In this document: positions 1-64,000 of the stretch, piece after piece
Position numbering within the stretch: the stretch's first letter is position 1
Layout of the letters: every line of letters begins with the position of its first letter
Origin: Branchiostoma lanceolatum
Taxonomy: Eukaryota > Chordata > Leptocardii > Amphioxiformes > Branchiostomatidae
Length of the DNA stretch: 64,000 nucleotides
NCBI RefSeq assembly: GCF_035083965.1
Contig: NC_089735.1
Location: 2,606,001-2,670,000, forward strand
Direction of reading: 5' to 3'
The notes under the pieces: generated by a model
What the model was told of the DNA's origin: nothing
The model's database searches: none
Seen by the model: the letters and a program-made list of their open reading frames with translations, nothing else
Program-made: the position numbers and the translations under genes

Positions 1-3000
1 GACAGTTTGGTCATTTTTGTGTGTTTCTCATACTTGAGTTCCCCACTGCTGTCATAGGACACCACCGACACCCTGGAAATCACAAAGAAGATTAACATCA
101 GAGTGTTCTCCCTAGGCCGAGTGATACAACATTGATTAGGAGCTCAGGTGTAAGGTAACGATGTACAAAAGAATCTTGTTTCTTATACGAAAGGATGCAT
201 TTTCAAGATAGTACTAGATATACACAGCTGCAACAGGTAAGGATTTGTGTACGGATACATTTTTATGGATTTATTAGGACTTTAAATAATGTAACCTGTA
301 TCTATGCTATATTTGGCCTGACCCTTACCTCTTCCCTCATGACCTCAATGAAAAGCGGTCAGCAGACCAATTTCACTTTTTTTTGTGATTGAATAAAGGC
401 TCAAACAAACAAAGAAACAAACAAAGAAACAAACACTACCACAGTACGTCCAGGTCAAAAGATACAAAAACGGAAGTTCTGCTGCAGTACCAAGGTCACA
501 TACCAGGGGGCCCAAAATCGACCTTGAACTTTGGCTTCACAACACCTGCCCACATACCAAATAGAATCGTAATCTATCCAGAGGTTCTTGAGTTATGCTG
601 ACTACAGTAGTGCGGAAACACAGACAGACAAACAAACAAACAAACAAACACACAGACACACCCAAAACTTTATCTCCATTTTCCATGGAGGTAACAAACA
701 GCTGACCTGGCATAGACCTGTCGCTGGGCCTGCAGACTGACTGACGTGGCACACGGTCTGTTGGTCGTGTTTCTTCTGAGAAACAGAAGTCTGGAGAACA
801 GCAGACAATGCTGTAAACTCATTTATCATGATTGCAGTTCATGGTAGAAGAGATAGGACATTTTCACACTGTTTTAAAGAAGTTTGCAGTTGAAACCATG
901 CACATCCGAGATGTGATGAATTCACGGTGGTGAGGTCCATAAGAAAATAAAACAACCAGGAGTATTTCAAAGGTCTACATACCCGAACCAACTTTTCACT
1001 TGCCCAAAATCTAAATGACATATTTCTATGCACCTACCCATTTGTGTATGTCACTAGAAGGTCTAGACCATAGTTAAAGCCAGTCCATCTCCAACAGTAC
1101 TGCAATAACAGAGACAAAGAACAACATTGAGGTAAGAATGTCACAGGCCTGCTTTGTGCGTACAAATTCATATTCAAATATTTTGTTTTATGAATCAGAT
1201 GTTGAGGGACTGAGAGGGCTGTGTACCTAACTAAGCCCTGGACCTGTCCCTAGTCCAGGTACAGGTCCAGTGTTAAGGTACAGGTCCAGGGTTAAGGTAC
1301 AGGTCCAGGGTTAAGGTACAGGTCCAGGGTTTAGGTACACAGCCCTCTCAGTGCCTTAGTACTCACCTCTCCGTCTTTGGGAAGTTTTCTCCCACATCTC
1401 ATGCAGTGTCTGTTGAAGTCCACTTCTGAGATGTCATTGAGGGCGCTGCAAAAACACAACTCAAAATCCTTAACAAATTCATGCTCTCTATCAGGCCTGT
1501 CTCCAGCTTTTAGTTCTTTTCTGTCTCACTCATTGTTTGGGAGTCTATATTGTTGTATTTGTTGTAAAATCAGTCATTCTAAACTTTAAAAAAAAATTTT
1601 TTTTAATCAATTTCATGTCATCAAGTTCAGATTTTTTGTGAAATTTTTCCCCGTCCCAGCGAGCAAATTTCTGTCCCGGGATGGAGGGACGGCTACTGGA
1701 GACAGCCCTGCTCTCTATATTAGAGTAGTGACAACATATCCACACTACATGTACCTTTCTATGCATAGCCCCAGTCCTCAGCTTAGCAGCTGGGCTGTCA
1801 GTTATTCCTCTGACAGGACGCTGTCGTACAGCACTGAGGGGGGCTTATTGGGTTGGAAGACTACTACCCGAAGGGGCTGAATCACAAGGGTCTGTAGGCT
1901 GCCATTTTGGCGCCAAGGTGACCTCAATATCACAATTGCCCCAGGTGCGACCATTGAACTGTGTGGTTATGAACCACTCACACTGGGAAGAACCCCTTCT
2001 CTTTTCCATAAGTGCGGTGGGATCTTTAACGTGCTTGAGGTGTGGCTCTCCTCAAACACGGGACCTCCATTTAACGTCCTTTCCGAGGGACGTACCTAAC
2101 CATGCTACACTTCACATAGTTTTAGCTCAAAAGAAAGGGAACGGAATGACATATCTTGATTCAGTTAAGCATGCTCTGCCCTGACCTCTGATTCTTAATC
2201 CTTTGATCATCTACTTATCACTTCAGTTTTATGTAATCACTTTGTAATAAGCGTGTGTTTATTACCTAGTAGGGACCATGTACAGACCACATGGTCTCTG
2301 TCTCACCCCTGCATTTTCTGTGTATTTCTTGTACCTGTACTTTGTGCTTTATCCTGTGTGAAATAAAAAATACCAAAGAATTAAAAAGTACCTCTGGTTG
2401 GTGTCCTGTTCGATACAGAGCATAGCCAGCCACTGTTGTTGGAACACCGGCAACATCCAGGCTGGAGGGGGAGGGAAAATGTTCTCACAGTTAATCTCAA
2501 TAACATAGAACTTTGAGCATGGTACAAAAGATCAGTGCTATACATAGAGTTAAAACAAGCTGTACAAGAAACTGATATTTCATTTTTAAAAAAACAAGTG
2601 ATTTACTAGAGTTTGATTTTCGTTACTTTAAAACATACTAGATCTTTGTCCCTTTCCATAATGTAACGTAGCAAACTGGTGTGACAACGATTGCAAAAGG
2701 GAAAATATTCACACTGTCACAGGGCTTTGATTTCATGGTGGAGAGGAAATGAAGTCTCACAGTGGTTTCACGGTGGTTTCACAAGGGGGTGGCATGAGCG
2801 GACAAAAAACAGAGAATTTTTGAGGTTGTTTTAAGTTTGCAGTGAAAAGGTCACTGCGAAAATCGCAAACATAAAACCACTGCTAACATTTCCCTTTTAC
2901 AGTGTCTAAAAGAATGTCTGTACAAGCTAGTGTATAAACATATTAACATACACTGACAATGTACTCAAATCTGCCCAGAGGCGCACCCAGGAAAACCACC

Positions 3001-6000
3001 AACTTAATACCAGACCATCTACGCCCGTACAGACACAGATAGAGTTTCATTTTTTCCACAATCGTCATACAATTACAACTCCTGAGTGGAACGCCCTGCC
3101 TGGCCAGGCCATGTTGTCTCCCACAGTTGAGACTTTCCGGGCTAGGCTGAAGGCCTGCCCGCCTAGGCCCCCCTCCCCCCCCCCTTCTCCCCTGACAGGG
3201 TTATCTGGGGTAAACCAAAGTTGACCAAAAAGTCCCTGACCTATAGGAATGATCCTGTCTCTGTTGATGACCCGGGTTGACATCAGGTCGTTGATGATGT
3301 GTTTGAGGCGGACGTTTTGGAACACGCTGACGAACCGTCCACCCTCGACCGACTCCAGGAAGAAGCTGACAGAGTCACCTGTGTCTGACGCTTGGAGACA
3401 AAGGAATGCCAAAAATAGTTACTCAAGCAACTGGATAAAATTTTGAAACAGTTTTCTTTTGGAGACTACGTCAAAACATCCTAAATTGTCTTAACCTCAT
3501 TAACATATCTATTCAGAGTTTTGGTATAAATCTGGTTTCCCAGTTCTATCGTTATTGACGAAAGACGGTTTCTTGCACAAGAAAAGATTGTCAAAATTCA
3601 GCAACTTACATACATTTCTAAAGCCAGATAGTATAATCACTTGTGTTATGGAAAAAAAAAACAGACTCTGAGGGAAGTAAGCTTTTCTCATTTGACGAGA
3701 GAAGGTTTCTTGCACTATAATTCATCAACCTGAAGTTAAAACATACCTGTGTTTCTGCCGATAACCTGAAGTTGAAACATACCTGTGTTTCTGCCGATAA
3801 CCTGAAGTTAAAACATACCTGTGTTTCTGCCGATAACCTGAAGTTGAAACATACCTGTGTTTCTGCCGATAACCTGAAGTTGAAACATACCTGTGTTTCT
3901 GCCGATAACCTGAAGTTGAAACATACCTGTGTTTCTGCCGATAACCTGAAGTTGAAACATACCTGTGTTTCTGCCGATAACCTGAAGTTGAAACATACCT
4001 GTGTTTCTGCCGATAACCTGAAGTTGAAACATACCTGTGTTTCTGCCGATAACCTGGAGTTAAAACATACCTGTGTTTCTGCCGATAACCTGAAGTTAAA
4101 ACATACCTGTGTTTCTGCCGATAACCTGAAGTTGAAACATACCTGTGTTTCTGCTGATAACCTGAAGTTATAACATACCTGTGTTTCTGCCGATAACCTG
4201 AAGTTGCAACATACCTGTGTTTCTGCCGATAACCTGAAGTTGAAACATACCTGTGTTTCTGCCGATAACCTGAAGTTGAAACATACCTGTGTTTCTGCCG
4301 ATAACCTGAAGTTATAACATACCTGTGTTTCTGCCGATAACCTGAAGTTGAAACATACCTGTGTTTCTGCCGATAACCTGAAGTTGAAACATACCTGTGT
4401 TTCTGCCGATAACCTGAAGTTGAAACATACCTGTGTTTCTGCCGATAACCTGAAGTTGAAACATACCTGTGTTTCTGCCGATAACCTGAAGTTGAAACAT
4501 ACCTGTGTTTCTGCCGATAACCTGAAGTTGATACATACCTGTGTTTCTGCCGATAACCTGAAGTTATAACATACCTGTGTTTCTGCCGATAACCTGAAGT
4601 TGAAACATACCTGTGTTTCTGCCGATAACCTGAAGTTGAAACATACCTGTGTTTCTGCCGATAACCTGAAGTTGAAACATACCTGTGTTTCTGCCGATAA
4701 CCTGAAGTTATAACATACCTGTGTTTCTGCCGATAACCTGAAGTTGAAACATACCTGTGTTTCTGCCGATAACCTGAAGTTGAAACATACCTGTGTTTCT
4801 GCCGATAACCTGAAGTTGAAACATACCTGTGTTTCTGCCGATAACCTGAAGTTATAACATACCTGTGTTTCTGCCGATAACCTGAAGTTGAAACATACCT
4901 GTGTTTCTGCCGATAACCTGAAGTTAAAACATACCTGTGTTTCTGCCGATAACCTGAAGTTATAACATACCTGTGTTTCTGCCGATAACCTGAAGTTGAA
5001 ACATACCTGTGTTTCGGCCGATAACCCGAAGTTGAAACATACCTGTGTTTCTGCCGATAACCTGAAGTTATAACATACCTGTGTTTCTGCCGATAACCTG
5101 AAGTTATAACATACCTGTGTTTCTGCCGATAACCTGAAGTTGAAACATACCTGTGTTTCTGCCGATAACCTGAAGTTGAAACATACCTGTGTTTCTGCCG
5201 ATAACCTGAAGTTGAAACATACCTGTGTTTCTGCCGATAACCTGAAGTTGAAACATACCTGTGTTTCTGCCGATAACCTGAAGTTGAAACATACCTGTGT
5301 TTCTGCCGATAACCTGAAGTTGAAACATACCTGTGTTTCTGCCGATAACCTGAAGTTGAAACATACCTGTGTTTCTGCCGATAACCTGAAGTTGAAACAT
5401 ACCTGTGTTTCTGCCGATAACCTGAAGTTGAAACATACCTGTGTTTCTGCCGATAACCTGGAGTTAAAACATACCTGTGTTTCTGCCGATAACCTGAAGT
5501 TAAAACATACCTGTGTTTCTGCCGATAACCTGAAGTTGAAACATACCTGTGTTTCTGCTGATAACCTGAAGTTATAACATACCTGTGTTTCTGCCGATAA
5601 CCTGAAGTTGCAACATACCTGTGTTTCTGCCGATAACCTGAAGTTGAAACATACCTGTGTTTCTGCCGATAACCTGAAGTTGAAACATACCTGTGTTTCT
5701 GCCGATAACCTGAAGTTATAACATACCTGTGTTTCTGCCGATAACCTGAAGTTGAAACATACCTGTGTTCCTGCCGATAACCTGAAGTTGAAACATACCT
5801 GTGTTTCTGCCGATAACCTGAAGTTGAAACATACCTGTGTTTCTGCCGATAACCTGAAGTTGAAACATACCTGTGTTTCTGCCGATAACCTGAAGTTGAA
5901 ACATACCTGTGTTTCTGCCGATAACCTGAAGTTGATACATACCTGTGTTTCTGCCGATAACCTGAAGTTATAACATACCTGTGTTTCTGCCGATAACCTG

Positions 6001-9000
6001 AAGTTGAAACATACCTGTGTTTCTGCCGATAACCTGAAGTTGAAACATACCTGTGTTTCTGCCGATAACCTGAAGTTGATACATACCTGTGTTTCTGCCG
6101 ATAACCTGAAGTTATAACATACCTGTGTTTCTGCCGATAACCTGAAGTTAAAACATACCTGTGTTTCTGCCGATAACCTGAAGTTAAAACATACCTGTGT
6201 TTCTGCCGATAACCTGAAGTTATAACATACCTGTGTTTCTGCCGATAACCTGAAGTTGAAACATACCTGTGTTTCTGCCGATAACCTGAAGTTAAAACAT
6301 ACCTGTGTTTCTGCCGATAACCTGAAGTTATAACATACCTGTGTTTCTGCCGATAACCTGAAGTTGAAACATACCTGTGTTTCGGCCGATAACCCGAAGT
6401 TGAAACATACCTGTGTTTCTGCCGATAACCTGAAGTTATAACATACCTGTGTTTCTGCCGATAACCTGAAGTTATAACATACCTGTGTTTCTGCCGATAA
6501 CCTGAAGTTGAAACATACCTGTGTTTCTGCCGATAACCTGAAGTTGAAACATACCTGTGTTTCTGCCGATAACCTGAAGTTGAAACATACCTGTGTTTCT
6601 GCCGATAACCTGAAGTTGAAACATACCTGTGTTTCTGCCGATAACCTGAAGTTGAAACATACCTGTGTTTCTGCCGATAACCTGAAGTTGAAACATACCT
6701 GTGTTTCTGCCGATAACCTGAAGTTGAAACATACCTGTGTTTCTGCCGATAACCTGAAGTTGAAACATACCTGTGTTTCTGCCGATAAAGTACTGGTCTG
6801 TTTCAGACATAAGCTGTTTGATCGGCAGGTTCCAGTCGGGGTGCAGTTTCAGGAAGGACCACTGTGGGATGGAAAAAGCACAGACATCATTCAACGTGTA
6901 CTTTCACGCCGACAGGCACATCAAACACTAGGCAGACAAATATAATATACAAGTGCAGTACTTTCCTTTTCCAATGCAACACCAGACAATCTTTTCTGCT
7001 ATACTTTCTAAAAATTCAGTCCATGTTCAACTTGGCTTTGACTAATGTCACTTGCAGTTACCTATAGGTAAGGCCACACCAATTCAATTTCTTGGTTAAC
7101 GGATTTTTATTCTCCCCAAAAAAAAATTTTTAGAAAAAAAAAATCATGAAAACAGAAGGCTGGCCCAGCCTTCTGTTTTCATGATTTTTTTTCTAAAATT
7201 TTTTTTTTGGAAAATAAAAATCCGTTGACCAAGAAATTAAATTGGTGTGGCCTAAACCTCCAGTACAAAGCACACAATGATATGCATACAAGTGACCGTT
7301 GGAGGCTTCCTATTATCTTCCCAGCGACCTTTGCAGATTTCCACAAGACGAGCTTGCGGCAATCCTCTGATTGGCTGTTTGGTGGTGACGTCACCAAAAC
7401 CTACAACCTTGGGCCAGAAGAGCAGGGTCGATGCTGGAGGCTTTGTTGCCGAGCGATTCGACCCTGATAGAGGAGGATGATTGGGCTAACACTAGAACTG
7501 TACCGTAAAAATTGATTAGGTACAGGTCCAGAATACCGTATCATGAAGTACCGGTACTGTACCGATATAAATTTACACCAAGTATGTGCTTATTTTGGGA
7601 CTGATCTCCTGACCTCATGGCCCCATGCTACACCAAACGTGACCAAAGTGACACCTTTGAACAGCGTAACTAATATGCAACAGATCATTCAGGCAGGCCG
7701 GGAGTTTTGATAGCAAGGCCAAGGGAGTTTGGCGGTAGGAACCCCAGTTTATGTTTTTTGACTTAAGATACTGACAAGTTGCAAACTGTTTATTGATGTT
7801 TCTTTCAATATTGAAGAAGTTCTGAAGAACACATGTTAATTTCTCAAATTGTTCAGGTACAGGTACAGGTCCTGTACCTAAACCTCTGTACCGGTACCTG
7901 TACCTGTACCTGATGTAACGTTTAGGTATGCAGCACTACTGAAGTCTAACACCCCACCTTCTTGAGCATGGTGTAGACGTCCATCTCCACCTGCATGACA
8001 AACAGGCTGGGGGACCGCACCAGCCTCTCCATCAGGTCCACACTGGGGACGCACAGGAAAAAGAATGGTTTTTATTGGTCAGAAATTACCCGCAATGGCA
8101 GCCTTTCTAGCGCTGAATTGATGCAGGGTTTACAGGTTTCACATAATACACAACATGTACATATACATATCTTATCCACACTTGCATTTTGTGGATTTGT
8201 CGCAAGGGTCTGGGCGACTGCCATTCGGCGCCACCAGGTGACCTCAATACGACCTTCCCCAACCGAAGTCAGGTACCCATTTACACCTGGGTGGAGTGAG
8301 GAAAGTCATATAAAGTGCCTTTCCCAAGGGCACAAGATCGGTCACATGACAGTATTCGAACTCGGGACCTCTTGGAAAACAACCCAACACACTTATCAAG
8401 AAGAGTTGGGGTGTCCCGGTGTGCTTTTCTAAATACATGAGCCGTAGCGAAGTCGCATTGCACTACTACTAGCTACTTGAAAAAGCATTATGCTTCAAGG
8501 AGGATAACTGCTTTATTTTTAGTTTACTACCTTTATTATATGCATCCCTTCACTTCCCCTCCTTCCCTTACACTGTGCTAATATGCAGGTAAATCCCCGT
8601 AACATCTTTCTATTTCTTAATTTAAAGATTCCTGTAGTTTAGTCTTACCTGAGGTCCTTGAGCAGCGGGATGCTCTGTTGAGCCATCAGGTTTTTCTCCA
8701 ACCAGTCCAGACATCTGCAAGTACGTATTTGAGAAAAATGTATTTCATGTTGCTTTTTGACAGACAAGGATGACATGGCACTGCACTCATGTTCTTCATC
8801 ACTTATATTAACAGGTCATGTACAGATAACAATATACCTGGGCGGAGTGAAGAAAGTCGTGTAAAATGCCTTCCTAAAGGGCACAAGATCGGTGGCATTA
8901 GGGAATTCGAACCCGGGATCACTAAGGGTTCTGGGCCGAACACCCTGCCGTTACGCCACACGACCCCACAATAAGTACGTATTTCACAAGTGGTGACTGC

Positions 9001-12000
9001 TCTGTTACCTACCAGGGGATGTCCCGTAGCTCAACTGGCCGCAGCCTCACAGTTCAGCTCTTGGTTAAAATTGGGAGACCCGGTTCAATCCTGGGGAGGG
9101 TATCTTGGTCGGGGCTGCACCTGTCTTTCGGAAGGGACGTGAAATAGGGGTTCCCTGTTTGAGGAGGTGCCTTGAGCATGATAAAGGGGAAGGGCTAGCA
9201 ACCCCTCCATGTGAAAACATTCCCTGCTACATTAAGAGCAAGGAAACTTGCTGCCCTATGGGCCACTAGGCATTACAAGTGTCTGAACGTACGGATGTGA
9301 GTTAACTGACCTGTTTGAGACCTCCTCCTGGCCGTACATCATGGCAGCCTGGTGGTACGAACACACCGTCTTGGAACTGTCGGACAGAAAACAGGTATAT
9401 CATTACTTACTTTAGAATATTATAGTACAGTTTCCGTACAGTTGTCTCTCATTAGCTTACGCTCCAACAGAAAAATCTTCATATATGAAATTGATGGCTT
9501 TCTGACTACTGCGTTCAGTTGGGTTTGGATGATGATATAGTTTGTTGAAAACTGGACAGACAGCAATACTTGATACATGTATAACATAAAGCCATGCAAA
9601 AATCAGACCAAATTTGTACATCGAATACGGTTCAGGTTTTGTAATAAAGACAAGAGTACAGCAAGTTCAGAAGATGAAGCTGCAAAAATGCGAAGGCTAG
9701 TACCTGTATATAACACTTAAGCCCAAGAGAAGATACTATAATTCCTGTTTCTTTCACTGTAACTTTATGCTCACTGTTTTCCCGTACCTGTTGTTATCAT
9801 TTATGATTTTTTCACACATCCGTTCTGTAAATCACTTGCCTCCACCGTGAAGTTAAAGTTCAGTGAAAATGTCCATTTTCCTTACACTGTGAAATTTTGC
9901 TACCGTGAAGATAAAGTGAATTACAGTATTACATTTTTTTGTACATGATTATGAACAGAAACATGCTGTAACCTGATAGTCTCCTTCATGATGTCAGCAC
10001 ACTGCTGGATCAGTCCATCCTGGAGGGGGGAACAAAATGATTTTTTACATCATAATCATGATTATTGTGTAATATATCCACTGATTATCAAAGCATCCTA
10101 GTGGGTATAGCACTGAGGCTATCTCTGTGTTAACTTATTTCTATAAGTTAAGGATAGGCAGATGTACATAGATTACAATGACATTGTACATTGAGACAGA
10201 GAATTGATGTTTAAATCCCCCACACAACAGGGTATTAAAGTATTATTTTCGTGTTACATATGGTTAGCCCCATTTATTACAAAATGTACCATAGCCTGTT
10301 GCGGTGGGGCTTTGAGTCCCCACAACTACTGTGAGATGTTTGTGAGTGTTTCCTACCAGTTGTAGCAGCGAGGCGGCTGCCAGGACCGACACAACTCTGG
10401 ATGGTTTGATCAGCACGTCGTCTCTGTACAGGGAACCAAACGCTATCTGTAGGGCTGCAAAATAACACAGGAACATGAAATCAAACTTGATACATCTCTG
10501 TACAGGGAACCAAACGCTATCTGTAGGGCTGCAAAATAACACAGGAACATGAAATCAAACTTGATACATCTCTGTACAGGGAACCAAACGCTATCTGTAG
10601 GGCTGCAAAATAACACAGGAACATGAAATCAAACTCGATACATCTTAGATACATCTCTGTACAGGGAACCAAACGCTATCTGTAGCATTGGGAAATAACA
10701 TGGTAAACTTGGAAAAAAAACTTGATACATCAAAACACATGTAGAATACTGAGACGATTCTAAATCACTGAAAGTTCGCAGGGATTTAATGTTTAGGCAT
10801 GGAGAAAATGTGTGTTTGCAGTGGTTTAAAGTTCACGGTGATGAAGAGGTCACTCCTAAAACTGTGAACATAAAAGAATCACGAAGATTTGCTGAAGAGT
10901 TACCTTCCTCGTCTATGTTGTCGTCAGGAATGTTGAGGGTGACTTCAGACAGGTTCGACTCCTTCCACGAACCACTGAACATACTGGAGAAGAACCCGGA
11001 CTGGAGGCAACATGGTACAGTTCTCTCTTAGTACTAGTTATGTTTGAGAATAGAAATGGAAGGTATGTGTATAGACTGATAGTACAGTATGTAGCATCCT
11101 TTTATTGTTGTGACACTGTAGTTGTGTGAATTTGTTTCTTCAAGTTGGTACACATGAACTGTAAAATTTGGACACTTATTTTGTGGTTTTAGAGTGACAT
11201 TATATGTATAGAATGTAAAAGCCTGATATACAAAGTAAATTATATATATATATTTCATTGTAGTTGTGAATAGAACACGGTGTATTCTGAGGCCTTCCAT
11301 ACTCCAAAAGAGAAGAGGCCGTCCATACTCCACATTTAAGAGACTGGTCTAAGTGGAAAAGATCTGTCAGAAATGATGTGTAACCGAGAATACTGGAAGC
11401 AGAACTTTGTAGACGCTTTAAGTCGTTAGAGTATGATTATGTATGTATGTATTCTGTATCGCCCGAGGTACCGGCCCGACTGCGGGTTGTATCGGACGTT
11501 GGGCAATGTGACCCGTGGGAGGGCCTGGACCGAGGTCGGTGCGGAATACACCGTGTTGTATTTTATTTACGTCATACCCACCCGAGAAAACACATATTTC
11601 AATGCAAAATGCGCCTGAAGTTGAGAGAATTTTGTGTCCTCAAACAAAAAAATTTTAACAGTATTGATCCTAACCTCCAAATCCGGCATTCAAATTTTCA
11701 ACAGCGGCACAACCGGTGCACTCGAAATACATTCTTAATATTCTATGGAAGCCTGTGTGATAAAAGTAGAACCCCTTGTGATACGGAAAATTATCACACG
11801 ATGCGGAACGTTTTTGCAGCCAAGGTTTGACATAAAAGGCTACCAGGTAATTGTTAATCCATAGAGCACATAGGGGAGCTCTGGTTCCCATTGCCCCCCC
11901 CCCCCCCCATTTTTTTACGCCCTGTCTGCAGCTTCATACCTGACACAGGTAGATCTTGTGCAGCGGCCATTCCCTGCCCAGAGCGATGATCCTGATGTCG

Positions 12001-13113
12001 CTGTTCTCCCCGTGGAGGAACAGCGTCTCGTAGATGTACTCTGCCGTGTTCTTCATCTTCTTCCTGGGAAGGCAAGTCTCACAGATGACGAATTTGGATT
12101 ATGATTATTCAGTACTTCATTTTAGTGATACTGAAGGAGAGTATCTGTATCTGTATCTATTATCTATATAGCCGGTATAACACCAGCTTCTGTATCTGTA
12201 TCGAACTTAAATGCATTTACAGCAGTCTATAGACTAGAGTTATCAATATCTTTTTCATTGAGATGAAACTGCGGAGCTGATGATGATTTTTATGACCTTT
12301 AAGTTTAACCTACTGATAGAATTTCCTGTTAAACTCTAAGACTTGACTGTCTTGAGTTGTTCATCTTGAGTCTTGGCAAAAGCCCCAAGAATCCGGAAGT
12401 GACGTAAATTGGTACATGTCCTTTCTTATGTCAATGAAAAGAACAATCAGATCAAATTCTGATCTTTATCTACTACTGTACATAGTATTTTGTCAACAGC
12501 TGTTGAGTTGAGGCACCCCACGAACACAAACACACCCGTCGCCATCAGTCAACTGCTGGTTGGTCATAGACTAAATTATTATGAACGCCTATCAGGAGTG
12601 GACAAACAAATTATAGAGACGATAGCAACGAACACATGGTGTGGTGCGAACAAGTGATCACAGGAGGTTAGTCTTCCTCTGCAAGTTCAAGATATGGAGC
12701 GGTTTATTGTGCTGTACGAAACTGTACGAGATTTAAAGTCTGGTCGAAACGTCTGGTTTTAGATAATTTGGTTCAACAACACTGTCAGGCCTGGCCTACT
12801 TCACCGAAGAATCCTCAAGGTATCCTCCTCAAGGTAACAGCCACCTTCAAATGTCCATGGCACACCGACTTACAGCTTGTGTATACTGTGGAAACGCTAA
12901 GGAAAAAAAAAACACATCGACTTCCGAGTTACCACGACGTCGAAAGAAGAAAGGAAAACGTTTCGCAAACGCGCAGACCGACCGTTTCGGGGTCTCCAGT
13001 TTCAGTTCTTCTAGGTCTTCTGATTCCAACTCGTCTTCCTTGTCATCTCTTTTCCTCTTCCCTGGACCGGTTTCCTCCCTCTCTGCATTCCCGTACCCCA
13101 TGTAGTTCCCCAT
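1..13113 (-). CDS. GMCL1: Germ cell-less protein-like 1 (BTB/BACK protein), 15 exons, 3' end off window
   Basis: Exons read on the minus strand: 12983-13113, 11940-12063, 10904-11000, 10357-10454, 9973-10019, 9311-9376, 8649-8714, 7958-8042, 6771-6861, 3241-3384, 2392-2461, 1367-1445, 1038-1099, 707-790 and 1-72 (partial). All introns are GT/AG and every junction keeps frame, giving about 438 residues before the edge; the human protein has about 515. Recognisable blocks are a basic KRKR stretch in exon 1, the BTB domain (YIYETLFLHGENSDI, LHKIYLCQ, FFSSMFSGSWKES, AFGSLYRDDVLIKPSRVV), a BACK-like middle (LFVMQVEMDVYTMLKK) and the C-terminal WRWTGFN block. In the family, GCL is a substrate adaptor of CUL3 ubiquitin ligase with roles in germ-cell fate, the nuclear envelope and spermatogenesis. 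The start is the first ATG in the exon upstream of the conserved TPKRKKMK junction. The exon 1 donor (ACG|GTCGGT) is the least certain border. Confidence 0.93.
1209..1352. mobile_element. Small TIR element enclosing a GGTACAGGTCCAG minisatellite
   Basis: Inverted termini ACTGAGAGGGCTGTGTACCT (1209-1228) and its complement (about 1333-1352) enclose four to five copies of an approximately 20-bp unit built on GGTACAGGTCCAG. It lies in the GMCL1 intron between exons 12 and 13. A non-autonomous DNA transposon carrying an internal tandem repeat is the simplest reading; I could not define a target-site duplication. Confidence 0.6.
1890..2110. mobile_element. SINE-like repeat fragment (GTGCGGTGGGATCTTTAACG family)
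   Basis: The text around 2008-2095 (AAGTGCGGTGGGATC, GTGGCTCTCCTCAA, a block ending in GAGGGACGT) recurs diverged at 48733-48840 and, inverted, at 57640-57740; related text occurs at 38510-38580. In the 48.7-kb copy it adjoins a tRNA-like block, so it is read as the body of a lancelet tRNA-derived SINE family. Confidence 0.5.
3069..3170 (+). pseudogene. Relic of a non-LTR retrotransposon reverse-transcriptase C-terminus
   Basis: On the plus strand, cgtcatacaattacaactcc and what follows translates as RHTITTPEWNALPGQ, then LSPTVETFRARLKAC. This pattern (WN.LP, a short spacer, FR.RL) is typical of the C-terminal end of LINE reverse transcriptases. The frame runs into proline-rich sequence and stops by about 3220. 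It lies just 3' of GMCL1 exon 10 on the opposite strand. No other part of a LINE ORF is visible nearby. Confidence 0.5.
3730..6787 (-). repeat. 36-bp tandem array (about 85 units) inside GMCL1 intron 9, derived from the exon 9 splice-donor junction
   Basis: Units of exactly 36 bp run without spacers. Read on the minus strand, each unit is the last 16 nt of GMCL1 exon 9 (ATCGGCAGAAACACAG) followed by 20 nt of intron beginning GTATGTTTCAACTTCAG. The first unit at the right end is the real exon 9/intron 9 border at 6771. Each unit therefore repeats a donor-like CAG|GTATGT and also an acceptor-like TTCAG. Because 36 is divisible by 3, long open frames appear on both strands; they are by-products of the repeat. 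A common variant (TTATAA in the unit) puts a stop into the frame continuing from exon 9. Confidence 0.95.
7072..7252. mobile_element. Hairpin (foldback) element with TAA target duplication
   Basis: Two arms of about 88 bp, near-perfect complements, meet at GAAGGCTGG/CCCAGCCTTC around 7162. The ends GGCCACACCAAT and ATTGGTGTGGCC are flanked on both sides by TAA (7069-7071 and 7253-7255). The 3-bp TAA duplication fits PIF/Harbinger-type non-autonomous elements. It sits in GMCL1 intron 8. Confidence 0.8.
7490..7940. mobile_element. Interspersed repeat, copy 1 of 2 (GTACCGG-rich ends)
   Basis: About 450 bp closely matching 34942-35412, including the blocks GTACCGTAAAAATTGATTAG, CAGGCAGGCCGGGAGTTTTG and a GTACCGGTACCTGTACCTGA end. 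Terminal text related to AGTGCTGCGTACC and GGTATGCAGCACT suggests inverted termini, so this is a probable non-autonomous DNA element. It lies in GMCL1 intron 8. Confidence 0.65.
8200..8450 (-). mobile_element. tRNA-derived SINE copy
   Basis: Text such as GCCTTTCCCAAGGGCACAAGATCGG, then TTCGAACTCGGGACCT, reads on the minus strand as a tRNA-like B-box (GAGTTCGAA) followed by the body (GTGCCCTTGGGAAAGGC). The same arrangement occurs at 8839-8968 (minus) and 60478-60620 (plus). It lies between GMCL1 exons 7 and 8. Confidence 0.55.
8839..8968 (-). mobile_element. tRNA-derived SINE copy
   Basis: On the minus strand it starts GGGGTCGTGTGGCGTAACGG, continues through a B-box-like GGGTTCGAATTCCC, and ends in the body AGGCATTTTACACGACTTTC. 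This matches the copy at 60478-60620. The tRNA-like head cannot fold as a functional tRNA by eye and is fused to a repeat body. Confidence 0.65.
9010..9285 (+). mobile_element. tRNA-derived SINE copy (second family)
   Basis: The head GTCCCGTAGCTCAACTGGCC resembles a tRNA A-box region and is followed by CCCGGTTCAATCCTGGG as a B-box, then a body with GGGGCTGCACCTGTCTTTCG. A diverged inverted relative lies at 38510-38700. It is located in the intron between GMCL1 exons 6 and 7. Confidence 0.6.
10421..10695 (-). repeat. Four tandem copies (74-bp period) of the GMCL1 exon 4 acceptor region
   Basis: The segment with the exon 4 3' splice site and the first 34 nt of exon 4 recurs at offsets 74, 148 and 233 from the functional copy (the motif tctctgtacag starts at 10421, 10495, 10569 and 10654). 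The two middle copies keep the TTTTGCAG acceptor. The outermost copy has diverged and lost the AG. None of the extra copies has the exon 4 donor, so only the copy ending at 10454 can give the conserved exon. Confidence 0.9.
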
Positions 13114-13385
13114 TGTACCTTAAATTTTGCCACTTCTTCACGAGAATAACGAACAACTTCGACAACTTTTGTTTATCGACGCCATCTTTAATCGCAAAGG
13201 ACTGTGGGGAACCACAGGTCAAAGGGTCATCTATTGCCACATCAAATATTTATTCCAAAACTTTTTTTCAGCAACAAAATTTGGATGTTTTCCGTAGTCA
13301 TATCTGGTATGTTTTCGTAAAGGGAGGAAAGTACTGCATTTTGTAGTAGATTTTACTGTCTAAGCGACGAAAGGTCAACAAAGCG

Positions 13386-13408
13386 CCTAGCAACGCTCCC
13401 CTAGCAAC
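13386..13408 (+). promoter_or_regulatory. RFX X-box-like sites in a head-to-head promoter
   Basis: Two CCTAGCAAC half-sites (13386-13394 and 13400-13408) lie 80-100 bp before the ATG at 13487. The 14-mer GCTCCCCTAGCAAC (13395-13408) fits the X-box pattern RYYNYYWTRRNRAC at 13 of 14 positions by my count. X-boxes bind RFX factors and mark ciliary genes in animals. The segment lies in the roughly 370 bp separating the start codons of GMCL1 (13113, minus) and the plus-strand gene, so it may serve both. Function is inferred. Confidence 0.55.
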
Positions 13409-13486
13409 CGCGGCGTCGTGACCCCAAACACACCTGCGCAACAGCTGAATGAATCAAAGCCGTCTGAGCCGAGACGAACCCTGAAG

Positions 13487-16400
13487 ATGTCCGTGGCCAC
13501 TGAAGAGTCCCGTCCCCCCACTGCCCTGTCCCGGGCCAGCATCTCGACATGGGAGATCCCCACCCCACACTTCCCGCACGAGCGCGTCGGCAGGGGCAGG
13601 GTGCTTTTCACAGGTGAGAAAATTCCCGCTGGGGTTTTCTGTCGTCTGCTACATAAATCTTTAACGTTGCACACACGTCCAGCACCACTTGTTTGTTGTG
13701 AAGGAAACTGAGACGATGGAGAGTCTACCCTAGTTTGTATAACGGTAACGTTTTAAGGCGTATAAACTTGAAACAAATTTCAACCGTTTTATTCAGATTT
13801 ACCTTTAAGTAACATAGAATTGTTGTCAAATAGCGATATTGTAGGCATTAAGGTGTTCAGGGGGTGAGTGTAGTGTTTGTTGTGTAAACGCATAAAGTAA
13901 TTGTGTCCACAGCGTACTGCACTGGAAACCGATAGGATGAGAATGCCACTGACACTTCCGAAAATATGGAAGAAAACATGACATTAGACCTTTCTCTTCA
14001 GACTTCTGCATTATTGGAGACAAGTATTGTCCAAATTCATACTTTTCCCATTGAGTTTTCATGTTTTATTTTGTATACAAAGTAAGTTGCTGGATAACTT
14101 GCAGGTCATATGTTTTCAGTATGTAGGTAGCAGTTTTTGAGTGAATCTATCTCATACTACCCGCCTTTTATGTGCAAAACTGTCCCTTTAAGAAAATCAC
14201 CACCACCCTACAAACTCGTTTAAGAACTCTTGTGGGCCCTGAAAGGAAGGTAAAGGGTCGCGTAGAGCTGAACAAAAGCCGGAAGAACAAGTGGGACAGG
14301 TGCACAGCAGGTGGTCGTTTCTGTTGTGGCTGTTTTTCTAAGTTTTACAATTAAACTCTGGGCGGTTCCAAGTGTAGGTTTTGTAAATGAAATAAAGTTG
14401 CCAGCGTTTTAATTCTACGCCAAATGTCGCTATTATATACAAAACGCTCTACGCAATTTGTACAGTGACGCAAGTCCGCCCCCATCATATCTGCCGATAT
14501 CTATCTTGATAAAGTCCTTTCGTGCATTGAAGTTTTGCAAGCCTGAAATTGTACCCAAAGATATTTTGGCCACATATTTCTCCTGTTACTCTGTTATGAC
14601 CTGGTCAAAGTGTGGCACACAAAGCGCTGAAATGATTAGAAGGTTGCGCACCATAGTTAACTATGGACGCGTCACTATGGACACATCACCCCCTCAAACA
14701 ACTCAACCCGACCTTATCGCCCACTGCGGTACATAATTGTCCAGACGGACGCTCGGATTGTCGTCATTTTCATTAATCTGACCGGTCGTGCCAACAAGGC
14801 GTATAACGTTACAGCGTGACCTCAATAGATGTAAAGCACTGGCATCCCGTAGACGAATTTTAGCCTTCACCAGGCCTTCCTCTGAAGGAGGCATGGCCGC
14901 AGTAGAATTCGGCAAAGATAGGGTGACAAATTTGCAAGTGTTACTCAATGGTGGCCAAACTCCCCTGGCAAATATTATCCCAATTGCCAGCGTAGTTCGT
15001 CTGTTGGAGACTAGACGAATTTTACGAACAGTGGCACGGTGGATGATACATAATCTCCAAGTAGATCTCCACGGTGCGCCGAAAATCGTATATATGCTAG
15101 CCAGAGAAGCTCCGGTCAGCCGGTAAGCTCCAATCCGCCCCTTACCGGCTGACCGGAGCTTCTCTGGCTAGCAAATATACGATTTTCGGCGCACCGTGGA
15201 GATCTGCTTGGAGATTAGATAATACATACTCGCCCTCTTTTCTTGAAGTTAATATATAAACATAAGATAATATTTTGAAGCAGTCGTCGATTCCCTTTAC
15301 CATAACACGCCGTTGCTACAGAGGTAAACCAGCAGACAGTAGTCAGTTTCCGTGATCCTTGTGATATCAGTCTTCTAAGGCTTCAGCTAGTCTTACAATG
15401 TTGGTCTTACAGCCTGACCATCTTTTGTGTTGCACTTCCTCTGTGTGTTTAGAAGCGATTTTCGTTGTGTGTTCAAGGAGGTAACCTCCTTCTTGTGTTC
15501 TACTAATGGCGAAGCCTAATGCTAGGGTCACATTACCAACCCGGGGCCCGGCCGGGCAGTCTTTGGGAACGAAAAGTATGATTGAAAAGACAACAAAAAC
15601 ACAAAACGTACCTAAAATTATTTAAGAGCATAGCTTGTGCAAATTTATGGACATACACTTTGATTTTTCGTTTCAGCAAACCGGCCGGGCCCGGGTTAGG
15701 AAATGTGACCCTAGCATAACTAACGCCGGTGTTGTGACTAAAGTGTCTTTAGATGTTAGTTGAAATGGCACGCGGCACTATTTTTCTTTGACTGTTGTTG
15801 GGCCATGTAGATTTGCCAAGTTACATGGATGACATCCTCTGGGAACACCAACACTGATGCGAGCGTGCGAATAAAATAAAAAGTTTGGCAAAAAAAAGTT
15901 GCCTTCATTATGAAACTTACGTGGTCAATAAGGTTGAACAAATAACTAAACACACAGAGAATGGTATACCAATTAATGGATTCCATCTATTGCGGAAAAG
16001 ACTTTTAACAACCTACTTGACCTAAATTATTCTTTACTGATCTCAGGAGTGGACGGCATGTCCGACTATCGTGTGAATGTTCCCGACGAGGTCCGACACA
16101 CCGGCATCGGCACCATGTCCCCTGAGGGCAGCAGCGAGGTGCTGTACCTGTGGCGTGCCGCTAGGGGGACCCCCTTCCCCCTCGGGAAGCACCAGAGGGT
16201 CGGGGAGATCGGCTGGGCCATCCCCGAACTGGGTGACAGACGGGCGCTGACAACAAACGCACATTTCAAGGTACTATAGTATACACTAACTTCGTTAGAT
16301 TGTTGATTTCTAATTTTTAATTTTTTTTCAACTTCATTCACAACGAACCATTCTCACAACCAAGATCAAAATTGAATTGAAATCACAACTTCATAACACT

Positions 16401-19400
16401 TAAAAACACTATGTGAAAAAATAGATGAAAGTAACATTAGAGAACCGATACAACATTGTAAACAAATTTAAAACTTAACTCTTGAATTCGTTGAATTGTA
16501 ATCGACTGCGCCTCCACCAGTGTTTGCCTGCTGTGAATTTGATGAAAACTCTTAAAATGCATGAGGAGAAAAATGCATGAAGATTTGCATGAAGATTTAC
16601 ACAACGAACAGCTTTCTTATGGTCTTCCACCTTTCTATTGGTAAAAATTGATAACAATATAACACCCCACAGGGTTTACCTTGTTTGCTGTGTCTAATGC
16701 TAGGGTCACATTTCCAATCCGGGGCCCGGTCGGGCAGTCTTTGGGAACGAAAAGTATGATATAAAAGACAACAAAAATACAAAACGTACCTAAAATTATT
16801 TAAGAGCATAGCTTTTGCAAATTTATGGACATACACTTTGATTTTTCGTTTCCGCAAACAGCCCGGCCGGGCCCCGGTTAGGAAATGTGACCCAAGCATT
16901 ACTAGTGCTGGGTGCGTTACACACATTCTCTGACGTCATAACATGTACAGACCAACACAGACTGCTCTTAAGCGGTTTTCACTTTGAATGACAGTCAGAC
17001 AGAATGTGGAAAAAAAAAAAACCACTAGAAGTGTCCGAAATCATGACCTCCACAGCTATTGCATTTAGTGGAGTTGATATAAACCATTGTTGTTTGATTA
17101 AGTCGTATTTTCTAAACGCTACTTTTGTGTTTCCAGCTTGGAGAGTTCCGCGAAGCCTGTGAGAATAGTTACACACATCGGTACCAGAACCCGTGGTAAG
17201 TGGCAGCTGACTTTGATAATTAGTTAAAATCCTGCCAAACACACACTGCCGGTGCAATGGCCTAGTTGGTAGAGTGTTCGCCTTGCACACGGTAGGTCGT
17301 GAGTTCGAACCCCGGCCGGGTCATACCAAAGACTTATAAAATGGTACATACTCGCTTTCTCTGCTTAGCACTCAGCATTTGGGAAAGATGGTAGTTAAAC
17401 ACGCACATCACTACCAGTGGATCAGCCCCCCGCTGTAGTGACTTGCACAAATGTGTGTCGCCCAAGGGCTATAGAGATGGGCGACCCCTATGCGTCTTTT
17501 CTGCCCGGTTCACTTTAACTTAACTCCCACACCATAAGGTGTATAGGGCGGTGCCCATTATCGTTTCATGGCCCTGGGCCACACTGTCAGTGTGGTGCAA
17601 TCAGTGCAGCAGGGGGCTAGTCCACTGGCAGTGGAGTGTGTTTAACTTCCATACTGTTTCATAGGTATGTACCATTTTTATAAAGTCTTTGGTATGACTC
17701 AATGCGCCTCTTGTCCCGAGGGGTCCTACCCGGGAGTTGAACTCGGGCCTTCTGGTTCCAAGTAATTAGAACCAGATGTGGTAAGTAACAGAAGCGCAGA
17801 CCACTACACCACAGCCCAGGGACAAATTCATACCTCCATTGACAAGTTAGAGGGGACAAAGTTTACTACTGGCTTCCTCATCCTCACTAATTGAATGCGA
17901 ATAGAACACACAAGAAATCATCGAAAAGTGTCTTAAAACAGGATCAAATTTGCGTAAAAAATATAAATGCACACATTTGAACTTTATTGCACAACATTTG
18001 CACAAGGGTAAACGTATAGCGTCTTCTGCCAAATCTAGTATTGGATGTCTTGATGGCAGCTGCGATGTATGATTGAAACGAAGTTGGTGAACAGATTCCG
18101 GGGAGCCTGAAAGAAGTAGATATTGACGAAAGGACAATGACATTACCAGTAAGAAGTTTATTGCAAGTTCATGTCCGTGGGCTAATTGCAAATACTAGTA
18201 CATAGTAAAAACATAGAGAAAAACATACATGCGTCAGTAAACTGTGTCTGACTTTGTTGTAACAGTATCAACTGGTACTAAATACAATTGTTGGCTATAT
18301 CTAAACTAGCTGGGTTTGACTTCTTTTTCGGAAGCAGTGGAAGACGAAAAGTCCCACTTTTTCTAGTATTTGTGGGTTCTGTGATTTCAAGAGAAAGGTA
18401 GCTTTTTGTTTCCTCCGTGAGTGTGTAAAAGCAGGGGCACTTCGTGGTTACTTGTTTAAATAATTCGGTTCTTTCGTTATCTCCAGGGCGAAGGGAGACG
18501 ACATGAAGGGGTCGGAGCAGGAGCGAGGACGGACCGCGGACGGAGCCCGTGCCGCCTCCCGGGCCAGCGGACGGCCCCCGACCCGCCCGGTGTCAACCGT
18601 GGGGGACCTCCCTTCCAGGTCAGTCATTGTCTTGTCTTGTCTTGTCTGTAGGAAACGTCAGGTATAGTCTATAAGGTAGAGTGGATTCATTCCTCAAGCT
18701 GACCGCAGTCATCCCTCAGTTAAGCCCCTGTCACACTTGTGCGTATAGACAATCCCGGATGAGTTCCGGTTTAGGTTAAGTTTGCAGCCGAATAAGTGAT
18801 TTCTTAGTTTCGATCACCAGGCTGCACAACGGTGGGTCAAAGTAGAAAAGAACTTTTTCCCCGCAAACCTTACTGAAATAAAATAAATGTTAATGCACAA
18901 CTCACGCGCCCTTGAATATACGCACAAGTGTGACAGGGCCCTAAGACATCTGGAGCCACATACATGTACATGTAGTTCCTGTTTAGAGCTTTTATTCAGC
19001 CTAGTACCACAGGCAGGCTGACTGCTGAATAAAAGTTCTAAACGGGGACCATGTGGCTGCTGATGTCTTACTGAGGGACGACTGCGGTGCGATAGATGTC
19101 GGTTAGCTTGAGGAATGAGTACACTCTACTTTATACTTCAGGTACAGTCTATGATATGCATAGGCTAGCTGGCCGAGCAGAGCTTTTCAAGAAAGGATAG
19201 TCACTTGAAGTTTAGAAAGACACTGTCGATTTGTAAAGTCTAGTTTTAATTCAAAAGTCCCCCGACTAACCCAGTGTCAACCATCGGAGACTTACCTCCC
19301 ATGTCGTAGTCTCCAAGCAGACCTACGGGTTGCAAAGACCGTATCCAACTGGCAGAAGGAGTTTTTATAGCAACCCTTGTTGCTATAAAAACTCCTTCTG

Positions 19401-20931
19401 CCAGTTGGATACGGTCTTTGCAACCCGTAGGTCTGCTTGGGTTGCTATAAAAAGCTCCTTCTGCCAGTTGGATACGGTCTTTGCAACTCGTAGGTCTGCT
19501 TGGAGACTACCATGTCGGACATGTCTTGTCTCGTGTAAAAATAATCAAGGTAGAGTCTACAACATATATGGGTGCTGTCTTGTTTTGTATCTAAGCCTCT
19601 GTCAAACAGCACGAAAATCGATCTGCGAGGTCTTTATGGCATTTCGGCAGTAAATATTAATTATAATAAGAAAAAATAACAATGAAAATAACGATGATAA
19701 TAATGATAATAGTAATAATAATAATGATGATGATGCTAATAACATTGATATTAATAAAAAGTTATAACAGTAGTAATAATGATAATTATAACGATAATGA
19801 TAATGATGATCATGATTATGATGATGATGATGATGATGATGATGATAATAATAATTCTAAATCACCACATCACTAGTATTGTAAGCACAGTGTGTAACAG
19901 TAGCTCAGAGTCCGAGACTATTGATGGTTTAGTTTGAATGTCAATGTTAACGGAGCTTCGTGCATGTTAAACACACAGATATTACCGACCACGAATCACC
20001 GGGGAAAGACGATCCTCCATCGGCAGTGCCTCTATACACAGCTCGTCGTCTAGGTAACGGACTTCTCCTGGGTCCCCATGCGACAGACTGTCCCTATTCA
20101 ATCCTCACGCCAGATCTCTGCTTATATTTTCTTCCATGTATCAGCATATAGGTTCTAGCTTAATCCCAGCTTCTCCCTACTGTACTGAATATGTCTTTCC
20201 CTGCAGAATATGCTTTCAACTCGTGATTCGTACTCATCTTACCTGCCTCAGTAATATAATAGACTTCTGCGTCAAAATGCGTCTGGCTGTTGCCATCTAA
20301 CCAACTACCCAATCCTCGTTACTTACTAGTGCCCATCTTTGCTCAGACGTACTAACAGTGCTTCATCTTTGCTCAGACGTACTAACAGAGCTTCTCAAGA
20401 CCTTGTCTACTTCCAGTCTTTCCTTACAGATGGACTTTTTCACTGCTGATTGAATCTCGCTCACAGTCTCCATCTAACCAGCTACCCAGCCCTCGGTAAT
20501 CACCCGAGTCTACCCATCTTTGCGTCGATGTGCTAACGGAAGTTCTAAAGGCCTTGCTTCATTCCTCCAGTCTATTCTTGCAGAATGGATGTCTCTCTAC
20601 TGGCTGCGTTTTTCCCAGCTACAAAATACATATAGCTATTGGCGCGGGTCTGTCCACTTATCATTCGCTTCTACATGCGGTCCTATGGACTCTATTCTTA
20701 CTTTCATGTTCTTGCTTTTCAGAATTTGAGTTTTGTGTGCTTTTGTAATCTCGTATGATTTCTGATGTCATATATGGTAATCTTTGGAAACTTTTTTCTG
20801 TCCTTTTCTAATCGATGTGCAATTGCAAAAGCAGTGCGTGGACTGTCTCTTATTTGTTAAATCAGTCTTTCTTGTGAAATACAAATCATAATGGTGTCCA
20901 AACTTTTATCTTCAGGTCCTCCATGCGATAA
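13487..20931 (+). CDS. Five-exon gene for a 185-residue protein, probable ciliary/sperm microtubule protein (SPMIP2/C4orf45-like?)
   Basis: Exons 13487-13613, 16047-16270, 17137-17195, 18487-18618 and 20916-20931 (stop TAA 20929-20931). All borders are GT/AG and phases agree, giving 558 nt. The product is basic, Pro/Arg-rich and without signal peptide or membrane segment. Notable blocks are SDYRVNVPDEVRHTGIGT, SPEGSSEVLYLWR, VGEIGWAIPEL and SYTHRYQNPW. From memory these resemble the small flagellar/ciliary microtubule inner protein SPMIP2 (human C4orf45), but I could not check this, so no symbol is given. X-box-like sites just upstream support a ciliary role. The ATG at 13487 is the first in frame, and the upstream frame has only a GTG. 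The last exon codes just five residues (RSSMR). Confidence 0.8.
15051..15217. mobile_element. Hairpin element, about 70-bp arms
   Basis: TAATCTCCAAG...CCACGGTGCGCCGAAAATCG...GCTAGCCAGAGAAGC is followed after a short loop by its near-perfect complement, ending CTTGGAGATTA. It is an almost uninterrupted palindrome in intron 1 of the five-exon gene and a likely hairpin MITE. Confidence 0.75.
15520..15716. mobile_element. TIR element (TGCTAGGGTCACATT family), copy 1
   Basis: The inverted ends TGCTAGGGTCACATT and AATGTGACCCTAGCA are flanked on both sides by TAA (15517-15519 and 15717-15719). GGGGCCCGGCCGGGC-rich subterminal blocks sit inside each end. Related copies lie at 16698-16898 and 43628-43834. 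With no coding capacity and a TAA duplication it is a non-autonomous DNA transposon, PIF/Harbinger-like by its target. Confidence 0.8.
15818..15971. repeat. Interspersed repeat shared with 40668-40823
   Basis: ATGGATGACATCCTCTGGGA, GATGCGAGCG, GTTGCCTTCATTATGAAA and ACACACAGAGAATGGTATA recur in the same order at 40668-40823. No terminal repeats or coding potential were seen, so the family is unclassified. Confidence 0.6.
16698..16898. mobile_element. TIR element (TGCTAGGGTCACATT family), copy 2
   Basis: It has the same internal sequence as the copy at 15520 (CAGTCTTTGGGAACGAAAAG, TTATTTAAGAGCATAGCTTT) and the same GC-rich subterminal palindromes. It lies in the next intron of the same gene. 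Its flanks are TAA on the left and TTA on the right, so a clean duplication is not proven. Confidence 0.75.
17247..17560 (+). mobile_element. tRNA-derived SINE, forward copy of an inverted pair
   Basis: The head GCCGGTGCAATGGCCTAGTT contains an A-box-like TAGTTGGTAGAGTG and a B-box GAGTTCGAACCCC. It continues into a body with CCAAAGACTTATAAAATGGT and CTACCAGTGGATCAGCCCCC. The tail blocks recur inverted at 17585-17835. It lies in intron 3 of the five-exon gene. The tRNA-like head is attached to a repeat body, so it is not annotated as a tRNA. Confidence 0.7.
17585..17835 (-). mobile_element. tRNA-derived SINE, reverse copy of an inverted pair
   Basis: Read on the minus strand this shows a tRNA-like head (CTGGGCTGTGGTGTAGTGG, then a B-box-like GAGTTCAACTCCC). 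It then runs into a body matching the 17247 copy, with ATACCAAAGACTTTATAAAA and CACTGCCAGTGGACTAGCCC. The two copies face each other tail to tail. Confidence 0.65.
18650..19155. mobile_element. Foldback element split by a nested TIR element
   Basis: Left-arm text (GTAGAGTGGATTCATTCCTC, CTGACCGCAGTCATCCCTCA) is complementary to right-arm text (TGAGGGACGACTGCGG, GAGGAATGAGTACACTCTAC). The inner arms GAGCTTTTATTCAGC and GCTGAATAAAAGTTC also pair. The left arm is interrupted at CAGT/GACATC by the TIR element at 18724-18941. Confidence 0.7.
18724..18941. mobile_element. TIR element (CCCTGTCACACTTGTGCGTA family), copy 1
   Basis: The inverted ends CCCCTGTCACACTTGTGCGTA and its complement are flanked by TAA on both sides (18721-18723 and 18942-18944). 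Interior blocks such as GTTTGCAGCCGAA are shared with the copies at 52152 and 52400. It is inserted inside the foldback element at 18650-19155 and is therefore younger than it. Confidence 0.8.
19258..19307 (+). pseudogene. Decayed duplicate of the end of exon 4 of the five-exon gene
   Basis: CCCCCGACTAACCCAGTGTC and onward copies the exon 4 end (CCCCCGACCCGCCCGGTGTC). It still reads PPTNPVSTIGDLPPMS, against PPTRPVSTVGDLPSR in the gene, and then meets a TAG supplied by the hairpin element at 19309. The exon 4 donor is not preserved. It is either a relic or an alternative terminal exon. Confidence 0.6.
19309..19510. mobile_element. Hairpin element with an extra third arm
   Basis: GTAGTCTCCAAGCAGACCTA with GGCAGAAGGAGTTTTTATAG is followed by its complement. 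A second copy of the complementary arm (GTTGCTATAAAAAGCTCCTT) then ends CTTGGAGACTAC. The left flank CCATGTC and right flank CATGTC suggest a target duplication. It inserted at the end of the duplicated exon fragment at 19258-19307. Confidence 0.75.
19664..19862 (+). repeat. AT-rich trinucleotide tract (AAT/GAT)
   Basis: Nearly 200 bp of ATAATGATAATAATA-type sequence, ending in (GAT)n around 19815-19850. It is a simple repeat in intron 4 of the five-exon gene. The open frame across it is low-complexity and not coding. Confidence 0.85.
20290..20600. repeat. Diverged tandem duplication in intron 4
   Basis: CATCTAACCAACTACCCAAT with CCCATCTTTGCTCAGACGTA near 20295-20345 recurs as CATCTAACCAGCTACCCAGC with CCCATCTTTGCGTCGATGTG near 20470-20530. 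Inside the first copy a 31-bp unit (CATCTTTGCTCAGACGTACT...) is itself doubled. No coding signal was seen. Confidence 0.6.
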
Positions 20932-21590
20932 CAGCTCTTGCTTCATCCTGACTCGGGCAGTGAAACGGAAACCAAAGTGCCGAAAGCCGATGAGATTTTC
21001 ACGCACGCCATTTTAGTCTGTGTTACACATACTTTGTAGTAGATCAGTTGTAGATCATGTTTGAGAGTTGAGCACACATTATGGAATATTTTGATACTTT
21101 TTCACTCGTGATCGAAGAGATTCCTGGTTTGTATTGATGAACATATTGTATATTGACGACGAACAAATTATTTAGAAAAAAAGTCGAATGTTTGAGAAAT
21201 GAAACTGCGTATGCTGCTATCACATGTTTTAGAAGCTTTTTGATCAGTGATATGAGATTTGCAATGTAAGGGAAAGTGAGTTTGATCAGTGTTATCTATG
21301 TGGGTTGAGCTTCACCATGAGGAGATGTTATTTGGATGTGGTTACATCTCGTGTATGTGGTATAAAAACAATCAAGGAGGCAATTGATGGAGATTCCAGC
21401 ATCAGAGGAATGATTAGAGATTAGTGAATGAATCGCTGTGAACTGGAATTGCAATGAATGCATCTGTTCATTATTATGCTACCTTCACTCTGGTTGATTT
21501 GGAGATATAAAGTTTGCTGATCTCCTCAAATTGATGTATGCACTATGTTTTGTGCGATGATTAAAGCCATTGTTATCCCACCAATATGTG
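20932..21590 (+). other. Probable 3' UTR of the five-exon gene, ending after ATTAAA
   Basis: After the TAA at 20929-20931 there are about 650 bp of AT-rich sequence with no continuing frame. A polyadenylation-signal variant ATTAAA lies at 21560-21565, followed by GTTATCCCACC and a GT-rich stretch (TATGTGTGTGG). The extent is inferred from these signals only. Confidence 0.45.
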
Positions 21591-22406
21591 TGTGGTAATT
21601 TGTTATGGTATATTTGAGGCATCTAACCTGTAGCACTCACTCACTGCCTGTGAACTCAACGTTTCAAAGTGAACAATCCCCTCCAACCAACTGTACAGTA
21701 TGATTAACGTACCCCAAAGCAACATAACAAACAATTGTGGGTTAGCAAACGAATTTGTTGGAAACGCTTTATTCAGAGATATTTCTCTTTTTTCCCCCCT
21801 TTTTTTAACGAGTTTGCTCAGTGCAAGGCCACATGGACCACTTCTGGACACTGAACTAACGCTCACTGTCTTCAACTATCCGGCTATGCTAGACATCCAC
21901 TCCTAAACGGCTTTGTCTTTACGATATATCTCAGTTAAGTTTAAAACCAAAACGAGACAAAACAGTAACATATGATGATATGGTTGCATCTGGTTCGATA
22001 GAATCTCTGAGTACTATAGTACAGTGTGATATGCCAAAGCTGACCTTCTGTAATACATTGTCGTTGAACATGAACAATAACCCTACATTCCATATATCAG
22101 AAACGGTGCTTAAACAAGCATCTAAATCTCCACATATAAATAATTTTGATAGCTGTAAATCTAACATATGTACATGGCTTGTTGCGCAATATACGTGCTC
22201 TGTACAAAATTTGAAGCCATGTCGTGCGGCACGAGGAAATGGCTGACAAGGGTCATCTCTGTAAACCGGACGAGAGGCGTAGACGTGGTCGTCCTTCTTT
22301 GACACTTAAAAGGTAACAGAAGGACTTCAGGATGATGAACTTTGCCCTGTCATGATCAACATGACTTATGGAGAACCTGGTGCCACCTCACAGAGTAACA
22401 GGTCAA

Positions 22407-22616
22407 TAAATGCAGAAATGTTCGCGGGGATTTATTTTCCCAGTAGTGAGAAAATGGAAAGTTCGCGGTGGTTTTGAGTTCGCGTTTGAAACAATAGTAG
22501 CGACTAGCGATACAGTCACACAATGGAACGGCTTTTCGCGGAGGTTTTAAGTTCGCGGTAAAGAGTTCACGGCGAAAAACGCGAACATGAAACCACCGCG
22601 AGCATTTCTGCATTTA
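22407..22616. mobile_element. TIR element with TTCGCGGTGGTTTT-type ends
   Basis: The ends TAAATGCAGAAATG and CATTTCTGCATTTA are inverted. Inside are GTTCGCGGTGGTTTTGAG and GTTTTAAGTTCGCGG blocks. Diverged relatives appear at about 2735-2900 and 10765-10880 in GMCL1 introns. It lies immediately 3' of micropeptide gene A. Confidence 0.6.
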
Positions 22617-22681
22617 TAATATGTGGCAAAAAACACGTTGGGTGGGTATATATCTACGAAGAAGGGCCTGTGTGCATGACG

Positions 22682-22789
22682 TTAGAAAAAGACTGTCTCC
22701 AAGAAGACGTAGAACAGCAAACACAAGATGCCGATGATCAGGAAGTTGATGACCAACAGTTGGACAGTCTGAACCGTTGACGAATCCAT
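22682..22789 (-). CDS. Membrane micropeptide A, 35 aa, phospholamban/sarcolipin-like
   Basis: ATG at 22789, TAA at 22682-22684. The peptide has a short acidic N-terminus (MDSSTVQT), one hydrophobic helix QLLVINFLIIGILCLLFYVF and the tail LETVFF. The core Q.L..NF..I has the spacing of phospholamban residues Gln29, Leu31, Asn34, Phe35 and Ile38, which in that family contact the calcium pump SERCA. A SERCA-regulating peptide in the endoplasmic or sarcoplasmic reticulum is therefore the leading hypothesis. An acceptor-like TTGCAG lies 12 bp before the ATG, so the coding exon probably follows a non-coding exon, as in phospholamban. It is the first of six tandem copies on this strand and one of the most diverged. 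Confidence 0.72.
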   Translation of the reverse strand: MDSSTVQTVQLLVINFLIIGILCLLFYVFLETVFF

Positions 22790-24475
22790 TTTCCCCTCTT
22801 CCTGCAACTGATGACAAGAAACAATCTTCAGAAAACTATTTCACACATTGATACCTACTTGTGGAAACAATTTTAGCCAGGTGCATATCCTATTCTAGCC
22901 CCGGTTAGCCCCTCTGAACGCTTCTCAGCAAAGACTATATAGTCGGCAATGGAAGCGATACACAGTTCTAGGTACCAGATCTTCACAAAAGTTATGTATC
23001 ACCATTGGCATTGTTATAGCGACTTGCCGCATTCGTTGGACAACAGATTACATCAGCCGCAACGGGTGATTAAGACCACACTAGTAAAGCAGAAGACAGC
23101 CTCCTTGACGAGAAAATATTGATGCACTCTATCGTTTTGGATAATTCATAATAATCAAGAAGTAAGAACATACCCAAATCCTAGCCTTGCTCTAGCACCT
23201 CTGTAGACGGGCACCTGTGGAGAGATGCGTACGGGAGGGATGAGAGCTAGTCAAGACACACAGGGTAAAGACATCTAATATAGGTACTTCGTGCTCAATC
23301 AGCAAATCTATCAGTCCAGCACAGCATTGCTTTTCAAATCAGTTTAGCGCCCTCTCTCTTAGGACAATCACAACATTTTCCAACACAGTGTTTACGACAC
23401 CCACTGATTCGTACGCCGTTCATTACAAAAGTGTTCCTGCTTTCTACATCTTTAATTAATTAAAGAAAAAGTGGGATCATTCGTCTTCCACTGTCTCGGA
23501 AAAAGAAGCCGAACCCAATAAGTTAGAACTTAGTGTCAGTAGTTAAGACTAGAGTAGTCATATGTTACATTGTTCATCATTGGGACATTAAGATCAACAG
23601 TAAGCAACGATCTATATAGAATATTCTACTTGTACATAGCTGAAAGAAGAAAGTTCGTGACGGCGAAGAAAGCAACAGGGCGCATTACACGGAAGAAGCA
23701 AAAAAGGTTGGAACGGAAAAGAGCAAATTAAAGTCTTTAACAAATCTGAAACATTCTAAGACTAGAGGACGATGTCGCCAGGCACCAGCTGCATCGCTGC
23801 ATGTTGTGGGTGAGGCGGGGATTTGGCCTGCTGTGAGTACACTTAAATGACACATTTGGTGCCTGGCGCATATGGCACGCGGTGATAGCGTACCCTTATA
23901 TGCACATAGTTTGCAAAAAAGACGTCAGCAGCAAAAGAAGACTGAGTTAGTGACAGACGAGGGCAGCAGCTGTGAATGTGCAGTACCTGGTGGGATGTAA
24001 GTTTTTCTTCAACCACCCCGCCATTGCAACAAGGCTTCCTGGGAATCATCCAATCATTCACCAGCTTCCGACCAGCCATCACGTGGTCCAATACTGTGTT
24101 CTGATTGGTCACTGACGATGTCAAACTAACCCCTCAAATCTCTACCATAAGTATGATTTGATGAGCACATCAATTCACTTGTTTACAAACGGTTAACAGA
24201 AATAGAAAAACAACACACATTCGCTTCTCTGTAGCGGCACAATTCCAACCATAAGATATTAGGGCCTGAAATATGTCTACTCTATTTGTACATTGTAAAT
24301 GTATTAAATGCAATCATCATTCTCTGACAAATTTACAAATATACTATTGACACGTTCAGAAGGCTGCTCTGTATTTACTTAATCTGAATCTTGCCTGTGA
24401 CCCTTTTTACTTGTTTCAATGTTACATCTCATTCTACTGATACAACACTGGGTACTTAGTGTCAACGTCTATCTT
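22790..24475. other. Spacer between micropeptide genes A and B
   Basis: There is no recognisable protein exon. A donor-like CCACCAG|GTACTG on the minus strand at about 23987 is a possible end of a non-coding first exon for gene A. The rest is AT-rich single-copy-looking sequence. Confidence 0.4.
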
Positions 24476-24583
24476 TTAGAAGAAAAACGTTTCGAGGAAT
24501 ACATAAAAGATGACACACAAACATGCGATCACCAAAAAGTTGATGACCAACATCTGGGCGTTTTTGACAGTGTCGGCGTCCAT
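24476..24583 (-). CDS. Membrane micropeptide B, 35 aa, same family
   Basis: ATG at 24583, TAA at 24476-24478. N-terminus MDADTVKNA, then QMLVINFLVIACLCVIFYVF and the tail LETFFF. It is the most divergent member of the six in the membrane segment (Met for Leu, Val for Ile, extra Cys), yet it keeps the Asn-Phe pair, the Glu near the end and the terminal FFF. Third-position differences from the other copies are frequent (for example AACTTTTTG against AACTTCCTG), which argues for selection on the peptide. No clear acceptor is seen close to the ATG. Confidence 0.7.
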   Translation of the reverse strand: MDADTVKNAQMLVINFLVIACLCVIFYVFLETFFF

Positions 24584-25405
24584 CTTGTAGATCTTCCAGG
24601 CAGATTTCCCTTTGATACCCGACAGTTGTCTCTAGAAAACAAAAGGGCACCCGTACGTACGCACTGTCTATTACTCTTGTAAACGTAACGATGGAAATAT
24701 GCCGTCCGGTTATCTTTCGTTTTGTAAGACAGCAAATCTGTCAATGAAACCTTTCGTCCATAAGCAAAAGAAGAAAGTAATTAAGACCCGCATAAGACCA
24801 CGTATCGAATACTGTTTTGAATTAATGACAAATTGCTGTTGACGTATATGTTAGCAATCAACGAAAGTAAAACGTCATATCAAAGCGTATTGAATTAGAC
24901 CTTGACAGGACAACGAATGAAAACAAAACTTACAATGTTGCCCCACACTCTTCACAAAGACGAAGACACCACAAAGACAAGCATTTATTCCATTTTAACT
25001 CTTTGAGCGAAAGAGTAGACTGTACTGCGCGCAGAAGAATGTAGATATACAATGAGAACAGCAGAAACATATCTTAGTACCCACTTTAATCAGATGACTT
25101 ATTTTGCATGGTCGGCAAGGGTAGGGCAACTGTGGTTACTATAAAATGTTTTGGAACTTGTGGTAAAAGAAGAGACAAGGAAACCTGTACATATGAAATG
25201 TGAATATATGATTTTGCTCATGATGTTAACATTGCATGCATTCATACCAATATAAACCGACAGTCATTTGCTTACATATGGCTATCATGGCATACACGTA
25301 TCTTTAGAGAGCAGCATATTTGTTAAGTGATACGGGAAGACAACATACATGCGTACACAGGGTGAACATACTCATTCTAAAAGCGAAGAGAGTGTTCCCG
25401 GAGTG

Positions 25406-25519
25406 TTAGAAGAAGAAGATTTCCAGGAAGATATAGAAGACAGCACCCAAGATCCCGATGATCAGGAAATTGATCACAAGAAGTTGGACTTGCTGGAGTG
25501 TTCCTTTGTCAAGCTCCAT
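25406..25519 (-). CDS. Membrane micropeptide C, 37 aa, same family
   Basis: ATG at 25519, TAA at 25406-25408. N-terminus MELDKGTLQQ, then VQLLVINFLIIGILGAVFYI and the tail FLEIFFF. Two residues are added at the N-terminus relative to A and B, a length shared with D, E and F. It reads Gly-Ala where others have Cys-Phe. An acceptor-like CCACCAG lies just upstream of the ATG (about 25529). A strong donor-like CCAG|GTAAGT near 27236 on the same strand could end its non-coding first exon. Confidence 0.75.
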   Translation of the reverse strand: MELDKGTLQQVQLLVINFLIIGILGAVFYIFLEIFFF

Positions 25520-26285
25520 ATTCTCTACCCTGGTGGTTCTCCGCTCTCACTGTCTGTCAGAAATCTGTCTTTTATTTGAAAGGAGACTCAAACCGAGTGT
25601 TTGTGATGATCTTCCGCAGTGTTCGGATGGTCTTGTTTTCTGGTCAGCGACGAGCACACAACAGACAGCAACCAACGCCTTCTACACACACATGGGCACA
25701 GGGAGACGACACAAACAGGCAGTCGTCAACATGTGAAGCTTAAGTCGCTACCGACATTAGTCACAGTCAAACCTGTACAAGTGACCACTTCTACATAAGG
25801 ACCACCTGGCCATTGATACACAGTCAAACCTGTACTAGTGACCACCTCTACATCAGGGCTTAGAGTATTTTCCCCATCGACCCAACCATCTGTCTACTGT
25901 GGCCATTTTTGTCAAGTCCGTTCAGTGGTCACTATAGACAAGTTGGACTGTTGTGCAGGAATGGGTTAACTGGCGGTTGTTCAGGTGAAGTGGTGGGAAA
26001 GTAAGCGTCGGAGCTAAATGCGGCCAACTAAGACTGCAGCAAAGAAATATAAACAGCAACTGAAGCAGCAAAGACGCCTGTTGGTGTCACGGACAGTCGA
26101 CTGGTCGCTGTGTTTATAGAACAGAAAACGGAGCTGGCAAAATGCGAGCTGTATGCACGTCTGCACACCCCAGGGGATGAAATGGCATTACCAAGAAGCT
26201 GCGGGGGTTCCGAGGAAATGTTCGCCGCCATTCAAAAGGTAAAGAAAAGATGTCAGGGAAGAACGGCAGGACTATAACAAAGCAG

Positions 26286-26646
26286 GATATTTGGAGTTTC
26301 TTCTAACACAACCAGGTAATCTCACCTGCTGACGTTTCGGTGTCTGTCAGACACCTTCTTCAGAGCTTCTGACTGGAGTATTGCTTCTCACCGCTATAAG
26401 TAGCCGATGTAGGTGAACCGAGACGAGGGGTGATACAAGCTCAGCCAGATTTGGGATTGCGTTCTCGCCGCAAAAGCGCCACCTACATCGGCTACTTATA
26501 GCGGTGAGAAGCAGTACTCCAGTCAGAAGCTCTGAAGAAGGTGTCTGACAGACACCGAAACGTCAGCAGGTGAGATTACCTGGTTGTGTTAGAAGAAACT
26601 CCAAATATCCTATGTTCTACCAACCTGATGAAATCATTTTGGGAAA
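26286..26646 (+). mobile_element. Foldback retroelement with 13-bp target duplication and hammerhead-like motifs, copy A
   Basis: It is flanked by identical 13-bp sequences, TATAACAAAGCAG (26273-26285 and 26647-26659). Long inverted arms (GGATATTTGGAGTTTCTTC and its complement) enclose a spacer. The right arm reads on the plus strand CTGAAGA, a 7-bp stem hairpin (GGTGTCT/AGACACC), GAAAC, GTC at 26532-26564. The left arm carries the same on the minus strand at 26331-26363. The right terminus ends ACCAACCTGATGAAATCATTTT. It is interpreted as a Penelope-type or retrozyme copy. Confidence 0.75.
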
Positions 26647-26888
26647 TATAACAAAGCAGTTTTATTATTGGCAGCACGTCCATTCAAGACATGTATGACA
26701 GGATTATTAGACGACTGTAAGGTGTTTTGGGTTAACACGTAATAAATGTAGAATAGATGGATGTGGTACGCACATTATCAAAGAATATAATATTGGAAAT
26801 CCAAACAGTAACAACGAAATAAACAAAAACATGACTGTGATTAGATATGAAAACCAGAGAGACCATCGGTATCAACACTAGAGGAATG

Positions 26889-27175
26889 AGTTACACACAT
26901 GTACGAGTTGCACACATGTACGAGTTACACACATGTACGAGTTACACACATGTACGAGTAACACACATGTACGAGTAACACACATGCACATGTACGAGTT
27001 ACACATGTACGAGTTACACACATGTACGAGTTACACACATGTACGAGTTACACATATGTACGAGTTACACACATGTACGAGTTACTTACATGTACGAGTA
27101 ACACACATGCACATGTACGAGTTACACATGTACGAGTTACGCACATGTACGAGTTACACACATGTACGTACTCAA
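26889..27175 (+). repeat. 17-bp minisatellite (ACACACATGTACGAGTT)
   Basis: About 17 copies of a unit ACACACATGTACGAGTT, with shortened variants such as ACACATGCACATGTACGAGT. The unit contains the palindrome CATGTACATG-like CATGTACG. The open frames on the plus strand are repeat by-products. Confidence 0.85.
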
Positions 27176-27726
27176 CATACAGACATACACATACATTGAC
27201 TATTTCATGTAAAGTGTGGTGTCCCACAGACTTACCTGGAATCGTTCTGATGTTTTCGGTTGGTCAGTCTCTTGAAAGCTGGCTCGCTTCTGTAAGGAAG
27301 AGCATGGGGTGTTTGTAACGAAACGATGGAATCTGCTAGTCTTCAAACTCCGGTCCACCATGAAATAAACGTTTTACAACAACTTGATGGTTTGTCATGG
27401 GGGTTAAATGCTTCTATACTTACGTATATTGCAATATCACATGACGATGCGATTCACCTAGTAAAGTTATCTATCAAAATGGATGTTGCTAAGACTTATG
27501 TGTCCATCGCTTAAGTGTCTTGTCAAATATTCTATTTTCTACAATGTGCAATTGGCGGGAGAATATACGTAGTGTAAAATTTGAGTCCACCGCCACTTTG
27601 TCCATTTATTTTGTATATTTGATGTCTCTTTGAATAAACAACAACAAAATAACTACAGCTACATGTACTGCATTAACGCTATATCGCCACTGGGCATCAT
27701 CTCCCACTCTGCATCTCAACATGCTT

Positions 27727-27727
27727 A

Positions 27728-27779
<52 letters not shown>

Positions 27780-27872
27780 GTTGGTTGGTTGGTTGGTTGG
27801 TTGGTTGGTCGGTCGGTTGGTCGATCGATCGATCGATTGATTGCTTGTTTGTTTGCTTGCTTGCTTGCTTGA
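27727..27872 (+). repeat. Tetranucleotide tract (GATT, GGTT, GGTC, GATC, GCTT)
   Basis: A run of GATT changes stepwise into GGTT, GGTC, GATC and GCTT blocks. It is a compound microsatellite with a single-step change between neighbouring motifs. Confidence 0.9.
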
Positions 27873-28364
27873 ATTTCTTGACAGTTGGATGTCCCATTCA
27901 ATTCTGGCAAAGTAATTTTCAATGGGGCACAGACTACGAAAACAGTAAAATTATCAGATTGACAAAGAAAATAAATTTGTGACAAAATTGTAACACAAGT
28001 AACAGAGGATTGTTGAGACATAAGAAACAGAATCGGCCTTTTCATAGTAACAATCATACAGATTGAGCCACAGGTTGTTATTGTAGATGACGTAAATTAT
28101 GTGGCATCCATCCATGTATAAAGATATCAATTTCCTCAGACATTTGAGCTGCAATCCTCTCATTCATTCTCTTTTCATTTCATTTATTTACCCTGGGTCA
28201 AAATAATCCTTTTCTTACTCTGCTTTGCATCACCTTCCCGCCCTACGACTAGCTTACGGTCCGTGCAGGTCTAACTAGATTGCCACAAACAGCAAATGTC
28301 AACAACATCTAAAGGAGGCCATGGATACATGCCCTACACCTGCCGTCAGTTACATGTAAGTTAG

Positions 28365-28446
28365 CCTGGGGTCCAGTTTTGTTTGCTTTGGCCCGCTCCG
28401 CTCCGCTATCCGCCAACTAACAGCGAACAAGGCTGGACCCCAGGCT
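28365..28446. repeat. Short palindrome (AGCCTGGGGTCCAG...CTGGACCCCAGGCT)
   Basis: Inverted ends TAGCCTGGGGTCCAG and CTGGACCCCAGGCTA are separated by about 50 bp containing GCCCGCTCCGCTCCGCTATC. It is a possible minimal MITE and no duplication is defined. Confidence 0.55.
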
Positions 28447-29230
28447 ACAGCTAAGTGCCTGTTATCTTCCCGGATTGCATACGTTGTGTATTTGTAATTT
28501 GCACTTGCAATTTTTTAAGCCGACGAACTGAAAAATATTCATGTGAGACTGGGAAGGTAGGATCAAACCTTCCTGCGTCGATGACATTGCAATCCCGATA
28601 TGCTACTGTTACAATACGAGTTATTTCTTCATAGTTATATCTGTTATTCATATATGCAGCTTTCAAGTGCTATGCAGCCTTACCCACTTTGCGTGACTAT
28701 ATCTAGATGGACATGGAATGCTAAAATATAGTAGCACGAAATGGAAACATCATTATGCGATAAAGCAGATAACGACACACAAAAACAGACGGACGCCAAC
28801 GGACAGAAAAGCTTTAATCACAAACAACTTTGATGACACTCTAAACAACACATAGGACGTTCAGTGCCCTTAAAGTAACATTGTAGTGTTGGTGGTCTGG
28901 TGCAAGCCCGCATCTTTATACAGCAAGCAATGTTTGTTTATCTTTACCAATAAGTTTAACTACAGCATGCTCTACGAAAGCCACTTCTAGCTACGGGCAT
29001 CGGAATGCCTTGAAATAAGGTACAAAGTCACTTCATAGATAAACCGCTGTGCTCAGAACGACTTAAGTGTGTCTTCTCATGTCTCAGGCTTTCATGGCAT
29101 TGTGCTAACATTTCACTAGCCACCCACATTCCATAGCAGAACGTTTTCTTTTTTAAAGTATCACATGTTGGAGTAGAAGTGTAGACGTAAGCAGTTTCTA
29201 AGACATGGTTCTTTAACAACCTCACAGATA

Positions 29231-29344
29231 CTAGAAGAAAAACGTTTCCAAGAAAATCCAAAACACAAAACCCAAGATGGCGATGATCAGGAAGTTGATC
29301 ACCAGCAGTTGGACCTGTTGGACGGTCTGCTTGTCCATATCCAT
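29231..29344 (-). CDS. Membrane micropeptide D, 37 aa, same family
   Basis: ATG at 29344, TAG at 29231-29233. N-terminus MDMDKQTVQQ, then VQLLVINFLIIAILGFVFWI and the tail FLETFFF. It is unusual in having Trp in place of the Tyr in the FY pair and in lacking Cys. A second in-frame ATG lies two codons in, so initiation could be at either. An acceptor-like AAATCAG lies about 15 bp before the ATG. The neighbours are copies C (3.7 kb downstream in its direction) and E (2.1 kb upstream). Confidence 0.75.
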   Translation of the reverse strand: MDMDKQTVQQVQLLVINFLIIAILGFVFWIFLETFFF

Positions 29345-31406
29345 GGCTTCTCCTCCCAGCTGATTTTGGGGACTCTTAAGGTCTTAAGTCACTTTTCTTA
29401 AGTTGATGCCTTCGGGCAAGAAGTTTTACCGCCGCTCCAAGCAAGAACGTCTCTCACCAGAGCTCTTGAATGGCGCTTGCTGTCGACTAGTCTACTTCAT
29501 ATCATCACACACAAAGATAGGGACATAACATGTTCACAACAGTTTACGAAAATCTTGACTTGAATTGGGATGTATATACAGTCCATTGTTTTTTTGTTAT
29601 TCGAAAAATAGACATGATTCAATTAGGTGTCAAGAAGCCTCTTTGCTGTCTCAATTCAAGACACCAAACATACAAAACATCAACAAACTGAACAGGTCTG
29701 TCGGTGCTTCAGTCAAGTCGTTGCAGCGGCGTCGGTACAGCGGTGAACGTTGTTGCAGTCTGAGCTAACGTTATAGGCCATGGCTGGTTCACACGCCTCG
29801 AAAGGGTTATTTGTAAAGAAAAGCATGATCTGTAAAATGGCGAAGTTGAAGCTGCGGCCAAACCTGCCCAATGGTAAGATAGCCCATAGCAAAATAGAAA
29901 TGCTGGCGCCATTATGTTGTATGGCAGCGTGACTACTAAGCCACATGAGTGCTGGAGAAGTCAGTACAGTTTACTCTAATCCAAAACGACCCTGGCCAAG
30001 AAGAATACATTAAGGAACAATGACGCATTTGCAAAATTGAATCTACAAGTTTTGTTAAAGGGAATTTCACTCATAATGATACTGTTTACCAAACAGTTCA
30101 TTTAGTACGCCAGCAAAGTCCGAATATATATCTAGTAGGTAGTTTTTCCGGCAAGTATGTCGTTACTAGTGACTTGTTGCCTCACACATCGCAATTATCA
30201 GGACTTTTTCATGATATAACAATTCTAGATAAATGATAATAGATATATGTGTTTTTTTATCAATTATTCAGAAGGTCGTCTAGTGTTTCTATAGCAGTAC
30301 TGAAAATGCTTTTTAGTTTTCTTTTGACATATATCCAAATCTATTGACCTGATGATCTTTCCTGTTTCCCGTATTCATTCCACCATATATTAAGCAATAG
30401 AAGAGCCTCTTGGAAAATGAGTGCGCATGTTTGATTATACCTCTTGGCTTGACGTGATCGTCGTGTCTGTTCATATGTACCAGCTGATATAATGAGCATC
30501 AACACGTAGCACATTAACCTGGAATCCAGGCAGCTGCCTCAGACCCCCTGAAGACCCGTTAGCAACTTTTAAATGTTGATTAAATTCAGGCTGGTAAAAA
30601 CATCGGGGTGGGCCGAATTGGCCAGTCGGGGATAGACGCTTACAGGGCCGAAGAATCCCAGCCTGACGCCCCGGGAGGACGACGGGTGAACAGGTTAGCA
30701 GAACATGGATTAAGCGATCAGGCAACCGTAAGGAAACAGACGGAAACCAACGAACAAACAAGCTTTTATTGCAACCCTGATGGAAATGTGTCAAAGAATA
30801 CCGGCCACTTCAGCACAATTGTTGACAGAAATTGCTTGCGAATCAGTTATTGCGTGCATCTCAGATTTGGAAGTAAACTATGACTTACTTTCTGGTCGTG
30901 TAAGGACCATATCATTATATCAGTCTCATTACTAGTATAGACCTTACAATCTGATGGTGAATACTGCATGCTATAGTTGGAGGTCACATTTTTGTAGCGA
31001 GCACGATTTCTGTCTTTATTCTGAACACAGCATTTTCTGCGGAAACTACTCCTACAGGCATATCCACGGGAATGCCTGGAACATAGAGCCAATTCATCAC
31101 ACTAGGGTAGTCTTTTTTATTCATTTATTTGATGAGACAAAGGCGCTTTAAAAACTAAAAAAAAACTGAAAGTCATTCTACTATGATCACAGCAGGCACT
31201 ACATTGCATTGAGCTCGTCTAAGGCATTGCAGTACTGAAGATGAACCGAACTGAACTGGACGGCACTATGGCTGCAACACGTATTCTCGTGTATTACATG
31301 CTTCAACGTATCGTTTCTTTTCAGCTATCACATGTATCACACACGACATATAAGCAGTGCAAGTTCTATGCGTCTAAGGCATGTCGCTTCAGTAGGACGA
31401 CGGATG
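29345..31406. other. Spacer between micropeptide genes D and E
   Basis: No protein exon was recognised. A donor-like AAGAG|GTATAA on the minus strand near 30440 could end a non-coding exon for gene D, but support is weak. Sequence composition is unremarkable. Confidence 0.35.
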
Positions 31407-31520
31407 CTAAAAGAAGAAGGTCTCCAAGAAAACGTAGAACACAAAACACAAGATGGCGATGATCAAGAAGTTGATGACCAGCAGTTGGACCTGTTGGAGG
31501 GTCTCTTTATCCAGCTCCAT
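31407..31520 (-). CDS. Membrane micropeptide E, 37 aa, same family
   Basis: ATG at 31520, TAG at 31407-31409. N-terminus MELDKETLQQ, then VQLLVINFLIIAILCFVFYV and the tail FLETFFF. This copy is the best consensus of the family: nearly every position is the majority residue. An acceptor-like AAGCAG lies just upstream. A donor-like CAAG|GTAGGT at about 34159, after sequence with no long frame, is a candidate for the end of a non-coding first exon. Confidence 0.77.
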   Translation of the reverse strand: MELDKETLQQVQLLVINFLIIAILCFVFYVFLETFFF

Positions 31521-32169
31521 GGTTATAGACACTGCTTAATGTTCTTGTTAGCTATTCTTGCTGCCTTCGGATCTGAAGGTCTTGTGTCCTGTACGACGAT
31601 TGCTCTCTATCAGCTTGCTTGATATCATCACACACAAAGACGATAACATGACATGTGGGGAAGAGGTTGAAATCATATAAGTCCGGTTGGAAATGGGAAG
31701 TAAAGAGTGACTTTTCAAATTCAACAATTGATTTTTTCACATGTAAAGACAGACCGGTACGTTCTTAGATGTCCCACATAAAGCCACTGTACACAACAGA
31801 AGTCATTGGAGAGTCGGGTCTGCAGTCGGACCGTTGCTGTGACGTCAGCTATGATGATGCAGTTCCAGAGCGGGAAGCTGTCTCGGATAGCGAGTTGGTA
31901 AGCCATGGCTGACTAGAAGCTTGAGAAACCCCGGTTCTCAGGAAATATATAATTTTTGAAAGCGCGAAAACCATAAGGCTGTGTGTAGATGAAGCCTGCG
32001 GCTATACGTGTGTAAGTTAAAGGTAGAGCGAGACTCGTAAAAGCGCGAACATGTTGAGCTGAGGCAGATGACGTCAAAATGGCCCATGGTGAAACAGCGA
32101 CTACAAAGCGTCATGAGGCTGCGTGCCTGTCAGCACAGACAATGTGCAAAGCATGACGAGGCCTGAAAG

Positions 32170-32500
32170 TGCTAAGTACATGTAGCTACCAACTGCAAAT
32201 ATGCGGATATCATAATATCATGATTAGCTATCAGCTGCAAAGATGTGAATACTATGATACGGTGGTATCATAGGTAGGTATCGTGCGCGGGTCAACTGTA
32301 AAATATGTGAATATCATGATATCATAATTAGCTGTCATCTGCAAATTTGATATTATGATATGATTAGCTGGCAAACTGGAAAAATATGTGAATATTATGA
32401 CACTATGATTAACTGTCAACCGCAAAGACCTGAATATCATGATACCATAATCAGATATCAACTGCAAATATGTTAATATCAAACGGAAATTTAGCAGAAA
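32170..32500. repeat. Degenerate tandem repeat (ATATCATGATATCATAATTAGCTGTCA)
   Basis: About nine imperfect copies of a 35-50 bp unit built from TGTGAATATCATGATA and TTAGCTGTCAACTGCAAA. The copies differ by substitutions and small indels. Confidence 0.65.
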
Positions 32501-34941
32501 AAAGTTTAAAAGTGATAGAAATGTATAAATCGTGAGGGTCGACAACATAAAAAAACATTGCATTTATGTTTTCCGGCAATTTCACACAGATTTCACATTT
32601 ATGCGTCTGGTTGTTATTTGATCGTGTTATCTAAGTCTTATTTAGAATTAAAGATGTAAACTTGTTTCTTTAAAAAAATGTCATTTATCGTCATGTTGAT
32701 ACTAGCAACGAAAAATAAAATTCATTTATAATTTACAAAAGTCTACGATGTTGATTCACCTGCGATTTTCCCATGACAAGACTATCATAAGCTTTATACA
32801 GTACGTTCTTCTAAATCGTAGCTATTGAGACTTCTATATGACGCAGCTATACTAGACTAGGGCAAACAAGGATCTACCGGTCTCTTCTTTTATCACTTAA
32901 TCGGTTATTCAGTGATTCCATATTCTTACACCCGATAGAGACACCTCTAATCGCCAAAATACCAATTATATGATTAATTAGCCTTAAAGGTATCCAGAGC
33001 ATTTTATGTGGCTTGAAAATTGGAAATATTCTAGTTGCTGTAATCTTTATGAAATTGTCATTTAATGCCACTGTTTACCACATTTGCGTGATGATTACAT
33101 GTCACAAGCGCTCAAAAGCCACGCGAAAATAAGCTACACAATGACCCCTTTAGTTTCACGCGCCTAGTGTAATTAGATTGAAACAGAACTCAAAACGGTT
33201 TTTTCGTCGGTAATGGACCGTTCCCGTCGAACACCATATAGAACCCCCTGTTCTATTTGGAACACCTCCGTCAAAAACAGCGCTAGTGGGACAGAAATGA
33301 CAAGCAGAAATGACAATGCATATCTGGGACAGATATCTCACTGCATTGGCTACATGAATACCCAAGAAAAAAACGAAATGAAAAAGACAATATCTCGGGT
33401 ACTCAAGGGGACGGAGCTTACGTAACACATTGCCAACTACTACCAAGTCCGTCTCTCATGTACTTGTGCGTTATTCCTGTGTTGGACTGGAACGGTCAGT
33501 TCTCTGCAAGTTCCGGCGACGGGACGTCACGTTCCAAGAAGTCGGAAAATTTGAGAACAAAAACGGCGGCGCTGACAGCGCTTGGATTTTTTTTGAGTGC
33601 CCAACACACAGCGACATCGCATCTTTGCTCCTTGAATATCGATATGTAATGGTATAGTGTTATTGAAACTTACTATGTGTAGAAATGGCTAAAAACTGGA
33701 GTTTTTTAATTTGAGTTTGAAGCCACATAAAGTGCTCTGGGTGCCTTTAACTAGCGATAAAGCATGGTTAACTACTCAATATATGTTATTAGCTAAAAAA
33801 AAGATATTAATTAAATAGCAGTAATGGCTCATTGGAATTTTGAAAGAATTGAGGCAAAGCCCGATGTTATTATGCCATACAGATGTGAACAGCATATGAT
33901 CGTTGCCGTCAAGTCGAAGGCATTGTTGTACAGTGAAACATAACCATCGTGTGCTGAAAACGTCTCAAGTATTGCGTCAGAACAAGTCAATAGCAATACA
34001 ATCTACCAACCCGTGTGGCATAGGTTTCTACGTCCACATACGAAGGTAGTCATATATAAGGTAAATGTAAAAGAATTGCAACTGTGAAGAGTGGAACATA
34101 GGACGTGACGTTTCATATAATAATTGATTGCACGTACGTAGATCGGGTCTTCACCTACCTTGAGTCAGGAACAGGGCCTCTATGTCGTCACTTCCGGTCG
34201 TCAGTAGCTACAGCCCAGGTCCTGTGCGGCACAAACATCGTATAGAACATCCCCGCACCATATTTGGAATATACATATTCTGTTGATCTAAATTGATACT
34301 TTTTTGTTGTAAAACTCTTTAATGAGATACTGATCTTCAGCAGGCTATTAGAACGTTGCCATGACAACTATCATCACAAATATTGATGGCTATACTTATT
34401 TAAAGGTCTAGAATCGCCGCCGTGATTCATTCTCATCTTGTGGCCATGTGGTAAAGAGTTTTCTTAGACAAATGAATTTAGTTTATCGTAGGTTAGTGGA
34501 TTCCATGCAAGTTGATAACAAATCTGTTCTAAACAGCCGTGGACTACTGGTATGACAGCTGCCTATGTCGATTCCTCACGTGTCCATGTGTAATATGTAT
34601 GTACTGGTTTACACACATGATACTGAAGGGTAGATGTGAACTAGGACCGTCGTCAGTGCCGACCGACAGAGGCCATCGACGTTTACTCAGTAAATAGTGA
34701 GACAATGATAAGATAAAATGATAGTAATATTCATAATCCTTTTATTCTTCCTTAGAGTCTATGCTTACGAAAGCTATGCAATCAACCCAGAAAGATACGG
34801 ACAGCCCCCAAACCATATGTTTCCATCATTTGTCTAATGATACCATCTGTAGCAAATCATTAGATACATTTGTGGCCTTCACTCTTCAATCATTGCCAGC
34901 TACTGTGACGCTTTATTGGAAGAACCGCGTCCATATTAGTG

Positions 34942-35412
34942 CTGCGTACCGGTACTGAGTACCGGTACTGTACCGTAAAAATTGATTAGGTACAGGTCCA
35001 AAATACCGGATCATGAAGTACCGGTACTGTACCGATATAAATCTACACCAAGTATGTGCATATTTTGTGACTGATCTCCTGACCTCATGGCCTTATTCAA
35101 CACCAAACGTGACCAAAGTGACACCTTGGAACAGCGTAACTAATATGCAATAGAGCATTCAGGCAGGCCGGGAGTTTTGATAGCAAGGCCAAGGGAGTTT
35201 GGCGGTAGGACACCTAGTTATGTTCTTTGAAAAAATATACTGACAAGTTGAAAATAGTTTATTTATGTTTCTGTCATTATTGAAGAGGTTCAGAAGAACA
35301 CATTTCAATTTTTCAAATTTTTCAGGTACAGGTACAGGTCCGGACCTGTACCTAAACCTCTGTACCGGTACCTGTACCTGATGTTACGTTAAGATACGCA
35401 TGCGCAGTACTA
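34942..35412. mobile_element. Interspersed repeat, copy 2 of 2 (GTACCGG-rich ends)
   Basis: Collinear with 7490-7940 and in the same orientation. It begins AGTGCTGCGTACCGGTACTG and ends GTACCGGTACCTGTACCTGA followed by GATACGCATGCGCAGTAC. The interior is well conserved between copies, which suggests recent activity. Confidence 0.65.
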
Positions 35413-35493
35413 GTCCATATCCACACAGGTGAGCCTAATTGCTATCTACATATAGCCTCGTTACAGCAGTGGCCTTAACGGCATACTCGTCTT

Positions 35494-35607
35494 CTAGAAG
35501 AAGAATGTCTCGAAGAAAACATAGCACACTAAACACAAGACTGCGATGATCAGAAAGTTCATCACCAGAAGCTGGATCTGCCGGATGGTCTCTGGCTCCA
35601 TCTCCAT
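35494..35607 (-). CDS. Membrane micropeptide F, 37 aa, same family
   Basis: ATG at 35607 (a second in-frame ATG two codons later), TAG at 35494-35496. N-terminus MEMEPETIRQ, then IQLLVMNFLIIAVLCLVCYV and the tail FFETFFF. It is the outermost copy and carries a Met before the conserved Asn-Phe and an extra Cys. An acceptor-like CAAATAG precedes the ATG by about 12 bp. Two possible exons upstream (37140-37197 and 37643-37711) could belong to its 5' leader. Confidence 0.74.
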   Translation of the reverse strand: MEMEPETIRQIQLLVMNFLIIAVLCLVCYVFFETFFF

Positions 35608-37139
35608 CGCTGGGTAGCTCTATTTGGATTTGAGTTTGTCCTGATTCGATTTGTCAATGAATTATTATCCTGTTGTGTTGTTGTTCTCTTTTAGCACGTT
35701 CTTGTGCTGCAGTCCCGGTCCAGGAGCGTCCCTCGCCCGACTCAGAAAGTCCAGGTCTCAGAACCTACGCTTGAGGATGAAAGCCGCACTGGTACGCACT
35801 TCTTTGTAATGCCAAGATACGGAAGGAAATACGCATGATAATTGCAACCATTGAAACATAACAGTGAAAGTAACAGTACAAAGGGGAATTTTTCTTGAAC
35901 TTTTCCTGTCCGAAATTGTCAATGATAGGTGGAAAAGCACGATTCGGTATTTATCAATCAAGAAATAAAGTTCGTTGTCAAAATGGCAAACGTTGGAAAT
36001 CTACATTGTTTTCAATTATACGTCGCAAGGAAACGATGAGAATCTCATATCTAGGGTCACGGTTCTGGACGGGTACACATGTTGTGTTACACGTACGTTT
36101 GCCGTGGTTTTCCTACAGAAACGTGGTTAACCGTGAAGCGGAAACTCCTGCACACATTCAGCGAGTGATTTGACCCCCCCCCCCTGCTCAAAACTACAAA
36201 CTCTGGAATGGATTCTACTGCAGTGACTCGCTTGCCGTGAGAGGCAGATCTAGAGCTAGACAAGTGCAGATCGCGATAAGACCAAACAGTGCAAAGTGAC
36301 AGGTGCAGACAGATAGAGGCCCTGGGTAGAACTAGATGACGTCAGCAATGTCGTCGGTAGTGTCTCCGCCAACGTCATCGGGTCAGGGGTCATCACGTTG
36401 GTCCACTTCCCTGATCTTCCGTCCGTCGTTTCTTGCGTCATATGACTGCTTTGTACACGTCACTTATCGTAGCCGTGTTGAAATCAAAACGTGACCGGAA
36501 AATCGTGGCTGTCTTGTTGATAGATATATTGATAGATATGTAGCAACATCGCAAGACGAAAACGTGACTTCTCCAAACATGGTGAGGGCTGAGTGTGTGC
36601 GCTGTAGTATTATGAAGGATGTCGTGCTGGACACGTGAGTAGTGGTGCTCAAAGCTAGTTAACCCAGAAAAGTTACCGTTACTGTTTATCGGATGGCATT
36701 ACTCTACGTGTAATGTTAGTGTAACGTGACTTCTCATAATCCCACCGGGTACCACCAAAAGATGCAATAATCACTCAGGTAAAAGGTGGGTGTCGGCCTT
36801 TAATACCGCCACACTGAAGACAAAACGGCGAAAACAAAGAAATCTACTCATGCAGCTACAGCAATCCCCGAGGTATGCACACTTCAGATATCCAGGTGCT
36901 CAAGACATTCTTGAAAAGGCCTCAGTGACATTGTTCTTTTTAATGTGGCGGTGTCCGGTGGAGTTATTAGAGTTGATGTCATCCTACGCCAGTGATGTGG
37001 CATAGTTAAGATTATCCAGGACATTGAAATTGATAACAATAGCAAATTACGATGGGAACGAAAGAGAGCAATAAGCATACACTTTATTTTTTTTTTTTGC
37101 ATTTCTGAATTCATTCCTAGAGTTAAGAAGTGCTCGTAC

Positions 37140-37711
37140 CTTTGACACACCGGAGACGTTGGTGTGAGTTCCCCTGGTACAGCTCAGATCCCAGACGCTG
37201 GAGTTCGGGGAAAAAAGATGTGGAAATTTCCGAAAATAAGTTCATCAGGTTGGTAGAACATAGGATATTTGGAGTTTCTTTTAACACAACCAGGTAATCT
37301 CACCTGCTGACGTTTCGGTGTCTGTCAGACACCTTCTTCAGAGCTTCTGACTGGAGTACTGCTTCTCAACGCTATAAGTAGCTTATGTAGGTGGCACTTT
37401 TGCGGCGAGAACGTAATCCCAAACGTGGCTGAGCTTGTATCCCTCCTCGTCTCGGTTCATTACCTGGTGAGATTACCTGGTTGTGTTAAAAGAAACTCCA
37501 AATATCCAAGATGTGGAAATGTAACACTATCGTGTAGGACGATCATAACAATCGTATGTCATACTGGAGACTTTATAGTAAATGTAAATAAAGAGAACAA
37601 TTCGATAAACCTGATCTGACCTGATGTCCGGGTAAAACATACCTGCAGTCTAGTTGTGGATACACAGTCACAGTGTCCAACCCACGATGGTCCTCTGTCA
37701 CTAAGGTCTAT
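37140..37711 (-). other. Two possible exons (37643-37711 and 37140-37197)
   Basis: On the minus strand, GTTTTCAG|ATAGACC...CTGCAG|GTATGT bounds 69 bp, and CTCCAG|CGTCTGG...TCAAAG|GTACGAG bounds 58 bp. Both have good splice signals. Joined, one frame stays open: it reads LSDRGPSWVGHCDCVSTTRL in the first exon and continues LGSELYQGNSHQRLRCVK in the second. I recognise no family. They lie 1.5-2.1 kb upstream of the micropeptide F start on the same strand, so they may be its 5' leader. The foldback copy B sits in the intron between them. Confidence 0.35.
37228..37507 (-). mobile_element. Foldback retroelement with 13-bp target duplication, copy B
   Basis: It is flanked by AAGATGTGGAAAT at 37215-37227 and 37508-37520, an exact 13-bp duplication. 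Its orientation is opposite to copy A, with the terminus TTCATCAGGTTGGTAGAACA on the left. It has one full arm with the hammerhead-like core on the minus strand (37309-37341), while the other arm is shortened by an internal deletion. Confidence 0.75.
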
Positions 37712-38509
37712 CTGAAAACGTAATCACGGTACACCGTTGGTATAAAAAAACATCTGTAAAGTGTAATTTTCTATACCTATTTGTTTCGTTTTCCTATTGA
37801 ATGATGTTTTTCCGAACCTGTATCATTGAATCAATTGTTGTTGATTTGATATGTCATTATTTAAGAATACCTTTGAACCAACCAGCACTGCACTTAGTGC
37901 TTTATTACATGTAACGTCATCAAACCACAGCTTCAACTCCAAGTTCTCGTCTTCTCCCATTAATACATGGTTAGCCCTCAATTAACTATGGATGAATTAA
38001 AGGTTTATCGTCAAGAAAGAATATTGCCGCCTCAAGCCGAAATGCGCCATTTCTAACAAGTTTGAAATGTAAACATGGACCACTTTAAACCACACTATAA
38101 GGCTACAGACAACATGTCGACATTAAGATTATTCAAAATCAAGTGTAACATCTACGTGGATAGTATCCCTATCAAACAGGATTTGAAACGTTGTTTAACA
38201 TCCTATTGGTCGTCAATTAGAATCAAACTGCGACTCAAACATAATACTGCAAGGCGATGGAAGTCCGTAGAACAGTCTGGAAGGTCAATGACCCACAGCT
38301 TCAGATTCTTCAGACTTATATAGAACCCGCTGGGTCGTGTGGTGGATCGGGTACCTCTACGTCAGCAACTGCGGCAAACAAACATGACCTTGGCAAACTA
38401 AATCATCTCTAGGTCAAGGGGACTATGCTTTAAATTCTAACCTCTGGCCGGCGTCAACGCATAATTCATCTGCAGTACAGCCAGTAGATACCATCTGAGT
38501 AATGAGGCT

Positions 38510-38700
38510 GTTGTAGTGCCTTTTAACGTGCTCGAGGCACCCGATCATGGGACCCAACCTTTTACGTCCCTTCCGAAATACCAATGCAGCTCCAACCAGG
38601 ATGTCCTTCCCCAGATTCGGACAGGGGTCTCCCAGATAGCAACTAATTGGAACCAGGAGCTCAACTGTGAGACTGCTACCAGTTGAGCTACATAGGTGTT
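38510..38700 (-). mobile_element. tRNA-derived SINE copy (second family, inverted)
   Basis: The minus strand reads TATGTAGCTCAACTGGTAGC, then CTGTGAGACTGCTACC-like and GGGAGACCCCTGTCCGAATC, and then the body CCTGGTTGGAGCTGCATTGG. It is related to the plus-strand copy at 9010-9285. Confidence 0.55.
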
Positions 38701-39195
38701 GTTTGTTGTGCTCGATACCAGAGCTGATTCGAAGGGGAGCATATATATATGTCTCAATGCCAAATATGAATGATTGTCACATTGACATCAAACGACTATT
38801 CATTGATAAGTAGGATGCTTTCCGTAGACATGAAAAGTAGCTACTTTTGGTGAAATCTTCCCCACTGACGGAGACCAGAGATGACATATAATCCGGAAAT
38901 AAAAGTTTCTGTGCATTTTAAATGGTGGATGAAGTGGACATTCTCACCAGGCAGTTTCGTATCAAACCCCAAGCTTTTATCTTCACTTAGAGAGCCTACA
39001 GTGCCACCTCCTAACGGCCGTGTTTACCATGTAGGGGCGCCGTGTCGTCTGCAGTATCAGTCCGGCCTTCTGGTGTCAGCCGGGAGACTCTTATGGTACC
39101 GAATATGGCAGATATGTCTGCTCCTGTTTTAGTTTGAACGGCAGTGACCCTGTTTCTCTGCAAGCTCGGCTGTGAGGCAGACTGGAAGTCAGACT

Positions 39196-39375
39196 AGGAT
39201 ATAAGAGATTCTTTGTACACAACCAGGTATTGATTGATCTCACCTGCTAACGTTTCGATGTCTGTCAGACACCTTCTTCAGAGCTTCTGACTGGAGTACT
39301 GCTTCTCAGTACTCAATGGTTGTGTACAAAGAACCTCCTATATCCTATATTCTACCAACCTGATGAAATTATTTT
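39196..39375 (+). mobile_element. Foldback retroelement with 13-bp target duplication, copy C (short)
   Basis: It is flanked by TGGAAGTCAGACT at 39183-39195 and 39376-39388, again exactly 13 bp. The hammerhead-like core on the minus strand (about 39249-39281) has CGAAACGTT instead of CGAAACGTC and one stem pair changed to a wobble. It ends with the shared terminus CTACCAACCTGATGAAAT. Confidence 0.72.
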
Positions 39376-40667
39376 TGGAAGTCAGACTGTTTCCAGCACA
39401 CGGCCCCCCTACCCCTGGACCCGGCTTGCCAATTTGAGCGGTTGAGTCAAGATTTATAATTAATTAATCAATTAATTAGGGAAGGCCCCGGAAACACTGC
39501 CCGGCTAGTTGCGAGGACGATTTATAGAAACTCCAGTACACATTTCTACAGGAATGCTGGCAATGAAAACGTAGTGACAGCGAGGGGTCAGGCAGTGTTT
39601 AGTCATGAAGTGAAGCTTCTTCGTTGAAACTAGCAAACAAACAAACAAAAACAAACATGGTTGTGCCCCTACTAACGCTCCCCTTGGTATGTTTTCACGG
39701 CAACACATCACATACCGATTTGGCGTGTCGACATCGCTGGAATCTGACCTGACATGCCTTCACGTTGTTGGGTATAAATATTAGATTTATCCCTCCTGTT
39801 GTTCAGTCAACTACCTTTCTGTGGTATAAAATTGCTTTTTGATTAAAAAAAATGAAACATAACGATTCTATGTCCATAGTTTATGGTTAGCTGGCACATT
39901 CATAGCTACATTTCCAAAAAGATGTGCTGCGTGGTTTTGGGTGGAGCTAGGATGGGCTAAATGTACATTGCATGTGTGGCCAACACTTCTGTGGTTCTGT
40001 TTCTGTGTTTCTTGGCACCGGTGGCGTCCTCTTGGTCTCTTCCGGACGGCTGCACGTCAGCCATGAAGAGGGACATATCGTGAACTCCAGCAGAAATGCA
40101 TCATCCTATGGTCCAGGAAGTGATAGAATATGCTTCATTTTACCCCTCCCACTTTCTTTCCACATCGGGGTGTGTGAGTGCCAATGGGAAGGGATGTTAA
40201 ATACAATACTGACACTTACTAGCTGACAGTGAATTGACAATTAATCTGTTGGTGTGATTAAGTGATTGATTTCAAGCAGATATCCCTTGCCCCACCTCCT
40301 TAACCAACAGTGACACGCAGTCTTGTACATTCGGGCTGTATACGGCAGAAGCAGCCATGGCAGAAAACCGACTGAGGAAACGAGGTCGTTGCACGTAACA
40401 CACGTAGTGTAAAAAGATGCCATTAATGTTTCGGCTGCACATAAAAAGGCACTACACTCCGAAACCACTATACGATGTTTGACCTTTGGAAAATGTTCCG
40501 TTCTCCGGCAAACTACAAAAACAAAACGTGTCATTTGCAGAGTAATTTGCGTAGAGACAGTTACCGTAATTCTCCACTCGTCTCTCGTTAACTCGCACTC
40601 ATAACGTGTTGTTTCCCGACTGGCCCACTGATTACATCTATTTTTCATTAGGCCCTGTTGATTTCAT

Positions 40668-40823
40668 TATGGATGACATCCTCTGGGAACCCCAAAATTG
40701 ATGCGAGCGCGCGAATAAATAAAAAAGTTTGTCAACCATTGAAACATAACAGTTGCCTTCATTATGAAATCTACGGGCCAGGAAGGTTGAACAAATGATG
40801 AAACACACAGAGAATGGTATAGC
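40668..40823. repeat. Interspersed repeat shared with 15818-15971
   Basis: Same order of blocks as the 15.8-kb copy, with about 20 extra bases (CAACCATTGAAACATAACAG) in the middle, part of which also occurs near 35848. Unclassified. Confidence 0.6.
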
Positions 40824-43559
40824 AAATACTGAGGATTCTTCGTTTTTGTTCCTTCACATATTCTTTTTTTTACCGTTTTCTGAAATATCTTTTTGCAATT
40901 TACGGTGTACATTTGCTTATTTTGTAGCTGCTCAGCACGATTTGTAGTGTGGTAGAAAACATTATTTTTGTTGGAAATGGACGTAAATTGATGCGCGCGC
41001 GGATGGCATCCATATAATCAAATAAACATGGCCTTACACACCAGTACTCTGTTTACATGCTATATCTGGCGCAGGGATGATCCGGTTTTGGGAAGGGTAG
41101 CGAATACCGACATTGCTTTGCTGGCTCTACAACTTCATGCAGTGAATGGTTATATGAAAATATCACAATGAGCTTCTGAGGCGACTGATAGCTTTATTTT
41201 GAAGCTGACTCTACCTGCATGGATCCGGATGGGAATAAGCTCACTTACTTGAAGCTTGAGGATGAAATTGGAAATCTCCAAGCAGAATTTGGGAGAGAAG
41301 ATCGTCACTCTATGTAGCTGCCTCATTTTTCTAGCACACAAACATCTTAAAGGGCTGTACGTTAGACAGACGGAGCAACCACAGGCTATTAAGATATTCA
41401 TTGTAATCATCTTTTTCGAGCTCGGAAATTTTTGCAGACTGTGGTGTGCTCTATCTGTTAAAACTGCCAGAACCCAGATATTCGATCTTAGGAAAATATT
41501 TGGCAACCCAGCTGGGTCAAGTTCAAACATTGTAACATGAGACTGTATCATACACACACTGGCTGACATCTAGGTCATCAATAATCATATCATATGAGCT
41601 AAGACTGGATTTTACTGTAAATTCCAACACAAGCTACTTGACTTACCGAAATCTACGTCTGTACGGCACCAGACTTGGCGTTTTAGGACAAAGACTTTTT
41701 GGAGTTTTACATTAGAAAAATTGTACAAATGAAGTCTACAAACACGACTGAACCTTCCTGAGATCGCAAGAGCTTTCTGTGTCCTCAAATTCCGTCCTGT
41801 TGACGCCGATGTCTCACCCGAGCGGCATAGTTGTCCAAAGGGGCCCTCCCAAACATGATAAACCGCGGTTAGTCCCCCTTTTAGTCTGCTGATGTCTTTG
41901 CCCTTTCCAAGGACATGGTGTATCAGCCCGGTAATGGATAGTGTGTCTGTATGTGTTTAGGGAAATGGCCAGCCAGGGTGTGGTACTCAGGTCGGATGTA
42001 CACGGCTAAATAATGACCGATGTTGATGGACAGCCAAAGCAGGACTTACCTCCAAGCAGACGTGTGGAAGCGCCGGCTTGCTTTATATGTCCTTTTGTGG
42101 TGTTTTGTGTATGTCCTTCTATTGATTGGTACGCGTGTTTGTCTCATTTAGCATAGTATGACGTGCGTAACGCTATCACCAAGCAGATGTAAGGAACCGG
42201 CTCATCTCAACGTTTTACGACAGATTTTGCAACATTGATAACCTTCCAGTATTGTAATTCTTTTAACGGTTCATCTCCTCCTATTGACAAAGAACAGGCC
42301 TAAAACAAAGAGAATGAGTCAGATCCTTACATCTGCTACACAGTAAGTCAAAGAAAGTGCAAAGAAAGCTGACACAGTGTCATGACCCAGAGATGAGGAC
42401 ATAGGTTATATAAACTCAGAGTGATCTTGTCCCAATATGTAGCTATACGCTTACGTGGAAGGCGTTGGTTGGGCTTGAAGTGTCGCACACTCCGGATGCC
42501 TGAACACTTACTTACGGCCAGGATTAAATTTCAAGAAAAATCACATATGGTAGAGTAGACTCATATCTGTGCTAACGTCTTGAATGCAACACCCTCTGGT
42601 TTCTGTTTGGTGTATAGGGGAATCTATTGTATGCTTTTGTCGAGGTCCAATCTTTAAGTTTTTTTTTTAAAGAATCTGAACGTAAACAACTGAGTCAGAC
42701 ATGAAATGACATACGAGCCTGACACGTACGTTACGTGCCTTTTATGGCGTTCTTTTTAGGTGAATTTAGAGCAGAAACAAGAAGAGGTTAGGTGCGTGAC
42801 AGCTGCATTTCTCATTTGTGTGACAGAATACTAAATAGAGCACAAGCTCGGCTACAGAGAAACCCTTACATATTGTTTGCCGCACTCATCGTAATTTACA
42901 CAGACGTTACCCGCCCACGAATGCGGTCGCAGATAGTTTTTTTAGTATAAACTTGCAAAATTCTTACTGCCACTGCACCTTGCAGCCAGCGGTTCCAGAT
43001 ATGTTCGATTCGCAGTGAGGAAATGCAAGCCCGTCAGTGACGACTCCACCAGCAGTATGAACAACTCTACAAAGCGAGCACAATTTCTGCCAACATCCCC
43101 CCTTCACTCTCACAGGTGTACGAAAAGTGTTCAAGTTTCCGTTAGCAGCTATAGAAGAGGTCGCTGCTCACCTGTAATCTGCTCAGAAACCCGGAGCCTT
43201 TCCTGTCTCAGCCGCAGCCGACTTGTTCCAGACCCACTGACCCAGCTAGCGAAGGCAATGTTGTTCGTGTGGGTATGTGTGCTATGCACAGACTATTTTA
43301 TGAGCACCCACCCAGCGTTTTGCCCTTACGGAGAGGACCACGTGATCCGGCGGTCGTCAAGTGCAACTAGGTTTCTAATAACAGGAGTTTAACGGATACG
43401 TGTCCACTGTCATGTAGCTGGGGAGGGGGGCTTAACTCGGTCAGTGAACACTAGCCACTTCGTTGATCGCGACCAAAATACAGATTGTATTACCAACCTA
43501 TGTAAAAACCATGTATAGTACGTAACTCCTGTACGTTGTACACGCCTTTATCGTGATCA

Positions 43560-43885
43560 TTTGTATATTGTATATTGACTTCTTAGCACATTTGGGATGT
43601 TACATACCACGAACAAGCCATTTCTAATGCTTTGGTCGCTTTTCCAATCCGGGGCCCGGTCGGGCAGCTTGTGGGAACGAAAAATATGATATGAAATACC
43701 ACAAAAGACACAAAACGTTAAAAAATTACTCATGACCATGTATTGTGTACATGTATTTTTCTGATATGCCTTTTTTATTTTTCGTTTACACAAACAGCCC
43801 GGCCGGGCCCCGGATTGGAAATGGGACCAAAGCATTAGAAATGGCTTGTTCGTGGCATGTAACAACAATATACAATATACGATAA
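43560..43885. mobile_element. TIR element copy 3 inside a longer palindrome
   Basis: The core 43628-43834 matches the TGCTAGGGTCAC family in its GGGGCCCGGTCGGGC and GCCCGGCCGGGCCCC subterminal blocks, but has TGCTTTGGTC ends. The complementarity continues outside it: TGTTACATACCACGAACAAG pairs with CTTGTTCGTGGCATGTAACA, and TGTATATTG pairs with CAATATACA. The whole palindrome is therefore about 325 bp. Confidence 0.7.
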
Positions 43886-45311
43886 TTAAAGGCGTTAACA
43901 TCGTACAGGAGCTACGTACTATACATGTTTTTTACAGAGTCTTATATTAGTAATAGCTTTCGGCTTGTTTGGTAGCCCTGGATCGTTTGTTTTCATACTG
44001 CCTAGTAAGTCAGATCAAATCAACTTGGCCAATTTCTACTATTTTCCCAGCCATCCGCGGGGCCTGGTAGAGGCTATAGCTGGAAAGAGTAGAAGTCAGT
44101 CAAACAGAGGAGTGGCAAACTGTACTTATCGGCTGACCAACTCCTCTATTTGGCTGATTTCTAATCTTTCTAGCCACGTCTGGAGCCTGCTAGAGGCTAG
44201 CGTAAAAGCACTTCATGTGCATTTAGATATTTGCGCCTTATCTCCTCAGCTCAAAAGTGACGCCATGCGGAATATTGGCGAACTACACTGAATGCATCAT
44301 ACGAAATATTCGGCACCGCATGTAAATTCATTTGGGATGTTAAAAGTAGAAGCAGTCGGGCAAAAGGATGAGATTGCCAGAAACATCGTGGCTTTCTTAA
44401 AAATCAAAACAAAACAGAGGTGTTTGGGATGATGAGGAATGATTTTCACGTTTCATTGCGTTCAGGACTGCCAGTTGAACTGCAACTGTTTGGAGCCATT
44501 GAATTGTTTGTGTATGTGCGGTCTAGATATTGGCATCATTGAATGAATGGGTGGGGATTGTTGTTTCTCCCTTTAGTTTCCCTAGTATATCTTAGTTTTT
44601 GGCGACGCCTCAGGGGCGAGCCAAATGATATAGTATTGTGTGCAGTTTGCAACTATTCTAGGAATTGTACAGGCATGTGTCCATAGGCATATTAAGACAA
44701 TAAGAATGTTAGGAATGTTAGTCAGACAGAGAGCTTCCCTCGGGACATTCCTCCTAGATAATCTAGACAGGAAGCTACATCTGTCTACCAGATGTGCCAG
44801 GCTTATGTATACATGACCCATTTAAGACCTCGGCTCTACAGTAATATTGTTCTTTTCTGTTACAATGTTTTAGACGCCCTAATGCTGGTCCTTACAATTG
44901 TAAGACTTAATGTCTTTCTTCGGGGAACAGGTCATAACTGCATCAACTATGTACTGATAACGATTGTGTACACTCTGCTTCAGTTACTTATACAAGCAGA
45001 TTAATTAAAGGGCATTAACCTCATTCATGACATTGGGAACATGTCCCTGCCAGATCGATCAATGAAAAATTTCACTGTCGTAAGGAAATTCAGCAAGCCA
45101 GTAGTACTAGTACTTGATGATTATCCTGCTGATAGGATGCCACTTTCTTGCTGATATAATCCTGTACACTTCCAAGAACACATGGGACACATTTTTACAC
45201 AACAACATTTCTGTGGATTAAGATTGCTAGGCTGGCATTTCATTAGGGCTCCAGGAATTACTGGCAAATTCCTTTATGACTGGTGTGCCTGGTATTCCAG
45301 TGGGACTCGAA

Positions 45312-45683
45312 TTCCATCCTGGCATTCCATCCTGGCATTCAATCCTGGCATTCCATCCTGGCATTCCATCCTGGCATTCCATCCTGGCATTCCATCCTGG
45401 CATTCCATCCTGGCATTCCATCCTGGCATTCCATCCTGGGATTCCATCCTGGCATTCCATCCTGGCATTCCATCCTGGCATTCCATCTTGGGATTCCATC
45501 CTGGCATTCCATCCTGGCATTCCATCCTGGCATTCCATCCTGGCATTCCATCCTGGCATTCAATCCTGGCATTCCATCCTGGCATTCCATCCTGGCATTC
45601 CATCCTGGCATTCCATCCTGGGATTCCATCCTGGCATTCCATCCTGGCATTCCATCCTGGCATTCCATCTTGGCATTCTATCC
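45312..45683 (+). repeat. 13-bp minisatellite (ATTCCATCCTGGC)
   Basis: About 28 copies of ATTCCATCCTGGC with few variants (CTGGG, ATTCAATCC, CATCTTGG). Because 13 is not divisible by 3 and the unit has no stop, five or more overlapping open frames appear on both strands; none is treated as a gene. Confidence 0.95.
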
Positions 45684-45990
45684 TTAGCTAACATCCCTGG
45701 CCATTCACGCTCTAGAGGACTTAGTTCTATAGTTCAGGGAACATAAGTGTACAAGCTGTTGCATGGTGTATGCTGTGTCTGTTGGTAAGTGGACTATGAT
45801 GTTAAAATTTGAGTAGATTTGGCCTAACATGTTGTTCATGTAAACAGCAGTCCTATCAGAGTAGAATAGTCATTTTGTATGGTGGGAACCCGGTCCGTGG
45901 GCTGTTTTCAGTTGTCATCGATCAGGCGGTGATGAAATCGATGTTCGTTCTGGCAGTGGGGTATGTCTGGTAGAATCTAGTGGAACTGTC

Positions 45991-46043
45991 GCTGTCTGTG
46001 TGTGTGCGTGTCTGTGTGTGTGTGCGTGTCTGTGTGTGTGTGT
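45991..46043 (+). repeat. (TG)n with CGTGTC interruptions
   Basis: TGTGTGTGCGTGTCTGTGTG repeated about two and a half times; simple-sequence DNA. Confidence 0.85.
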
Positions 46044-47852
46044 ATTTGTCCAGTAGAACAGGTACCCGTCAGCCCTTTTCGTTAGAAATCCTGTATGACC
46101 AGCACCACCTATCACTGTGCCCTAAGCAGGGTACAGTAAAAATTAAAACAACAACCACCGTCGCCATGGCAATGTCTTTTTATCATTGCCAGTCTTGTTA
46201 CACTTAACCACGTGACAACCATGTCACAACAATCAAGGTTTGTATCATGGAACTTTGACCTCAGACCTCTGAAGTTTTTGCTTAATGATTTCAGTGTTAT
46301 TGTTTGACAAATTGATTTGTTTATGTATGTATTCCTATGTTTAATCATTATTTCATGTTATTACCTTTATTTCTTATCTGTACCCCTATGAGCTCTCTTG
46401 GAAATCAGCCTTATTTTGGCTGAAGAGACTAACCATATGTTTTAAGATGAATAAATAAATAAAAGGTTCTAGACAATTCTACATTGAAGACATGCAAGTA
46501 TTCCGTGACAATTGTCTCGCGCCAGAGTTTTCGCGGGAATTTCAAGATGGCGGGTATGACAACAACGACGCAGCGTTGCATTAGCAGTGGAGTTAGGTGA
46601 GTAATCTTTGTCATCATGTTCACGTTTGCCAGGGATTACAGTTGTATATGAGGCCATAAGGCAGTCGTTAATTGAACTGTGGGGATGGCTTGGGACATGA
46701 AGGACAGTAGAGTACCTTACCCGGGCTTGCATAGCGTGTTGGGCTGGCCGTGCACGTGGTGACTCGGGGCCACAAGACAGTAATCCAGACCTGCTATCTA
46801 ATACTGTACATGGTAATCATGTAAGAAAGAGGCTGTCAAAAGTCACCTACCTGAGTTTTAGTCCATGAAAAACTTACCTTGGCAGGGGTGTCTGACCTCT
46901 AAAGTTGCAATTTGGAGCATAATTTCAACCTTTCAATCGGCAGAAACCGTACGTATTCACAGCCATGTTTCCAAGAATTGACCTCTGACCCCTCTTCATA
47001 ACCTGATAATCACACCAAACCACCAAACTTCTACAGCCCACAGACACCACAAACATGGACGAAAGTCTGATTTTTCAACACAATAGGAACGTAAAAACCC
47101 TTACCTGTAACATCCAGCTCCAAAATACCAACAGATCCAAAAGTAAAGCCCTATTATACCTACTTTTACCAAGGGTACCAAACCTATGTCCCGTGGAGTG
47201 TGGCCTCTGGGAGAACGTATTTTGTTGGGCGGATGCGCATGTAAGATAGCGGTACCCCTTATCGTCTGAAAAGTGGAAGTGATTTAGTGTGAATCGTAAG
47301 TCCGGATAAGATATAGACTGTATATTGAGTGGTCCATAACATCAGTTTGTCTGCCTGGCGCTCCACTATGTATTGTCTTGTTGCAATTTTTAATAAAGAA
47401 TAAAGACTGTATATCGGGCAATACCGCAACAACGTCATGAACGTCTGACTCAAGAATAAGTATTTCCCGCTTTGTATCTTCTTTATTGATATTCATTTTG
47501 ATATTTATCTTGCCTTTACCTATCCCTTGACGTGATTCAATGTGAGGGTAGCTTCCTCTAATACTCACAGGCATATCTATGATTCTTTCTAAAGCCATCG
47601 TTTAGAACTTTGCAGGAGCGGTAGCCAGTGAGAATGGCTGCTGTGAATGCAGAATAGACCGATCCTGTCGAACATATCGAACCCCCTCTTCTAATTCGAA
47701 CATCTCCGAAATGTGTTCGAAATAGAACAGGGGCGTGGCTTCGGGATCGGTCAATTAGCCAATGGGGTTGCCTGTAACAATACAGGTGGCCAGCGAACAA
47801 CGATGAAACAGTTCACGCGAAATCACGTATCCAAAGCATGTCATTTTTATAA

Positions 47853-48092
47853 TCAAATGTCCGATTCCGGGCGCTCGGCGATGTAAGCGGCGACTCCCTT
47901 GTTCTCCTTGACGCTTTCCACCACCTTGGCCAGCTTGGGGTATTTCTCCAGTGCGCCTGCGCTGTGCTTCAGTACGTCGTGCATCCCCACGAAGAAGGCC
48001 AGGTCAGCGTAGGTCAACTGTAGGGAGAAACGTGTTTTTAGTAGACAGTACAGACCATGGTGTTCATCTTTTTACGGCATGTGTGTGTGTGC

Positions 48093-48170
<78 letters not shown>

Positions 48171-51100
48171 ACGTTTCCATGTGTTTTCGGATATTTAATT
48201 TGTGGTCAGTATAACTTAAGAATGGCCGAATGAATTGTGATGATATTTTGTACGTGGGTAGGTCTTGACAAGGAGGTTATAAAAAGATTTCACAAACTTG
48301 AGCCTTTCTTTGTGAGGTACGTACAGGCGTGCATGTGTATTACCTGTGCGAACGAGAATCATGGGGGAACTGTACAAGCATGTGCATTGCAAAAGCGCAA
48401 CAGACCTATTATAATAATTACTCACACTGGATCCAACCAGATGTCCCTCAGAACCGCTGAGTTTCTCGTAGTTGCCGAGGAATTTGGTGACGTAAGGACC
48501 GAGAGCCTTCGTTCTCTCCTCCTGAGGGACGTAAGAAGATGTAAGACGTTTACATGATAAGGAGGGTTATCATATAGAAGTAGGCTCAAGGAAAGTAGAC
48601 CTTCAATGGTCTTCAGGTATAGCCTAGGGTCCTACCTTGTGAGCTTTGGTCCACCGCTGGCAGCTACTGGTTTGTACTGAAGAGTACACGCTGTATATCC
48701 TAACAGATTTATTCGATCCACTCACACCCCTACTCATTTCGATAAGTGCGGCGGGTTCTTTTACGTGCTCGAGGTGTGGCTCTCCTCAAGCATGGGGCCT
48801 CCATTTAGCATCCTATCCGACGGACGTCCCTAACCGAAGCTAGGCACTCATTTTCACCCGAGTGAGGTTAGGGAATTCGTGTCTTTTTAAGGGCACAACG
48901 TCAACGGGATATATGTCAGGGTATTTGAACCCAGGACCTACACCCTGCCATTACGCCACTTACACCCCTATTCCACTGGGACGGCTCTCTCGCCGCGCGC
49001 TCTCTGCGACCTAAAATCTAACAGAACGCTCAACGGATAAAAAACGAATCTTTTACGCTTTTTGTGTGTTTTTCTGTCTTTTCATCCATGCTTTAACATT
49101 TGCTTTGAATTCGCATTGAATTCATTTGAACAAGCGGAGATAAAGGTGAATAGCTTTGAGCGTTTATCCTCATATCTTGAACAATTCATGATTAAGTACG
49201 CATGTCTTCCGTACCTTCGTGGCCTCGTCCGGCGCGAAGAACGCGTCGCAGAACTCGGTGATGAGGTCGTCCACTCCGCACACGAACATGTCGACCTGCG
49301 CCTCCTCCCAGCTGGACTTCCCACCCAGACCTGTGGACACGGTAAGAACAGAGAGCTGCAGTACGGTAGGAGATCGCTAAGTATTCTGGCGCTGCAAAGC
49401 GGTGAGGGTAAAGTTCATTGCCCTTCACGCTTACCTGTTTTGTCGCCACCCTCATTAATCATTAACGCTGCAGATAATGATATTCTGCTTGTGGTCTTTG
49501 GTTTGATACAATGATAGATTAAGATCCTATTAAAGAGGGATGGAGTAGTCCTACTGTGTATCTTTTTCAGGCTCCACCTTTTTTGTATGTTCGATACATA
49601 TATATATACATGTACATGTATGTCTATATCTATGTTTGCACTAGCTAATTCAAGTCTTCAACAGAGCTGACAGCATGGTCTAAATGATCGACACATGAAA
49701 TTTCAAAAATATTCGGCTGTGGTCGGGTGGTCTGGAATGGGTTTGCTGGTGGTTGGGAATAAATCCGTAGTAGTCAGAGTGTGTTTGGGAGTCTAATTTG
49801 ACTAAAGCTGGTCAGACTGCTCCAGAGTGTTGGCTAGTGGTCGGGAGCCACGTTCGGCTGTGTGTAACCGGGATTTTAGGCACTACTGGTGGACTGAGGT
49901 TCTGAAGGAACTGTTACCTGTTTCCCTGGCCAGGTACCGAGCTATAGCCCCGCTCTGACACACCACCTGTCCGTCAACCTCCAGGAGCGGCATCTGCCCC
50001 ATCGGTGTGTCTGGTGAAAAAAAGGAAATAAAATCCGACCAACGTAAATATTAACGGTGTGGTCTCGAATAAAGTTCTACACGGGAACTATGCGGCTACA
50101 GCGTCTTTTCTGCAGACATGGCGTGAGTGTGTACGGTTGGCCCGAGGTTGTCCACTACTATTTGCCTAAATATTGACGGAGTTGTTGTGATGAAGCCGTA
50201 AAAGTGTGAGTGTTAATTGGTAAATGAACTTTCCATCTTTAGCACACAGCTTTAAGAGGCGCAGTTGATCACAGTCGAATAATTTTACGTTTGTTTTATA
50301 CTCGTGCGTTCCCAACGAAGAAGGCCAGGTCATCGCGGGTCAGCTGTAGGGAAGAAAAAGAATCTTACAACTGAGACAGGGCAGTACAGGTGTTCATGTG
50401 CCGCAAGTACTGGCCATTGAATATGTGTCAATCCCAGGCACAGTGGTTTAGGTCCAGGTCCGGGCTTGTACCTGTACCGAATAAATCCGTGACCAAACAT
50501 CTGGATATCTGTAAGTCACACATGTAGCCAATTGTGTAGTTAATGCATGCTGTATAAGGCAATGGCTGCCTAGTCCGAAGTCAATGTTAAGTCGGTAATG
50601 CACATTTGGTTTAGTCCGAAACATATCATTTACATAACCAGAACAGTTGCCTCGGAGGTTGAGTAGTCTTCCTTTTAAGTTGAATTGTGTGCACATCAAT
50701 ATCCGTATGGTACATTGAACTTTAGACTGTAACTTTGAACTTCAGACTGCTATATGGGTTCACTGCGTGACACTCTATCGACGACGCCCCTTTAGCTGAG
50801 GGGGGGGGGCTGTTTTATAACCTGTTTACCTTTGTAGAAAATTAATACAGTTGATATCTTAAGAGACTTTTCGACCTGCGACCAGCAGCCTCACCCCACC
50901 TCCATCCATACCTCATCTCTTGCCTATCTGTCTAGCTCCCTTCTATTGTTTAAAGCTAGAAAGAAAACAGGTTTTCAGATAAAAGGCACAATCTATGCTC
51001 CTAGGTTTTCAAATAAAATACACAATCAAAGTTCCCCAAAACATAGCTTAAAACTAAATTAGAAGACACAATCTATGCGCCTAGTTTTTTTTAGATAAAA

Positions 51101-51601
51101 GACACACTCTATGTTTCTAGGTTTTCAGATACAAGGCATAATCGACGCCGCAAATTAAACTTACTTGGTTTAAGCCAAAAATTGTTACTCAAGCAACTGG
51201 ATAACATTTTGAAACAGTTAGACGTTTGATGCAATATTAGTGGACTGCAAGTTTTTGTTTTATGTGATTGTAATGTATAAACCATGTAATAGGAACGTTA
51301 TTCGGGTGTGTTTGCCCGCGAGTTCCTTACGAATAAAATCATTCATTCATCATTCATTCATTTCAGACAGCATCCGCTGTCTTTCGTCAGTGACTAAGGA
51401 AAGATCTTGAGTAACTATTTTTTGGCGTATCTCATTACCTGGATGTCTAACCTTCATCAACTTACTTGGTTTCAGCTCAGCCCACGCCGGACGTTCGATC
51501 CTGTAGTCCTCGAACGGCACGCCTCCCGCAGCCAGGACCAGCCGGCTCAGCTCGCCGCGAGCGCGCAGGTTGAAGTACGTCAGCTTGTACTTGGGCGCCA
51601 T
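47853..51601 (-). CDS. Sigma-class glutathione S-transferase, gene 1 (201 aa, five exons)
   Basis: Exons 51466-51601, 49918-50010, 49215-49330, 48426-48521 and 47853-48017; 606 nt with all phases consistent. The N-terminal thioredoxin-like domain starts [20 protein letters not shown] with the catalytic Tyr of sigma GSTs (LTYF). The cis-Pro region QMPLLEVDG and the glutathione-site [10 protein letters not shown] follow in exon 2. The helical domain holds [16 protein letters not shown], and the C-terminal exon reads [16 protein letters not shown] and IAERPESDI. The family conjugates glutathione to electrophiles and lipid peroxides; its vertebrate member HPGDS makes prostaglandin D2. It is cytosolic, with no signal peptide. 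Intron 4 carries a (GT)n tract, and intron 1 holds a relic of an exon 5 and two TIR elements lie just beyond the ATG. Confidence 0.93.
48077..48166 (+). repeat. (GT)n microsatellite
   Basis: About 45 GT dinucleotides with one CGC interruption near the left end. It lies in intron 4 of GST gene 1. Confidence 0.95.
48733..48975 (-). mobile_element. tRNA-derived SINE copy
   Basis: On the minus strand a tRNA-like head (GGTGTAAGTGGCGTAATGGC, then GGTCCTGGGTTCAAATACCC) runs into a body with TTGTGCCCTTAAAAAGACAC and GGACGTCCGTCGG-type text shared with 1990-2095 and 57640-57740. It lies in intron 3 of GST gene 1. Confidence 0.6.
50302..50357 (-). pseudogene. Relic of a GST exon 5 in intron 1 of GST gene 1
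   Basis: The minus strand reads CCCTACAG|CTGACCCGCGATG and on, giving [12 protein letters not shown], which parallels the exon 5 start [12 protein letters not shown] including the acceptor and the preceding intron text (TTTCTTCCCTACAG). The similarity stops after about 55 bp. It shows that another copy once lay between genes 1 and 2, or that an exon was partly duplicated. Confidence 0.75.
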
Positions 51602-52151
51602 TACGGTATAGGTCGGGACAGAACACGGTGGAAACAAGACGCTAACTTGACTCGTCCTTCGTCGATTCACCAAAGGAGGTTTTTGTCCTCGTATGATTCT
51701 CTTATAGGTCGACGACAGGATGACGTGACGAATGGATCGTTCCATTTACTTCTAAGGGGGCGCCGTTGATAAGATATCAGCCCGTCGAGCAGTCATAAAT
51801 GATACATGTGAATTAAAACCATATGTATATTTCTCTGCACAAAGATATCGTTTAGACAACTTTACAACAGTGATTTGCATGTTCTGTGTTAAATTCAACC
51901 TCGCCGTTGTTTATTTTTGTACCTCTTGTCTGGACTCCATCTAATGGTCCGTGTACACCTCTTAATAAATCATCCATTTCTGAACCAGAAGAATAACAAC
52001 CAATGATTCTGTACAGGAGCTGTTAATGTTTGATAACGCTGTGCTATGTCTGTAAGTAAGGAAAGGGCCGCAGACCAAAGTCTACTAGACCACATTGCCC
52101 ACACAGAGAGACACCTGATTAACCGGTCAGCAGACTGTTTATTCACTGTTA

Positions 52152-52630
52152 GGGCTCTGTCACACTTGTGCGTACATTCAAGTGCGCATGAGTTCCGCAG
52201 TAACACTTTTTTTGGTTTAAGTAAATTTTGCGGGGACAAAGTTGTTTTCTTCTTTGGCCCACCGTTTTGCAGCCTGGTTATCGAACCTAAGAAATCACTT
52301 CATCGGCTGCAAACATAACCTAAACCAAAAACATGTTAATACGCAACTCATGCGGACTTTCATATACGCACAAGTGTGACAGGGGCTTTAGGGGCTTTAG
52401 GGCCCTGTCACACTTGTGCGTATATTCAAGTGCGCATGAGTTCCGCAGTAACATTTTTTTGGTTTAAGTAAATTTTGCGCGAAGGAAGTTGTTTTCTATT
52501 TTGACCCATCGTTGAGCAGTCTAGTCAAACCAAAGAAATTAATTCTTCGGCTGCAAACTTCACCCAAACCAAAAACATGTTGATACGCAACTCATGCGAG
52601 CTTGTATATACGCACAAGTGTGACAGGGGC
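52152..52630. mobile_element. Two adjacent TIR elements (CCCTGTCACACTTGTGCGTA family), copies 2 and 3
   Basis: Copy 2 spans about 52152-52387 and copy 3 about 52400-52630. Each has the ends CTGTCACACTTGTGCGTA and TACGCACAAGTGTGACAG. TTA occurs at the outer left (52149-52151), between the two (twice) and at the right (52631-52633), so each appears to carry a TTA duplication. The interiors share GTTTAAGTAAATTTTGCG and GGCTGCAAAC blocks. They lie between GST genes 1 and 2. Confidence 0.8.
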
Positions 52631-53216
52631 TTAATTGGTGCTTCATGGTAGCATCATACTGAACATGACCACTTCCCTTTATAACGTTTCATTTTATAAT
52701 CAATTTTGTCCTGTTTCATTTATGTCAGAGCTCCATTTCAAGAAGAAGAAGAACTTTATTGCGCGATGATAGTAACTGTTACAATGTATGGCAACTTACG
52801 CACATGGTAGTTAACAAATAGAAAGAACTACTCTAGAGCTGTCCATTGAATGATACACATATGTTATTTTATGTTTTTGTAAACGTGATTGACTAATTAG
52901 ACTTTGTGTTGATAATCATTAACACATATATTTAATATTGTAACAGATAATGAAAATATGGACACTGTCTGAGATGCGGCACCACCATGTATGTTGTACA
53001 ACAACAAGCAAGAAATGTTAAGTTTTGAAAGTTCTAATAAACTGTCCAAAAAAACTACACAAAGCGAAGCTTCTAGCCACCACTTATCCACGTAGACGAA
53101 ATATCAGATTATCCGTGTTGTGTGTAGCAATACACATTTTTTAAAGATGATCAGTAACATGTTCTCATCTGCTTAAGACGAAACTCAGCACCATAAGATC
53201 TTAAGAGTTTCTTGCT

Positions 53217-56200
53217 CTACGAGGGATTGTCAGGGCGCTTGGCGAGCCAGGCAGACACTCCCTTGTCCGTTGTGACGTTCTCCACAACCTTGGCCAGCTT
53301 GGGATATTGGTCCAGGGTGGTCACTTTCAGTATGTCATGCATGACTTCGAAGAAGGCCAAGTCAGCGTAGGTCAACTGTATGAAAAGGGAAAACTCTGAA
53401 GAGTCAATGCATATACATGTATTGATTCGTAATGAAAGAGCTTACAAAACTGGTGTATCATCTTTGCATGAGACACAGGCAACCTCTAAGAAACTCTGCC
53501 ATTCGAGGCCGAAAGAAATCAGATTATTCACGAAAGTATACGAAATATCTATAAGCTTTTCTAGTTAAAGAAATCCACAGAAACTCGTATTCTTCCTGAA
53601 ATCATCCAACCCACCCATCATCGAAAACGTGGGACTTTTTTTTATTTTCCACTGCTTTCAAAGAAGAAATCAAACCCTGCAATAGTATCGTATATATAGA
53701 AACTTATTGTAGACTAGCAACGTAGTTTAATCTTCGTCGCTTGTATCACACTTGCATGCCTTATGTTTCACTTTATGGTGATGCAACGTTATTATTTGTA
53801 ATCAACTTACAATTAGCAATAAACTTATTATCATTATTATTTTTGTATGGAGAAATTAGAGTATTTATGGTTGGTACTCACACTGGTTCCAACCAGATAT
53901 CCTTCAGGTCCACAGAGTTTCTCGTAGTTAGCGAGAAAGTTGGGGACATAGGTGGCCAGGCCCTTCTTACCTTCTTCCTGCAAAAGACGCCCATCAATCA
54001 AAATAAGGTTTATTTGTTTATTTAGCACACATTAAAGATACAATAAGTGAAAACAATGATAAAACCATACTACAAATGTGCAAGGGTGGCAGAAAGCTTA
54101 TATGTTTTCCACACAAGTAACTAAGATTACAGCATAAATGAAATTAACCGAATCATGTATATTACATAATGAAAATATCAATTCAAAGAATGAAGGTAAA
54201 CATGAGACCAAATGGCCTTCAGTACACCTGAATATTAGCCTTCATTCTTCACAGCACCTTTACTAGCCTCAGATACAGGCATCTTTGGCGCTTAGTAACT
54301 AGTTTGTCCACAATCAATGAGAATTATTAAAGACGAATATGATAAAATAGTTGATAAATACCTTCGTGGCCTCGTCTTTTTCGAAACGAACATTGAGCAG
54401 CTTGGTGAGGAGGTCGTCAGCGCCGCACACAAACATGTCGACTTGTGCCTCCTCCCAGCTGGTTTTCCCGCACAGACCTGTGGGTCAGGTATCATCAGAC
54501 TGTAGATGAAGTAAATCTGTCCGGATATGCATCTTGTACTCTTGAGTACAAACCTGGTGTGTTACGCCATGAGGCGGTTTACCTGATATGCAGCTTGTAC
54601 TCTTCAGTACAAACCTGGTGTGTTACGCCATGAGGCGGTTTACCGGGTATACAATACGCAAAACAAACAAATGTCATTTACACTCCCTTGTCTACCACAC
54701 ATGTTACCTATGTAAGAACTTTCATCATAAATGCTTTAAATGGATGACTAGATGGTATCATTTCGAAGCGTTTAGTGCCACATTTTAACATCCCAACAAG
54801 GAAGTGATCATGACCCGAAGTGTGCATGAATACGAAGTAAAAACTTATTTGTACATTTGATTTGCATATGTTCGTTAAAGATTAACCTCAATGATCGTGT
54901 TGAAATGGATAAGTCTCTAAGAACCAAATTGTCCCGAGGTTGATGCTTGTAGTGTAATTTTTCGAGGTGACTGAAGAAAATATTACCTGTTTCCCTGGCA
55001 ACGTAGCGAGCTATCGCCAGACTTTGGCACATCGTCCGGCCTTCCACCTCCAGAACTGGTATCTGTCCCATTGGTGTAGCTGGCCAGCGGACAGACAAGC
55101 AATTGTTATCCAAACTGTATGTCTTGGGAGATACGTACTCTGGCAATACATGGGCGCGTGGGTGGTTATTGACACACATAGTACAGGAGCCAATTCCTGA
55201 AAGAGGCCTAGAAATGTGATTTCGTTCAACCTATCTTACAGAAAAGGTTTGACCTGATATTTTGGTAGAGGGGGTCCTTGTCCATCACACCTGATTATTT
55301 TTTTGCTCAAATTGTGGTATCACACTCCTGCTAGCGCTAATTACAGATGTAAATAAAGGTGTAATCATGTATATTTCTAGGGGGAGTGGCCAAAATCTAA
55401 ACATCAATATTTTGTCTTGAAAATTGGTACACTGGTAAAACTCGACCTGAGGATCACAAAAATGTTAATATTTTCTTGATACCTTAAACCCTTCAGGTGT
55501 CACGGGCCATTAAATTGCATTTTTTTCTACAATTTTCGCATAAATAATGAATAGTTCGCTTTCCAAAACCCTGCATTTATTTGTGTTACCTGTTGGGCTC
55601 TCTTTTGATTCATGAATGGATGTACTGTACTGTACTGTACTACCCTGTACTTAACTGTGGTGACGCGTAGCCAGGCTAAAATCACGCTTCTAAGTTCTAG
55701 CAGCCCTTCCGCTGGTCTTGTCCCTAGGAACTTGAAAGCCAACACCTCTAAGTCAAAAGAACACCCTGACCTTGTGGATTTGTGCTAACCATGACCAATT
55801 GTTGTAAGACTGAAAATTGTCTGTTACTGTGGTGTTGGAGACTGCGATGACTGACTACCACAGTGACAGCTAGAGGATCCTGAGCTCCTATTCATAGTTC
55901 TGGGAATGGAAATGATTCGAGTTGGAGCTGAACGGATACATGTTCTCGGGGAGGAGGCCCAATCAGCACATGACAGCGAGAGGAGGGAGCTAACACAAGC
56001 GAGGCGTATCGCTGTCACCATGGCTGACAGTGTAATGCGGCGCGGCTCGCCACCGCTCATGTACGTGGCCAAGTCACATAAAGACGTAGTTTTGAATTTT
56101 CAAAGCTGTTTCTGTATTTCCAAAAAGTCAAAATACACAGAAAACTCACATTCCTTGAAGGCAGCCCACTGTTCGTAGTCGAACCTGACATCCTCGAACT

Positions 56201-56285
56201 CCACTCCTGCCGCTGCGAAGATCAGCCTGACCAGCTCGCCGCGCGCTCTCGCGTTGAAGTACGTTAACTTGTACTTAGGCGCCAT
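53217..56285 (-). CDS. Sigma-class glutathione S-transferase, gene 2 (199 aa, five exons)
   Basis: Exons 56150-56285, 54987-55079, 54362-54477, 53882-53977 and 53217-53375, with the same five-exon structure, lengths and phases as gene 1 except for a last exon two codons shorter. N-terminus [20 protein letters not shown] with the catalytic Tyr; exon 2 reads QIPVLEVEG and QSLAIARYVA. Having Leu-Ala after QS rather than Gly-Ala sets it apart from genes 1 and 3 and is closer to most animal sigma GSTs. The C-terminus ends WLAKRPDNPS. Gene 2 is the most diverged of the cluster in exons 2, 4 and 5. The role is glutathione conjugation or prostaglandin-type isomerisation, as in the family. Confidence 0.93.
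54524..54645 (+). repeat. 61-bp direct duplication
   Basis: GATATGCATCTTGTACTCTT with the text up to GAGGCGGTTTACC occurs twice in tandem (54524 and 54585 starts) with a few substitutions. It lies in intron 2 of GST gene 2. Confidence 0.8.
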
Positions 56286-57329
56286 GACGCGTTGTTGATG
56301 TTGGTTCAGAGACAAAGCGGCGACGTGATGACGTCTTTTGTGAACACGTGGCGACCAGGGGACGTCTTTGCCCTCCTTTAAGAACTACAACACGCTCAAA
56401 GAACGTACCTGAGATTTACACAGCGTTTCTGTTGAAATGGATTGTACCACCCAATTCTAAGGGAGCGTCGTAAGTGCGATGTAGCCCCATTTTAACAGTT
56501 GAAGTGCATTGCTACGTGCAAGCCCGACTATATCAATATCTATCTGTCCTGGTGTCAAGCCTATATCGGAGACATTTAGTTAGAATTATGTCATTCTTGT
56601 GTGTGTAAAAAAATATACTTCGTTCATGTCGACTCCCCGTCTTGCGTGTGGTCCCCATCTCCCGGTCGTGGGTACCTCTGGATAAATCATCCATTTATAA
56701 ACTAACGAGGTAGCAACCGAAGATTTCGTTCCTACCTGACCTGGAGCTATCAATATTTGAAAAGCTGGATCGAGAGGTCACAGTTCGATCCAGACGGAAG
56801 GTTGCAAGGTGGTCTCGTAGAATCTAAAGGTTATGAGTTCGAATCCATGGTAGGCCTCTTGTGCCCTTGGTAAAGCCCCCGTCACCAATGAGAAATTCAG
56901 CTCGGCCGATGTGTTGGCGAGCTTCAAATGTGCATTTTCGGCCGAAGTACGGCCGACGTCCTGTCGATTACGCGGGCTTCTGGCGATTTTTAGAAATCAA
57001 AGTTGATCCAAATATTGGCCTTTTACCAGGTTAGTCGATACTAACTTCGTCCATGTCCAAGAGATGGTACCATCTCATGGGGGATTTTTTAGTGTTCGAC
57101 GGATGTACCCGAGATTTTCATTGGAAAATACGGTCGACGCTCGGGCGATTTTGAAATTCGGCGAGCTTCGGGCGATCTACAAATTCGGCCGACGCTCGCA
57201 TGAATTGTGACGCTGGCTTAAGGAAAGGCATTTCACACTTTTTTCCTCACACGACACACTCAGGTTTCCGCTTGTTCAAGTGAATTCAATACGCTCCATT
57301 CTGTTGATAGATATCGATTTGATTACATA

Positions 57330-57600
57330 CTAAGAGGTGGCAATCCTTACTGTGTACAGATTGGTATATACATCAAAGAATGTTTGGACATTAGAACAAG
57401 TAATGTATACGACACGCTACATTTCATTATGTTGCCCTATCCCATATGCTTGTATGTAAACAAACTCATTCGTATGCAGTTATTTGTTTGTTTGTATGTA
57501 TGTATGTATGTATGTATGTATGTATGTATGTATGTATAGATAGATAGATATAGTAGACCTTACGAAAGTCGCTGTACTTTTGTTGTGTCAATAAAGATTC
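57330..57600. repeat. Interspersed repeat ending TTGTTGTGTCAATAAAGAT, with (TATG)n
   Basis: ATCAAAGAATGTTTGGACAT, AGAACAAGTAATGT and GACCTTACGAAAGTCGC with GTACTTTTGTTGTGTC recur in order at about 62660-62890. The end carries AATAAA, so this looks like the 3' end of a retroposed sequence. A (TATG)n and GATA tract occupies 57491-57545. Confidence 0.6.
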
Positions 57601-57639
57601 TTGTTGGTGAAAATGAGTACCAAGCTACAGTGGGGGGGT

Positions 57640-57800
57640 CCTCTCGGAGGGACGTAAATTTGGAGGTCCCGTGCTTGAGGAGAGCCTCACATCGAGCATG
57701 TTAAAGAACCCACCACACTTATAAAAAAAGGCATGGGTCTTTTCTGAGATGAGTGGTTTTAATATTACAGTCGCACCTGACATAATTGCAGTCGTATTGC
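57640..57800. mobile_element. SINE-like body fragment (inverted relative to 1890-2110)
   Basis: CTCGGAGGGACGTAAATTTG, GTGCTTGAGGAGAGCC and CATGTTAAAGAACCCACC are the complement of the blocks seen at 2010-2095 and 48738-48835. It sits 180 bp 3' of GST gene 3. Confidence 0.5.
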
Positions 57801-57979
57801 GATCACCTGAGTTAGCCCCTTCTGATTCAGCCCCGCCAATTGTAAGCTTGTTCACAACAACGAATTAAACAAGAAATTCACAAGAACTCGGAGGCATGAG
57901 ACCTTCAATTTATTTTCAGAACAGTGTAGTAGATGGTTACGTTCCCCGAAACATTTGATCAGGCAGACGCGCCTGTTCA

Positions 57980-60900
57980 TTACATGCGCGTTTCCGGGCG
58001 CTCGGCGATGTAGGCGGCGACTCCCTTGTTATCCTTGACGCTTTCCACCACCTTGGCCAGCTTGGGATATTTCTCCAGGGCGTCTGGGCGATCATTCAGA
58101 ATATCGTGCATCCCATTGAAGAAGGCCAGGTCGGCATAGGTCAACTATAGAAAATGAATAAGCAAATGAATAAGCAAACACTCAACCCTCTCTCAACCGG
58201 GACGAGGGGCGGTACCGACTTCCGATGAACTTTGACCGAGTGCTGACGTCACTCGTGCGTAATCACGTGTCTACAGCACTTGGGTCGGATAGCTGATGAA
58301 GACCGAGTAATTCGATTGAAAATTCCGAAGAGTCAATTTTCTTGAGTAACTAGATTTGCATTCCGAAGCAAAAAAATAACAACATACCATCCTACCACCG
58401 TTACCATGAACACAAAGCATATGCTAGACGGATTTACAAGCTAACTCTTGTGTTGTTGTCAAGAATAATGAAATTCATAAGACCATAGCTCTTTCAAGGA
58501 AACACTCCCCTCCACGAACGACTTCTACACTTGGATCAGTACCCTTTTATGTAGGACACAGCAAAGCTATGCCTTGAAGTCTGTGCTTAATTGGCATTAT
58601 TGCACATCTAAGATGTTAGATAAAAAGGTAAATGTTTGTTAGAGATACGCACGCTGGTACCGACAAGATGACCGTCCGATCCGCAGAGTTTCTCGTAGTT
58701 CCCAAGGAAGTTTGGGACGAAAGTAGCTAGTCCCGTCTTCTTCTCCTCCTGAGGTAATGTAAAAATTGAAACTTTTTAGAGTGGTAAATATTTTCATATC
58801 CAGCTGTTCAAAAAGAGTAAACCGTCAAAATTTGAATGCTTTGATCCACAGCTGAAAAATAATTCCTTCATTGGTCATCCCAACTTTTAAATTTTTGACC
58901 ACCTAAAAGATTGCCTGAATGATTTTTGACCGGACAAATTCGAAACTAAGGTACAAAAGGGTGACATTGGGCTGTTAAAAAAATAGTTGAAAAGGGGGGT
59001 GGAAGAGGCTGGATTGGAAGGGGGTAGGGTTCAAGCATCTGGATTAGGAACCAGGGAAGGTTTGTGCAATTTTGGATTTGGAACTAGGGGGGGAGCAATT
59101 TTTGACCCGGAACTAGGGTCAGTTGGGCCATTTTTGATTAGGAACTAGGGGGGGGGGATGTTGACCAATTTCTGGATTGGAGCTAGGGTAGGGACAAAAC
59201 CCGATTTTGTACCTCTTCCACCCCACCTCCTCCACAACTTTTTTTGGAGCAGCCCATTGACCAAAATTACCTTCTTGGCCTCATCTCTCTCGAAGCGAAC
59301 TTCCCACAGCTTCGTTTGAAGATCGTCAATCCCGCTCACAAACATGTCGACTTGTGCCTCCTCCCAGCCGGCGGCGCCGCTCAGACCTGTGAGCACGGTA
59401 CATACAAACTACAGAACGGTACATACTAACTACAGAACGGTACATACAAACTACAGAACGGTACATACAAACTACAGAACGGTACATACAAACTACAGAA
59501 CGGTACATACAAACTACAGAACGGTACATACAAACTACAGAACGGTACATACTAACTACAGAACGGTACATACAAACTACAGAACGGTACATACAAACTA
59601 CAGAACGGTACATACAAACTACAGAACGGTACATACAAACTACAGAACGGTACATACTAACTACAGAACGGTACATACAAACTACAGAACGGTACATACT
59701 AACTACAGAACGGTACATACAAACTACAGAACGGTACATACAAACTACAGAACGGTACATACAAACTACAGAACGGTACATACAAACTACAGAACGGTAC
59801 ATACAAACTACAGAACGGTACATACAAACTACAGAACGGCACATACAAACTACAGAACGGTACACACAAACTACAGAACGGTACATACAAACTACAGAAC
59901 GGTACATACAAACTACAGAACGGTACATACAAACTGCAGATGACCATGATCTTTTCCCTCCAGCTGATGTGCTTTCTTCACTTTCATGGAGTTCAATCAT
60001 GCATATTCAAGCATAAATCACCTAATACTAACGTTAGAGATACTGGTTTTCTTTAGTCAAGAGTTTGACAAATGTGAGGTTCAAGTTTAAGAACCGACAT
60101 ATGGAACTAACTTTATATCTTGATGAAGTGGTTGAAATTACCTGTTTCCTTGGCAGCGTAGCGGAATATGGCCCCGCTCTGACATATCACCTGGCCATCC
60201 ACCTCCAGCAGCGGCATCTGTCCCATAGGCGATGCTGGGCAAAGAACAGAAGAAAATACGTATGAGACTAGGAGTTTATCAATAACGGTGAGAACAGCTA
60301 AAATTTGTTCCAAAACAACATCTAAAACCTAGCCACTCTACTGTCACCTTTGTTGGGTTGGATCTGACCACTGATTCTGTAGCCACATGTCATTGTTTGC
60401 GGTGCCAGGAAGAAATTCGTCAATTTTCACACGAGACAAGGGCATGGTAACCCCAGAATGCGGACGAATGTGGGATCGCTTTGCGTAACGGCAGGGTGTT
60501 CGGCCCAGAACCAAGAGGTCCCGAGTTCGAATCCCCCTGACGCTACCACTGTTGTGCCCTTGGGAAAGGCATTTTAAACGACTTTCCTCACTTCGTCCAG
60601 GTGTATAAAAATTGGTGTGTTGTTATCTATACGTGGCACTGTTAATATAAGTTAAAAAAGAAATTGAGTACAGTGCCACGTCGTCCTTGTCTGTCAAAAA
60701 CCGAAGTAATAAAAAAGAATGCGGACGCTTAACTACTAGACAAATATGTTATGTGTGTTGCCATAACAACGCAACGGATGGGCGAGGCGGTTTGTGAGCT
60801 GATCCCTAGGATATAGAAGATAAGATATCGCATGGTTAATGTTTAAGACAGTACCTTCCTTATCAGTATATGCACATGATCAGACCCAAGCCCACAGTAT

Positions 60901-61365
60901 TCGCAAGTCATCTAGACCATAGAGTTTTGACATATCCATCGACTCTAACCCACCACAGTCTCTACAAGACCTTCCTGTGAGCTAGAAAAATAGTAGAGAG
61001 GGGTAAAAAAAAGATACGGTACTTGAACTCACAGGGTGAACTCCCATAATCGGTTAAAGTCCATCGCAACTTATTCTCAGACTATTTTTTTGGCCGATTC
61101 TTACAGTTTCCCCACGCCTCAAAAGGGCCCGATGGATACATTTTGCAACATGAGCACATAGAGCTCTAAACTACCAGGAATATGACAACTGCACCAGAAG
61201 ACAAAACTACATATCAACCGACAACTCACTCTCTTTAAGGGGACCCCATTCTCCGTGCCCAAGCCTGACATCCTCGAACTCTACTCCCGCCGCTGCGAAG
61301 ATCAGCCTGGTCAGCTCGCCGCGTCCTCTCGCGTTGAAGTACGTTAGCTTGTACTTTGGGGCCAT
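57980..61365 (-). CDS. Sigma-class glutathione S-transferase, gene 3 (201 aa, five exons)
   Basis: Exons 61230-61365, 60142-60234, 59271-59386, 58653-58748 and 57980-58144; 606 nt with the same structure as gene 1. N-terminus [20 protein letters not shown] with the catalytic Tyr. Exon 2 reads QMPLLEVDG and [10 protein letters not shown], with Phe where gene 1 has Ala. Exon 3 has [11 protein letters not shown], lacking the Cys found in genes 1 and 2. The last exon ends IAERPETRM. Exons 4 and 5, the intron between them and the 3' flank are much closer to the partial gene 4 than to genes 1 and 2, indicating a recent duplication. Intron 2 contains a 21-bp minisatellite, and a G-rich stretch (59000-59170) lies in intron 3. 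Confidence 0.93.
59393..59935 (+). repeat. 21-bp minisatellite (GGTACATACAAACTACAGAAC)
   Basis: About 26 units of a 21-mer built from GGTACATACAAACTACAGAA plus C, with a scattered CTAAC variant. The first unit overlaps intron text starting 10 bp upstream of GST gene 3 exon 3. Because 21 is divisible by 3, long frames open on both strands (repeating VHTNYRT and YRSVVCM); they are artefacts of the repeat. Confidence 0.95.
60478..60620 (+). mobile_element. tRNA-derived SINE copy
   Basis: The head TGCGTAACGGCAGGGTGTTC with the B-box GAGTTCGAATCCCC is followed by GTTGTGCCCTTGGGAAAGGC and GACTTTCCTCACTTCGTCCA. It is the forward counterpart of the copy at 8839-8968 and lies in intron 1 of GST gene 3. 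Confidence 0.65.
60851..61082. repeat. Segment duplicated at 62273-62526
   Basis: TACCTTCCTTATCAGTATAT, CGCAAGTCATCTAGACCATA, CTCTAACCCACCACAGTCTC and AATCGGTTAAAGTCCATCGC recur in order in the second copy with small indels. The first copy is in intron 1 of GST gene 3. The second abuts the exon 5 relic at 62158-62250, so the two are probably parts of one GST-containing duplication. Confidence 0.75.
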
Positions 61366-62157
61366 TTTGAGTTGCTAGTGCTCACTGTGGTCGCGACAAA
61401 ATACTGCAGAACAAGATGTGGAGACGCCTACGTTGGATTCACGCACACTGACCAGGTGACCCCTACTGCAGTCCTCCTTAAACACTTATCAGACACAAAC
61501 ACGATGTTTGCCGATCGAGGATGACGCGGCCTTTATCGTGGAAGGATGATACCATTCGATATTGAGGGATCGACTTTAGACAAAAGACCACTCCATCTAA
61601 CACTTCAAAGTACAATGCCGCACTTTTAGTCTGCAAATGTATACACATTTGTATGTCCGGGTGTTGAATGTAAAGCATGTACAGAATTAGGCAAGCATTT
61701 TCTTATTTTACGCAGTGTTAAACATGTTCACCTTCGTGTACGAGGACCCCACATTTCTTATGGATTCCTTCTAATCGTGTGCTCCCTGTTGGACAGGTAA
61801 ACTTCGTAAGATCGAGTCAAAGGTTTGGGGGACAATTGCAAGCAAACGCTACTATCTATACTGGGTTTGTACAGTGGACCTCTCTGCGTATGTCTGAAGG
61901 GGCATACGGAGAGTGTGCGAGTTTCGTAGACTAAGCCATGTTGTCTGGAGACGTTTGGGATTAGAATTAATTGTGGAATATCTGCCGTCTAGATTTATAG
62001 AAAAATAAGAATCATCAAGTACACAGTTTGCCGTATGCAAAAAAAAATGAATCGTTTGTGCATTGTGTGCGATATGACGAACAACATTCATTTTGCTTTA
62101 TAGTACAGAACTTCACATCTGCCACCATATCATGACGTGTCCAAACAGCTCTGTGGA

Positions 62158-62250
62158 CTAGAAAGCTGAGGTGTCCGGACGCTTGGCGATCCACGCTGCG
62201 ATTTTGGGATTGGCGTTGACGCTGTCCATGACCTTGGTGAGCTTGGGGTA
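62158..62250 (-). pseudogene. Truncated GST last exon
   Basis: The minus strand reads YPKLTKVMDSVNANPKIAAW and then IAKRPDTSAF followed by TAG (62158-62160), matching the second half of a sigma GST last exon ([17 protein letters not shown]). The first half (LTYADLAFF) is missing: at 62251 the sequence switches to the segment duplicated from 60851-61082. Neither an acceptor nor other exons of this copy are found. The reading frame is intact, so the truncation may be recent. Confidence 0.8.
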
Positions 62251-62272
62251 ACATATACCGTAAGTTCCTTGC

Positions 62273-62526
62273 CTTCCTTATCAGTATGAGCAAGAATCTT
62301 TAAGTACTCCTGACGCTTTGCACATGATTGGACCCAAACCCATATTCGCAAGTCATCTAGACCATAGAGATTAGACATATCCATAGACTCTAACCCACCA
62401 TAGTCTCTATAAGGCCTTCCTGTGAGCTGGAAAAATAGGTAAAGGAAAGGGGTAAAGAAAAGATACGGTAACTCACGGCGTGAACTCACATAGTCGGTTA
62501 AAGTCCATCGCAACTTATTCTCAGAC
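62273..62526. repeat. Second copy of the duplicated intron segment
   Basis: Collinear with 60851-61082, plus about 35 extra bases (AGCAAGAATCTTTAAGTACT and onward) after TATCAGTATG. It lies directly upstream (minus-strand sense) of the truncated GST exon. Confidence 0.75.
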
Positions 62527-63279
62527 GGGTCTGCCTTTTTACCGGAATGCCCTTTTTACACCAGAATGCCCCGGAATGCCCATAAAAGAGGGTAAATTCT
62601 ACCGAAATTCACTATGCTTTGATGAGTTAGCATTACAGGTTGCTGTATTTTGGCATGAAATGATATATTTATGGACCTAAAAATAGGTAAATATATCAAA
62701 GAATGTTTAGATCTTAGAACTAGTAATGTGATAGTTCAAACTCGACATGTTGAAGTACTGTATTCATATACTTGTTATACTTGTACGTAGGTTAATCATT
62801 TTGTATCCCATTGTTTGTTGTTTGCATGTATAGTTGTAGAAGACCTTACGGAAGTCGCCGTACTTTTGTTGTGTCAATAAAGATTTCCATGTAATCCATG
62901 TACAGAATCGAGCAAGCATTTTGCGCCTTTTTTTCAGTGTTAAACATGTTCCCCTCCATGTCTTAGGACCCCGCCTTTCTTATGGCGTCCTTCCAATCTT
63001 GTGCTCATGCTGGACACGTAATCATATAGATCGACCAATTACTGTCGTATGTAGATCACCTTTATATAGTTAGTGCCGACGTGCAGCCGCTCCACCCCCT
63101 TGTGATTCAGCCCCACTAATTATCAGCTTGTTCACAACAACTAATCAAGCAGGAATTGAAAATTTAAAAAAAACACCTCTGAATATTTCATAGATGCATG
63201 GCATCTTCGATTTATGGTTAAAACAGTGTAGTAGATGGTTACATTCCTCGAAACATGTGATCAGGCAGACTCTTGTTTA

Positions 63280-64000
63280 TCATAACAGCGTTTCTGGGCG
63301 CTCCGCGATGTAAGTAGCGACTCCCTTGTTCGCTTTGACGTCTTCCACCACCTTGGTCAGCTTGGGATATTTCTCCAGGGCGTCTGGGCGTTTCTTGAGA
63401 ATATCGTCTATGCCATTAAAGAAGGCCAGGTCAGCGTAGGTCAACTATAAGTAATAAATGGACAAATGAGTCTATAACAATATCAATATTCCTCGAAACA
63501 AGGATCTGTTGAATTGGTTGCATGGGATATTAAAGCCAACGGTAGACATTGACCACAGTATAGTCCTCGCTACCAACGATAATTATCGATTTTGTAGAAA
63601 ACAAAATAAATCACCCTATGGCCTACCGCCGATACCATTTGTAGAAAGTCTATGTGAGGCTTCCCATATTTCAGAGTGTTACTTAACTTAAACAGAAGAC
63701 ACTATTTCAAGGTAATGTCCTCCCACTTTTAAATATACGAACTTGCACTTGGATCACTACGACCTTTTTGTAGGACTCAACAAAGCTATGTCTTGAAGTC
63801 TGTGCTTAGCATCATTGCATATATATCTAAGATGGTAGACAAAAAGGCAATGTTTGTTAAAGATACGCACGCTGGTACCGACAAGATGGCCGTCCGATCC
63901 GCAGAGTTTCTCGTAGTTCCCAAGAAAGTTTGGGACGAAAGAAGCTAGTGCCGTCTTCTTCTCTTCCTGGGGTGATGTGAAAATAGAAGTGTCAAGTCTT
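63280..64000 (-). CDS. Sigma-class glutathione S-transferase, gene 4, last two exons only (5' end off window)
   Basis: Exon 4 is 63871-63966 ([20 protein letters not shown] and [11 protein letters not shown]) and exon 5 is 63280-63444 ([20 protein letters not shown], ending IAERPETLL, stop TGA 63280-63282). Lengths (96 and 165 bp) and phases equal those of gene 3, and the intron and 3' flank are also similar (CAGTGTAGTAGATGGTTAC, GGCAGAC), so this is a recent sister of gene 3. Exons 1-3 should lie beyond 64000 on the same strand. Differences from gene 3 include GIDDI for GMHDI. Confidence 0.92.

Follow-up and report, generated by a model that had tools for sequence, protein, structure and literature searches.

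Six tandem micropeptide ORFs in a lancelet with profile similarity to phospholamban and sarcolamban: candidate regulators of SERCA

Introduction

Regulators of the calcium pump SERCA are known from both vertebrates and insects, and the direct sequence similarity between the two groups is slight. Phospholamban (PLN) is encoded by a single coding exon, and Drosophila has two sarcolamban ORFs (SclA and SclB) that lie close together. The role of PLN Asn34 and sarcolipin (SLN) Asn11, and the SERCA groove that they occupy, are described in an excerpt of PMC8396278.

The locus described here lies in a window of 64,000 nt (the whole stretch of DNA that was analyzed) from the lancelet Branchiostoma lanceolatum. 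The GST exons of the window match B. lanceolatum HPGDS. The original prediction for this DNA proposed six short minus-strand frames encoding an expanded lancelet family of calcium-pump regulators.

Six micropeptide ORFs on the minus strand

All six predicted frames of 35–37 codons were found in their predicted places, with lengths of 35, 35, 37, 37, 37 and 37 codons:

22682..22789, minus strand: micropeptide ORF 1, 35 aa, MDSSTVQTVQLLVINFLIIGILCLLFYVFLETVFF; also the C-terminal part of the annotated protein Hypp7819, with 1 residue changed (V to I)
24476..24583, minus strand: micropeptide ORF 2, 35 aa, MDADTVKNAQMLVINFLVIACLCVIFYVFLETFFF; first 17 residues in Hypp7819, which then exits the ORF within the helix
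25406..25519, minus strand: micropeptide ORF 3, 37 aa, MELDKGTLQQVQLLVINFLIIGILGAVFYIFLEIFFF; intronic in the mapped Hypp7819 model
29231..29344, minus strand: micropeptide ORF 4, 37 aa, MDMDKQTVQQVQLLVINFLIIAILGFVFWIFLETFFF
31407..31520, minus strand: micropeptide ORF 5, 37 aa, MELDKETLQQVQLLVINFLIIAILCFVFYVFLETFFF; AlphaFold2 helix at residues 5–36, mean pLDDT 93.8
35494..35607, minus strand: micropeptide ORF 6, 37 aa, MEMEPETIRQIQLLVMNFLIIAVLCLVCYVFFETFFF

Each ORF has retained an ATG and a stop of its own, none is interrupted by a stop or frameshift, and all have a purine at −3 and a G at +4. Thirteen of the 37 columns are invariant. Every copy is hydrophobic from residue 13 onward, except at N17, E33 and residue 34, and the helix is free of Pro in all six. 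The core reads L-V-(I/M)-N-F and the putative luminal tail E-(T/I)-(F/V)-F-F, while the copies vary at C/G25, F/A/L/V26, Y/W29 and in the head. At 35–37 aa, and with the helix predicted for ORF 5, they have the form of short peptides with one putative transmembrane (TM) helix near the C-terminus. When a profile of the six copies was run against the 2695 stop-to-stop ORFs of at least 15 aa in the window, it recovered the six at E values of 3.1e-25 to 1.9e-23. There was no seventh copy in the window; the next two ORFs (E 0.041 and 0.048) both lack the motif.

Similarity to phospholamban and sarcolamban

The six-copy profile aligned with vertebrate PLN (14 sequences out of 39 found) at a probability of 95.6%, placing copy residues 1–31 on PLN 18–48. 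The score of 38.2 was not equaled by any of 400 controls in which only the TM columns were shuffled (21.4, sd 3.6, max 33.1), nor by any of 400 in which columns 18–52 were shuffled (11.1, sd 2.9, max 23.2). L14, N17, F18 and I21, invariant in the six copies, line up exactly with PLN L31, N34, F35 and I38, which are invariant in the 14 aligned PLNs. The L..NF..I spacing that the original prediction had likened to PLN was thus borne out, with a profile similarity that goes beyond composition. The register of N17 was obtained both by hhalign and by ungapped scoring, in which Asn17 sits on PLN Asn34, SLN Asn11 and Scl Thr10. Judged from sequence, all six copies carry a putative groove contact, an Asn with flanking L, F and I. 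In an ungapped single-sequence test, PLN alone was not significant (z 1.7, 307 of 5000 shuffles as high).

A Pfam scan of 24736 families, into which both 35-aa copies were entered without the first Met, matched Phospholamban to five of the six copies (13.0–16.3 bits, E 0.0067–0.075), and it was the top family for four. The cut-off of this model (PF04272, 25 bits) was reached by no copy; SLN, an accepted relative, scores 16.2 bits and also falls below it. ORF 3 had no match to any Pfam family, even with E allowed up to 10. None of 48 control sequences, in which the last 26 residues were shuffled and the real head was kept, matched Phospholamban at E up to 0.1. Comparison by hhalign against these 48 shuffles is uninformative because they retain the real head. 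The Sarcolipin family (PF05366) was not matched by any copy, and the RSYQY tail is absent. No copy matched Sarcolamban (PF21898) at E up to 10, in a search whose HMMER filters drop most weak matches.

Additional evidence came from the Drosophila sarcolambans. The six-copy profile aligned with SclA and SclB together at a probability of 84.8%, with a score of 24.7 against 9.8 for shuffled columns (sd 2.2, max 17.0; 0 of 400 as high); the PLN profile of 14 sequences aligned with the same two sarcolambans at 11%. Compared directly, PLN and SclA are identical at 8 of 28 residues, the same level as between the lancelet copies and PLN (6–10 of 29); the bridge between PLN and sarcolamban therefore rests on profile comparison. 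In the ungapped test the nearest single sequence was SclB (z 6.2, 0 of 5000 shuffles as high), as against SLN (z 3.6, 11 of 5000) and PLN. SclA alone was not clearly above its shuffles (234 of 5000 as high in the ungapped test, 129 of 500 with HMMER run without filters, and 2 of 60). SLN was weak against the profile, with a probability of 14.5% and 8 of 400 TM shuffles as high, although none of 60 full shuffles was. The luminal tail shares on average 3.8 of 8 residues with the sarcolamban B octapeptide (PMC9338278), a value equaled by 56 of 20000 shuffles, and the Y.F.E..F pattern of SclB is present, with Tyr in five copies and Trp in one. Since the ungapped test puts SclB nearest and the profile puts PLN first, the lancelet family appears to sit between the two.

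An unlikely alternative is that the micropeptides are real and selected but belong as single-helix subunits to some other membrane complex, whether the respiratory chain, a different P-type ATPase or a channel, and that their PLN-like helix pattern arose by convergence. Single TM helices do match one another by composition, and the profile search of PDB chains found only photosystem II PsbT (three rows, E 0.083–0.57), with PLN and SLN absent; a PDB search with SclB found nothing. When HMMER was run without filters, a PsbT fragment scored 12.5 bits, compared with 13.7 for SclB and 7.7 for human PLN, and the number of a sequence's own shuffles scoring as high, out of 500, was 0 for SclB, 1 for PsbT, 7 for PLN, 26 for SLN and 129 for SclA. 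Weak Pfam matches also include CoxIIa and DUF4519, the latter being the top family for ORF 5. Equating DUF4519 with another-regulin was considered and dropped, since Pfam assigns another-regulin to PF17696. However, in the unbiased scan more copies matched PLN than any other family, and no shuffle did; the match also spans the head, and the functional Asn stays in register. Moreover, two families of SERCA regulators, PLN and sarcolamban, match in one common register, and the hhalign probability for PsbT was lower, at 63.4%. The PsbT match was judged convergent.

A proposed mechanism

These comparisons suggest that the six ORFs probably encode tail-anchored SERCA regulators, a tandem family without the PLN phosphorylation segment. 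Each ORF would be translated into a micropeptide tail-anchored in the sarco/endoplasmic reticulum, with the acidic head (residues 1–11) in the cytosol, a helix of about residues 12–32 crossing the membrane, and the Glu-plus-aromatic tail (33–37) in the lumen. The peptide would occupy the SERCA groove formed by helices M2, M6 and M9, where Asn17 would replace PLN Asn34 or SLN Asn11 facing the M6 threonine, with Leu14, Phe18 and Ile21 packed around it; the luminal tail would set the depth of the peptide in the groove. The expected outcome is a lowered apparent calcium affinity of SERCA. Given that there is no RRAST segment, regulation would occur via the copy expressed, its amount and its turnover rather than via PKA phosphorylation. 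With respect to tissue, six selected tandem copies suggest cell-type- or stage-specific variants, which would have arisen independently of the vertebrate set.

An overlapping version of this proposal, less likely again than subunits of another complex, holds that the peptides are activators or competitors resembling DWORF, or a mix of inhibitors and non-inhibitory competitors among the six. The copies vary at positions 25, 26 and 29 of the helix and in the head, so they may not all act alike. DWORF, an established activator, carries Pro in place of the Asn, according to the excerpt of PMC8396278; unlike it, the six copies keep Asn17 and have a helix without Pro. Nor did the profile match DWORF, for which 22 of 60 shuffles scored as high.

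Selection on the peptides and the extent of each gene

Evidence that the SERCA-regulator candidates are selected as peptides came from the pattern of their divergence. Counted across all 15 copy pairs, 245 differences lie at third, 135 at first and 66 at second codon positions, with a pooled pN/pS of 0.30. Codon maximum likelihood on 5 fitted trees of 105 gave omega values of 0.027–0.033 and rejected omega = 1 (2ΔlnL 75–84), with synonymous sites near saturation. The original prediction had held that the copies differ largely at silent sites through selection for the peptide, and both points were upheld now that dN/dS has been computed among the copies.

Conservation is confined to the ORFs. 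Averaged across the 15 pairs, ungapped identity was 0.61–0.79 within the ORF (30-nt windows) and fell to chance in the flanks, with values of 0.26–0.28 over 120 nt upstream and 0.21–0.29 over 120 nt downstream. In a self-BLASTN of positions 18001–40000, alignments between copies reached at most 7 bases beyond the ORF and several stopped inside it; that between 31407–31520 and 35494–35607 covers both ORFs edge to edge. Because pair identity outside the ORFs is at chance, the claim that the flanking DNA is not alike stands on both sides, with one exception, a weak block common to the upstream regions of ORFs 4 and 5:

29464..29533, minus strand: upstream block, 120–189 nt before ORF 4; 70 bases align with 31587–31656 at 73% identity
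31587..31656, minus strand: partner block, 67–136 nt upstream of ORF 5

The two share a 19-base exact run, TCTTTGTGTGTGATGATAT, and are a possible promoter or 5′ UTR element. Searches of the 1.5 kb upstream of each copy with simple patterns found MEF2 and CArG muscle promoter motifs at none of the six; TATA-like sequences lie upstream of two, and E-box-like sites, present at all six, are uninformative. No RNA families or tRNAs were found. The edges of conservation fit one coding exon per copy.

Hypp7819, an annotated 140-aa protein of B. lanceolatum, raises the possibility that the copies are exons joined by splicing into a single longer protein, which we regard as very unlikely. It includes all of ORF 1 and residues 1–17 of ORF 2; each piece is extended upstream in frame and has a plausible acceptor, as at ORF 2:

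24632..24654, minus strand: splice-acceptor-like site acgggtgcccttttgttttctag; the next base, 48 nt before the ORF 2 ATG, starts the RQLSG... piece of Hypp7819

Nevertheless, mean pair identity drops to chance immediately outside the ORF, both ahead of the ATG and beyond the stop, an in-frame stop lies 15–54 nt upstream of every ATG, and each ORF retains its own start and stop. The Hypp7819 model leaves ORF 2 within the helix and skips ORF 3, and its first 42 residues, from 27.2–27.4 kb, are without a match among the copies. A common upstream splice acceptor was considered and rejected: a YAG with a pyrimidine tract occurs within 400 nt of three copies, and none was seen at ORFs 4, 5 and 6. 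Hypp7819 is a real database entry, and its model looks chimeric. The original claim that the family is hidden from annotation therefore fails for ORF 1 (whole) and ORF 2 (in part); for the other four, no annotated protein appeared among the matches listed (120 of 172 in one search), the queries being ORFs 1, 2 and 5 with protein length limited.

That the ORFs are recent repeats or pieces of mobile elements without function has a negligible probability: the region does hold several tandem and dispersed repeats, but the codon analysis speaks clearly against it, with likeness ending at the ORF edges, synonymous sites near saturation, omega about 0.03 and 6/6 reading frames intact, and pattern searches of prokaryote and viral contigs gave 154 and 246 matches, respectively, none confirmed as relatives.

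Implications

A broader and more tentative proposal, to which we give somewhat less than an even chance, is that the lancelet peptides keep a form ancestral to insect sarcolambans and vertebrate PLN and SLN (the Asn contact, an acidic-aromatic tail and no phosphorylation domain), and that the cluster arose as a separate radiation within chordates, in which SERCA is tuned by which paralogue is used. If so, the long-argued homology of the insect and vertebrate families would be traceable by sequence, and paralogue choice in the lancelet would stand against dispersed genes and phosphorylation in vertebrates. A cephalochordate family matching both would serve as an intermediate and would allow the phosphorylation domain's origin to be placed. 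An invertebrate chordate would have its own expanded set of calcium-pump regulators, and six clustered copies in an animal that lacks the genome duplications of vertebrates would be a test case for why several such regulators are kept. The locus would also exemplify small functional genes that are fragmented or overlooked in annotation.

Comparison with known regulators

The proposal of an expanded lancelet family of calcium-pump regulators holds as to lancelet origin, selection and the PLN register and likeness; it needs amending in that the nearest single sequence is sarcolamban B and the phosphorylation segment is absent. The lancelet peptides resemble PLN in the acidic residue at PLN 19, the Gln at PLN 29 and the L, N, F and I in register. 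They differ in starting at PLN 18, and hence lack residues 1–17 with the RRAS16T17 segment, of which R13, R14, A15 and S16 are invariant in the 14 aligned PLNs; they also have an additional luminal tail, in which a Glu is invariant. SLN has Asn11-Phe12 in register, the same 20 residues from the Asn to the C-terminus and an aromatic luminal tail, with 4–6 of 31 identities; its tail is RSYQY rather than E(T/I)(F/V)FF, with Arg where the lancelet copies have an acid.

Myoregulin, DWORF and another-regulin are likewise single-helix SERCA regulators, of similar or somewhat larger size. Their hhalign probabilities were 0.3–1.5%, and full shuffles scored as high in 1 of 60 cases for myoregulin and 5 of 60 for another-regulin. 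The residues opposite N17 in the best ungapped register are Leu29 (myoregulin), Ile20 (DWORF) and Leu50 (another-regulin), and the alignment in the excerpt of PMC8396278 has Lys27, Pro15 and Asp47, respectively, at that position.

The sarcolambans, at 28–29 aa, are also tail-anchored. They differ from the lancelet peptides in having Thr at the key position (an L-F-T-T-F core), where the lancelet has Asn, and in lacking the acidic-Gln head. SclA, which shares 6–8 of 28 residues with each lancelet copy, is without the luminal Y.F.E..F. SclB shares 9–11 of 29, and its Glu lies 16 residues from the Thr, just as the lancelet Glu lies from the Asn.

A tandem micropeptide family under selection

The six peptides are a real tandem family under selection in a lancelet. 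All six of the small minus-strand frames proposed in the original prediction were found in place, with 0.8 to 4.0 kb between neighbours. The copies are named here by position, and listed with an upstream block common to two of them.

22682, minus strand: micropeptide ORF 1, 35 codons
24476, minus strand: micropeptide ORF 2, 35 codons
25406, minus strand: micropeptide ORF 3, 37 codons
29231, minus strand: micropeptide ORF 4, 37 codons
31407, minus strand: micropeptide ORF 5, 37 codons
35494, minus strand: micropeptide ORF 6, 37 codons
29464-29533, minus strand: block 120-189 nt upstream of ORF 4 (copy 29231)
31587-31656, minus strand: block 67-136 nt upstream of ORF 5 (copy 31407)

A profile built from the six copies was searched against every stop-to-stop ORF of 15 aa or longer across the 64-kb window (2695 in all) and recovered all six (E 3.1e-25 to 1.9e-23). 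No credible seventh copy was found among these ORFs, the next-best E values being 0.041 and 0.048. Aligned, the copies give the consensus MEMDKxTVQQVQLLVINFLIIAILCxVFYVFLETFFF, in which 13 columns do not vary (T7, Q12, L14, V15, N17, F18, L19, I21, L24, F31, E33, F36 and F37). Position −3 is a purine and +4 is G at every ATG, and each of the six ORFs is preceded by an in-frame stop, 15-54 nt ahead of its start. AlphaFold2 predicted a single helix across residues 5-36 of copy 31407 (mean pLDDT 93.8), a result that is expected and not discriminating. Residue 25 is Gly in copies 29231 and 25406 and Cys in the other four, and Trp replaces Tyr at residue 29 in copy 29231; judged from sequence, functional divergence between these paralogues is possible.

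Conservation is concentrated within the ORFs. Averaged over the 15 pairs in 30-nt windows, identity between paralogues was 0.61-0.79 within the ORF, counted over its last 105 nt. Over 120 nt on either side it was 0.26-0.28 ahead of the ATG and 0.21-0.29 beyond the stop, and copy-to-copy alignments overran the ORF edges by at most 7 bases (self-BLASTN, 18001-40000). The flanks had been described as unlike, which holds for the low identity outside the ORFs but not for the block upstream of ORFs 4 and 5, with 73% identity over 70 bases and a 19-base exact run. Nucleotide differences at codon positions 3, 1 and 2 numbered 245, 135 and 66, and pooled pN/pS among copies was 0.30. Codon maximum likelihood (M0, F3x4, at most 40 optimiser iterations, 5 of 105 topologies chosen by a quick screen) gave omega of 0.027-0.033, with 2dlnL of 74.8-83.7 for omega = 1 versus the fitted value. 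Since pS between copies is 0.40-0.91, with synonymous sites near saturation, the exact omega is untrustworthy; neutrality is nonetheless rejected. The copies do differ largely at silent sites, as predicted. The same near-saturation suggests that the duplications are old.

Annotation of the array

The genes were also predicted to be hidden from annotation. This is only partly so, because an annotated 140-aa B. lanceolatum protein, Hypp7819, covers copy 22682 and part of copy 24476.

22682-27361, minus strand: Hypp7819, probable chimeric model (two micropeptide copies plus unrelated pieces)

Hypp7819 joins sequence from about 27361-27236, the first 17 residues of copy 24476 together with the 48 nt preceding them, a piece at 23246-23196, a short stretch left unplaced, and copy 22682 (one residue changed) with the 18 nt before it. 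The model exits copy 24476 mid-helix and skips copy 25406, and is probably a chimeric prediction. The published B. lanceolatum annotation is described as using Augustus with RNA-seq hints, and its authors sought and corrected chimeras (PMC9673378); if Hypp7819 stems from it, part of the array may, conjecturally, have exon hints. Hypp7819 was among the best 120 of 172 matches to a joined query (length range about 103-327 aa) in a protein database that includes NCBI and UniRef animal proteins; the other 52 may include weaker matches to the peptides. For copy 31407 (42-residue query), no protein of about 23-73 aa had three 5-residue words in common. The same database, queried with human phospholamban (PLN), yielded 39 proteins; 38 carried names, none of them from an invertebrate.

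Similarity to known SERCA regulators

All six copies score below the cut-offs of the tested Pfam families of regulators of SERCA, the calcium pump. Five of the six copies matched the Phospholamban family, at 13.0-16.3 bits against a cut-off of 25 (E 0.0067-0.075), and it was the top family for 4/6, both 35-aa copies having been entered without the initial Met. Of 48 versions shuffled over their last 26 residues, none matched this model at E <= 0.1. Sarcolipin (SLN), an accepted relative, scores 16.2 bits on this model too, so by this measure the best lancelet copies are as near PLN as SLN is.

Profile comparisons matched the lancelet set to PLN (14 vertebrate PLNs out of the 39 found) at a probability of 95.6%, score 38.2, with 0/400 transmembrane-column shuffles as high (maximum 33.1), and to Drosophila sarcolambans A and B (SclA and SclB) at 84.8%, score 24.7, with 0/400 as high (maximum 17.0). 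The sarcolamban profile matched PLN at 11.1% (3/400 shuffles as high) and SLN at 9.9% (6/400). Since the lancelet set matched SLN at only 14.5% (8/400) while PLN matched SLN at 90.3% (0/400), a bridge between families would run from PLN through the lancelet peptides to sarcolamban.

Ungapped comparisons were strongest for SclB (z 6.2, 0/5000 shuffles as high) and SLN (z 3.6, 11/5000), followed by DWORF (z 2.0, 191/5000), SclA (z 1.8, 234/5000), PLN (z 1.7, 307/5000), myoregulin (MLN; z 1.7, 316/5000) and another-regulin (ALN; z 1.0, 800/5000). The best register places lancelet N17 on PLN N34, SLN N11 and T10 of both sarcolambans; for DWORF, MLN and ALN, no polar residue lies opposite N17. In the N17 register, identities per copy are 9-11/29 with SclB, 6-8/28 with SclA, 6-10/29 with PLN and 4-6/31 with SLN. 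Among the references they are 8/29 for PLN-SLN, 8/28 for PLN-SclA, 5/28 for PLN-SclB, 7/28 for SLN-SclA and 5/29 for SLN-SclB. PLN is thus as identical to SclA as to the lancelet peptides, and the bridge depends on the profile comparisons.

Other results count against the resemblance. In a HMMER profile search of 177635 PDB sequences, PLN and SLN were absent from the matches at E <= 10, and photosystem II PsbT was matched in three rows (best E 0.083). Without speed filters, scores were 13.7 bits for SclB, 12.5 for the PsbT fragment, 7.7 for human PLN (2.6-12.7 across the 14 PLNs), 4.1 for SLN, 1.0 for SclA, −1.9 for MLN, −3.4 for DWORF and −4.5 for ALN; shuffles scored as high in 0, 1, 7, 26 and 129 of 500 for SclB, PsbT, PLN, SLN and SclA, respectively. 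With hhalign, the lancelet set matched the PsbT fragment at 63.4%, human PLN alone at 89.9%, SclB at 84.4% and SclA alone at 13.9% (2/60 full shuffles as high). As the PsbT match shows, resemblance between helices is by itself weak evidence. The match is weighed less since PsbT was the best of 177635 sequences, whereas PLN and sarcolamban were named beforehand.

The peptides are very probably tail-anchored, and are best explained as a new SERCA-regulator family between insect sarcolambans and vertebrate phospholamban. That they regulate SERCA is likely, with confidence held at this level because of the PsbT match and the dependence of the bridge on profiles. That SERCA regulators are conserved between insects and humans has been published (PMC8396278; PMC4807881). 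Among the papers listed, judged by title and the start of the abstract, none dealt with PLN-, SLN- or sarcolamban-like peptides in lancelets, in a literature with subscription journals mostly outside its coverage, so absence is unproven; a junctophilin review uses lancelet and SERCA-type terms separately (PMC8934682).

Other features of the window

3727-6788: minisatellite, 36-bp unit, 85 copies, 97% matches
26284-26415, 37262-37393, 39195-39308: dispersed repeat, 85-96% identity between copies
26888-27168: minisatellite, 17/123-bp units
45311-45684: minisatellite, 13-bp unit
47862-63969, minus strand: tandem sigma-class glutathione S-transferase (GST; HPGDS-like) cluster, repeated exon types
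59395-59940: minisatellite, 21-bp unit

Long frames in the 3727-6788 minisatellite (minus strand, 1076 and 1025 aa; plus strand, 150-155 aa) are repeat artefacts. One dispersed-repeat copy lies within the micropeptide array and two lie past its end. Because exon types recur, the HPGDS-like cluster probably holds at least four genes; first exons lie at 51601, 56285 and 61365, and last-exon matches end at 47862, 53220, 57992 and 63292, with a partial one at 62173. Exons at 53-56 kb match B. lanceolatum HPGDS at 97-98% in three exons, and two more alignments (79% and 69%) overrun exon ends. Together with the match of Hypp7819 to the array, this fits a window from B. lanceolatum or something very near it. 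Amphioxus heterozygosity is high (PMC9673378), which could explain how HPGDS and Hypp7819 differ from the window.

Proposed mechanism and comparison with known regulators

The lancelet peptides would act as constitutive tail-anchored SERCA inhibitors, with tuning perhaps achieved through which paralogues are expressed and through peptide turnover. PLN and SLN occupy a SERCA groove made of M2, M6 and M9, where PLN Asn34 (SLN Asn11) touches Thr805 on M6, and changing Asn34 to alanine abolishes inhibition (PMC8396278). The same Asn and its neighbours are kept in 6/6 lancelet copies. In SLN the luminal tail, with Tyr29 against M2 residue Phe88, may serve to position the helix (PMC8396278), and the C-terminus lies exactly 20 residues past the Asn, as in the lancelet peptides. 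At +16 from this position, the lancelet peptides carry an invariant Glu, as does SclB (counted from its Thr), whereas SLN has Arg. Unlike PLN, they lack residues 1-17 with the Ser16/Thr17 sites. In flies, neprilysin 4 cleaves the luminal tails YLIYAVL and YAFYEAAF, reportedly freeing the peptides from the membrane (PMC9338278). The lancelet tail YVFLETFFF resembles these cleaved tails closely enough that a neprilysin might also turn over the lancelet peptides, an idea open to testing.
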